From assembly GCA_016793775.1 (NCBI GenBank), contig JAEULK010000059.1, forward strand, positions 1 through 43,941: a stretch of 43,941 bases of DNA. The letters run 5' to 3'. The notes below the pieces were generated by a model. It saw nothing but the letters and a program-made list of their open reading frames with translations. It was not told the DNA's origin and did no database searches. The stretch comes from Sphingopyxis sp. Lineage in GTDB: Bacteria > Pseudomonadota > Alphaproteobacteria > Sphingomonadales > Sphingomonadaceae. Both the position numbers and the translations under genes were made by a program. Of this stretch, positions 1 through 43,941 are shown piece by piece (positions within the stretch are counted from its first letter, which is position 1; each line of letters opens with the position of its first letter).

Positions 1-93
1 ACCGAACCGCTGGCGCATGATGTGTTCAAGGCAGCTTTCTTCGGTCGGAAACTGCGCTTGGAACTGGCGAAGGGTGGGGGCTTTCGTGCTCAT
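1..93 (-). CDS. IS1595-family transposase, N-terminal fragment (cut by window edge)
   Basis: The reverse strand from position 93 reads as 31 codons starting MSTKAPTLRQFQAQFPTEES and continuing past the window start. The pattern TLxxFQxxFPTEExCxxH is the usual N-terminus of IS1595/ISXO2-type transposases, which go on to a zinc ribbon and a DDE-type catalytic domain. Neither of those parts is inside the window, so it is unknown whether the element is intact. It diverges from dinB with only about 26 bases between the two starts. No terminal inverted repeat could be checked. Confidence 0.7.
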   Translation of the reverse strand, partial: MSTKAPTLRQFQAQFPTEESCLEHIMRQRFG

Positions 94-119
94 AGGGATT
101 GTATGCCACAAGTGGCTAA

Positions 120-1283
120 GTGTCGCAAGGGGATAATCGCCAAATCGCGGGCGTGCAGGACGCCGAAGATCAGGCGGATGACGATGCGGACCGCCCCGTC
201 CGCAAGATCATCCATGTCGACATGGATGCCTTTTACGCGTCGGTCGAGCAGCGCGATGCGCCGCACCTGCGGGGCAAGCCGGTGGCCGTCGGCGGATCGT
301 CGCGGCGCGGGGTGGTCGCGGCGGCGAGTTACGAGGCGCGCAAGTTCGGGGTTCGCTCGGCGATGCCCAGCGTCACCGCGAAGCGCCAATGCCCCGACCT
401 TATCTTCGTGCCGCCACGTTTCGAGGTGTATCGCGACATCTCGCACCAGATTCGCGCGATCTTTCGCGACTATGCCGACGAGGTCGAGCCGCTGTCGCTC
501 GACGAGGCCTATCTCGAGGTTTCGGCGAACAAGGCCGGGCTCGGCAGCGCGACCGCGACCGCGAAGCTGATCCGTCGCCGGATTCTCGAGGAGACCGGGC
601 TCACCGCCTCGGCGGGTGTGTCGTACAACAAGTTCATCGCCAAGCTCGCGTCGGACCAGAACAAACCCGACGGGCTGACCGTCATCCCGCCGGGCAAGGG
701 CGCGGCCTTCGTCCAGACGCTGTCGATCCGCCGCTTTCACGGCATCGGGCCGGTAACCGCAGCCAAGATGGAGGGGCTGGGTGTGTTCTCGGGCGCCGAT
801 CTCGCGAGCAAGGACCCGCTGTGGCTCGCCGAGAATTTCGGCAACAGCGCCGAATGGTTGTTCAACCTGGCGCGCGGGATCGACCATCGGCGGGTCAAAT
901 CGCACCGGCCGCTGAAGTCGCTCGGCGGCGAGCGCACCTTTTTCAACGATCTGATCAGCGACACCGAAATCCGCGAGGCGCTCGCCCATGTCTGCACGGT
1001 GGTGTGGGACCGCGCGGCCAAGAAAGGCGCGCGCGGACGGACGGTGACGCTGAAACTGCGCTACGCGGATTTCAAGACGATCACGCGGGCCAAGTCGGTC
1101 CCCTTTCCCATCGCAGACGGCTCGGCGCTGCTCGCGGCGGGCGAAGCGATCTTGGCGTCGCTGCTGCCGACCGAACAGGGAATCCGGTTGCTGGGGCTGA
1201 CTTTGAGCAAGTTCGAGGGCGAGGATGACGAGGGGGATGGCGCTGAGGCGAAGGGGCCAGCCGATCTGTTGAGCCTGATCTGA
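120..1283 (+). CDS. dinB: DNA polymerase IV (Y-family translesion polymerase)
   Basis: 387 residues from a GTG start; another in-frame GTG lies at 153. Y-family polymerases copy damaged DNA with low fidelity. The first catalytic block, KIIHVDMDAFYASVEQRD, lies near residue 30 and carries the first metal-binding aspartate. The second block, PLSLDEAYLEV, carries the paired Asp-Glu. The palm and thumb are followed by the little-finger region, and the length is normal for DinB. The gene stands alone, divergent from the transposase fragment and convergent with prfC. The extra N-terminal 25 or so acidic residues suggest the true start could be slightly downstream. Confidence 0.93.
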   Translation: MSQGDNRQIAGVQDAEDQADDDADRPVRKIIHVDMDAFYASVEQRDAPHLRGKPVAVGGSSRRGVVAAASYEARKFGVRSAMPSVTAKRQCPDLIFVPPRFEVYRDISHQIRAIFRDYADEVEPLSLDEAYLEVSANKAGLGSATATAKLIRRRILEETGLTASAGVSYNKFIAKLASDQNKPDGLTVIPPGKGAAFVQTLSIRRFHGIGPVTAAKMEGLGVFSGADLASKDPLWLAENFGNSAEWLFNLARGIDHRRVKSHRPLKSLGGERTFFNDLISDTEIREALAHVCTVVWDRAAKKGARGRTVTLKLRYADFKTITRAKSVPFPIADGSALLAAGEAILASLLPTEQGIRLLGLTLSKFEGEDDEGDGAEAKGPADLLSLI

Positions 1284-1298
1284 CGTCGCGATTTGGAA

Positions 1299-1460
1299 TC
1301 GCACAAAGCCACGAAGCCACAAAGAGTCTCGGAACCCGTTCGCCCTGAACTTGTCGAAGGGCCGTTCTTTATTCGACGTCGCTAGAAGCACGGTGCTTCG
1401 ACAAGCTCAGCACGAACGGAGTTTGGACAACCCTCTTTGTGGCTTCGTGGCTTTGTGCGA
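1299..1460. repeat. Nested inverted repeats between dinB and prfC
   Basis: Two perfect 28-base arms, 1299-1326 and 1433-1460, are exact reverse complements. They enclose a second, imperfect pair of 28-base REP-like units at 1336-1363 and 1392-1419, which match in about 22 of 28 positions. The outer arms contain CAAAGCCACGAAGCCAC; the inner units begin CCGTTCG and carry a CTTCGACAAG-type core. The element fills the gap between two convergent genes, so it may serve as a bidirectional terminator or be a REP/MITE-type repeat. No transposase is encoded inside it. Confidence 0.85.
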
Positions 1461-1465
1461 GCCAA

Positions 1466-3064
<1,599 letters not shown>

Positions 3065-3186
3065 GGCGCGCGCCTAGCAGCGGCGTGGTCGCCTGGGAAG
3101 GGCTGGCGCGGAAGAGGGCGGCATTCGGCGATTGCCCGCGCCGCGCATCTCTGTCATTCTTCGGACGGAGAGAGATGGAGGCACCT

Positions 3187-3696
3187 ATGTCGCTGTTCCC
3201 GCGGATACAAAGCCCCTGCCCGTACAAGGGCAAGCTCAGCGACATCATGGAGGGCGACACCTGCCGCCTCTGCCACCGCGAGGTCCATGACATCACCGAC
3301 CTGTCGAGCGCGGCGCGCCAAGCGCTGGTCGCGGGATGCAGCGACGAGATTTGCGTGAGCTACAAACTGCCGGTGAAATCGGCGCTCGCGGCGATGGCGC
3401 TCGGCGCCAGCATGGCGACGCCCGCCTATGCGCAGGTCGACGAAGTGCTGGCGGTCGATGCCGAACCGGCGAGCGGCGACTATTGCCTCGAAGACATGCA
3501 AATCATCGTCGGCGGCCTCAGGAAGCCGGGCGAGGTCGAATGGTTGACCGCCGACCTGGAGACCGACCTGCCTGACATGCCGGTCGTGTACGACGATGAG
3601 CCGACACCGGCCGCCAAGGCCGCAACGGACACCGACGACGGGCCGAAGGATGAGGGCGAACAACCGCCGATCAGGGATCGTCCGGTCGCTTCCTGA
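3187..3696 (+). CDS. Cys-rich N-domain protein anchored by an internal signal-like segment
   Basis: 169 residues. The ATG at 3187 is chosen because GGAGG at 3177-3181 sits five bases upstream; the earlier in-frame ATG at 3175 lacks such a site. Five cysteines (11, 26, 29, 51, 56) in the first 60 residues suggest a metal-binding module. A hydrophobic stretch at about 63-82 ends in an AYAQ cleavage-like site, followed by an acidic tail. The layout predicts a cytoplasmic Cys module tethered to or cleaved at the inner membrane. I recall similar uncharacterised proteins in sphingomonads, but no function is known to me. Its 3' end overlaps the convergent neighbour by 26 bases. Confidence 0.75.
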   Translation: MSLFPRIQSPCPYKGKLSDIMEGDTCRLCHREVHDITDLSSAARQALVAGCSDEICVSYKLPVKSALAAMALGASMATPAYAQVDEVLAVDAEPASGDYCLEDMQIIVGGLRKPGEVEWLTADLETDLPDMPVVYDDEPTPAAKAATDTDDGPKDEGEQPPIRDRPVAS

Positions 3697-5122
3697 CCTC
3701 GGCGATCGCGCGCCAGTCGAGCAGCGCGGCAATCTGGTTCGCTTCGACCATCCCAGCGGGCTCACCATCGCCGAAGCTGAGCGCGATATGCGTCGCGTCG
3801 AACCCGTCCAGCGAGATATCGAAGCTTTTCCAGCGACCGTCGACAAAGGCGATCACCCAGCTGTGCGGCATATAGGCGTTGCTGGCGCCATGATAGCGGC
3901 CGGGCGAGAAGACGAGACCGTGGACGACGCGCACCGGAATGCCCGCAGCGCGGCCCAGTGCCGCAAGCAAGAGCGCATCCTCGGTGCAATCGCCGGCATG
4001 GCGCTGCCAAGCGGTGCGCGCCGAGACATAAGCGTCAAACTCGACCCGCGGCAGCCGGGCGCGGGCGACAATGCCGAGGCGGATCATCGCCGCCTCATCG
4101 GTCTTGGCGAGACGGCGCGCCTGCGCTGCCTTGTCGCGAAAGGCGGCGTCGTCGCTCTGGACCCATAGGGTCGGCCGGGTCCAGCGTTGGCGCTCCTCGT
4201 CGGTCGGGGCGAGTGCCGGGCCGCAGTCGCCGCAGATATCGACCTGCCAGCCGTCGCCCGCGCGCCGCACCCGTTGCTCGCCGGTTTCGGGGAGGACGAC
4301 GGGCACCTCGGCGGGCGCCCCGAAATCATAGCGTATCCGTCCCAGCGCCGCGCGATGGGTGATGCGGACGCCCGGCCGATATTGTTCATGCGCGACGGTG
4401 CGGCCGCGCGACAGCATATCCGCCTTGGTCAGCGGCCCCTCGTCGCGGCGCCACGACCGCATGCTGCCGAGCAAGGGCTGGCGCGCCTCGACCAACCTGC
4501 CCTCTGCGTAGCTCAGCCAGCGCACCGACTGCAGCCGCCCGCCGCGCGATAGCGTCAGCACATAGCCATGATCGACCCCGGCGCGCTTCGCCAGCGCGAG
4601 TTCGACCGGCCGAAACTGCAACGACATCGGATCGAATTCGGCGATCGACCAGCTTCGCGCCGCGCCCGGTTCGGCCATCAGCGGCGTCAGCGCCTCGGGA
4701 TCGCCGATCGGCAGCGCCGGGATCGCGACGCGGAGCATATGGCGCTCGCCATCGTTTACCGCCTCCCCTTTCAGCAGCCCGCCAGCCCGTTCGAGATCGA
4801 CGGTGAGCACCCGGTCGCCGATGCTGCGCCGCCACTGCCAACGCTGCGGCACGCCCGCCGTGTCGGTCGAATACCGCAGCGTCTCGCTGATTTGGGTCGG
4901 ATCATGACCCGAAACCGTGAAAGCCGACTCGCTCTGGCGTCGCGTCTCCCGCCCGCCCTCTATTAGCGTCGTCCGCTCGGTCTGGTGGCCGATCCGCTGG
5001 CCGCTTTCGCCCAGCACGGCGATCGTGACCTCTTCGGCGGGTGGCGCGGATACCTGTCCGATTGCGGCCGTCTCCAGCGCGCCGAGACCGGCCATGATCA
5101 CAATCAGCATCGTCGATTTCAT
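3671..5122 (-). CDS. Secreted transglutaminase-like (cysteine protease fold) protein
   Basis: 483 residues with an N-terminal signal-like segment (MKSTMLIVIMAGLGALETAA). The C-terminal third is a transglutaminase-like domain. Its candidate triad is Cys379 in GDCTEDA, His420 in PHSW and Asp435 in FDIS. The domain occurs in peptidases and cross-linking enzymes; the substrate is not evident. The long N-terminal part is probably beta-rich and has no motif I recognise. The gene is transcribed away from the exported protein at 5239 and overlaps the Cys-rich gene tail to tail. Confidence 0.8.
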   Translation of the reverse strand: MKSTMLIVIMAGLGALETAAIGQVSAPPAEEVTIAVLGESGQRIGHQTERTTLIEGGRETRRQSESAFTVSGHDPTQISETLRYSTDTAGVPQRWQWRRSIGDRVLTVDLERAGGLLKGEAVNDGERHMLRVAIPALPIGDPEALTPLMAEPGAARSWSIAEFDPMSLQFRPVELALAKRAGVDHGYVLTLSRGGRLQSVRWLSYAEGRLVEARQPLLGSMRSWRRDEGPLTKADMLSRGRTVAHEQYRPGVRITHRAALGRIRYDFGAPAEVPVVLPETGEQRVRRAGDGWQVDICGDCGPALAPTDEERQRWTRPTLWVQSDDAAFRDKAAQARRLAKTDEAAMIRLGIVARARLPRVEFDAYVSARTAWQRHAGDCTEDALLLAALGRAAGIPVRVVHGLVFSPGRYHGASNAYMPHSWVIAFVDGRWKSFDISLDGFDATHIALSFGDGEPAGMVEANQIAALLDWRAIAEVRKRPDDP

Positions 5123-5238
5123 TGCGCAGATCGGCTCCGTCCCCGGCCCTAGGTTGCGGCGACGCGCGCCGCTGTCAAAGGAAATATGCCGGGCAGAAGG
5201 CGCTGGATTCGGGCGCCAAAGGCGCGCAGATTGCCCCG

Positions 5239-5892
5239 ATGACCATCCGCCCGATCGCCGCCGCGCTCGCCGCGCTCCTGTCCCCTGCCCCCGCCGCGCA
5301 GGCGCCGGACTTCATCGGCGAATATCAGCTTGCCGAAGGACCCGACGTCGGCGGCGGCCTGGTCATCGCGCCCGACGGCACTTTCCTCTATGCGCTTTAC
5401 GCCGGGGCGCTCGACGAGCGCGCCAATGGCCGCTGGGAGCGGCAGGGCGACGCGGTCTGCCTGTTCACCGAGCCCAGGCCGGTACCACCGGCGTTCGAAA
5501 AGCGCGATCCGATCGATATCGATGGCGCACAGCCGACCATCCTCGTCACTTGGCCGAGCGACGAAGGCGTCTCGGGCGTCACGTTCAAGATCGGCTTCGA
5601 CAGTGGCGACCCGATCGAGGATTATACGCAATATGACGGCTGGACGATGCCCGCCGACGACCGCCGCGTGCCGCGCTGGGTCGAACTGCGCGAGCCGATC
5701 TATGGCGTGACCGCGCCGCGTTACGAACTGGCGGCGGAGGACCATGGGCGGCTGCATGCCCGGCTCGTTCCCAACGACATGGGCACCGTCGATTTTCAGG
5801 GAGCGTGCCTGAGTGCGAGCGACAACCGCTTCATCCTGCGACGTCCCGAAGGCGAACTCGGCTTCGCGCGCGTGCCGGAAGCGGAGGAATAG
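5239..5892 (+). CDS. Exported protein of unknown function
   Basis: 217 residues from the ATG at 5239, which begins a typical signal peptide (MTIRPIAAALAALLSPAPAAQA). The open frame extends upstream to 5122, but that stretch is low-complexity and overlaps the divergent gene's promoter zone. The mature part repeatedly alternates Gly/Asp turns with hydrophobic strands (GGGLVIAPDGTFLYALYAGA) and looks beta-rich. I do not recognise a family. No strong ribosome-binding site is visible. It stands alone, and a single REP-like unit follows its stop. Confidence 0.7.
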   Translation: MTIRPIAAALAALLSPAPAAQAPDFIGEYQLAEGPDVGGGLVIAPDGTFLYALYAGALDERANGRWERQGDAVCLFTEPRPVPPAFEKRDPIDIDGAQPTILVTWPSDEGVSGVTFKIGFDSGDPIEDYTQYDGWTMPADDRRVPRWVELREPIYGVTAPRYELAAEDHGRLHARLVPNDMGTVDFQGACLSASDNRFILRRPEGELGFARVPEAEE

Positions 5893-5906
5893 GGCCGCCC
5901 TTGAGG

Positions 5907-5934
5907 CCGTTCGTGTCGGGCGAAGTCGGGACAC
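5907..5934 (+). repeat. Single REP-like unit (CCGTTCG type)
   Basis: This 28-base unit beginning CCGTTCGTGTCGGGCGAAG closely matches the left unit at 6830-6857, differing at two positions. It contains a short internal hairpin (GTGTC near the start, GACAC at the end). It lies just after the stop of the exported protein. Confidence 0.7.
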
Positions 5935-5972
5935 CCGTCGCCTCTTGCGCTCCTGCCGCAAATCGGCCACAA

Positions 5973-5990
5973 CTTTACGTGAACGTAAAG
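5973..5990. promoter_or_regulatory. Palindromic operator candidate upstream of the enoyl-CoA hydratase
   Basis: The sequence CTTTACGTGAACGTAAAG has two perfect 8-base arms around a GA centre and ends 26 bases before the start codon. It resembles the ACGT-centred operators I recall for LiuR-type MerR regulators of branched-chain amino acid and fatty acid catabolism. That match is from memory and was not scored. The palindrome is certain; the regulator is not. Confidence 0.65.
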
Positions 5991-6016
5991 GTAAACTTGC
6001 GAGAGGATTCTTCCCC

Positions 6017-6817
6017 ATGACCACTCCGACTTACGAGACGATCAAGTTCGAGATCGCCGACCATGTCGCGACGATCACGCTTAACCGGCCCGAGCGGCTC
6101 AATTCGATGCCGCCCGCGATGGCCGACGAGATCCGCGACGCGCTCGATCACCTGCCCTCGCTCGGCGCGCGCGCGCTACTGATCACCGGCGAGGGTCGCG
6201 GTTTCTGTTCGGGCGCCGATCTGGGCGGCGACCGCGCCGCATCGGCGGTCGGCGGCGGCGCCAACAGCCGCAAGGCGCTGCGCAACCATTATAACCCGAT
6301 GCTGCTCGCGCTCGCCAATCTCGACATCCCCGTCGTGACGGCGGTCAACGGCCCCGCCGCGGGCGTCGGCTGCAGCTTCGGCCTGTCGGGCGACTTCGTG
6401 CTCGTCGGCAAATCGGGCTATTTCCTCCAGGCCTTCGTCAACATCGGGCTTGTCCCCGACGGCGGCTCGTCGTGGCTGCTGCCGCGCCTGATCGGCCTGC
6501 CGCGCGCGGCACAGATGATGATGCTCGGCGAAAAGATCGGCGGCGAACAGGCGGCCGAATGGGGCCTCGTCTATAAATGCGTCGATGACGCCGAGCTGCT
6601 GACCGAAGCGCGCGCGCTTGCGACGCGGCTTGCGAACGGCCCGACGGTGTCGCTCGGCACGATGCGCAAGATCCTGCGCGACGGCCTGTCGCAAAGCTTT
6701 GCCCAGACGCTCGACGCCGAAGCGATGGGGCAGTTCGTGGCGGGCAACAGCGAGGATGCGGTCGAGGGCGTGCTGGCGTTCCAGGAAAAGCGCAAGACCG
6801 CGTTCAAGGGGAAGTAG
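6017..6817 (+). CDS. Enoyl-CoA hydratase/isomerase family protein
   Basis: 266 residues from the ATG at 6017, with GAGAGGA at 6001-6007 as ribosome-binding site. Crotonase-fold enzymes act on acyl-CoA thioesters in beta-oxidation or amino acid catabolism. The first oxyanion-hole region reads GEGRGFCSGADL and the second NGPAAGVGCSFGLSGD. A catalytic-type acidic residue may lie in the PDGGSSWLLPRLIG segment. These features resemble PaaG/short-chain enoyl-CoA hydratases, but the exact substrate cannot be read. The palindrome just upstream suggests specific repression or induction by acyl-CoA status. Confidence 0.9.
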   Translation: MTTPTYETIKFEIADHVATITLNRPERLNSMPPAMADEIRDALDHLPSLGARALLITGEGRGFCSGADLGGDRAASAVGGGANSRKALRNHYNPMLLALANLDIPVVTAVNGPAAGVGCSFGLSGDFVLVGKSGYFLQAFVNIGLVPDGGSSWLLPRLIGLPRAAQMMMLGEKIGGEQAAEWGLVYKCVDDAELLTEARALATRLANGPTVSLGTMRKILRDGLSQSFAQTLDAEAMGQFVAGNSEDAVEGVLAFQEKRKTAFKGK

Positions 6818-6829
6818 TCCCGTCACAAG

Positions 6830-6917
6830 CCGTTCGTGTCGAGCGAAGTCGAGACACCCATAAGGCTTGCGCCAAGCCGAGGGGCATCTCGACTTCGCTC
6901 GATGCGAACGGTTTTTC
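6830..6917 (+). terminator. REP-pair inverted repeat with T-tract
   Basis: Units 6830-6857 and 6884-6911 are reverse complements in 24 of 28 positions and begin or end with CCGTTCG/CGAACGG. Each also contains its own small hairpin. A run of five T follows the right unit, so the paired structure would work as a terminator for the enoyl-CoA hydratase transcript. It lies between convergent genes. Confidence 0.7.
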
Positions 6918-6933
6918 TATTGCCGAGCCGCGA

Positions 6934-7536
6934 TCACTCCGCCGCTTCCTCGACCATCACCTTCTTGTAGATGCTCTTCTTCGGGTACGAACAAATCCGC
7001 ATCACCATCGGCTCGAAGAACTCCAGCGGCTCGCTCTCATAATCGGGGTCGAACGCCGGCGCGTCATATTTCTCGCAGAATTCGGCGCAGGCCGCGGCAT
7101 AAGGGCTGTCGGCGAACTGGTCGCGCATGTCGCGGTCGAGGCCGAGATAGTGGAAGAAATAATGGCCCTGGAAGATGCCATGGTGCTGGACGATCCAGAG
7201 ATTCTCTTCCGACAGGAAGGGCTTGAGGATCGCCGCCGCGACATCGGGATGGTTGAACGCGCCGAGCGTGTCGCCGATGTCGTGGAGCAACGCCATCACG
7301 ACATATTCCTCGTCGCGCCCGTCGCGGTGCGCGCGCGTCGCGGTCTGCAGGCAATGCTCGAGCCGGTCGACCGGAAAGCCGCCATAATCGCCGCCGAGCA
7401 GCTTCAGATGGTCGAGGATGCGCTTGCCATTCTGCGGCGCGAACTCCTTCTGCTCGCGCGCGATGATATCCCAATCTTCCTGCGTCCCGTCGATCATCGA
7501 ACGGAAGGACGCGTGATCGTGCGTCATGTCGGTCAT
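6934..7536 (-). CDS. HD-domain protein, possible di-iron oxygenase relative
   Basis: 200 residues from the ATG at 7536. AAAGGAGAG lies 7 bases upstream, so the longer frame to 7590 is rejected. The HD ligands are visible as LEHCLQ, ALLHDIGD, FNHPD, and a Q-HHG motif (IVQHHGIFQGHYFF). HD proteins are mostly phosphohydrolases. However, this shape, with the paired His and the Phe/Tyr-rich FQGHYFFHYLGLDR segment, also recalls mixed-valent di-iron oxygenases such as PhnZ and MIOX. I cannot choose between them from sequence alone. It is followed upstream by two exported ClpP-fold proteins on the same strand, 34 bases away. Confidence 0.8.
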   Translation of the reverse strand: MTDMTHDHASFRSMIDGTQEDWDIIAREQKEFAPQNGKRILDHLKLLGGDYGGFPVDRLEHCLQTATRAHRDGRDEEYVVMALLHDIGDTLGAFNHPDVAAAILKPFLSEENLWIVQHHGIFQGHYFFHYLGLDRDMRDQFADSPYAAACAEFCEKYDAPAFDPDYESEPLEFFEPMVMRICSYPKKSIYKKVMVEEAAE

Positions 7537-7570
7537 GGCAGCCTCTCCTTTATGTCGGGGACAGCCTAAA

Positions 7571-8206
7571 TTATTCGTTCCAATTTGCAACGTTATAGCC
7601 GTGCAGTTCGGCGGGGGTCAGGCATTGGCGCGGCGCGCCCGCCGGCAGCGCGGCATCGCGGTCGAGCGTGCCGGTCAGCAACCGCCGCGAAACCCCCATG
7701 CGGATCAGATAGTTGGAGACGTCGAGGCTCTGCCGCGCGACGGCGGCCCGGCTCGCCGATCCGTTCGCCGGATCGTAAAATTGGTCGAGGTCGAACACTG
7801 CGGACGGATCGACCGACCGGACACTGCCGCTGAGGAACAGCAAGGCGCACGCCCCGCTGCACTCCGCCCCGGCGGGAACATGCGTCACAAAGCCGCCGAT
7901 CGCCCGGATCACCCCGCCCGCCTCCATCGCGCCGACCGGGTCGCCGCCGGCCGAGTTGAAATGGACGGCCGCGATCTTCGGATGCTCGGCAAACATGGTC
8001 TCGAGCCGCGCAGGCAGGCCGCGGTCGATCCGCCCCTCGATCAGCAGCGTCTCGCCGTCCGTTTTGCGCGTCACGCTGAGGCGCGGCTCGGCGAGGTCCG
8101 CACCGGTCCGCGTCGGCTCGCATCGCCCCGGCTGCCCGCCGGGCGTCGCGGCAAGCAACGGTAGCGCCAGCAAAGGCGCCAGCAGCCGCAGCCTATTCGT
8201 CGCCAT
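7571..8206 (-). CDS. Periplasmic ClpP/crotonase-fold protein (COG3904-like), copy 1
   Basis: 211 residues with a signal peptide (LRLLAPLLALPLLAATPGG). The NSAGGDPVGAMEAG segment matches the oxyanion-loop region of ClpP-type proteins. AECSGACALLFLSG places a serine where the ClpP nucleophile sits. The C-terminal part ends with a conserved NYLIRMGVSRRLLTG helix. The function is unknown; a serine peptidase is possible. It overlaps the start-proximal paralogue by 14 bases, so the two are probably translationally coupled. Confidence 0.75.
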   Translation of the reverse strand: MATNRLRLLAPLLALPLLAATPGGQPGRCEPTRTGADLAEPRLSVTRKTDGETLLIEGRIDRGLPARLETMFAEHPKIAAVHFNSAGGDPVGAMEAGGVIRAIGGFVTHVPAGAECSGACALLFLSGSVRSVDPSAVFDLDQFYDPANGSASRAAVARQSLDVSNYLIRMGVSRRLLTGTLDRDAALPAGAPRQCLTPAELHGYNVANWNE

Positions 8207-8909
8207 TGTTCACGACATTATAGGCCTTCACCTCATCCTGCGTCAGGCACCGCCGGGTCGACTTGTCCTCTTCGGTCGCGATGGCCTTTTGCCGGTACAT
8301 CACCTCGGTCAGCAATTTGCGCGACACGCCCATGCGGATCAGGAAATCATTGTCCTCGCTGGCCAGCAACGCCGCATCCTGTTCGATGTCGCCGATCAGG
8401 TCGCGCGTCGCGTCGGTCCCCATCGCGACGCTCATGTCGATCGCGCTGCGGTCGCCGGTGCGGGTGAACATATGCACGATGAAGAGCCCGCCCGGATCGA
8501 CGAGGCGCGGCTGTCCCCCCATGAAGACGAAGTTGCACGCGCTGAAACAGGCCCATCCGCTCGGGATGCGCGTTGTGATGCCCAGGTTCGATCGGACTAT
8601 CCGGCCCGCCGCATTGCCGGCCCGGGCGTCGCCGCCGGGCGAGCGCAGCCAGATTTCCTCGACCTCGGGATTGGCGGCGAGCGCCTTGGTCAACCGGTCG
8701 GGCAGTCCGGCGTCGATACGCCCTTCAGCCAGCAACACCTTGGTCCCGTTGCGCACCGCGGGGGTCAGCGTCATCGTCGGACTGGTCGACCAATTGGGGT
8801 CGAGCGGACAGGTCGGGTTCGCGGGGTCCATCGGCGTCGCCGCAGTCAACGCCGCAAAAGCCGCCAGCGCCGCGAGCGAACGAGCGCCCCTAGGCAGGAA
8901 CGATGACAT
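8193..8909 (-). CDS. Periplasmic ClpP/crotonase-fold protein (COG3904-like), copy 2
   Basis: 238 residues with a signal peptide (LAALAAFAALTAATP). It is a clear paralogue of the protein at 7571-8206: EGRIDAGLPDRL versus EGRIDRGLPARL, SPGGDARAGNAAG versus SAGGDPVGAMEAG, and DFLIRMGVSRKLLT versus NYLIRMGVSRRLLT. The nucleophile region reads WACFSACNFVFMGG, again Ser followed two residues later by Cys. It overlaps the preceding gene by 20 bases and the following one by 14, forming one operon of exported proteins. Confidence 0.75.
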   Translation of the reverse strand: MSSFLPRGARSLAALAAFAALTAATPMDPANPTCPLDPNWSTSPTMTLTPAVRNGTKVLLAEGRIDAGLPDRLTKALAANPEVEEIWLRSPGGDARAGNAAGRIVRSNLGITTRIPSGWACFSACNFVFMGGQPRLVDPGGLFIVHMFTRTGDRSAIDMSVAMGTDATRDLIGDIEQDAALLASEDNDFLIRMGVSRKLLTEVMYRQKAIATEEDKSTRRCLTQDEVKAYNVVNNGDE

Positions 8910-9456
8910 AGCGCGGTTCCCCCGGCCCCTTGCACATGCGCTTCGACACGCGCGTTTCTTCGCCCTCTACGATCACGACGTCGATGACGTTCATGCACTT
9001 GCGGCCGCCGCTCTCGGTGTTCACCGCCGCCACCGTCGACGACCCGCCGACATTCTCGCGCGTCGCGCTGGTCCAGTTCGCGGTCGCGCCGACCTCTTCG
9101 CCGCGCGTGACCTCCTCGGTCGCCGCCGCCGCCTGTAACTGCTCGCCGGGGTCGAGGCGACAGGCGATCGCGTCGGTCAGCGTGCCCGCGACCTCCGCGC
9201 TCGGAATATAGCTGCCGAAACCAGTCTTGCCCGCAGCATCGCCGACGATGTCGCTCAGCACGCCGCCCAGGATTTTGCGACCGGTGCCGCTGCCCTTCTT
9301 GCCCTTTGGACAGCCGCCATTGTCCTTTTCGCTGCTGCTGGGGGTCGGAGTCGGCGACGTGACCTTGCGGAGCAGTCCGCCGAATTGAGCCTGCGCCGGC
9401 GCCACCGCCAACAAGCATGCGGCCAATACCGCCGGCGCTGCCAAAATTTTCCGCAT
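8890..9456 (-). CDS. Exported 17-kDa surface-antigen-like protein
   Basis: 188 residues from the ATG at 9456, preceded by GGAG seven bases away; an alternative ATG at 9477 adds seven residues with no ribosome-binding site. A signal peptide (LAAPAVLAACLLAVAPAQAQ) is clear. The second half follows the pattern W-x-N/S...G...V...G..C.......V.G.E......CK, typical of the 17-kDa antigen/RT0821-type surface antigen domain. These are generally outer-membrane-associated proteins of unknown function. It is the first gene of a three-gene overlapping set. Confidence 0.7.
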   Translation of the reverse strand: MRKILAAPAVLAACLLAVAPAQAQFGGLLRKVTSPTPTPSSSEKDNGGCPKGKKGSGTGRKILGGVLSDIVGDAAGKTGFGSYIPSAEVAGTLTDAIACRLDPGEQLQAAAATEEVTRGEEVGATANWTSATRENVGGSSTVAAVNTESGGRKCMNVIDVVIVEGEETRVSKRMCKGPGEPRYVIVPA

Positions 9457-9607
9457 CGATCCGCTCCACGCAATCATCGCCCGTATCGGGCACCCTGCGA
9501 CCCCTTTAGCGGGGGTTCATGCCACCCGCTGTGATTTTCATCAACTCTTGGCCGAATGTCAGCCAGACAGGTTGAATTAAGGCTGAATATGTCACAAACG
9601 TCTTACC

Positions 9608-10051
9608 ATGCTGTCGCAAAAGACCCGCTATACGATCCGCGCCTTTCAGCACCTCGCCGACCATTGGGGCCAGGGGCAGGTCCAGCTCGCCGATATTGCC
9701 GAGGCGCAGAATATCCCGCCCAAATTCCTGACCGTGATCCTGTCGGAAATGGCACGCGAAGGATTGCTGCTGTCGCAGCGCGGGCGCGATGGCGGGTATC
9801 AGCTCGCGCTGCCGCCGGTCGATATCAGCTATGGCGACCTCGTGCGCCTGACCCGCGGCTCGCTCGCGCTCGTCCCCTGCGCGGCGCGTAACGCGCATGA
9901 GCATTGCAAGAATTGCCTGCCCGAATCCGAATGCCGGATGCGCAGCCTGATGTTGAAGGTGCGCGACGACACCGCCGCGATCCTCGACCGCATCACGCTG
10001 GCCGACCCGATCGCGATGGAACCGATCTTCGAGACCGAAGCCGCCGAATAG
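9608..10051 (+). CDS. Rrf2-family transcriptional regulator, probably Fe-S
   Basis: 147 residues starting MLSQKTRYTIRAFQHLAD, a typical Rrf2 N-terminus. The winged helix includes the recognition region IPPKFLTVILSEMAREGLLLSQRGRDGGYQLA. Four cysteines at 91, 100, 103 and 109 lie where IscR and NsrR hold their iron-sulfur cluster, though the spacing differs from both. It may sense iron-sulfur status, NO or oxidants; the targets are unknown. No ribosome-binding site is evident upstream. It stands alone. Confidence 0.85.
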   Translation: MLSQKTRYTIRAFQHLADHWGQGQVQLADIAEAQNIPPKFLTVILSEMAREGLLLSQRGRDGGYQLALPPVDISYGDLVRLTRGSLALVPCAARNAHEHCKNCLPESECRMRSLMLKVRDDTAAILDRITLADPIAMEPIFETEAAE

Positions 10052-10068
10052 GCACCCCCCGACGCGCA

Positions 10069-10096
10069 ACAAAAAAGGCCCGCTTTCACGGGCCTT
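10069..10096 (-). terminator. Rho-independent terminator of tRNA-Ala
   Basis: An 8-base stem (10075-10082 with 10089-10096, AAGGCCCG/CGGGCCTT) with a 6-base loop. It is followed on the minus strand by a run of T opposite the A-run at 10071-10076. It lies just downstream of the tRNA gene and may also help end the Rrf2 transcript. Confidence 0.8.
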
Positions 10097-10104
10097 CTGG
10101 GAAA

Positions 10105-10180
10105 TGGTGGAGCCTAGCGGGATCGAACCGCTGACCTCCTGCATGCCATGCAGGCGCTCTCCCAGCTGAGCTAAGGCCCC
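10105..10180 (-). tRNA. tRNA-Ala (GGC anticodon)
   Basis: Reading the minus strand gives a 76-base cloverleaf from GGGGCCT to the encoded CCA. The acceptor stem is GGGGCCT with AGGCTCC (one wobble pair), the D arm AGCTCAGCTGGGAGAGC, and the anticodon stem CCTGC/GCAGG with loop ATGGCAT. The T arm reads GCGGTTCGATCCCGC. The anticodon GGC decodes GCC/GCT alanine codons. Confidence 0.96.
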
Positions 10181-10282
10181 GTGCCATTTCGACCGATCGT
10201 GCTGGGTGGCTGCGATCGGGTGGCCGCCTTTAGCAGTGCGGGCGGCCGATGCAAGGGGCCAATTGACCCCGGCTGCAAAAAA

Positions 10283-10606
10283 TCAGGTCTCGACGTCGTC
10301 GTCGTCTGCGGTCGCGACGCCCAGATCGTCGTCGCCGCCAAGATCGACGTCGTTGTCGGGCGAATCGCTGTCTTCATCGACATCGACGTCCAGATCCAGA
10401 TCCTCATCGACGCCATCTTCCTTGGCGACCTTGCCGGGCTTTTCGATTTCCTCGAACGGCATTGGCTGCTTCGATTTCAGCACCGATTCCGGAATCCAGT
10501 TATAGCCGCAATTGATGCACGCGACGGGATCATCCTTGGTCAGATCATAGAATCGGGTGGCACATTTCGGGCAGCTACGCTTCGTGCCCCATTCAGCCTT
10601 TATCAT
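10283..10606 (-). CDS. TIGR02300/FYDLN-type zinc-ribbon protein
   Basis: 107 residues from the ATG at 10606, with GAGG six bases upstream. The N-terminus MIKAEWGTKRSCPKCATRFY, with a second CINCG knuckle, forms a CPxC...CxxC zinc ribbon. The FYDLTK sequence corresponds to the FYDLN motif that names the family. The C-terminal half is very rich in Asp and Glu. The family is typical of alphaproteobacteria and is found next to aroA, as here. Its role is unknown to me. Confidence 0.88.
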   Translation of the reverse strand: MIKAEWGTKRSCPKCATRFYDLTKDDPVACINCGYNWIPESVLKSKQPMPFEEIEKPGKVAKEDGVDEDLDLDVDVDEDSDSPDNDVDLGGDDDLGVATADDDDVET

Positions 10607-10730
10607 AAACGCCTCATAACCTTCTGGAAACAGCATAAAATATCGGAAAGAGAATGGCGCCTGAGCGGCAATCCATCAAATCGGCGTGCGCCTTGCCAGA
10701 TTGCAAGGCCGCTGTCAAAAGCCGCACGCC

Positions 10731-12059
10731 ATGACCGATCAAAGCCCCAGCCCGCGCGCCTTTTCCGCTTCCGTTCCGCTGCAAGGTAGGATCGCGATCC
10801 CCGGAGACAAGAGCATCTCGCACCGCTCGCTGATGCTGTCGGCGCTCGCGGTCGGGACGAGCCGCGTCACCGGGCTGCTCGAAGGCCATGATGTGCTGTC
10901 CACCGCCGCCGCGATGCGGGCGATGGGCGCCAGCATCGAACGCCGCGAGGACGGCGGATGGGTGATCGACGGCGTCGGGGTCGGCGGATTGCTCCAGCCG
11001 CGCGAAGCGCTCGACATGGGCAACAGCGGCACCTCGACCCGCCTGCTGATGGGCCTCGTCGCCAGCCACCCGATCACCGCGACTTTTATCGGCGATGCCA
11101 GCCTGTCAGGGCGCCCGATGGGGCGCGTCATCGATCCGCTGGCGCAAATGGGCGCCGATATCACCGCCTCGCGCGGCGGCCGCCTGCCGCTGATGCTGCG
11201 CGGCCTCGCCCCCGCCATCCCCCTCTCCTATCGCCTCCCCGTCGCATCGGCGCAGGTGAAGAGCGCGGTCCTGCTCGCCAGCCTCAACACGCCGGGCGTC
11301 ACCGAAGTCATCGAACCCGTGCCGACGCGCGACCATAGCGAGCGGATGCTCCAAGGTTTCGGCGCCGAGCTGACCGTCGAAACCGACGGCGACGGCACTC
11401 GCCACATCCGCATTCGCGGCGAGGCCGAACTGAAGCCGCAGGTTATCGCTGTCCCCGGCGATCCCTCGTCGGCGGCCTTCTTCATCGTCGCGGCGCTGCT
11501 GGTCCCCGGATCGGACATCATCATCGCCAATGTCGGGCTCAATCCGACTCGCGCGGGGCTGGTCGAGGTACTGAAGGCGATGGGCGGCGACATCGAGTTG
11601 CTGGATCCGCGCACCGTCGGTGGCGAACCCGTGGCCGACCTGCGCGTCCGCCACAGCGCGCTCCGGGGCATCGATGTCGATCCGGCGATCACGCCGAGCA
11701 TGATCGACGAATATCCGATCCTCTTCGTCGCTGCGGCGCTGGCGGAAGGCCGCACGACGACTACCGGCCTCGACGAACTGCGCGTCAAGGAAAGCGACCG
11801 GCTCACGGTCATGGCGACCGGATTGGAGGCGATCGGCGCGCGCGTCGAGGAGAGCGAGGATGGGCTGGTCATCGACGGCAGCGGCGGCGATCCGCTGCCC
11901 GGCGGGGCGACCATCGCCGGCCACCTTGACCACCGTATCTGCATGAGCTTCGCGGTCGCCGGTCTCATCAGCAAGGCCCCGGTGACGATCGACGATATGG
12001 CGCCGGTCGCGACGAGCTTCCCCAATTTCGAGACGCTGCTCGAAAGCCTGCAAGGATGA
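10731..12059 (+). CDS. aroA: 3-phosphoshikimate 1-carboxyvinyltransferase (EPSP synthase), class II type
   Basis: 442 residues. The enzyme joins phosphoenolpyruvate to shikimate-3-phosphate in aromatic amino acid synthesis. PGDKSISHR near residue 24 and GNSGTSTRL near residue 97 are active-site motifs. The four signatures I recall for class II enzymes are present: GDKS, RDHSE, SAQVK and NPTR. However, the position corresponding to Ala100 of the CP4 enzyme is Gly100 here. The start at 10731 gives the conserved N-terminus. It begins an overlapping run with the small membrane gene and cmk (ATGA overlaps). Confidence 0.96.
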
Positions 12060-12331
12060 GCGCCTATGTCTCCGCGACCGCCGCGACGGTCATCGGCCTG
12101 ATCGGCAGCGCTATTTTCCTCTTCGCCTTCGCTTATGCCAATGCGGCCGCGAAGATGGACCCGCTGCTGTTCAACGCGCTCAACCTGATCGGCGCAATCT
12201 GCCTGCTGATCTCGCTTTCGGTGCATTTCAACCTTGCGGCCTTCGTCCTCGAAGCCTGCTGGGCACTGATCGCGATTTGGGGCCTTGTCCGCGCGCTGCG
12301 CCGCCGGCACACCGGGACCACCACGCCATGA
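12056..12331 (+). CDS. Small membrane protein, CBU_0592-like
   Basis: 91 residues with three hydrophobic segments, near residues 10-30, 36-56 and 61-79, ending in RALRRRH. The segment [16 protein letters not shown] fits the CBU_0592-like family of small inner-membrane proteins without known function. It overlaps aroA and cmk by four bases at each end, so all three are probably translated in a coupled way. Confidence 0.75.
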
Positions 12332-12957
12332 TCATCGCCGTCGATGGACCGACCGCGTCGGGCAAGGGCACGATCGCCAAGGCGCTCGCCGACCATTTCG
12401 GCCTACCGGTGCTCGACACCGGGCTGCTCTATCGCGCGGTCGGTTACCAGACCCAGCTCAACCATGGCGATGCCGATGACGCCGCCGACGCGCTTGCCGC
12501 CTGCGCCTTTCCCGCCAGCCTGCTCGACGATCCGGCGCTGCGCTACGAGACCACCGGCGGGCTCGCGAGTCGCGTTTCGGTTCATCCCGGGGTCCGCGCC
12601 GCGCTGTTCCAGCGCCAGGTCGATTTTGCCGACCAGCCGGGCGGCGCGGTGCTCGACGGGCGCGACATCGGCACCGTCATCGCGCCGCACGCCGACGCAA
12701 AATTGTTCGTGACCGCGACCGCGGCCGAACGCGCGCACCGCCGCCACGCCGAAATGCGCGGACGCGGAGTAGAGGTGACCTATGAGGCGGTGCTTGCCGA
12801 CATCCACGCCCGCGACGCGCGCGACACCGGCCGCGCCGACGCCCCGCTGCTGCGCGCCGCCGATGCGATGCTGCTCGACACCACCGCGATGGACCGCGAC
12901 GCGGCAGTCGCCGCCGCCATCGCTTTCGTCGAAGAAAGGGTCAGGCGACCCAACTGA
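12328..12957 (+). CDS. cmk: Cytidylate kinase
   Basis: 209 residues from the ATG at 12328, in a four-base overlap with the preceding gene. It phosphorylates CMP and dCMP. The P-loop reads DGPTASGKGTIAKAL, and the conserved LDTGLLYRAVG and DGRDIGTVIAP segments contact CMP and phosphates. A C-terminal ERAHRRHAEMRGR segment resembles the LID arginines. The length is slightly short for the family but complete. Its 3' end overlaps the convergent adenylate cyclase gene by 17 bases. Confidence 0.95.
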   Translation: MIIAVDGPTASGKGTIAKALADHFGLPVLDTGLLYRAVGYQTQLNHGDADDAADALAACAFPASLLDDPALRYETTGGLASRVSVHPGVRAALFQRQVDFADQPGGAVLDGRDIGTVIAPHADAKLFVTATAAERAHRRHAEMRGRGVEVTYEAVLADIHARDARDTGRADAPLLRAADAMLLDTTAMDRDAAVAAAIAFVEERVRRPN

Positions 12958-14224
12958 TATCGGGCAGCGTGTTCGCCGTTTTCGGCCCGCTGTGATAGAC
13001 GCAGGTTTCGCCCACGCCCTTCAACGTCTCGACATGCGGCGGACCGAAGGCGGCGCGATCCTTCGCGCGCAACCAGGTGCTTTCCGATATCGCGATGCCG
13101 TTGACCGGCGCGCTGCTTTCCAGCCGCGCCGCCATGTTCACCGTCTCGCCCCAATAATCATAGGCCATGCGCGTCGCGCCGATCACGCCGCCGACGACGG
13201 GGCCGCTGTGGATACCGACGCGCAGCCCGACCTCGGTCCCCGCGACGCGTTGCAATTCCTCGATCCCCGCCAGCACGTCGTGCGCGAAAGCGATCGCGGT
13301 GTCGGCGCTGTTGCCCGTGGCGACGCTCGCCCCGGCTATCGCCAGATAGGCGTCGCCGATCGTCTTGACCTTTTCGACCCCGTGCCGCGCGGCGCATTGG
13401 TCGGCATGGTTGAAGAAGCTGTTGAGCAACTCGACCAGATGCCCCGGCGAGACGCGCTTGGTCAGCTTGGTGAAGCCGACCATGTCGATGAAGATCACGC
13501 TGGCGTCGGCATAGCTGTCGGCGACCATGCGCCCGTCGCGGATGCGCTCGACCGCCGCGGGCGGCAGCATGTTCAGGACCAGCGCCTCATTCTTCGCGCG
13601 CTCGTCTTCGAGCGCCTCGGCAAGTGCGAAGGCGCCGCGGCTCGAGCGGTCGATCGCGAAATTGATCGCGATCATGATGATCGCCCCGCTCAAATAGCTG
13701 AGCAAGGCATAATAGAGGCCTGCGCCATGGCTCTGCACCGGCATCACCGTCGCCAGGAACACGGTGAAGTCGAGCGCCAGCCAGAGCAGGAACAGCCGCG
13801 GCCTTCCCGCCAGCGCGACCGCCGCGAAGGCGCTGACCGACAGGCGGTTGATGACGCCGACGGCGTGCATTTCCTCCTGCATGTCGATCAGTTCGTCGAA
13901 CAGGATCAGGTTGATATGGCCGATCAGAAACACGATACCGAGCAAGGCGGCGAAGTCGAGCGCCGGCTGCTCGACATAGCCTGTCCAGAAGGTCGAGCCG
14001 ATATAGGCGCCGGCGAGGAACAGGGTGAGCCCGAGCAGCACCGCCAGCCTGGCCGTGTCATCCGGATGGACGAACAAGGGATTGGCCACGGTATAGGCGA
14101 GCGCCACGACCATGAAGAGCACGCCATAGATGCGCACGAACGGCAAACGCAGCGTGCGCGCCGTTTCCTGGAAACGCACTTCGACCAACGGATCGGCAAA
14201 TTTTCCGTGATGCGCCGCTTTCAT
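12941..14224 (-). CDS. Membrane-bound class III adenylate cyclase
   Basis: 427 residues. About six membrane segments lie between residues 30 and 190, followed by a short linker helix and a class III catalytic domain from about 235. Metal-binding aspartates are Asp247 (FIDMVGF) and Asp291 (TIGDAY). Lys285/Lys287 and Asp356 (YDYWGE) are the pair expected for ATP rather than GTP. Asn363 and Arg367 (VNMAAR) stabilise the transition state. It should make cAMP from ATP as a homodimer. It lies divergent from rpsA, and its start overlaps the zone of the rpsA promoter region. Confidence 0.92.
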   Translation of the reverse strand: MKAAHHGKFADPLVEVRFQETARTLRLPFVRIYGVLFMVVALAYTVANPLFVHPDDTARLAVLLGLTLFLAGAYIGSTFWTGYVEQPALDFAALLGIVFLIGHINLILFDELIDMQEEMHAVGVINRLSVSAFAAVALAGRPRLFLLWLALDFTVFLATVMPVQSHGAGLYYALLSYLSGAIIMIAINFAIDRSSRGAFALAEALEDERAKNEALVLNMLPPAAVERIRDGRMVADSYADASVIFIDMVGFTKLTKRVSPGHLVELLNSFFNHADQCAARHGVEKVKTIGDAYLAIAGASVATGNSADTAIAFAHDVLAGIEELQRVAGTEVGLRVGIHSGPVVGGVIGATRMAYDYWGETVNMAARLESSAPVNGIAISESTWLRAKDRAAFGPPHVETLKGVGETCVYHSGPKTANTLPDISWVA

Positions 14225-14552
14225 GAGACCCCTCTCGATGGCGCCGACCCTAGGGCCAAGGTCTTACCACCCGGTTTACCGCGGCTTTCGGCTTGCTACC
14301 GAGGGGGTCACCGACTATATAGGCCCCGTCCGACGGGCTTTTGGCCGGTCGAGGCACGGACAAACCGCCGCCCGAATACGGGCGTCGGGCGTGACGGGGC
14401 ATCCTCGTCGCGCCCTTTTTTCTTTGCCCGTATCTCGCCCGCAAGACCCCCGAACGATGCTGTGCCCGTATTCGGCGGTCATGGCAGATCGGCCATTAAG
14501 ACCAGCGGATCCAACCGCTTGGCCGGAACAAATGAAGTAAGGAAGAATATCT
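14225..14552 (+). promoter_or_regulatory. rpsA leader and promoter region (328-base gap)
   Basis: This gap lies between the adenylate cyclase and rpsA starts. A sigma70-like promoter for rpsA is visible: TTGCTA at 14293-14298, a 17-base spacer, and TATATA at 14316-14321. It would give a leader of about 225 bases. The leader contains a GCCCG-AATA-CGGGC hairpin near 14370-14385 and several other G/C stems. A long leader suits S1 autoregulation, but no known RNA class could be assigned. GGAAGA before the ATG is the ribosome-binding site. Confidence 0.6.
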
Positions 14553-16271
<1,719 letters not shown>

Positions 16272-16300
16272 TCCAGCCCTTCATTACCGAAATGAGACAG

Positions 16301-16332
16301 AAGGCCCGCCGGATGCGTCCGGCGGGCCTTTT
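16301..16332 (+). terminator. Strong rho-independent terminator of rpsA
   Basis: A perfect 13-base stem, 16301-16313 with 16318-16330, around a TGCG loop, followed by a short T-run. It sits about 30 bases after the rpsA stop and separates rpsA from ihfB. Confidence 0.92.
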
Positions 16333-16465
16333 GATTCGGCGATATATTTTGCGCGCCTGTTGATTCATGTTAGTCTTGGCACGCGGTGGGAGGGGTCTCA
16401 CGCACGGGGCCGGCAACGACCGGTAGCCAGCATCGTAAAGATGCGCGTCAACGATAGGGGAAGCT

Positions 16466-16744
16466 ATGATCCGGTCAGAACTGGTTCAAAAGATCGCCAG
16501 CGAAAACAACGATCTACGCCTCGAAGAGGTCGAGAAGATCGTCGATGTTTTCTTCGATTCCATCGTGGACCAGCTCGCCTCCGGCGGCCGTGTCGAACTG
16601 CGCGGCTTCGGGGCCTTTTCGACCCGCGGCCGCGAGTCGCGCACCGGTCGCAATCCGCGCACCGGCGCCGCGGTCGATGTGCAGGCGAAAAGCGTACCTT
16701 ATTTCAAGCCTGGCAAGGAAATGCGCGAGCGGCTCAACGACTGA
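16466..16744 (+). CDS. ihfB: Integration host factor subunit beta
   Basis: 92 residues of a HU/IHF DNA-bending protein. The signature [20 protein letters not shown] holds the beta-arm with the intercalating proline (NPRTG). Start [11 protein letters not shown] at 16466 is preceded by AGGGGAAG. IHF-beta pairs with IHF-alpha to bend DNA at promoters and recombination sites. Its position behind rpsA is conserved. The upstream 130 bases after the rpsA terminator must hold its own promoter, although no clear -35/-10 pair could be picked. Confidence 0.95.
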
Positions 16745-16759
16745 CGCCGCCGCGCGGGC

Positions 16760-16782
16760 ACCGGCTCAGTTCTTGAGCCGGT
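16760..16782. terminator. Bidirectional hairpin between ihfB and the exporter permease
   Basis: ACCGGCTCA and TGAGCCGGT form a perfect 9-base stem with a 5-base loop. It spans the stop codon of the convergent permease gene and lies 16 bases after ihfB. No T-run follows on either strand, so termination is likely but not certain. Confidence 0.5.
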
Positions 16783-17533
16783 AGCCGGTCCTGAACACCC
16801 AGAAGATCACGCCGAGGCACAGGGTCAGGAAGAGCGCGACCGCGCCCATGCTGACCTCGATGCCGACGTCGCCCTGCCCGAAAAAGGTCCAGCGGAACCC
16901 GCTGATCAGATAGACGACAGGGTTGAACAGCGTCACCGTCCGCCACGCCGCGGGCAGCATGTCGAGCGAATAGAAAGCACCGCCGAGGAAGGTCAGCGGA
17001 TAGACGACGAGCAGCGGGATCACCTGCAATTGCTCGAAGCTTTGCGCCCAGATACCGATGATGAAGCCGAAGAGGCAGAAGGTCACCGCCATCAAAATCA
17101 TGAAGGCGACCATCAACAGCGGATGCGCGACCTGGACGTCGACGAACAGATGCGCGGTCGCGAAGATGATCGCGCCGATGATCACCGACTTGGTCGCCGC
17201 GGCGCCGACATAGGCGATCACCGTTTCGAGCGGCGACAGCGGCGCCGACAGCATCTCGTAGATCGTGCCTGTCCATTTGGGCATATATATGCCGAAACTC
17301 GCGTTGCTGATGCTCTCGGTGAACATCGTCAGCATCATCAGGCCGGGCACGATGAACGCGCCATAGGGAACATTGCCGACTTCGCTCATCCGGCTGCCGA
17401 TCGCCGAACCGAAAACGACGAAATAGAGCGCAGTGGTGATCACCGGCAGCGCGAGGCTGGTCCAGAAGGTGCGCCCGAAGCGCGCCAGTTCGAACAGATA
17501 GATCGCGCGCACGCCGCGCCAGTTCGCGGTCAT
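16766..17533 (-). CDS. ABC-2 type exporter, membrane subunit
   Basis: 255 residues with six predicted membrane segments. The family signature region [20 protein letters not shown], followed by [14 protein letters not shown], is typical of YadH-like ABC-2 permeases. Substrates of this subfamily are poorly defined (drugs, polysaccharides or lipids). The start overlaps the stop of the ATPase gene by four bases, so the two form one operon. Confidence 0.92.
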
Positions 17534-18477
17534 GCGCCTTCTCCCTTCGGCTGGTTGCTGTCGTGAACCAGCCCGACGAAAATATCCTCGAGCGAGCTTT
17601 GCCGTGTGTGCAGGTCCTTGAACGCTACGCCGATGTCGGTCATCCGCCGAAGCAGCGAGGGCACGCCCGTCGCCTCGGCGCGGCTGTCGAATTCATAGAC
17701 CAGCTCGTTGCCCTCGCCCGCCAGTTCCAGCTTCCATTGCTCCAGCTCTACGGGGATCACCGCCAGTGGTTCGACGAGGTTCAGCGTCAGCGTCTTGCGC
17801 CCCAGCTTCTTGATCAGTTCGTCCTTCTGCTCGACCAGAATCAGCTGGCCCTTGCTGATTACGCCCACCCGGTCGGCCATTTCCTCGGCCTCCTCGATAT
17901 AATGGGTGGTCAGGATAATGGTGACGCCGCGTTCACGAAGCGAGCGGACCATGTTCCACATGTCGCGGCGCAGTTCGACATCGACCCCAGCGGTGGGTTC
18001 GTCGAGGAACAGGATTTCGGGTTCGTGGGACAGCGCCTTCGCGATCATCACGCGGCGCTTCATGCCGCCCGACAATTCCATGATCTTCGAATCGCGCTTG
18101 TCCCACAGCGTCAGGTCGCGCAGCAATTGCTCGATGAACTTCGGATCGCGCTTCTTGCCGAACAGCCCGCGCGAAAAGCTGACCGTCGCCATCACCGTCT
18201 CGAATGCGTCGGTGTGCAATTCCTGCGGCACCAACCCGATCAGCGCGCGCGCGGCGCGATAGTCGCGGGCATGGTCGTGCCCGGCGACGGTCACCGTGCC
18301 GCTCGTCGCGGTGACGATGCCGCACACGATGCTGATCAGCGTCGTCTTGCCCGCGCCATTGGGGCCGAGCAGCGCAAAAATCTCGCCCCTGGCGATGTCG
18401 AGATCGACCCCGGCGAGCGCGACATGGCCGCTCTTGTATGTCTTGCCGAGACCGGCGATGGTGAGAACAGCTTCCAT
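17530..18477 (-). CDS. ABC-2 type exporter, ATP-binding subunit
   Basis: 315 residues. Walker A is GPNGAGKTT near residue 38, the ABC signature ELSGGMKRR near residue 140, and Walker [13 protein letters not shown]. The C-terminal 90 residues past the nucleotide-binding domain are typical of the YadG/CcmA-like exporter ATPases. It is first in the operon with the permease and divergent from tRNA-Leu. Confidence 0.94.
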
Positions 18478-18567
18478 GGCGGCCCCTCTAGCCGACCCGC
18501 CCCGAGCGGTGAAGCGGCAAACAGCGCTTGACCTCGCCGTGCGCCTCGGCTTGACCGGCTGGCGCGT

Positions 18568-18653
18568 GCGGACGTGGCGAAATCGGTAGACGCAGCAGAC
18601 TTAAAATCTGCCATCCTCTGGATATCCGGGTTCAAGTCCCGGCGTCCGCACCA
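18568..18653 (+). tRNA. tRNA-Leu (TAA anticodon)
   Basis: An 86-base tRNA including encoded CCA. The acceptor stem is GCGGACG/CGTCCGC. The anticodon arm is GCAGA-CTTAAAA-TCTGC with anticodon TAA. The variable arm is long (CATCCTCTGGATA), as expected for leucine tRNA, and the T arm is CCGGGTTCAAGTCCCGG. It decodes TTA and TTG. Confidence 0.96.
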
Positions 18654-18657
18654 TCCC

Positions 18658-19077
18658 TTATAAATGCCGGATATCGGCGGGCGCGTTCCACCAATTGTCG
18701 TGGAGGCCGTCGCAATAGGCGATCGGCGCCGCCATCAGATCGTCGACGGGCAGGTCGTCGAGCGCCGCGACGCGGACCCCGACATAGGCGCCGCCCATCG
18801 CGTCGATATCGCCATGGCCGTGCGTGGCGGTGCCGCATTTGGTGCAGAAGCGATGGTGCGTCTCGAACCCCTCGCCGCTGCGGCTATAGTCGCCGAGCAG
18901 TTCTTCGCCCGCGACCAGGCGGAAAGCGTCGGGCTTCATCCCCGCAGCGTTCCAGTTGCGCTGTTTCCAGCAATAGGTGCAATTGCACTTGCTGCTGCCG
19001 CTCGCGGCAAAATCCATGTCGACCTCGAAGCGCACCGCGCGGCAGTGACAGCTGCCGTGATAGGTCTGGGTCGTCAT
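18658..19077 (-). CDS. GFA/CENP-V family zinc protein
   Basis: 139 residues from the ATG at 19077, with AAGGAGAG upstream; the longer open frame to 19251 runs through non-coding-like sequence and is rejected. Zinc ligands of the glutathione-dependent formaldehyde-activating fold are visible: CHC near residue 10, CNCTYC near residue 37, and CTKCG near residue 80. Many family members are misnamed; a formaldehyde role is not established here. It stands alone after tRNA-Leu. Confidence 0.87.
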   Translation of the reverse strand: MTTQTYHGSCHCRAVRFEVDMDFAASGSSKCNCTYCWKQRNWNAAGMKPDAFRLVAGEELLGDYSRSGEGFETHHRFCTKCGTATHGHGDIDAMGGAYVGVRVAALDDLPVDDLMAAPIAYCDGLHDNWWNAPADIRHL

Positions 19078-19250
19078 CGCTCTCTCCTTGCTGAACGGCA
19101 TCGTCGCCATGGCACTCCCCCTATGATCTGGATATTCGGGTGGCCACTCTTCAGACGTCGCGGGGCGCGCGCGGCCTTGATCGCCCGGTTCGGCATCGCG
19201 ATGCGAACGCACCCTTCCGGTTTCGCGCGGCGCGGCTATGATGGCTCGCA

Positions 19251-20753
19251 ATGCCCTTGAAACTGCCCGTCACCCCGATCATCCGCGCCGGCGGCGCCGC
19301 GCTTGCGGTGCTGCTCTTGACCAGTTGCGGCCTGTTCGGCGAGCGCGGGCCGGTGCGCATCGCCGCGATCGGCACGCTCAATGCGGCTGCCAATCCGGCG
19401 AGCGGCGAATTGTCCGCCGCCAATGCGGCGCTGCTCGATGCGACGTCGCAGGGGCTGGTCGGTTATGACGGCGAAGGCCAGATCGACGTCGGGCTGGCCG
19501 AACGCTGGACCGTCACCGCCGACGGGCGCAGCTACATCTTCCGCATCCGCGAGGCCAAATGGGCCAACGGGCGCAAGGTGACCGCCGCCGACGTCGTCAA
19601 GATCCTCGAATCCTATCTCGCCCCGCGAAGCAAGCATCTGCTGAAAGACGATTTTCCGGAGATCGAGACGATCAAGGCAATGACCGAGAGCGTCATCGAG
19701 ATCCGCCTGTCGGTGGCGCAACCGGGCATGCTCGAACTGCTCGCGCAGCCGTCGATGGCGATCGTCAACCGCGGCCTCGGCTGGGGTCCGATGCGCGCCA
19801 GGCGCACCGGCCGCGCGATGATGCTGTCGCCGGTTCCCGACCCGCTCGCCGAGGATCCCGAAGCCGCCGAGGCCGCCGCCGCCGATCCCGCGGCGTCGAT
19901 CGAACTGGTGGGTACCAGTCCGGCGGGGGCGCTCGCGCGCTTCAAGAACGGCTCTGCCGACGGCGTGATTGGCGGCCGCTTTTCGACCCTGCCCTATTTC
20001 GCCGCGTCGAATATCGGCCGCTCGCGCCTCGTCGTCGATCGTGTCCCCGGCCTCTTCGGGTTCAGCTTCGTCGGCAGTGACGGCTTCCTCGGCGTCCAGG
20101 CCAATCGCGAGGCGCTGTCGCGCGCGATTCGCCGCGACCGGCTGATCGCCGCCTTCGGCCTCCAGGAATGGGAACCGCAACTGACGCTTCGCCCCGACCT
20201 CTACACCCGTGACGTCGGCCCTGCCCCCTTGCTCCCCGCCTGGGCCGATTATGACGAGCAGTCGCGCCTCGCGCAGGCCAAACGCGTCGTCGATGCCTGG
20301 CGCGAGGGCGGCCACATCGTCGAACCCTTGCGCATCGCGGTGCCCGACACGCCGGGCGGCCGCATTCTCTACGCCTATGTCGCCGCCGACTTCACGCGCA
20401 TCGGCATGCCCAGCCGCCGGGTCGGCATGACGGCGAATGCCGACCTGCGCCTGATCGACGAGGCAATGCCCAACGACGACGCCCTCTGGGGTCTGCGCCG
20501 CCTGTCGTGCCGCCCCGACACCATGTGCCACCGCGACGTGCAGGAATTGCTGGAACAGGCCGTCGCGGCGCCCAACGCCGCCGAGCGGGCCCGCCTGATC
20601 GGTGAGGCCGAGGAATTGCTTGCGGGCTATTCGCCCTTCATCCCCATTGCCACCCCGCTACGCTGGTCGGTCGCCTCGCAGCGGCTGACCGGGCTTCGCG
20701 CCAACGGCCGCGGCCAGCACCCCTTGAATCACCTCATTGCCCTACCCAACTAA
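19251..20753 (+). CDS. ABC transporter substrate-binding lipoprotein (SBP_bac_5 family)
   Basis: 500 residues with a lipoprotein signal, lipobox LLTSC near residue 24. The SBP_bac_5 fold is marked by LAERWTVTADGRSYIFRIREAKWANGRKVTAADVV, the family's usual WxxS/T-x-DG...F-x-L/I...W-x-x-G segment. The family binds peptides, nickel or opines, but no permease or ATPase genes lie nearby. The protein is therefore an orphan, and the ligand is unknown. Confidence 0.85.
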   Translation: MPLKLPVTPIIRAGGAALAVLLLTSCGLFGERGPVRIAAIGTLNAAANPASGELSAANAALLDATSQGLVGYDGEGQIDVGLAERWTVTADGRSYIFRIREAKWANGRKVTAADVVKILESYLAPRSKHLLKDDFPEIETIKAMTESVIEIRLSVAQPGMLELLAQPSMAIVNRGLGWGPMRARRTGRAMMLSPVPDPLAEDPEAAEAAAADPAASIELVGTSPAGALARFKNGSADGVIGGRFSTLPYFAASNIGRSRLVVDRVPGLFGFSFVGSDGFLGVQANREALSRAIRRDRLIAAFGLQEWEPQLTLRPDLYTRDVGPAPLLPAWADYDEQSRLAQAKRVVDAWREGGHIVEPLRIAVPDTPGGRILYAYVAADFTRIGMPSRRVGMTANADLRLIDEAMPNDDALWGLRRLSCRPDTMCHRDVQELLEQAVAAPNAAERARLIGEAEELLAGYSPFIPIATPLRWSVASQRLTGLRANGRGQHPLNHLIALPN

Positions 20754-20803
20754 TACACTCGATATCGTGCGTCCATCTCCGGGCGCCGCATGAAAGGACC
20801 CCG

Positions 20804-21226
20804 ATGGCCCCTTCGAGCCCCGACACCGACGCGATCTTCGACGCGCTGATCCAGAATCGCCGCGATCCCGCGGCGCTGCGCAAGCGCGTCGAAACGCTCG
20901 AACTGATCCTCGAACGCAGCTTTGTCATCCCCGGCATCAACCGCCCCGTCGGGCTCGACGCGATCGTCGGGCTGGTCCCGGTGGTCGGCGACGTCATCAC
21001 CGCGGCGATGGGCGCCTACCTCATCTGGGAAGCGCGCAACCTCGGCATGCCGAAATGGAAGATCTGGCGGATGGTCGGCAACCTCGGCGTCGATACGACG
21101 CTCGGCGCGATCCCGCTCGTCGGCGACGCCTTCGACTTTCTGTTCCGCTCCAACACGCGCAACCTCAAGATCATCAAGAAGCATCTCGACAAGCATCACC
21201 CCGGCACGATCATCATCGACCAATAA
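20804..21226 (+). CDS. DUF4112 family protein
   Basis: 140 residues. The middle section, DAIVGLVPVVGDVITAAMGAYLIWEARNLGMP, and a second glycine-rich segment (LGAIPLVGDAFDFLFRSNTRN) are characteristic of DUF4112. Two hydrophobic stretches suggest a membrane-associated protein. The function is unknown. The gene sits between the substrate-binding lipoprotein and the oligopeptidase, with no overlap. Confidence 0.85.
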   Translation: MAPSSPDTDAIFDALIQNRRDPAALRKRVETLELILERSFVIPGINRPVGLDAIVGLVPVVGDVITAAMGAYLIWEARNLGMPKWKIWRMVGNLGVDTTLGAIPLVGDAFDFLFRSNTRNLKIIKKHLDKHHPGTIIIDQ

Positions 21227-21314
21227 ACGGCGGAGCAAGCACCGCTTCCCTTTGCCGCCGCCGCGATGCTAGCACGGCGGCGGACGCCGGCACGCCGGCA
21301 ACAGGGAGACGATC

Positions 21315-23456
21315 ATGATCCGCACCGCGCTCGCCGCGCTCGCCCTTGGCTGTTCCATTTCGACCATTGCCGCCGCGCAGGACGAGGAAGAGCCCAAGGC
21401 GGTCGCCCCCGAACCTGCCGATCCCTATCGCTGGCTCGAGGATATTTCGGGCCGGAAATCGCTCGACTGGGTCAAAAAGGAAAATGCCCGGACGGACAAG
21501 CTGATCCGCTCGCGCCCGGGTTTCGAGGCCGACCGCCAGCGCGCCCGCGCCATCCTCGACGACGACCGCCAGATCGCGATGCCCGGCGAAGTCATGGGCG
21601 ACCGGATGACCGGTTTCTGGCGCGACGCCGCCAATCCGCGCGGAATATGGCGCCAAAGCCCGCTCGACGCCTGGCTGGCCGGCAAACCCGTCTGGACCAC
21701 GCTGATCGACGTCGATGCGCTCGGCAAAGCCGAGAAGCTGAGCTGGGTCTGGCACGGCGCCGACTGCCTCGCGCCCGATTACAAGCGCTGCCTCGTGTCG
21801 CTCAGCCCCGGCGGCACCGATGCCGACATCGTCCGCGAATGGGACCGAACCTCTGGAACATTTGTCGGAAACGGCTTCACTGTCCCGCTCGCCAAGAGCA
21901 GCGTGACGTGGGAGGACGCCGACACTTTGCTCGTCGCGACCGATTTCGGCAAGGACAGCATGACCACCTCTGGCTATCCGCGCATCGTCAAGCGCTGGAA
22001 ACGCGGCACGAAGCTGGAGACCGCCGAAACGCTGGTCGAGGGCCAGGCGGAGGACGTCGGCATGGGCGTCGGCGCCTATATGGACGGCGACACGCGCTGG
22101 CCGGTGATCACCCGCAACAAGAGTTTCTACACCACCGCCTTCTATCTGCGCCGCCCCGGCAACGACAGCGACTATAACACCACCGTCATCCCCGAGACCG
22201 GCGAGCTGCGCGCGGTGATCGACGGGCAGGCGATCGTCTTCCTCAACGATCCGCTCGGCAGTTTCGCCGCGGGTTCGCTGCTGGCCTTGCCGCTCGACCT
22301 GATGGCGCGCAACGATCAAGTCCCCTTCATTCCCGTGATGACGCCCACCGCGTCGCAGGCGATCGAAGAAGTCGCAGCGGGCGACGATGTGCTGTGGGTC
22401 AAGGCGCTCGACGATGTCGAGGGTAAGCTGTTCGCGCTGCGCCGCGACCAGCCCTATGGACGCTGGAGCCAGAAGGAGGTGCCGCTCGCCGCCAATGCGA
22501 CGGTGCAGATCGCGGGCGCGGTCGGCAAGCGCGACCTGCTGCTTGCCACCGCCGAGACGATGCTCCAACCGCCGACACTCTATGCCGTGCCCGAAACCGG
22601 CGCGCCGCAAACGGTGCAGAGCCTGCCCGCGCAGTTCGATGCCAAGGACATGCAGGTCGAAAAGCGTTTCGCGACCTCGAAGGACGGCACCAAAATCCCC
22701 TATTTCCTTGTCCGCAAGAAGGACGCGAAGGCCGGCGCCCCGGCGCTGATCCACGCCTATGGCGGCTTCAAGGCGGCGCAGACCCCCGGCTATCTCACCG
22801 GCCAGCCCTATCGCGCCGGCCCGCTCGGGATGTTCTGGGTCGAGGACGGTAACAGCTATATCCTCGCCAACATCCGCGGCGGCGGCGAATATGGCCCGCT
22901 CTGGCACCAGGCGGCGCTTTACGAGAAGCGCCAGAACAGCTTCGACGACCTGCATGCGGTTGCCGAGGATCTGGTCAAGACCGGCGTCAGCATCAAGGGC
23001 AAGATAGGGATCTCGGGCCGCTCGAACGGCGGCGTGCTGGTCGGCGCGGCGATGGAACAGCGCCCCGATCTTTATGGCGCGGTCATCTCGGGCTCGCCGC
23101 TCAAGGACATGCGGCGCTTCAACAAATTGCTCGCCGGCGCGTCGTGGATGGACGAATATGGCGACCCTGACGATCCCGCCGACTGGGCCTTCATTTCCAA
23201 ATATTCGCCCTATCAGAACATCAAGAAGGGCGTGAAATATCCGCCGATCTTCCTGTATCTGTCGACCAAGGACGACCGCGTTCACCCCGGCCACGCGCGC
23301 AAATTCGCCGCGCAACTGCAGGCCTACGGCAACAGCGTCTATTACCACGAATATATCGAGGGCGGCCATTCGGTCGGCGCCGACCATGCCGAGGACGCAG
23401 TGCGCGCGGCGATGCTGCACGCATTTCTGCTGCGAGAACTGGTGGAGAAGAAATAG
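21315..23456 (+). CDS. Exported prolyl oligopeptidase family serine peptidase (S9)
   Basis: 713 residues with a signal peptide (TALAALALGCSISTIAAAQ). The N-terminal beta-propeller is followed by an alpha/beta-hydrolase domain. The nucleophile is Ser570 in GRSNGGV, the acid is Asp653 or Asp654 in KDDRVHPGH, and His685 lies in GGHSVG. These enzymes cleave after proline in short peptides. The protein should act in the periplasm. AACAGGGAGACG before the ATG is the ribosome-binding site. Confidence 0.92.
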   Translation: MIRTALAALALGCSISTIAAAQDEEEPKAVAPEPADPYRWLEDISGRKSLDWVKKENARTDKLIRSRPGFEADRQRARAILDDDRQIAMPGEVMGDRMTGFWRDAANPRGIWRQSPLDAWLAGKPVWTTLIDVDALGKAEKLSWVWHGADCLAPDYKRCLVSLSPGGTDADIVREWDRTSGTFVGNGFTVPLAKSSVTWEDADTLLVATDFGKDSMTTSGYPRIVKRWKRGTKLETAETLVEGQAEDVGMGVGAYMDGDTRWPVITRNKSFYTTAFYLRRPGNDSDYNTTVIPETGELRAVIDGQAIVFLNDPLGSFAAGSLLALPLDLMARNDQVPFIPVMTPTASQAIEEVAAGDDVLWVKALDDVEGKLFALRRDQPYGRWSQKEVPLAANATVQIAGAVGKRDLLLATAETMLQPPTLYAVPETGAPQTVQSLPAQFDAKDMQVEKRFATSKDGTKIPYFLVRKKDAKAGAPALIHAYGGFKAAQTPGYLTGQPYRAGPLGMFWVEDGNSYILANIRGGGEYGPLWHQAALYEKRQNSFDDLHAVAEDLVKTGVSIKGKIGISGRSNGGVLVGAAMEQRPDLYGAVISGSPLKDMRRFNKLLAGASWMDEYGDPDDPADWAFISKYSPYQNIKKGVKYPPIFLYLSTKDDRVHPGHARKFAAQLQAYGNSVYYHEYIEGGHSVGADHAEDAVRAAMLHAFLLRELVEKK

Positions 23457-23676
23457 GGCGCTCGCGCCTCGATCCGCGCCAGGATCCAAACCCGCACCGC
23501 GATCAATAGAGCAATTCCTACCCCCGCACTTACCCTCACATTTATGATGATCCAACCCTTGTTCGAATCTCCGAGGGACCGACCGAATCGAGTTTTAAGC
23601 TAGCCGTCGATCGCCCATTTTGACAACATTACGGTCAGTGGCGCCCATGTTAAGCATCGGCATTTCCCGATATAAA

Positions 23677-23705
23677 TTGACGAAGTTAAATCCATCGACT
23701 AATCC
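23677..23705 (+). promoter_or_regulatory. Promoter of the arsenic operon
   Basis: TTGACG (23677-23682), a 17-base spacer and TAATCC (23700-23705) form a plausible sigma70 promoter. The -10 box ends six bases before the arsR ATG, so the mRNA would begin at or next to the start codon. The region is AT-richer than its surroundings. GCATCGG (23654-23660) and CCGATGC (23705-23711) form an inverted repeat around the promoter and could be part of the ArsR operator; this is a guess. Confidence 0.5.
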
Positions 23706-23711
23706 CGATGC

Positions 23712-24041
23712 ATGAATATCGACTCTGCGCTCTCCGCCCTCGCCGCGCTGGCGCATCCCACCCGCCTCGACGCTTTCCGCCTTTTGATCCAGCACGAGCC
23801 TGAGGGGCTCTCCACTGGCGAACTCGTGAAGGCTTCTGGCCTGTCTCAAAGCACCTTCTCGACCCACCTCGCCGTGCTCGTAAAAGCGGGCTTGGTGAAA
23901 TCGAACAAGCGGGGTCGCCAGGTCATTCAGCGCGCCGATATCGATGCGTTGCGTGGCCTGATGCTCTTCCTAGCGAAAGACTGCTGCCAGGGCCGCGCCG
24001 AACTTTGCGAACCACTGCTCGCCGAACTTTCCTGCCGCTGA
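23712..24041 (+). CDS. arsR: ArsR-family arsenic repressor
   Basis: 109 residues of a winged-helix ArsR/SmtB protein. The recognition region reads LVKASGLSQSTFSTHLAVLVKAGLVKS. Cysteines near the C-terminus (DCCQGRAELC) could bind arsenite, rather than the ELCVCDL motif in the recognition helix of other ArsR types. No ribosome-binding site precedes the ATG, in line with a leaderless transcript. It is the first gene of the arsR-arsC-arsC-acr3-arsH operon. Confidence 0.9.
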   Translation: MNIDSALSALAALAHPTRLDAFRLLIQHEPEGLSTGELVKASGLSQSTFSTHLAVLVKAGLVKSNKRGRQVIQRADIDALRGLMLFLAKDCCQGRAELCEPLLAELSCR

Positions 24042-24071
24042 TCGGCGCGACGCGCGCCGAGGGAGATTTTC

Positions 24072-24593
24072 ATGACCGACGAGATTTATAACGTGCTGTT
24101 CCTGTGCACCGGCAACAGCGCCCGTTCGATCCTTGCCGAGGCCTTGCTGAACCGCGATGGCAGAGGACGGTTCCGCGCCTACAGCGCGGGCAGCTTCCCC
24201 AAGGGCGAGGTCCATCCGCAGGCTCTCGCGCTTCTCGACGAACTCGGCTTCGAGACCGAGGGCCTTCGCTCGAAGAGCTGGGACGAATTTTCCGGCCCCG
24301 ACGCCCCGGTCTTCGATTTCATCTTCACCGTGTGCGACAATGCCGCCGGCGAGACCTGCCCGATCTGGCCCGGCAAGCCGATGAACGCGCATTGGGGGAT
24401 CGAGGATCCCGCCGCGGTGGAAGGCCCTGGCCAGCGTGAGGCGTTCGAGCATGCGCTCCATTATCTTTCGAACCGCATCTCGCTCTTTCTCGCGCTCCCG
24501 CACGAAAGCATCGACGAGATGGCGATGGACCGGAAGCTGAAGGAGATCGGTCGCACCGAAGGCGCCGCCGGCGGACAGGAGGCGGACGCATGA
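24072..24593 (+). CDS. arsC: Arsenate reductase, low-molecular-weight phosphatase type
   Basis: 173 residues. The P-loop CTGNSARS (Cys12) is the phosphatase signature and binds arsenate. Cys88 and Cys96 (VCDNAAGETCP) should pass electrons to thioredoxin or glutaredoxin. It reduces arsenate to arsenite in the cytoplasm. GAGGGAGA lies upstream of the ATG. Its stop overlaps the next arsC start by four bases, so expression is coupled. The C-terminal 40 residues extend beyond the usual 130-residue core. Confidence 0.93.
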   Translation: MTDEIYNVLFLCTGNSARSILAEALLNRDGRGRFRAYSAGSFPKGEVHPQALALLDELGFETEGLRSKSWDEFSGPDAPVFDFIFTVCDNAAGETCPIWPGKPMNAHWGIEDPAAVEGPGQREAFEHALHYLSNRISLFLALPHESIDEMAMDRKLKEIGRTEGAAGGQEADA

Positions 24594-25021
24594 TCGCCGA
24601 CATCGTCATCTACCATAACCCCGAATGCGGGACCTCGCGCAACACGCTCGCGCTCATCCGCAATGCGGGGATCGAGCCGCATATCGTCGAATATCTGAAA
24701 ACCCCGCCGTCGCGCGCGCTGCTCGAACAGCTGATCGAACGCGCCGGCATCAGCCCGCGAGACCTGCTTCGGGAGAAAGGCACCTCTTATGCCGAACTCG
24801 GTCTCGGCGACGAGAGCCTCGGCGACGCCGCGCTTGTCGACGCGATGATGGCGCATCCGATGCTCATCAACCGTCCGCTCGTCGTGTCGCCGCTCGGGGT
24901 CAAACTCTGCCGCCCCTGCGAGGCCGTGATCGACATCCTTCCGGCCCGCCAGCTCGGCGCCTTCGCCAAGGAAGATGGCGAGCAGGTCGTCGATGCCGCC
25001 GGAAATCATGTCCAGGCCTAG
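24590..25021 (+). CDS. arsC: Arsenate reductase, glutaredoxin-linked type
   Basis: 143 residues with HNPECGTSRNTL near residue 9, so Cys13 is the catalytic cysteine of the R773-type ArsC/Spx fold. LINRPLVV, followed by RPCEAVIDIL, carries the arginines that hold arsenate. This enzyme uses glutathione and glutaredoxin. It does the same reaction as the preceding gene but is unrelated in fold, so the operon carries two reductases. Confidence 0.93.
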   Translation: MIADIVIYHNPECGTSRNTLALIRNAGIEPHIVEYLKTPPSRALLEQLIERAGISPRDLLREKGTSYAELGLGDESLGDAALVDAMMAHPMLINRPLVVSPLGVKLCRPCEAVIDILPARQLGAFAKEDGEQVVDAAGNHVQA

Positions 25022-25030
25022 GAGATCGAC

Positions 25031-26107
25031 GTGACTGCCGCAGCAAAGCGCGAACGCCTGTCGTTCCTCGACCGCTATCTGACGCTCTGGATTTTCCTCG
25101 CCATGGGACTCGGCGTTTTGCTGGGGTCGGTATTCAAGGGACTGCCCGCCGCGATCGATGCCTTGTCGGTCGGCACGGCGAACATCCCGATCGCGATCGG
25201 CCTTATCCTGATGATGTATCCGCCGCTCGCGCGCGTGCGCTATGATGAGCTGCCGCGGGTATTCGAGGACAAGCGCGTTCTCGCGATTTCGCTGATTCAG
25301 AACTGGATCATCGGTCCCCTGCTGATGTTCGCGCTCGCGGTCATCTTCCTCTCGGACAAGCCCGAATATATGACGGGCCTGATCCTGATCGGCCTCGCAC
25401 GCTGCATCGCGATGGTGATCGTGTGGAACCAGCTCGCCAAAGGCGACAATCAATATGTCGCCGCGCTCGTCGCGTTCAACTCGATCTTCCAGATTCTCTT
25501 CTTCAGCGTCTATGCTTGGCTCTTCCTGTCCATCCTGCCACCGCTCTTCGGTCTCCAGGGCAGCATGATCGACGTGAGCTTCCGGACGATCGCGGAGGCG
25601 GTCCTCATCTATCTCGGCATCCCCTTCCTCGCTGGCTATCTCACGCGCAAGATCCTCGCCCGCGCCAAGGGGGGCGACTGGTACGAGACGCACTTCCTTC
25701 CGAAGATCGCGCCGATCACCATGGTTGCGCTGCTCTTCACCATCGTGGCGATGTTCAGCCTTAAAAGCGGCGAGATCGTCACCATCCCCGGCGATGTTAT
25801 CCGGATTGCCATCCCGCTCACCATCTATTTCGTGGTGCAGTTCCTCATCAGCTTCTGGATGGGAAAGCTTATCGAGGCGGACTATCCGCGCACCACCGCG
25901 GTCGCCTTCACTGCTGCGGGCAATAATTTCGAACTCGCGATTGCAGTCGCGATCGCCGCCTTCGGGCTCGCCTCCCCCGTGGCCTTTGCGGCCGTCATCG
26001 GCCCGCTGGTCGAAGTGCCCGTCCTCATTCTGCTTGTCGGCGTCGCTTTTCGACTCGGACGCCGCTGGTTCCCCATTACCGTTCCTTCACAAGCCCGAGT
26101 ATCATGA
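25031..26107 (+). CDS. acr3: Arsenite efflux pump, Acr3 family
   Basis: 358 residues from a GTG start, with AGGAG just upstream. Ten membrane segments are expected. The conserved Cys125 in [13 protein letters not shown] and Glu328 in GPLVEVPVL correspond to the residues required for transport in characterised Acr3 proteins. It expels arsenite across the inner membrane using the proton gradient. Its stop overlaps the arsH start by four bases. Confidence 0.95.
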
Positions 26108-26859
26108 CAGAACAGACCTATACGCGCCTCCGCTCGCTGGCCGATCCCGACCACCTCCCCGCCCTGAACGCGGAATATATCCGCAGGCAGCCGGCGCTCG
26201 GCCTTGGCCCGCTCGATCCCGCCCCACGTATCCTGCTGCTCTACGGATCGTTGCGCGAACGCTCCTATTCGCGGCTGGTCGTCGAGGAGACAGCGCGGCT
26301 GCTCCAGCTCTTCGGATGCGAGACACGCATCTTCGATCCTTCCGACCTGCCGCTCCCCGACTTGATCGCCGATGACGATCATCCCGCGGTCGAGGAACTC
26401 AGACAGCATTCGATCTGGTCCGAAGGCCAGGTCTGGTGCAGCCCCGAGCGCCATGGCCAGATTACCGGCATCATGAAGGCGCAGGTCGACCATCTCCCCC
26501 TCGCCTACAAGGGCCTCCGCCCGACGCAGGGCCGCACGCTCGCGGTGATGCAGGTGTCGGCAGGATCGCAATCGTTCAACAGCGTCAATACGCTACGCAT
26601 TCTCGGGCGCTGGATGCGGATGATCACCATCCCCAACCAGTCGAGCGTCGCCAAGGCCTATCAGGAGTTCGACGAAGCGGACCGCATGCTGCCGTCGAGC
26701 TATTATGACCGCATCGTCGACGTCGCCGAGGAGCTGGTGCGTTTCACGGTGCTGACGCGCGGCCATGCCGACCGGCTCGTCGATCGCTATTCCGAGCGCA
26801 AAGACCGGAAGGAGCCGGTTGTGACTCCCGCCGAGCTCGCCGAACTGCCCGGAGCCTAG
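26104..26859 (+). CDS. arsH: Organoarsenical oxidase/NADPH-FMN reductase ArsH
   Basis: 251 residues with the flavodoxin-like FMN-binding motif [14 protein letters not shown] near residue 44 and [22 protein letters not shown], which is highly conserved in ArsH. ArsH oxidises trivalent methylarsenicals to the less toxic pentavalent forms. It closes the operon. No T-rich hairpin is visible after it. Confidence 0.95.
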
Positions 26860-26916
26860 CCGCCTCCTTGCAAACCTTCCGCTATCCGGTGTGGCGCAAT
26901 TTTTATTTCCGAGCGC

Positions 26917-26952
26917 TTGGAAAAGACCGAAGCCAACCTGTATAGACGGGTT
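26917..26952 (+). promoter_or_regulatory. Promoter and operator of the HutC-like regulator
   Basis: TTGGAA (26917-26922), an 18-base spacer and TATAGA (26941-26946) form a promoter whose start would lie at or next to the ATG at 26953. The overlapping segment ACCTGTATAGAC (26936-26947) matches 11 of 12 bases of ACCTGTATATAC in front of the TonB receptor operon. Binding there would give autorepression. Confidence 0.6.
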
Positions 26953-27753
26953 ATGAATTTTCCCTCTCGTACCTCGGGCAACGGGTCCCGGCCCTCAAAC
27001 CAGTCCACTCCGGCGCGGCGCTCCCGCCCCGATGAGAAGGAGGATCAGCCCCCCCACCGCTATGCCGTTATCAAGCAGAGGATTTGCGATGCCGTGCGCG
27101 ACGGACATCTGAAACCGGGCGATCGCGTGCCGTCAGAGGCCGAACTCGTCGAGCAATTCGATGTGTCGCGAATGACCGCGAACCGGGCGCTTCGCGAGCT
27201 CCAGGCCGCAGGGGTCCTCGTCCGCCGGGCTGGCAGCGGTTCGTTCGTCGCGGACCCGAAGCCAATCGGCCAGATGATCGAGATTCGGAATATCGCCGAG
27301 GAAATCCGCGATCGCGGCCATGTCTATCGCGCCCGCGTCGTCCAGAATGACGAGATACGGGCGAACGCCGAGACGGCCGCCCTTTTTCAGGTTCCGGTCG
27401 GCACAAGATTGTTCCACTCGATCATCGTGCATCACGAGGCCGAGTTCCCGATTCAGCTCGAGGAGCGTTTCGTGCTGGCGTCGGCCGCGCCCGACTATGG
27501 CAAGATCGACTTCACGCAAATGACGCCCAACGAATATCTGACGCGCACGGCACCGTTGGAGCGGGTCGAGCATCGCGTTCGCGCCGAAGTGCCCGACGCG
27601 CAGACTCACAGCATGTTGGGCCTGTCGAATGGCGAACCGGTACTGCGGATGACCCGTCGGACCTGGAGCCACTCGCGGCTCGTCAGCCACGCATGGCTGA
27701 CGCATCCGGGCTCGCGCTTCGAATTGTCGGCCGCCTTCTCGATCGACGACTGA
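26953..27753 (+). CDS. GntR/HutC-family transcriptional regulator
   Basis: 266 residues from the ATG at 26953; a TTG at 26917 would give 12 more residues but lies on the predicted -35 box. The GntR winged helix reads GDRVPSEAELVEQFDVSRMTANRALRELQAAGVLVRRAGSGSFVA. A HutC-type effector domain (UTRA) follows, with the end RLVSHAWLTHPGSRFELSA typical of HutC. HutC itself senses urocanate. No histidine catabolism genes are nearby, so the ligand is open. The likely target is the receptor operon that faces it; the two 3' ends are about 11 bases apart. Confidence 0.88.
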   Translation: MNFPSRTSGNGSRPSNQSTPARRSRPDEKEDQPPHRYAVIKQRICDAVRDGHLKPGDRVPSEAELVEQFDVSRMTANRALRELQAAGVLVRRAGSGSFVADPKPIGQMIEIRNIAEEIRDRGHVYRARVVQNDEIRANAETAALFQVPVGTRLFHSIIVHHEAEFPIQLEERFVLASAAPDYGKIDFTQMTPNEYLTRTAPLERVEHRVRAEVPDAQTHSMLGLSNGEPVLRMTRRTWSHSRLVSHAWLTHPGSRFELSAAFSIDD

Positions 27754-27764
27754 CCGCGGACGCG

Positions 27765-28499
27765 TCAGGCTGTGCTGCAGGTCACGACAGGCTTGCGGCG
27801 CCGCCGCAGCCAGCGAAAATCGGCTTTGCTAAAGCTTTTGAAGAGCAGGTAGAAGCCGGTCCCTGACAGCCACAGCGCGCCGAAGGCGACGAAGATGATC
27901 AGCGGGTGATTGAAGCTCTTCCGGTTCACATAGTCCATGTTGTGAAGCATCCAGAAGAAGTCCCAGGTCCGCCACGTGTCGCCGCGCATGACCAGAAAAC
28001 GCGCGGTGTCGAGCGAAACATAGGCGCTGCTATTCTCCGCGTCCGCGAAATCGACGCGCCACATGGCACCCTCATGATCGCGTGATTCGAGGTTCGGCTT
28101 GGCGATCACGCTAACAGCGCGGATCGGCGCCTCGTTCATCATCGACGCGACTTCGCGCGCCATGGCTTCGTTGACGCGAATATTCTCGCCGCTCGTAGCA
28201 TCGACGAGGCGGACGCCCTTCGCGGAGCGCACCTCATAGACCGGTCGCGTTCCGAGATCCCTGAGGATCACGCCCGTGACGGGCTCGCCGCGCGGCAAGG
28301 CCGCAACGTCGAAATATTCCCCCGCCGGCAGCGGATGCGCGTGCGACATGCCGCCGCCGTGGCCACCGACCTTGTCCTTGTCGAGAAGGGCCATCACCGA
28401 GCCGCTCAGGGCCCAAAGCAGGAACTGAAGTCCGAGGATCAGGCCGACCCATTTGTGGATGCGCCGGAAGAAAAGCGGCGTCAGGCGGATCTTCTTCAT
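27765..28499 (-). CDS. PepSY-domain membrane protein 2
   Basis: 244 residues from the ATG at 28499, which overlaps the stop of the first PepSY gene by four bases. The N-terminal membrane segment (VGLILGLQFLLWALSGSVMALL) follows the RRIHKW motif, a periplasmic PepSY-like part fills the middle, and a C-terminal segment (HPLIIFVAFGALWLSGTGFYLLF) ends the protein. The conserved FWMLHNMDY precedes the last helix. PepSY membrane proteins often sit beside TonB receptors and include ferric-siderophore reductases. Histidines in both helices could bind heme. The function here is inferred. Confidence 0.8.
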   Translation of the reverse strand: MKKIRLTPLFFRRIHKWVGLILGLQFLLWALSGSVMALLDKDKVGGHGGGMSHAHPLPAGEYFDVAALPRGEPVTGVILRDLGTRPVYEVRSAKGVRLVDATSGENIRVNEAMAREVASMMNEAPIRAVSVIAKPNLESRDHEGAMWRVDFADAENSSAYVSLDTARFLVMRGDTWRTWDFFWMLHNMDYVNRKSFNHPLIIFVAFGALWLSGTGFYLLFKSFSKADFRWLRRRRKPVVTCSTA

Positions 28500-29200
28500 G
28501 GCTTTTTCCTCTTGCGGCGCTGGAAGGACCAGATCAGCAGCCATGCGCCCGAGACGGCCATCGCAAAGGCGCTCCAGGTCGCGACGCGAAGCAGCGGATT
28601 GTTGACGTCGGTGCGCTCATCATAGTCCATGATGTGGAGCATCCAGGCGAAGTCGAAGACGCGCCACAGCGCGTGGCGCCGCGAGATCAGCTCGCCGGTC
28701 GCGGGCGAGAGGTAGAGCGTCGGACGATTCCAGCCCTCGAACTCCACTTGCCAATAGGGTGGTTTCCGCGACTGCATTTCCTGCGGCGCCGTCGTCAGCA
28801 GGCGAACCGACACGATCTTGCCGTCTCCGGTGTAGATGCGCCGCGCCTGCTCGCGGACCTGGGACTCGGTAAGAGCAGGCAACGGCGCACCCGACCGGGC
28901 ATCGAACAGGCGCGCGCCTTCGGGTGTCTCGGCGCGCCAGACGGGGCGGCCGAAGAAGCGCTGCAAGCGCAGCTCGGAGACACCCGGGGCGACCGCAACG
29001 ACCCGGGACGGCGGCGCAAGACCTGAAAGATTATAGGGTTCCGCAGCCGGCGTGCGGACGAGATGGTCGCCGTGGATAGTGTCGATGTGCACGACCACCA
29101 TATAGAAGCCGGTCAGCGTCCAGAGCAGTGCCTGGACGCCGACCACCAGAGCCAGCCATTTATGCGTTCGCCGGACGAGCAGCGGCCAACGGATCGCCAT
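28496..29200 (-). CDS. PepSY-domain membrane protein 1
   Basis: 234 residues with the same build as its neighbour: RRTHKWLALVVGVQALLWTLTGFYMVVV at the N-terminus, a soluble middle, FAWMLHIMDYDERTDVNNPLLR, and a final membrane helix with a basic tail. The two PepSY genes look like diverged duplicates and may work as a pair in the inner membrane. It starts about 11 bases after the TonB receptor stop, so it belongs to the same transcript. Confidence 0.8.
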   Translation of the reverse strand: MAIRWPLLVRRTHKWLALVVGVQALLWTLTGFYMVVVHIDTIHGDHLVRTPAAEPYNLSGLAPPSRVVAVAPGVSELRLQRFFGRPVWRAETPEGARLFDARSGAPLPALTESQVREQARRIYTGDGKIVSVRLLTTAPQEMQSRKPPYWQVEFEGWNRPTLYLSPATGELISRRHALWRVFDFAWMLHIMDYDERTDVNNPLLRVATWSAFAMAVSGAWLLIWSFQRRKRKKP

Positions 29201-29211
29201 ATCGAATACCC

Positions 29212-31914
29212 TCAGAAAGCCGTCCGGAAGCCGACGTAGAAACGCCGTCCCAGCAGATCATAAGTCATCGTGTCGGTATTCGCATCCGTGAAGCTCTGGA
29301 TGTAGGGCGCCTTTCGATCGAAAAGATTGTCGACGCCGACTTGGAAGCGCGTCTTCTCGTCGACCTCAAAAGCGAGCTGGAGATTGTGGTAGAAAACGTT
29401 CGGCGTGCTGTATCCGATTTCACCGGGCGATGCGTTGAAATCGGTCGCCTTGCCGATCCACTGCGTCGACCAGGTCGCGCTGATGCCGTCCTTCTCGGCG
29501 GTCAGTACGCCATAGCCGCGCCACTTCGAATAGCCGCCGTTGCCGCCGCCGATGAAGCCGTCGAAATCGATCGGCGCGCCGCCCGGAAAGGGCAGGACGA
29601 CATATTTATTGAGATAGGTGAGATTGACGTCGAGCGAGATGTTCACACTGCCGATGCCGCCCGCATAGACGAGCCCGAGATCAAGGCCGTTCATTTCCTC
29701 GCGGCCGGTGTTGATCGGCTGAGCGGACAGGAAAGTGACTTCGCCGGTCAACGGGCTGCGCGTGAAATCGTCGCAAAAGGGGTGCGACAGATTCTGGCTC
29801 GCGTAGCAGATCGACAGCTTCGTGGACCCAGGAATGGCACGGATCGCGTCCTTGATCTTGATATCAAACCAGTCGGCGGTGAGTGACAGGCCGGGGACCA
29901 GCCCCTTCGGCGAGATCACCGTGCCGACCGTCCAGGTGGTCGAGCTTTCGGGCTGCAGATTCTCGTTCCCGCCCACCGTGGTGAGGATCGTGGTCCCGAG
30001 CTGGACATAATTGGCGGGCACGCCCGATGCCTGACAGTTCGCCATCAGCGTCGCATTGCCGCTGGTCGAGTAGCGCGAGCAAGGATCGGTCGTCGTCAGA
30101 TTGCCTTCCGACACCCCGCCGAACAGTTCGGGGACGTTCGGAATGCGGAAACCCGTCCCATAGGTGCCGCGCAGGCGGAAACTGTCGTTGATGACCCAGT
30201 CGATGCTACCCTTATAGTTCCAGTCGCTCCCGAAAAGGTCGTAGTTCGAGTAGCGAACCGCGCCGTCGAGCGTAAGCGACTGGAAGAAGGGCTTGTCAGC
30301 CAGGATCGGCACCGACAGCTCGAGATAGGCTTCCTTCGCGATGCTCGTTCCCGAAATCGGACTTTGCTGGTTGGTGTTCGCGATGCCGAGCACGGTCAGC
30401 GGATCGGGATCGCGCCAGCCCTTCTCCTTGCGATAGACGACGCCCGCCGCGAAGGAGACAGGCCCCGCAGGCATTTTGAAAAGATCGCCATTGATGTCTG
30501 CCGTGACCGTCGCCAGCTCGTTTCCGCCGCGATCACGCGAGGTAAAGAGGATATAGTCCAGAACTTGCGGCGTGAGATCGCCGAACCCGAGATAGTCGCC
30601 GCACGGAATAGCCGCGCCCGGCGCCGGGCTGCACACGCCGGTATTGATGGTGTTGCGAACGCGCTCGAGGTTGGCGATGTTGGTTGAACCATCTACGGCT
30701 GTGTTGCGCCCGAATGCTCCAGCGACTTCCCATCCCCAATCGTTAGCCAGCTTGCCGCGCAGACCGAAGGTGCCCTGCCAGGTATCGGTTTCCTGGAAGA
30801 ACTGGCGCGGCCCTGGTTCAGCAAGGCGGCGCTGGACAAGAACAATATTCTGCCCCGTCGGGTTGGTCGGATTACTCGCCGCGATCGACAGGTTGCGCAG
30901 CGTTCCCGGCGTCGCGATCTGGTTCGACTTGCGGAAGGTGTAGAGGAACTCGCCAAATGCCTCTATATTGTCGGTCAGGTCATAGTCCGCAAAAAAGGCC
31001 GTGCTGACACGCTCGACCGGGCTGACCGCATTCAGGAATGGGTTCGAATTGAAATTATGCTTCGCGGCACTGTACGGCTCGAAGAAATTGCCGTTGCCGC
31101 CCGGCACCTGGTTGAAATTGATTTGCTGACCGTTGGGCAGCACGGCGCGCCCGCCGATGGTCGAGGCGCTGTTGACGCAGCTCAATGACCCCGGCGTCGT
31201 TTCGGCAAGCGAGCATGGCGCCCGCGTGGCCATATTGACCGCCTTGGTCTTCTGGTAGGTGACGGCCGCCATGAAGCCGCCGCGGTCGTTGCGGATGCCC
31301 CAGAGGAGGTCGGCGGTGAAATCCGAGCCGTCGCCCTTTCCGGTAAGGCCCTGGCGGACGCTCAGCCCGAGCCCCTCATAGTCGGTGCGGGTCACGAGGT
31401 TGACCACGCCCGCCATCGCATCCGCGCCATAAATGGCCGAGGCACCGTCCTTGAGTACATCGGTGCGCGCGAGCGCGGCAACCGGGATCATGTTGAGGTC
31501 AGGCGACGAGTTCGCGCCGGTGCCGCCCGCGACGAGGCGGCGGCCGTTGAGAAGGACGAGGGTGCGCTTGATGCCGAGGCCGCGCAGGTTGACCTGAGCC
31601 GTACCATAGCCGTTGTTCGCCCAGTAAGCCGAGGTCTGGTTGCCCGCGAAGCCGGCATTGGCCGGAAGGCGCTGCAACACGGTCTCGATATTGACCAGGC
31701 CGGTATTTTCGATCTGCTCGGCCGACACGACGGTGGCGGGGCCGACGCCGGCAAGATCCTGGCGGCGGATACGCGAACCGGTCACCACGATGTCGCTTCC
31801 CGCTTCGCTCGCCTCCGCGGCGGACGCGGGGGCCGCTCCATCCTGGGCGAAAGCCGGCGTTGCGATAGTTGCGACCACCGCGGCGCTCGCGAGCAATGAT
31901 TTTCTGATCGACAT
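29212..31914 (-). CDS. TonB-dependent outer-membrane receptor
   Basis: 900 residues. A signal peptide ends at AFAQ (residue 24). The plug domain begins near residue 40 with DIVVTGSRIRR, a sequence common in sphingomonad receptors, and includes NLRGLGIKRTLVLLNGRRLV. The barrel occupies the rest and ends with the expected C-terminal phenylalanine (GRRFYVGFRTAF). The substrate cannot be read from sequence. Two PepSY genes follow in the operon and a HutC-like regulator faces it. A metal-chelate or amino-acid/peptide ligand is a guess. Confidence 0.93.
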   Translation of the reverse strand: MSIRKSLLASAAVVATIATPAFAQDGAAPASAAEASEAGSDIVVTGSRIRRQDLAGVGPATVVSAEQIENTGLVNIETVLQRLPANAGFAGNQTSAYWANNGYGTAQVNLRGLGIKRTLVLLNGRRLVAGGTGANSSPDLNMIPVAALARTDVLKDGASAIYGADAMAGVVNLVTRTDYEGLGLSVRQGLTGKGDGSDFTADLLWGIRNDRGGFMAAVTYQKTKAVNMATRAPCSLAETTPGSLSCVNSASTIGGRAVLPNGQQINFNQVPGGNGNFFEPYSAAKHNFNSNPFLNAVSPVERVSTAFFADYDLTDNIEAFGEFLYTFRKSNQIATPGTLRNLSIAASNPTNPTGQNIVLVQRRLAEPGPRQFFQETDTWQGTFGLRGKLANDWGWEVAGAFGRNTAVDGSTNIANLERVRNTINTGVCSPAPGAAIPCGDYLGFGDLTPQVLDYILFTSRDRGGNELATVTADINGDLFKMPAGPVSFAAGVVYRKEKGWRDPDPLTVLGIANTNQQSPISGTSIAKEAYLELSVPILADKPFFQSLTLDGAVRYSNYDLFGSDWNYKGSIDWVINDSFRLRGTYGTGFRIPNVPELFGGVSEGNLTTTDPCSRYSTSGNATLMANCQASGVPANYVQLGTTILTTVGGNENLQPESSTTWTVGTVISPKGLVPGLSLTADWFDIKIKDAIRAIPGSTKLSICYASQNLSHPFCDDFTRSPLTGEVTFLSAQPINTGREEMNGLDLGLVYAGGIGSVNISLDVNLTYLNKYVVLPFPGGAPIDFDGFIGGGNGGYSKWRGYGVLTAEKDGISATWSTQWIGKATDFNASPGEIGYSTPNVFYHNLQLAFEVDEKTRFQVGVDNLFDRKAPYIQSFTDANTDTMTYDLLGRRFYVGFRTAF

Positions 31915-31959
31915 GCGAAACCCCCTTTTGGTTCGTGATGAACCGCAGAGAGCATCAAT

Positions 31960-31969
31960 TGTATATACA
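31960..31969. promoter_or_regulatory. HutC-type operator TGTATATACA before the receptor
   Basis: A perfect 10-base palindrome, TGTA-TA-TACA, matches the TGTA-N2-TACA form I recall for HutC proteins. It sits 46 bases before the receptor start, in an AT-rich stretch that should hold the core promoter. A related sequence occurs at the regulator's own promoter. Confidence 0.7.
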
Positions 31970-32134
31970 GGTCAATATAAAATATGACGTAACTTCAATA
32001 TCTTAGTTCTAAATCAGAAGGTCGCACCAGATATTGCTAATACGCATCCCAAAGCCCTACCCCTCATGCATCGCGATATTTTTTTGCACATGGGGTCGAA
32101 CAGCGCCCGAGAGAGGTCGCGCCCGCTCAAAATC

Positions 32135-32151
32135 GTGTAATTTAATTACAC
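32135..32151. promoter_or_regulatory. 17-base palindrome, unassigned operator candidate
   Basis: GTGTAATTTAATTACAC has two perfect 8-base arms around one T and is followed by a run of seven C. It lies about 220 bases before the receptor start and about 95 bases after the frameshifted lipoprotein. Neither strand shows a T-run, so it is more operator-like than terminator-like. No regulator can be named. Confidence 0.5.
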
Positions 32152-32245
32152 CCCCCCGATCACGCGCCGCGCTTCGGCGCATCGCCGTGCGTCGCCCGAA
32201 GGCGAGTCGAACCCGTCATCGGTCGATCGGGCGGGGGGATATCCC

Positions 32246-32403
32246 CTACATCTTGTCCATGTCATGCCCGGCGTGGGGATCGGGCTCGGGGTCGGCAGGC
32301 TTGGGGACCTCCGGCGCCGGCTTCGCTCGAGACGGAACAGCCACCTTCGGCTTCGGCGTGGGACGCGACATCTCGGGCGACCGGGGCGCTGCCTTCAAAC
32401 CGC
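32246..32403 (-). pseudogene. Displaced-frame C-terminal half of the copper-cluster lipoprotein
   Basis: Downstream of the lipoprotein stop, another frame continues as GLKAAPRSPEMSRPTPKPKV and ends in PDPHAGHDMDKM and a TAG. This proline- and lysine-rich text, with a His/Met end, fits a metal-cluster lipoprotein. It reads straight on from the first half if the CCCC run (plus-strand GGGG at 32404-32407) had one more base. The joined product would have 111 residues. A real frameshift and a sequencing slip cannot be told apart here. A free-standing 41-residue frame from an ATG at 32371 is also possible. Confidence 0.55.
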
Positions 32404-32580
32404 CGGGGCCTCGGCTGCCGTCTTTTCCGCGGCTGGCGGGGCCTCGACCGGCGCCAGCGCGACTGCGGCGGATTCGTCCTGGACAGGGGCGACGTCGGCT
32501 TCCTGTCGCGGCTCGGCGCCGCAGCCCGCGAGCACAAGCATGAACGCAGCGGCGGCCGACAGGGGGACGAAACGCGTCAT
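32395..32580 (-). CDS. Small lipoprotein at the end of the cop operon, apparently truncated by frameshift
   Basis: 61 residues as read. MTRFVPLSAAAAFMLVLAGC has a lipobox with Cys20. The rest is rich in Ala, Glu and Pro and ends at a TGA, just after a CCCC run. It lies about 30 bases after the DUF411 gene and in the same direction. Its function is unknown. The His/Met-rich tail that seems to belong to it continues in another frame. Confidence 0.6.
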   Translation of the reverse strand: MTRFVPLSAAAAFMLVLAGCGAEPRQEADVAPVQDESAAVALAPVEAPPAAEKTAAEAPAV

Positions 32581-32609
32581 ATCAAATCTTCCTATTGCCG
32601 TACATCGGG

Positions 32610-33134
32610 TCACGCACGGAACTGTGAAGCCTTGCCGTCCTTGGCGAAGGCCATCACTTCGAAGGCGTCGATACTTCCGTCCGGCATTTCCATTCCCGGA
32701 GACCCGCGCGGCATTCCGGGCACGGCAATGCCGCGAATGTCGCGCGGCTTGTCGGCCAGGATTTTGGCGACATGGCGCATGGGAACATGGCCCTCGATCG
32801 CGTAATCGCCGACGATCGCGGTGTGGCAGGACGCCAACTCGGCGGGAACACCATGCCGCGCCTTGACGGCAGGCATGTCCGAGCGACTCTCGACGGTGAC
32901 CGCATAGCCCTCGGCGCGAGCAATGTCGGCCCATGCTTCGCAGCAGCCGCATTCCGGGTCACGATAGACGAGAATGGGCACGTCGCGCTTGCCTTTGACC
33001 GGCGCGGGAGATGCTCTGGCCTCGGACGGTCCCGCGGCGGCTGACTTGCGATCACACCCGGCGAGCGCCGCGGCGGCGCCAGCCACGATGAGGCCGAGAA
33101 GGTTTCGCCGGCTGTAGATAGATGCCATCTTCAT
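32610..33134 (-). CDS. DUF411 copper protein (CopG-like) with twin-arginine lipoprotein signal
   Basis: 174 residues. SRRNLLGLIVAGAAAALAGC combines a twin-arginine pattern and a lipobox (Cys27). The DUF411 core has the CXCC motif in DPECGCCEAW, and later HTAIVGDYAIEGHVPMRHV, a hallmark of the family. DUF411 proteins include CopG, a periplasmic copper-binding and redox protein found in cop clusters. Its start lies 20 bases after the copB stop. The alternative start is the second ATG, two codons on. Confidence 0.88.
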   Translation of the reverse strand: MKMASIYSRRNLLGLIVAGAAAALAGCDRKSAAAGPSEARASPAPVKGKRDVPILVYRDPECGCCEAWADIARAEGYAVTVESRSDMPAVKARHGVPAELASCHTAIVGDYAIEGHVPMRHVAKILADKPRDIRGIAVPGMPRGSPGMEMPDGSIDAFEVMAFAKDGKASQFRA

Positions 33135-33154
33135 GTTCGTCCCACCGCGAGAGT

Positions 33155-34231
33155 CTAGAACCAGGCCCGCACCCCCATCACGAAGCTTACGCCGCTAGGG
33201 TCTTCACCCGCGGCACGGGCGAAACGCGCCGTGTCGCCGACCTTGCGCGCCCATTCGACCCCGACATAGGGCGCAAATTCCTTCACGATCTCGTAGCGCA
33301 GGCGGAGACCGAGCTCGACGTCCGAGAGACCCGACCCCACGCCCGTCTCGGGCACGTCCTGAGCCGAGAAATTGAGTTCGGCCATTGGCTGGAGAATCAG
33401 CTTCTGCGTAATTCGCTGGTCATAATAGCCTTCGAGCCGGCCGAGGAGATCGCCCTTGTTCGAGAGGAACAATGCGCCCTCGACTTCGAACCAATAGGGG
33501 GCGAGCCCTTCGAAGCCGATCGTCGCATAGGTCCGGTCCGGGCCCGGCCCGAGATCCCGCCGAATACCCGCCTGCGCATTGAAATAGGGTCCGATCGCCC
33601 GGCTGTAGAGCATCTGCAATTCGGCTCCCTCAATGCCTTCGCCGAAGACGCCCTCGCCTTCGCTCTTGATCGTAAGCCGGTTGATATCGCCGCCGTACCA
33701 GGCCTCGCCGTCCCAGCGGAAGCCGTCGCCGCCCTTGCGCACCTGATACTCGGCAAGATTGAAGCTGATGAAAGCGATTGTCTGCGCGCCATTCTCCTTC
33801 ATCATCTCGTGGCGCGAGTGCTCCATCTCCGCCGCCGGATAGATGCGGTCGGCATACCAGTCGGACGGCGGTGCTGGCGCGGGAGCGTCGCCGGGTGCAA
33901 GGTCGGTGCCGGTGGCCCCGGGCGCCGGTTCGTTTGCCGCACTGGCCTTTGGGACGCAGTGGCCCATTTTCGCATGCTCGGGCGGGCAGTCCGGCGCGTC
34001 CGTCGCCTTCTGGTCCATTTCCATGCCGGGCATCTCGCCATGATCCATGCCCGCCATCGGCTCGGTCTCGGGTTGCGGCTTCGCTGAAACGGGCGGTTGG
34101 GCGACGGGCTGCGCGGGCTTGGACGGCATCGTCATCCCGGGCATCGACGAGTGATCCATCGACTGCGCGGCAGCCGGCGAAGCGAAGGCGAGCGCAGCGG
34201 TCCCGCCGAGAAAAAGGGCGGCGCGGGTCAT
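33155..34231 (-). CDS. copB: Copper resistance outer-membrane protein CopB
   Basis: 358 residues from the ATG at 34231, in a four-base overlap with copA; the longer open frame to 34552 only shadows copA. A signal peptide is followed by a Met/His-rich segment (MDHSSMPGMTMPS, MAGMDHGEMPGMEMD) and the peptide CPPEHAKMGHC. The C-terminal 220 residues are a beta-barrel-like CopB domain with DWYADRIYPAAEMEHSRHEM at its start. It should bind or move copper at the outer membrane together with CopA. Confidence 0.94.
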   Translation of the reverse strand: MTRAALFLGGTAALAFASPAAAQSMDHSSMPGMTMPSKPAQPVAQPPVSAKPQPETEPMAGMDHGEMPGMEMDQKATDAPDCPPEHAKMGHCVPKASAANEPAPGATGTDLAPGDAPAPAPPSDWYADRIYPAAEMEHSRHEMMKENGAQTIAFISFNLAEYQVRKGGDGFRWDGEAWYGGDINRLTIKSEGEGVFGEGIEGAELQMLYSRAIGPYFNAQAGIRRDLGPGPDRTYATIGFEGLAPYWFEVEGALFLSNKGDLLGRLEGYYDQRITQKLILQPMAELNFSAQDVPETGVGSGLSDVELGLRLRYEIVKEFAPYVGVEWARKVGDTARFARAAGEDPSGVSFVMGVRAWF

Positions 34232-36072
34232 TCGGCGTCTCCCTTCGGACGGACGCTCACGACGCGCATCATCCCTGCGTGCATGTGATAGAGCAAATGA
34301 CAGTGGAACGCCCAGTCGCCGAGCGCGTCGGCGGTAAAATCGAAGCTCGCGGTGCCGCCCGGCTGGACGAGCACCGTATGCTTGCGGGGCGAGCGGTCGC
34401 CCTTGCCCGTGACCAGTTCGAAGAAATGGCCATGCAGATGGATAGGGTGGCTCATCATCGAATCGTTGATGAGGTTGATCCGCACCCGCTCGCCCTCGAT
34501 GAAGGGGATCGGCTCGTGACGATCGGACATCTTCACGCCATCGAACGACCACATGAAGCGTTCCATGTTGCCGGTGAGGTGAATGTCGAGCGAACGCGAG
34601 GCAGCGCGCACGTCGGGGTTGCGTTCGAGCGCGACGAGATCGTGATAGGTCAGCACCTTATGCCCGACACCTTCGAGCCCCTGCCCCGGCTCGCCCATGC
34701 GATCAGAGGGCATCGGCGAGATCGTCTGGACGCTCGGGTCGCGCTTCACCTGCGGCGCGACGCTGAAATCGCGCATGCTGTGCTGCATCGCGCCGCCCGA
34801 TCCATGATCCATGCCGGCCATTGCGCCGCCTTCGCCCGCAGCAGTGCAATGGCCCATTTTGGCATGTTCGGGAGGACAGGCGGGATCGGCCGCCGGCATC
34901 GGCATCGCGCCCATGTCGCCGCCACCCGAATGATTCATGCCCGCCATCGAACCGCCCGACATGTCGCCCATGCCCATGTCCTTCATCGTCGCGAGGGGGC
35001 GCTCGCGCAGCGGCGGAACCTCGGCGACCATGCCGGCACGCGGCGCGAGCCTCGCGCGCGCCATGCCCGAGCGGTCGTTCGCCTCGGCGACGAGCGTGTA
35101 GGCGCGGTCCTCGACCGGGGTTACGATGACATCATAGGTTTCGGCGACGGCGATCTGGAATTCGTCGATCTCGGTCGGTACGACATTGAGGCCGTCGGCT
35201 TGCACGACCGTCAGCCGCAGACGGGGAATACGCACGTTGAAGATCGTCATCGCGGATGCATTGATGATCCGCAGCCGCACCCGCTCGCCCGGGTTGAAAA
35301 GCGCGGTCCAGTTGTCGCGGGGACCGTGACCATTAACGAGGAAGGTGTAGGTCGATCCATTGACGTCTGCGACGTCGGTCGGGTCCATGCGCATCGCGCC
35401 CCACTCGATGCGTTCTTTCAGCGGCTGGTCCTTGCCCGCGAGAAGCCCCGACAGCGTCTGGCGCTGCATGTTGAAATGGCCCGGGTTGACCTTGAGCTTG
35501 CGGAAGATCGCCTCGGGGGAGAGCTGGCTGTGGTCGGACAGCACCACGACATGCTCGCGGTCGTAACCGATCGGGTCGGCGCCCGCCGGATCGATCACGA
35601 TCGGTCCGTAGTGGCCGAGCTGCTCCTGGAGCCCCGAATGGCTGTGATACCAATAGGTTCCTGACTGTACGACCGGGAATTCGTAAACGAATTGCGAGCG
35701 GGGCCTGATGCCGGGAAAGCTGACCCCCGGCACGCCGTCCATATGGAAGGGCAGGATGAGTCCGTGCCAGTGGATCGAGCTGTCCTCGTCGAGATCGTTG
35801 ATGACGGTGAGTTTCGCCGTCTGCCCTTCCTTCAACCGCACAAGCGGCGCCGGCACGGTGCCGTTGATCCCGATCGCCCGGCTGAGCTTGCCGTCGATAC
35901 GCATCGTCTGCCGTGCGATGCGCAGCGTGATGTCATTGCCCGACACGGTGGGAACGGGCGCCGTGATACCCTGCGACATGGGCTGCGCCCAGGCGGGGAA
36001 CCATGCCGCCGCGGCGGCAACTGCCCCGCCGCCCAAAGTCGCACCCACGAACCGACGCCTGTCTACCTGCAT
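34228..36072 (-). CDS. copA: Multicopper oxidase CopA (periplasmic copper resistance)
   Basis: 614 residues with a twin-arginine signal (MQVDRRRFVGATLGGGAVAA). Copper ligands of the first domain appear as SIHWHGL and YWYHSHSG. The C-terminal type 1/type 3 motifs appear as HPIHLHGHFFELV and HCHLLYHMHAGMM. A Met/His-rich insert near residues 350-420 includes MKDMGMGDMSGGSMAGMNHS and CPPEHAKMGHC, the same 11-residue peptide as in CopB. It should oxidise Cu(I) to Cu(II) and bind copper. A sigma-type promoter shared with two other operons lies just upstream. Confidence 0.96.
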   Translation of the reverse strand: MQVDRRRFVGATLGGGAVAAAAAWFPAWAQPMSQGITAPVPTVSGNDITLRIARQTMRIDGKLSRAIGINGTVPAPLVRLKEGQTAKLTVINDLDEDSSIHWHGLILPFHMDGVPGVSFPGIRPRSQFVYEFPVVQSGTYWYHSHSGLQEQLGHYGPIVIDPAGADPIGYDREHVVVLSDHSQLSPEAIFRKLKVNPGHFNMQRQTLSGLLAGKDQPLKERIEWGAMRMDPTDVADVNGSTYTFLVNGHGPRDNWTALFNPGERVRLRIINASAMTIFNVRIPRLRLTVVQADGLNVVPTEIDEFQIAVAETYDVIVTPVEDRAYTLVAEANDRSGMARARLAPRAGMVAEVPPLRERPLATMKDMGMGDMSGGSMAGMNHSGGGDMGAMPMPAADPACPPEHAKMGHCTAAGEGGAMAGMDHGSGGAMQHSMRDFSVAPQVKRDPSVQTISPMPSDRMGEPGQGLEGVGHKVLTYHDLVALERNPDVRAASRSLDIHLTGNMERFMWSFDGVKMSDRHEPIPFIEGERVRINLINDSMMSHPIHLHGHFFELVTGKGDRSPRKHTVLVQPGGTASFDFTADALGDWAFHCHLLYHMHAGMMRVVSVRPKGDAE

Positions 36073-36106
36073 GTTCTTCCCGACCGTTTCCGAATGTTCC
36101 TAATGC

Positions 36107-36138
36107 CATACGCAGGCGCGGCGCCTGCCCCTCATCGG
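36107..36138 (-). promoter_or_regulatory. ECF-type promoter of copAB (GRTGAGGG-N15-GCGTATK)
   Basis: On the minus strand CCGATGAGGG, 15 bases, then GCGTATG, ending 35 bases before the copA ATG. The same element with the same 15-base spacing precedes the sigma cassette (37497-37528) and copC (37546-37577). The GCGTAT box suits the CGT-type -10 boxes of ECF sigma factors. Confidence 0.75.
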
Positions 36139-36176
36139 CCTGCATGAAAAAGAGGGATGCGCGTGACATCTGCCGG

Positions 36177-36761
36177 TCAATCGCCCGCGTTTTCGCTCGC
36201 TCCGCCAAGCAGCAGCTTGAGCCGTGCCCGCGCCCGATAAAGGCGGGTTTCGACGGTCTTTTCGCTGACGTCGAGCATCGCCGCGGCTTCGGACTGGCTG
36301 ACCTCGTCGAGGCCGCGAAGGAGGAGCACTTCGCGCAAGTTTGCGGGCAGCGCCGCAACCGCCTCGCGAACCCGCGCCAGCTCCAGCCGGTCGCCCACTT
36401 CCATGTCGGGCGACGGGGTTTCGCTGGCGACATGATGCGCGATATCGAGCGGCAATGCGCGGGAGAAAAAGGCGCGCACCTTCCGCCGGCGTCCCCAGTC
36501 GCGGCATTTGTTCAGTGCGATCCGCGATATCCAGATACGAAACGGCCGCGTGCCATCATAGCGATCGAGCGCCGAGAATCCGGCGACAAAGCTTTCCTGC
36601 GTCAGATCCATGGCTTCATCGGTGTCGCCGATATGCTTGACGATCAGCCGGTACACCGCCGCCTTGTGGCGGCTCAGCAACTCGCGATAGGCGTCCTCAT
36701 GCTTGGCGCGGGCACGCGCCGCAAGATTCTGGTCGCTAAGCTGCGATAGGTCGGGGCTCAC
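36177..36761 (-). CDS. ECF sigma factor, CnrH-like
   Basis: 194 residues with region 2 (YRLIVKHIGDTDEAMDLTQESFVAGFSALDRYDGTRPFRIWISRIALNKCRDWGRRR) and region 4 (LRGLDEVSQSEAAAMLDVSEKTVETRLYRARARLKLLL). It directs RNA polymerase to a small set of promoters. Its start overlaps the sensor gene by four bases. The position after an anti-sigma-like and a CnrX-like gene is the YXH order of Cupriavidus cnr. The copA promoter lies directly downstream. Confidence 0.93.
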   Translation of the reverse strand: MSPDLSQLSDQNLAARARAKHEDAYRELLSRHKAAVYRLIVKHIGDTDEAMDLTQESFVAGFSALDRYDGTRPFRIWISRIALNKCRDWGRRRKVRAFFSRALPLDIAHHVASETPSPDMEVGDRLELARVREAVAALPANLREVLLLRGLDEVSQSEAAAMLDVSEKTVETRLYRARARLKLLLGGASENAGD

Positions 36762-37195
36762 CGCGCATCGGCGGTCAGCGCCTTGACCACGCTCTTGTCG
36801 AACATGCGCGCCTGATCGTCATCGAGGATGGCGCGCATCGCGAAGAGATGCTCGAGCGTTTCCTTCTGCAATGTCCCCATCACGTCGTGCGTATGGTCGA
36901 TCGCCTCGGTGACGCGGGGACCATAACCATGCTCGGCCTCGATTGCCTGCGCGAGCCGGACGTTGGCGGCGCGCATTTCGGTCTCAAGCGTGCGGCGCCG
37001 TCCCGCGAACCGGGCTTCGATCTTCTCGAGCTTGGCTTCCTGCGCTGGCGTCAGGTCGAGTTCGCTGTGGAGCAGTGCATGCAGTTCGGTTTCACTGGCG
37101 CGCGGCGGATCGGACACGATGCGGCCGATGAAGACGCCCGCGATGGCGGCGGCGAATGCGATCAGGCCGACGATGAGCAAGCGGCGCGACGGCAT
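36758..37195 (-). CDS. Periplasmic heavy-metal sensor, CnrX-like
   Basis: 145 residues: an N-terminal membrane anchor (LLIVGLIAFAAAIAGVFIG) and a helical periplasmic domain of the CnrX/Spy type. His39, His43, Glu60, His116 and Met120 fall where CnrX has His42, His46, Glu63, His119 and Met123; all spacings are equal. These are the metal ligands of CnrX as I recall them. It should hold the anti-sigma factor until metal binds. It lies between the anti-sigma and sigma genes, two bases after the first and overlapping the second. Confidence 0.85.
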   Translation of the reverse strand: MPSRRLLIVGLIAFAAAIAGVFIGRIVSDPPRASETELHALLHSELDLTPAQEAKLEKIEARFAGRRRTLETEMRAANVRLAQAIEAEHGYGPRVTEAIDHTHDVMGTLQKETLEHLFAMRAILDDDQARMFDKSVVKALTADAR

Positions 37196-37197
37196 CC

Positions 37198-37464
37198 CTA
37201 TTCGACGTCCAGCAAGGTCGAGGGTGCCAGGGCGCTAGCGGGTCCGAACGGGCTGAGCGGACCGGCGGCCACGGCTGGCTCCGGGAAAGCGCTTCCCGCG
37301 ATAACGCCGCCACCCAGCGACACGACTGCCGCGAGCGCCATAAGGCGACCGATCGCAACCGATTCCCGGCGCCGCGCCGCGAGGGCGCCCAGAACCCGAT
37401 CGTCCAGCGCGTCGAGCGCCGGCGGCAGATCAATCCTGCTCAATATGCGAAGCTCTTCGTCCAT
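37198..37464 (-). CDS. Membrane anti-sigma factor, CnrY-like
   Basis: 88 residues. The first 40 are polar, with helices that could bind sigma (DEELRILSRIDLPPALDALDDRVL). A single membrane segment (GRLMALAAVVSLGGGVIAG) and a short periplasmic tail follow. Size and layout match CnrY, although I see little direct sequence similarity. It heads the operon behind its own copy of the shared promoter. Confidence 0.75.
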   Translation of the reverse strand: MDEELRILSRIDLPPALDALDDRVLGALAARRRESVAIGRLMALAAVVSLGGGVIAGSAFPEPAVAAGPLSPFGPASALAPSTLLDVE

Positions 37465-37496
37465 CGGCCTGTCTCGCCTATCCTTCCTTCATTTCT

Positions 37497-37528
37497 CATA
37501 CGCACCCGCGAAGATCATCCCTCACCGC
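37497..37528 (-). promoter_or_regulatory. ECF-type promoter of the sigma cassette
   Basis: On the minus strand GCGGTGAGGG, 15 bases, then GCGTATG, ending 33 bases before the anti-sigma start. It matches the copA and copC elements in both boxes and in spacing, so the cassette is probably autoregulated. Confidence 0.75.
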
Positions 37529-37545
37529 TTGCGATCTTTTCGTTT

Positions 37546-37577
37546 CGGATGAGGGTTATGCGATCGTCTTGCGTATT
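37546..37577 (+). promoter_or_regulatory. ECF-type promoter of copCD
   Basis: On the plus strand CGGATGAGGG, 15 bases, then GCGTATT, ending 30 bases before the copC ATG. It points away from the sigma cassette promoter only 18 bases to its left, so the two form a compact divergent pair. Confidence 0.75.
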
Positions 37578-37607
37578 AGCAGGACAGACACGCAATTGGA
37601 GATTTTT

Positions 37608-37991
37608 ATGTTCAAGTCGCTTCTCCCCTCCGCGGCGGCCGCTTTCGCCCTGCTCCTCATGCCCGGCGCCGCGAATGCGCATACCAAGCTTATCGGCTCC
37701 ACGCCTGCCGCCAATTCCACCGTTTCGAAGGTGACGTCGGTTACCCTCAAATTCAACGAAAAGGTGATCGCCTCTACGGTGAAGACCGAGTTCGTGATGA
37801 CGGGCATGCCCGGCATGGCGAATCACGCCCCGATGAAGATCCCCTACACCTCGGCGATGGGCAAGGATGGCAAGTCGATGACGCTCGCGCTGAAGCGCGC
37901 GCTGGTCCCCGGCACCTACAGGGTCAAATGGTCGGGCGCGGGTGCTGATACCCACCGCATGGACAGCGAATTCAGCTTCACCGTGAAGTAA
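37608..37991 (+). CDS. copC: Periplasmic copper chaperone CopC
   Basis: 127 residues from the ATG at 37608, with GGAG seven bases upstream. A signal peptide ends at ANA, giving a mature N-terminus HTKLIGSTPAA, where the first His is a Cu(II) ligand in CopC proteins. VMTGMPGMANHAPMKI is the Met-rich Cu(I) site. A conserved YRVKWSGAGADTHRMDSEFSF ends the protein. It passes copper to CopD, whose gene starts five bases later. Confidence 0.95.
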   Translation: MFKSLLPSAAAAFALLLMPGAANAHTKLIGSTPAANSTVSKVTSVTLKFNEKVIASTVKTEFVMTGMPGMANHAPMKIPYTSAMGKDGKSMTLALKRALVPGTYRVKWSGAGADTHRMDSEFSFTVK

Positions 37992-37995
37992 GGCG

Positions 37996-38967
37996 GTGGG
38001 CGATCCCGTCCTGATCAGCATCAGGTTCGCGCTTTACGCAGACCTGATGCTTGTCGCGGGCCTCGCCGCCTTCCCGTTATATGCCCTGACGCGAACCGAG
38101 CGATTGAGGCCAGCGCTGATGGCGACGATCTGGCGGATCGAGCGATGGCTCTGTGCCGCCGGGCTGTTTCTCTCGGCCCTCGGCATGGGCGTTCTCGCCG
38201 CATCGATGCAGGGCGTGAGCATCCTTTCGCTCGAACTCCAGCCCTTTCTCGACCTTGTTCTCGAGACCGATGTCGGCGCGGCCTGGATTTACCGGAGCAC
38301 CGCGCTTCTCGCCGCCCTGGCGGCCACGATCTGGCTGACGCGCTGGCCTACGTTCACCGCCGTCCTTCTCGCGGCTGCAGGCTCGCTCGCCGTCGCTACC
38401 CTGGTCTGGTCCGGCCACGCTGGCGCGACCGAAGGCGTCGCCGGAACCATGCACCGGGTCAGCGACATATTGCATATGATCGCGGCCGCGGTCTGGATCG
38501 GCGCGATCGGCACCTTCCTTCTCCTGATATCGCCGCAAGTCCTTTGCCAATTGCCGGACGGCCTCCCACTAGCGGCGCGGAGTCTCGATCAATTTTCGCG
38601 CATCGGCACGATCTGCGTCCTCGTTATCGCGGCGACGGGGCTCATCAACAGCCAGATGATCGTCGGCCTCGACAATTTCTCCCGGTTGTCGGGCTCGCGT
38701 TATGGCCAGCTTCTGCTGGCCAAGCTCGCGTTGTTCGGACTGATGCTGGCACTCGCAGCGGCCAACCGTTGGCGGCTGACGCCGAGGCTCGCAGCCGCAG
38801 CGGAAGAGGGCGATTCCGAAACTATCGGGGCCGATCCCGGCGTGGCGCTCGACGCCATGCGCCGAAGCCTGCTTCTCGAGGCGGCGGCTGCGGTCTTGGT
38901 CCTTGCGCTCGTCGCCTGGCTCGGCACGCTCGAACCGGCCGCAGGCGTCGATATTTTCCGAGCTTGA
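37996..38967 (+). CDS. copD: Copper import/homeostasis membrane protein CopD
   Basis: 323 residues from a GTG start, with about eight membrane segments. Typical CopD positions are seen in the SGHAGA motif, HRVSDILHMIAAAVWIGAIGTFLLL and RFSRIGTICVLVIAATGLINSQMI-like text. CopC and CopD move copper across the inner membrane. Its stop overlaps the -35 box of the next promoter. Confidence 0.93.
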   Translation: MGDPVLISIRFALYADLMLVAGLAAFPLYALTRTERLRPALMATIWRIERWLCAAGLFLSALGMGVLAASMQGVSILSLELQPFLDLVLETDVGAAWIYRSTALLAALAATIWLTRWPTFTAVLLAAAGSLAVATLVWSGHAGATEGVAGTMHRVSDILHMIAAAVWIGAIGTFLLLISPQVLCQLPDGLPLAARSLDQFSRIGTICVLVIAATGLINSQMIVGLDNFSRLSGSRYGQLLLAKLALFGLMLALAAANRWRLTPRLAAAAEEGDSETIGADPGVALDAMRRSLLLEAAAAVLVLALVAWLGTLEPAAGVDIFRA

Positions 38968-38994
38968 CTCCATACTATGGTACAGATCCTATAA
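38964..38994 (+). promoter_or_regulatory. MerR-type promoter with 19-base spacer
   Basis: TTGACT (38964-38969), 19 bases, and CTATAA (38989-38994). The long spacer and the dyad CCATACTATGG in it are hallmarks of promoters opened by MerR-family metal regulators. The 5' part closely resembles the mer operator of Tn501 from memory. No merR-like gene is in the window. It should drive the two small exported proteins and the RND genes. Confidence 0.65.
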
Positions 38995-39045
38995 GCGGAT
39001 GAGCCGCCGAAAATCCGACGGGGATCACAAGGGGGTGGGGAAGCC

Positions 39046-39122
39046 GGTTGCACCGTTGCGAGGGCAACGAGATCGAGGTGTAACCGCGGGGGGATCGCCG
39101 GCGAACAGCCGGGCAGTCCCGC
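39046..39122 (+). other. Folded leader RNA between the MerR-type promoter and the first gene
   Basis: GGTTGCACC (39046-39054) pairs with GGTGTAACC (39077-39085) over nine pairs including one G-U. Inside is a GTTGC-GAGG-GCAAC hairpin. Next to it GCGGG (39086-39090) pairs with CCCGC (39118-39122) around a CCGGC-GAACA-GCCGG hairpin. This much nested pairing is unlikely by chance. The RNA class is unknown. Confidence 0.55.
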
Positions 39123-39160
39123 GCCGGTTTCGGATTGACGGCAAGTCGGACAAGGATCAT

Positions 39161-39538
39161 GTGTCGCCTGTGAAGTGCTGGCTTTCCCTTATGCTCCTGG
39201 TGGGAGCGATGCTGGGCCTTTTGGCCCAGGAGGCGGCGTTTGCCTCGGCCCCGGCGATGCCCATGGCGTCGGAGACGACCATTGCCGCGCCCGCGATGAG
39301 CGACGAGTGCGCGGAAATGATGGGCATCGACAAGTCCGATGACAGTGCACCCTGCAAAGGCCTGACACTCGACTGCATCGCCAAGATGGGTTGCGCCCTC
39401 CCGCTGGCGATCGCCACGCCCGCTTCCATGCTGGAAGCAACCGACCACCGCGTGGCCCCAACCGACCGGTTGCCGATCGCACGTCTGCGCGGCCGGAGCT
39501 ACGGTCCCGAGCCCGACCCGCCTTTATTCCTCGGCTGA
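39161..39538 (+). CDS. Cys/Met-rich exported protein of the copper cluster
   Basis: 125 residues from a GTG at 39161, with AAGGA four bases upstream; GTG 39170 and ATG 38999 are other in-frame choices. The latter would be leaderless from the MerR-type promoter and adds an Arg-rich 54-residue front. A signal segment (LSLMLLVGAMLGLLAQEAAFASA) is followed by Met-rich text and four Cys (DECAEMM, APCKG, LDCIAKMGC). I know no function; copper or other metal binding is likely. A perfect hairpin follows the stop. Confidence 0.6.
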   Translation: MSPVKCWLSLMLLVGAMLGLLAQEAAFASAPAMPMASETTIAAPAMSDECAEMMGIDKSDDSAPCKGLTLDCIAKMGCALPLAIATPASMLEATDHRVAPTDRLPIARLRGRSYGPEPDPPLFLG

Positions 39539-39545
39539 AACGCGT

Positions 39546-39575
39546 GACACGCGGCGACCCTTGTCGCCGCGTGTC
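39546..39575 (+). terminator. 13-base perfect stem after the Cys/Met-rich gene
   Basis: 39546-39558 and 39563-39575 pair perfectly around a CCTT loop. A modest T-rich stretch follows. It may end or attenuate transcription before the next gene. Confidence 0.65.
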
Positions 39576-39604
39576 CTCCTGCTTTTCAACCGAGGATATT
39601 CAAC

Positions 39605-39868
39605 ATGAAGATGATCATTACGATGGCCGCAGCGCTTGCGGCCTTCACCACTGCGCCCTCCTTCGCCCAGGAAGCGGGCGGCCATTATGAATGGCAATCG
39701 CGGCAAGTCCCGGGCCCGAACAAGTCGGGCGCCACGACGCGGGTTCGCGTGTGGGTCGCCGACAAGTCCGATCAGATGGCAAGCTGCGACTGCGCCATGA
39801 TGAAGACCGATGCGGCCGGCTGCATGCACGCCATGCCTGGGCAGCGCATGTCACCCTCAAAAGGCTGA
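39605..39868 (+). CDS. Small exported protein of the copper cluster
   Basis: 87 residues with a signal peptide (MIITMAAALAAFTTAPSFAQ) and GAGGAT upstream of the ATG. The mature part has YEWQSRQVPGPNKSGATTRVRVWV, then CDCAMMKTDAAGCMHAM, a Cys/Met/His end that could bind metal. I do not know a function. It precedes the RND genes and is separated from them by a 10-base perfect hairpin. Confidence 0.75.
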   Translation: MKMIITMAAALAAFTTAPSFAQEAGGHYEWQSRQVPGPNKSGATTRVRVWVADKSDQMASCDCAMMKTDAAGCMHAMPGQRMSPSKG

Positions 39869-39876
39869 CGGCTTCC

Positions 39877-39902
39877 GTCCCCCGGCCTGCGTGCCGGGGG
39901 AC
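39877..39902 (+). terminator. 10-base perfect stem before the RND operon
   Basis: GTCCCCCGGC (39877-39886) and GCCGGGGGAC (39893-39902) pair around a 6-base loop. No T-run follows, so it may act as an attenuator or mRNA processing/stability element rather than a full terminator. The next ribosome-binding site lies about 20 bases on. Confidence 0.5.
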
Positions 39903-39932
39903 ATTCCCGCCTGTCTCGAAAGAGGGGGACTT

Positions 39933-41162
39933 ATGCGCATATATCTTGCGGCAATTTTGCTGATCCCGATTCCCGCGGCGCTGCATGCCGAGCCGATGAC
40001 GCTCGATGCGGCACTTGCCCGCGCGGCATCGGAGGCGCCCGAATTGCAGGGCCGCGGAGCCGGCATCGATGCCGCCCAATCGGCGGCGATCGCCGCCGAC
40101 CGGCTGCCCGACCCGAAACTCAATGTCGTCCTGCAGGATTTCCCGGTGACCGGGCCCGATGCGGGCCGGTTCAATCGCGACGATTTCACGATGCAGGTGA
40201 TCGGCGTCAGCCAGGACTTTCCAAACCCCGCCAAACGCCGCGCGCGCGCGACGCGCGCGCAGGCCGACATCGGAATCGCCCGCGCCGACGAAGCGGTCAC
40301 CGCGCAAGACATCAGGCTCGCAACCGCGCTTGCCTGGGTCGATCTCTTCTACGCCAAAAAGCGTCTCAAGGAACTCGACCTGCTCGATACCGGCCTCGAA
40401 GACCTTCAAGCGACGGTCACCGCGCGGCTCGCCAGCGGTGCCGCGCGCCCGGCGCAGGCGCTCGAACCCGATCAGCTTCGCGCCGCAATCAACGATCGGC
40501 GCAGCGCGCTCGCCGCCGATATCGCTCGCGCGCGCGCGCAGCTCGCACGCTTCACCGGCGACGCGGCAGCCGACACGCTCGGCGACTTGCCGCCCCAAAT
40601 GATCGACGAACAAGGATTGCGCGCCGGGATCGACGCCTTGCCAAAGCTCAGGGCGCTCGACGCCCGCGCCCTCGCGGCCGATGCCGAGACCGGCCTCGCG
40701 CGCGCCGACAAACGCCCCGACTGGAGCGTCAACGCGGCTTATGGCCGGCGCGAGCCGAATTTTGGGGACCTTGTCACGGTCGGCGTCACCGTCGACCTGC
40801 CCTTCTTCTCGAAAAAGCGGCAGGACCCGAAAATCGCCGCGCGCGCCAGCGAGGCGACACGCGCCCGGCTCGACCGCGAGGCCGCCAAGCGCGACATCGC
40901 GGCGGCGCTCGACGCCGATCTCGCCGATCACCGGATGCATCATGAGCAGCTCGCCAATGCGCGCACGCGGCTCGTCCCGCTCGCGAAGAAGCGCGCCGAG
41001 CTCGATCTTGCCAGTTACGCCGCCGGAAAGCTCGACCTCGGCACCGCACTGCTGTCGACCCTCGCGCTCACCGAGGCCGAAGTCGATGCGCTCGCGCGCG
41101 AAGCCGAGGTCGCGCGCGACGCGATCCGGATCAACTACAACTATGGGGAGGCAGGTCGATGA
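39933..41162 (+). CDS. Outer-membrane channel of an RND efflux system (CusC-like)
   Basis: 409 residues from the ATG at 39933, with AGAGGGGG upstream. A signal peptide ends near HAEP. The TolC-type repeats are marked by TLDAALARAASEAPELQGRGA and, in the second half, SVNAAYGRREPNFGDLVTVGVTVDLPFF. Long coiled-coil helices with Ala/Arg heptads lie between. It forms the outer-membrane exit duct of a tripartite metal pump with the two following genes. Its stop overlaps the next start by four bases. Confidence 0.9.
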   Translation: MRIYLAAILLIPIPAALHAEPMTLDAALARAASEAPELQGRGAGIDAAQSAAIAADRLPDPKLNVVLQDFPVTGPDAGRFNRDDFTMQVIGVSQDFPNPAKRRARATRAQADIGIARADEAVTAQDIRLATALAWVDLFYAKKRLKELDLLDTGLEDLQATVTARLASGAARPAQALEPDQLRAAINDRRSALAADIARARAQLARFTGDAAADTLGDLPPQMIDEQGLRAGIDALPKLRALDARALAADAETGLARADKRPDWSVNAAYGRREPNFGDLVTVGVTVDLPFFSKKRQDPKIAARASEATRARLDREAAKRDIAAALDADLADHRMHHEQLANARTRLVPLAKKRAELDLASYAAGKLDLGTALLSTLALTEAEVDALAREAEVARDAIRINYNYGEAGR

Positions 41163-42388
41163 CCGATGCAACATCAGCGGCGCGTTGGCGCGCCGGAATA
41201 TTGGCCGCGGTGCTGATCGCAGGCGGCGGCGGTTACTGGCTGGGACAGCGCGGCCAGAGCGATGCGCCGACCGAGGCGACAGACAGCGGCGGGCGCAAGA
41301 TCCTCTATTATTATGATCCGATGTTCCCGAACCAGAAGTTCGACAAGCCCGGCAGGTCGCCCTTCATGGATATGCAGCTCGAGCCCAAATATGCCGACGA
41401 GGGCGGCGGAGCGGCACCGGGCGTGTCGGTCGACCCTGCCGCGCGGCAAAACCTCGGCATAAGAGTGGTCGCCGCCGAGATGGGCAGCCTCACGGCAACC
41501 TTCGACGTCAATGGCAGCATCGATTTCAACCAGCGCGACGTCGCGATCGTCCAGGCGCGCTCGGGCGGTTTCGTCGAGCGCGTCTATCGCCTCGCGCCCG
41601 GCGACGTGATCGGGGCGGGCACGCCGATCGCCGATCTGCAATTGCCCGAATGGGGCAGCGCCCAGACCGAATATCTGAGCGTCAAAAAGCTCGGGCGCCC
41701 CGAACTCACCGCGGCCGCACGGCAGCGGCTGCGCCTGATGGGCATACCCGAAGGCGTAATCGCCGAGGTCGACCGCACCGGACGCACCGGCGGCAGGCTG
41801 ACGGTACGCGCGCCGATCGGCGGGGTGGTCCAGACGCTGAATGCCCGCGCGGGTGTGACGCTCGCCGTCGGGCAGACGCTCGCCGAAATCTCGGGGCTCG
41901 GCACCGTATGGCTCAACGCCGCGCTTCCCGAAGCGCAGGCCGGACTGGTGAAGATCGGCCAGCGAGCGACCGCGACCCTCACCGCCTTCCCCGGCGAGAG
42001 CTTCGCCGGCCGGGTCATCGCCATCCTGCCGACCGCATCGGCCGACAGCCGGACGCTGACGGTGCGCGTCGAGCTCGCTAACCGCGGCGGGCGCCTGCGC
42101 CCCGGCATGTTCGCGGTGGTCGCGCTCGGCGGCGACGCGAAACCGGCGCTGCTGGTCCCGAGCGAAGCGGTGATCCGCACCGGCACGCGCAGCATCGTGA
42201 TGCTCGAGAAGGGCGACGGACGCTACCACCCCGCCGAAGTGGTCGCCGGACGCGAAGGCGGCGGCAAGACCGAGATATTGCGGGGGCTCGCTCCCGGCGA
42301 AAAGGTCGTCGCCTCAGGTCAGTTCCTGCTCGATTCCGAGGCGAGCCTGACCGGCATCACGGTTCGCCCGCTGGAGCCCGCGCAATGA
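41159..42388 (+). CDS. RND efflux periplasmic adaptor (CusB-like) with heavy-metal-binding domain
   Basis: 409 residues. After a membrane anchor, the sequence [19 protein letters not shown], then [12 protein letters not shown], is the heavy-metal-binding domain of CusB-type adaptors. The membrane-fusion part includes [35 protein letters not shown] (lipoyl-like), a helical hairpin and beta-barrel domains ([25 protein letters not shown]). It links the pump to the channel. It overlaps both neighbours by four bases. Confidence 0.93.
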
Positions 42389-43941
42389 TCGCGAAGATCA
42401 TTCGCGCTTCGGTCGCGGCGCGCGGGCTCGTCGTCGCGGCGGCGCTGATCCTGACATTGCTCGGGATCGCCGCGGTGCGCACGACCCCGGTCGACGCCCT
42501 ACCCGATCTCTCCGACGTCCAGGTCATCATCCGCACTACCTATGCGGGCCAGGCGCCGCGGATCGTCGAGGATCAGGTCACCTATCCAATCACGACGACG
42601 ATGCTGTCGGTGCCCGGCGCCCGCGTCGTGCGCGGCTATAGCTTCGTCGGCGACAGCTTCGTCTATGTGCTCTTCGACGACGGCACCGATCCCTATTGGG
42701 CGCGCAGCCGCGTCCTCGAATATCTGAGCCAGGTTCAGAGCCGCCTCCCCGAAGGCGCCCGCGCAAGCCTCGGCCCCGACGCGACCGGGGTCGGCTGGAT
42801 TTATGAATATGCGCTCGTCGACAAGAGCGGCCGCCATGATCTGGCCGAGCTCCGCAGTCTCCAGGACTGGTTCCTGCGCTTCGAGCTCAAATCGGTCCCC
42901 GGCGTCGCCGAGGTCGCGAGCATCGGCGGCATGGTGCGCCAGTATCAGATCATCGTCGATCCGCAGAAGCTTGCCGCCTTCGGCGTGACCGCAACCGACG
43001 TCGCAGACGCGCTCAAGCGCGCCAATCAGGAAAGCGGCGGTGGCTCCCTCGAACTCGCCGAGGCCGAATATATCGTGCGCGCGGGCGGCTATCTGAAGTC
43101 GCTCGACGATTTCCGTTCGGTCCCCGTCCGCACCGCCGCCGGCGGCGTCCCGGTGACGGTCGGCGATGTCGCGACGGTCCAGATCGGCCCCGACACAAGG
43201 CGCGGCATCGCCGAGCTCAATGGCGAGGGGGAGGTCGCGGGCGGCGTGATCGTGATGCGCGAGGGCAAGAATGCGCGCGAGGTCATCGACGGCGTGCGCA
43301 CCAAGCTCGCCGAGCTCAAGCGCAGCCTGCCGCCCGGCGTCGAAATCGTCACCACTTACGACCGCTCGGGGCTGATCGATCGCGCGGTCGACAATCTGGC
43401 CTCGAAGCTCGTCGAGGAATTCATCATCGTCGGGCTCGTCTGCGCGCTGTTCCTGTGGCACGCGCGCTCGGCGCTGGTCGCGATCCTGACGCTGCCGCTC
43501 GGTATCCTCGTCGCCTTCATCGTGATGCGGCTGCAAGGACTCAACGCCAATATCCTCTCGCTCGGCGGCATCGCGATCGCGGTCGGCGCGATGGTCGACG
43601 CGGCGGTGGTGATGATCGAAAATGCCCATAAGCATCTCGAACATTGGGAGCGCGATCATCCGGGCGAGGAACTCAAGGGCGCCGAACGCTCGCGCGTCAT
43701 CACCGACGCCGCCGCCGAGGTCGGCCCCGCCCTCTTCCTCAGCCTGCTCATCATCACCTTCTCCTTCCTCCCCATCTTCACGCTCGAAGGCCAGGAAGGG
43801 CGGCTCTTCTCGCCGCTCGCCTTCACCAAAACCTATGCGATGGCGGCGGCCGCGATCCTCTCGATCACGCTCATCCCGGTGCTGATGGGCTGGCTGATCC
43901 GCGGAAAGATCCCGGCCGAACAGGCCAATCCGGTCAACCGC
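42385..43941 (+). CDS. Heavy-metal RND efflux pump (CusA/CzcA-like), N-terminal half
   Basis: 519 codons are in the window and the frame runs off the end; full pumps have about 1,040 residues. It starts with [20 protein letters not shown], and the first membrane helix follows at once. The helix-4 motif [29 protein letters not shown] matches the heavy-metal RND signature with the charged Asp and Glu of the proton relay. Its periplasmic part ([19 protein letters not shown]) is also CusA-like. The metal, copper/silver or cobalt/zinc, cannot be fixed; the cop neighbours favour copper. Confidence 0.94.

Follow-up and report, generated by a model that had tools for sequence, protein, structure and literature searches.

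In Gram-negative bacteria, copper in the periplasm is known to be sensed mainly by two-component systems, and CopRS, PcoRS and CusRS link the sensing of metal in the periplasm to the induction of copABCD-type genes. CnrX, a relative of the sensor described here, answers to nickel and cobalt. Control of the pco and cop genes by two-component systems is stated in a passage of PMC10141476, where the copper ECF sigma factor named is CorE. Among the open-access matches listed (titles and abstract openings, with most subscription papers and preprints outside this body), no CnrYXH-type system controlling cop genes was found. The locus presented here very probably carries a CnrYXH-type switch dedicated to copper which reads TGAGGG-N16-CGTAT promoters, and it would be a little-recognised means by which bacteria detect copper that lies outside the cell membrane.

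The window, i.e. the whole stretch of 43,941 nucleotides of Sphingopyxis sp. DNA that was analysed, contains a three-gene cassette located between copAB and copCD (Table 1). The order of its operon is anti-sigma, sensor, sigma (37464 to 36177, minus strand), matching cnrY-cnrX-cnrH on pMOL28, and 4 nt are shared by the sensor and sigma genes. The gene content of the locus, as well as the homology of its sigma factor and sensor, is established. On a TonB-copper model the receptor encoded at 29212..31914 scores far below the cut-off.

Table 1. Genes and predicted promoter elements of the locus (positions in the window)
Feature	Position	Strand	Basis
TonB-dependent receptor	29212..31914	-	PF00593/PF07715
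Fourth predicted promoter element, TonB-dependent receptor	32039..32068	-	1 mismatch at first base, core perfect
DUF411 protein	32610..33134	-	PF04214
copB, outer-membrane copper resistance protein	33155..34231	-	PF05275, E 2.9e-89
copA, multicopper oxidase	34228..36072	-	TIGR01480, 795 bits, cut-off 479
Predicted promoter element of copAB	36107..36136	-	exact match; conserved in relatives
ECF sigma factor, CnrH-like, 194 aa	36177..36761	-	Pfam sigma70 r2/r4; PDB 4cxf
Periplasmic metal sensor, CnrX/NccX-like, 145 aa	36758..37195	-	Pfam PF13801; NccX/CnrX matches; predicted fold
Putative short anti-sigma protein, 88 aa	37198..37464	-	presumed function and topology; head-of-operon position in relatives
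Predicted promoter element, anti-sigma/sensor/sigma operon	37497..37526	-	exact match; conserved in relatives
Predicted promoter element of copCD	37548..37577	+	exact match; conserved in relatives
copC	37608..37991	+	PF04234 over cut-off; NCBIfam CopC 92.7, just under cut-off 95
copD	37996..38967	+	NF033808 over cut-off

An ECF sigma factor with CnrY- and CnrX-like partners had been postulated for this cassette, which holds for the sigma factor (CnrH) and the sensor (CnrX/NccX) but not for detectable sequence likeness to CnrY. The best PDB sequence match of the sigma factor is CnrH (4cxf, E 7e-35), and it shares 43% identity with CnrH of pMOL28. The sensor matches NccX (9e-17) and also CnrX, with a profile probability of 99.5%, and CnrX structures are the first matches of its AlphaFold2 model (mean pLDDT 82.9). 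The metal ligands of CnrX, H42, H46, E63, H119 and M123, are all kept in the window sensor as H39, H43, E60, H116 and M120, and in an alignment of 84 rows they are conserved in 82, 84, 84, 84 and 83 rows, respectively; an exception from another set, L086, carries Tyr in place of H43 and also of H116. Moreover, H103 and M106 are invariant (84/84) at positions where CnrX and NccX carry Glu and Ala, and these two residues may tune the metal site or add one for copper.

The protein encoded by the first gene is CnrY-like in size, position and its probable single membrane span, and it has a conserved C-terminal tail around LAPSTLL. No Pfam, NCBIfam or credible PDB match was obtained for it, and hhalign against CnrY gave a probability of 0.2% with only SPFG matched, both proteins being short (88 vs 95 aa). 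The putative anti-sigma role is assigned by position, size, probable membrane span and the conserved place at the head of the operon. Of 119 genomes searched, own included, 60 have the gene, and every one of these 60 belongs to the 72 that represent the same genus. The anti-sigma profile, applied to 385 genomes sampled across the class, matched four, own included. In 17 genomes (L027-L043) the anti-sigma gene is in every case 78% identical to that of the window, and the anti-sigma and copC elements are identical down to their spacers, as if one version of the cassette had either spread recently or been strongly conserved. Lone anti-sigma genes have also been noticed (L100, 8394-8657; L088, 9428-9586), without recognisable sensor, sigma factor or element and, by eye, adjoining a PepSY-like membrane protein; perhaps they are remnants or trans-acting inhibitors.

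A pattern scan of the window bore out the original prediction that GRTGAGGG-N15-GCGTATK occurs in three exact copies with equal spacing, each facing its own gene. The distances given for copA, anti-sigma and copC (35, 33 and 30 bases) are correct for copC, and a recount from the start codons at 36072, 37464 and 37608 (ATG) gives 34 nt for copA and 32 nt for anti-sigma. A fourth copy, absent from that prediction, is located 125 nt upstream of the TonB-dependent receptor gene. A whole-genome search with this pattern, made over an assembly of 3,928,115 bases in 106 contigs (96% complete), returned matches with 0 or 1 mismatch only at these four sites, i.e. before anti-sigma, copA, copC and the receptor. 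At exactly two mismatches there are 16 further sites, as compared with seven matches of the reversed pattern at up to two; two of the 16 are on contig C103, which carries a second, diverged cassette, the first immediately beyond the sigma gene and facing off the contig, the second within the sigma gene. In the window nine matches are found at up to three mismatches against 4.46 expected, and 3 of 100 shuffles reach nine, therefore such loose matches mean little.

Conservation was examined in relatives collected by a scan of named genomes with the sensor alignment, from which the best 80 of 475 were kept. These are mostly Sphingopyxis or Sphingomonadales, and include Novosphingobium, Sphingobium, Erythrobacter, Altererythrobacter, Croceicoccus, Pelagerythrobacter and Sphingorhabdus; several of them come from genomes also present in the other set of relatives. 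Together with three further relatives and the own locus (L184) they form the set L104-L187, whose counts are to be read as those of relatives that are not independent, the best-80 loci being the closest of 475: with at most one mismatch within 170 nt upstream, the element precedes anti-sigma in 80/81, copA in 73/79, copC in 63/76 and the receptor in 16/34. It was found before none of the sensor (0/84), sigma (0/84), copB (0/75) and copD (0/70) genes, nor before DUF411 (0/52), which probably belongs to the copAB operon. A near-perfect site is wanting before copC in 13 of 76 loci and before copA in 6 of 79. The 16 receptors with a site are close orthologues of 88-96% identity (15 exact cores, one with a single mismatch), whereas the 18 that have no site are receptors of other kinds, with 24-26% identity.

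A separate set was composed of L051-L103 and the window, with sites before anti-sigma in 42/52, copA in 43/53 (four of the 53 copA proteins being distant, 24-25% identity), copC in 29/45 and the receptor in 15/22, and with none before sensor (52), sigma (51), copB (49), copD (36) or DUF411 (22); anti-sigma is without a near-perfect site in 10 of 52. In most cases the element lies about 25-40 nt ahead of the start codons of anti-sigma, copA and copC. Its position, its conservation and its restriction to operon heads are established by these counts.

Word pairs (5+5 bases, gaps of 10-22) counted without guidance in non-redundant upstream regions, with five letter shuffles per set, led to the same sequence. 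GAGGG-N16-CGTAT is top-ranked in anti-sigma regions (37/40), and its one-base shift in copA regions (39/45), the shuffled regions giving 2-3 in both cases. In copC regions the top pair is the divergent anti-sigma element read backwards (28/35), followed by the copC element (26/35). For the TonB receptor the search does not pick out the element, because several pairs are present in all 16 of 16 little-diverged leaders. When distinct elements from anti-sigma, copA and copC are aligned, conservation is 30-70% in most columns of the spacer, and the G preceding CGTA reaches 98-100% even though it lay outside the selection criterion; in some cassettes the -10 box is CGTAA or CGTAG.

The core TGAGGG-N16-CGTAT has 211 matches in the best-80 loci (1,332,510 bases) against 0.6 expected under equal base use, whereas the reversed core has none and eight other spacings together have none. 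The expected genes account for 200 of the 211 (anti-sigma 73, copC 53, copA 59, receptor 15). Six of the remaining 11 stand before an ORF whose beginning resembles a copper P-type ATPase, three before a PAS histidine kinase, one before a DUF305-like ORF and one before no ORF. Pfam was used to check a single example of each kind, DUF305 being slightly below cut-off; two of the loci, L160 and L161, are nearly duplicates of each other. On the scale of genomes, TGAGGG-N15-GCGTATK has 167 matches in the 60 same-genus genomes that bear the anti-sigma gene (own included), being present in 53 of them and missing in seven, as compared to two matches in 12 same-genus genomes without the gene, nine in 47 genomes of other genera and four for the reversed control in all 119. 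A chance repeat is ruled out by the assembly scan, the 119-genome counts, the unguided word pairs and the spacer controls.

The resemblance to promoters of the nickel-cobalt system is of particular value. On pMOL28 CAAGGG-N17-CGTAT (two mismatches to the boxes) ends 31 nt before cnrY and CGAGGG-N17-CGTAT (one mismatch) ends 32 nt before cnrC; the spacer is one base longer, and at 16-base spacing each has three mismatches. L189 contains no core match at 0 or 1 mismatch. According to passages of PMC9045368, cnrY and cnrC transcripts start 24 and 25 nt upstream, with nickel-induced expression under CnrH, and cnrY is additionally preceded by an RpoD-dependent start. Box positions and these starts together would put the end of the CGTAT box about 7 nt ahead of the start; carried over to the window, this offset predicts that transcription of copC, anti-sigma and copA begins about 24-28 nt upstream of the genes. 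Boxes containing AGGG and an equal distance of CGTAT are found before the operon and its targets in both systems. Likeness to cnr and the start offset are the strongest reason for calling the element a CnrH-type sigma promoter, and the element would be read by the CnrH-like sigma factor. That the sigma factor would run itself, copAB and copCD through one promoter type, as originally proposed, is supported comparatively by position, direction, homology and cnr likeness. As to the extent of the regulon, copABCD and the cassette's own operon stood, but the regulon is probably larger, with the TonB receptor added and, in some relatives, a copper-type ATPase and other genes.

A further block, TTGACCTGTATATACA, which includes the palindrome TGTATATACA, lies in the leader of the TonB receptor (31915-32040, minus strand) and does not vary in 17/17 aligned copies. 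It is probably a second operator or promoter, therefore the receptor gene seems doubly controlled. No Rfam family reached gathering score in window positions 28000-43941, TonB leader included. The TolC/CusB-like genes of the window (39837-42388) have no element nearby, and exact cores precede 0/12 each of the TolC and CusB-like genes in the best-80 loci. Control of an RND efflux pump of the CnrCBA type was not found; the predicted targets are the cop genes.

The cassette is also carried by plasmids, with sensor matches in 79 of 72,556 plasmid records, 40 of the 79 being typed conjugative and six belonging to Cupriavidus. Three sphingomonad plasmids were examined (L190, L191 and L192) and all are typed conjugative. 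In L192 anti-sigma, copA, copC and the receptor gene are each preceded by an exact core, and a P-type ATPase gene by a site with one mismatch. In L191 an exact core precedes copA and a one-mismatch site copC, and no site with 0-1 mismatch is found ahead of anti-sigma. L190 shows one-mismatch sites near anti-sigma, copA and copC; its copCD lies about 7 kb away from the sigma gene, and an oxidoreductase gene has an exact core ahead of it. Three exact cores are present in L185. In the most distant members of the class (L186 and L187) a sensor/sigma cassette occurs with AGAGGG or GGAGGG -N16-CGTAT elements, one of which, in L186, faces by eye a cytochrome c-like gene. The trio related to the cassette in L096 (7104-8415) adjoins a different TonB receptor, with no 0-1-mismatch element in the 18-kb stretch. 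The diverged cassette of the same genome (L051, contig C103, 154-1465; anti-sigma, sensor and sigma) has CGTAA as its -10, and the contig ends before any target gene; in the related cassettes L092-L094 CGTAA is found before copA and copC too. The two paralogues may therefore have partly separate promoters.

The mechanism envisaged is as follows. The short membrane anti-sigma protein would keep the ECF sigma factor inactive until the membrane-anchored periplasmic sensor binds copper and alters its grip on the anti-sigma protein; the altered contact would free the sigma factor, and RNA polymerase loaded with it would initiate at TGAGGG (-35) -N16- CGTAT (-10), serving the switch's own operon, copAB(-DUF411), copCD and the TonB-dependent receptor. 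Judging from the genes controlled, copper would be the signal. Another signal, such as silver, gold, nickel/cobalt or general envelope stress, with copper genes downstream by coincidence of usage, is rather doubtful. In its favour, the CnrX/NccX kin serve nickel/cobalt resistance, metal specificity is unreadable from sequence and the receptor has no assigned cargo. Nevertheless, the metal-linked targets are copper genes, joined in some relatives by a YHS/HMBD P-type ATPase, and the invariant His and Met of this sensor family are missing from CnrX and NccX.

It may also be asked whether genuine ECF promoters are read here by another or additional ECF sigma factor, e.g. the C103 paralogue. The second cassette in the same genome makes this conceivable, and cross-recognition is plausible because a single -10 base separates the C103 element from the core. 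However, the element heads the cassette's own operon and accompanies the cassette across genera and onto plasmids, and genomes with a single anti-sigma match, e.g. G005, retain it, so this option is considered unlikely. Least probable by a clear distance is that the element serves as an operator of CopR, CueR or another activator or repressor, the sigma cassette being incidental: CopR-like and CueR-like proteins do exist in the genome below cut-off, but such a role is disfavoured by directionality (the element is non-palindromic), by two boxes at fixed spacing (0 at eight other spacings), by the position mostly some 25-40 nt before the start codons of anti-sigma, copA and copC, by association with the cassette, with which the element travels, and by likeness to the CnrH-dependent cnr promoters.

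The switch was originally proposed to replace CopRS/CueR control. In agreement with this no CopR or CueR passes the cut-off in the genome (best 203 bits vs 279 and 117 vs 147, respectively) and neither model has a match on the window's contig, but members below the cut-off occur elsewhere, and it is therefore probably just the periplasmic branch that has been replaced. A related cassette on the SYK-6 plasmid (L191) has cueR and a P-type ATPase gene as neighbours, hence cytoplasmic copper control can coexist with it. The whole composite statement, namely a widespread, plasmid-mobile sphingomonad copper system of the CnrYXH kind which replaces CopRS, whose sensor came to sense copper through an invariant His-x2-Met pair gained on the CnrX fold, and which governs oxidation in the periplasm (copAB, copCD), transport across the outer membrane (the TonB receptor) and in some species a copper ATPase through one promoter sequence, is regarded as slightly favoured.

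If true, a CnrYXH-type module on copABCD would be a second logic of periplasmic copper sensing, and the copper regulon of many sphingomonads could be predicted from one short DNA pattern. It would also account for a gene labelled merely hypothetical on the three plasmids examined, and CnrX (nickel/cobalt) and the window sensor (presumed copper) would make a natural pair for the evolution of metal choice on one fold.

Compared with known systems, CopRS, PcoRS and CusRS use a histidine kinase and a response regulator, whereas the window locus would use a sigma and an anti-sigma factor. CorE of Myxococcus xanthus is likewise an ECF sigma factor over multicopper oxidase and copper ATPase genes, as stated in part of PMC10141476; it senses copper through its own Cys-rich C-terminal domain, and passages of PMC3107203 report that no anti-sigma factor was found. 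In contrast, the window sigma factor stops after region 4, has no Cys there and is accompanied by a putative anti-sigma protein and a periplasmic sensor. A CorE-type assignment was rejected on this architecture (Cys-rich C-terminal domain missing, anti-sigma gene present). SigF/NrsF of Caulobacter crescentus is an alphaproteobacterial ECF system too, important for copper tolerance according to a section of PMC8224329, but its promoter is GTAACC-N16-CGAA and its regulon is different, as given in portions of PMC3511200 and PMC8224329; with promoter sequence and architecture both differing, this assignment was rejected as well. The closest resemblance is to CnrYXH/NccYXH, the nickel-cobalt systems of Cupriavidus metallidurans, with which the locus shares the gene order anti-sigma, sensor, sigma, a sigma factor 43% identical to CnrH, a sensor with the CnrX fold and five ligands, and an element upstream of both the cassette operon and the target, with similar boxes equally placed. 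The differences are the target (an RND nickel pump there, copABCD and the TonB receptor here), an anti-sigma sequence unrelated at a detectable level, the extra invariant H103 and M106 of the sensor and a spacer one base shorter than in cnr. On the homology of two of the three proteins and on the promoter, it can be said that the locus would work like CnrYXH, with copper targets.
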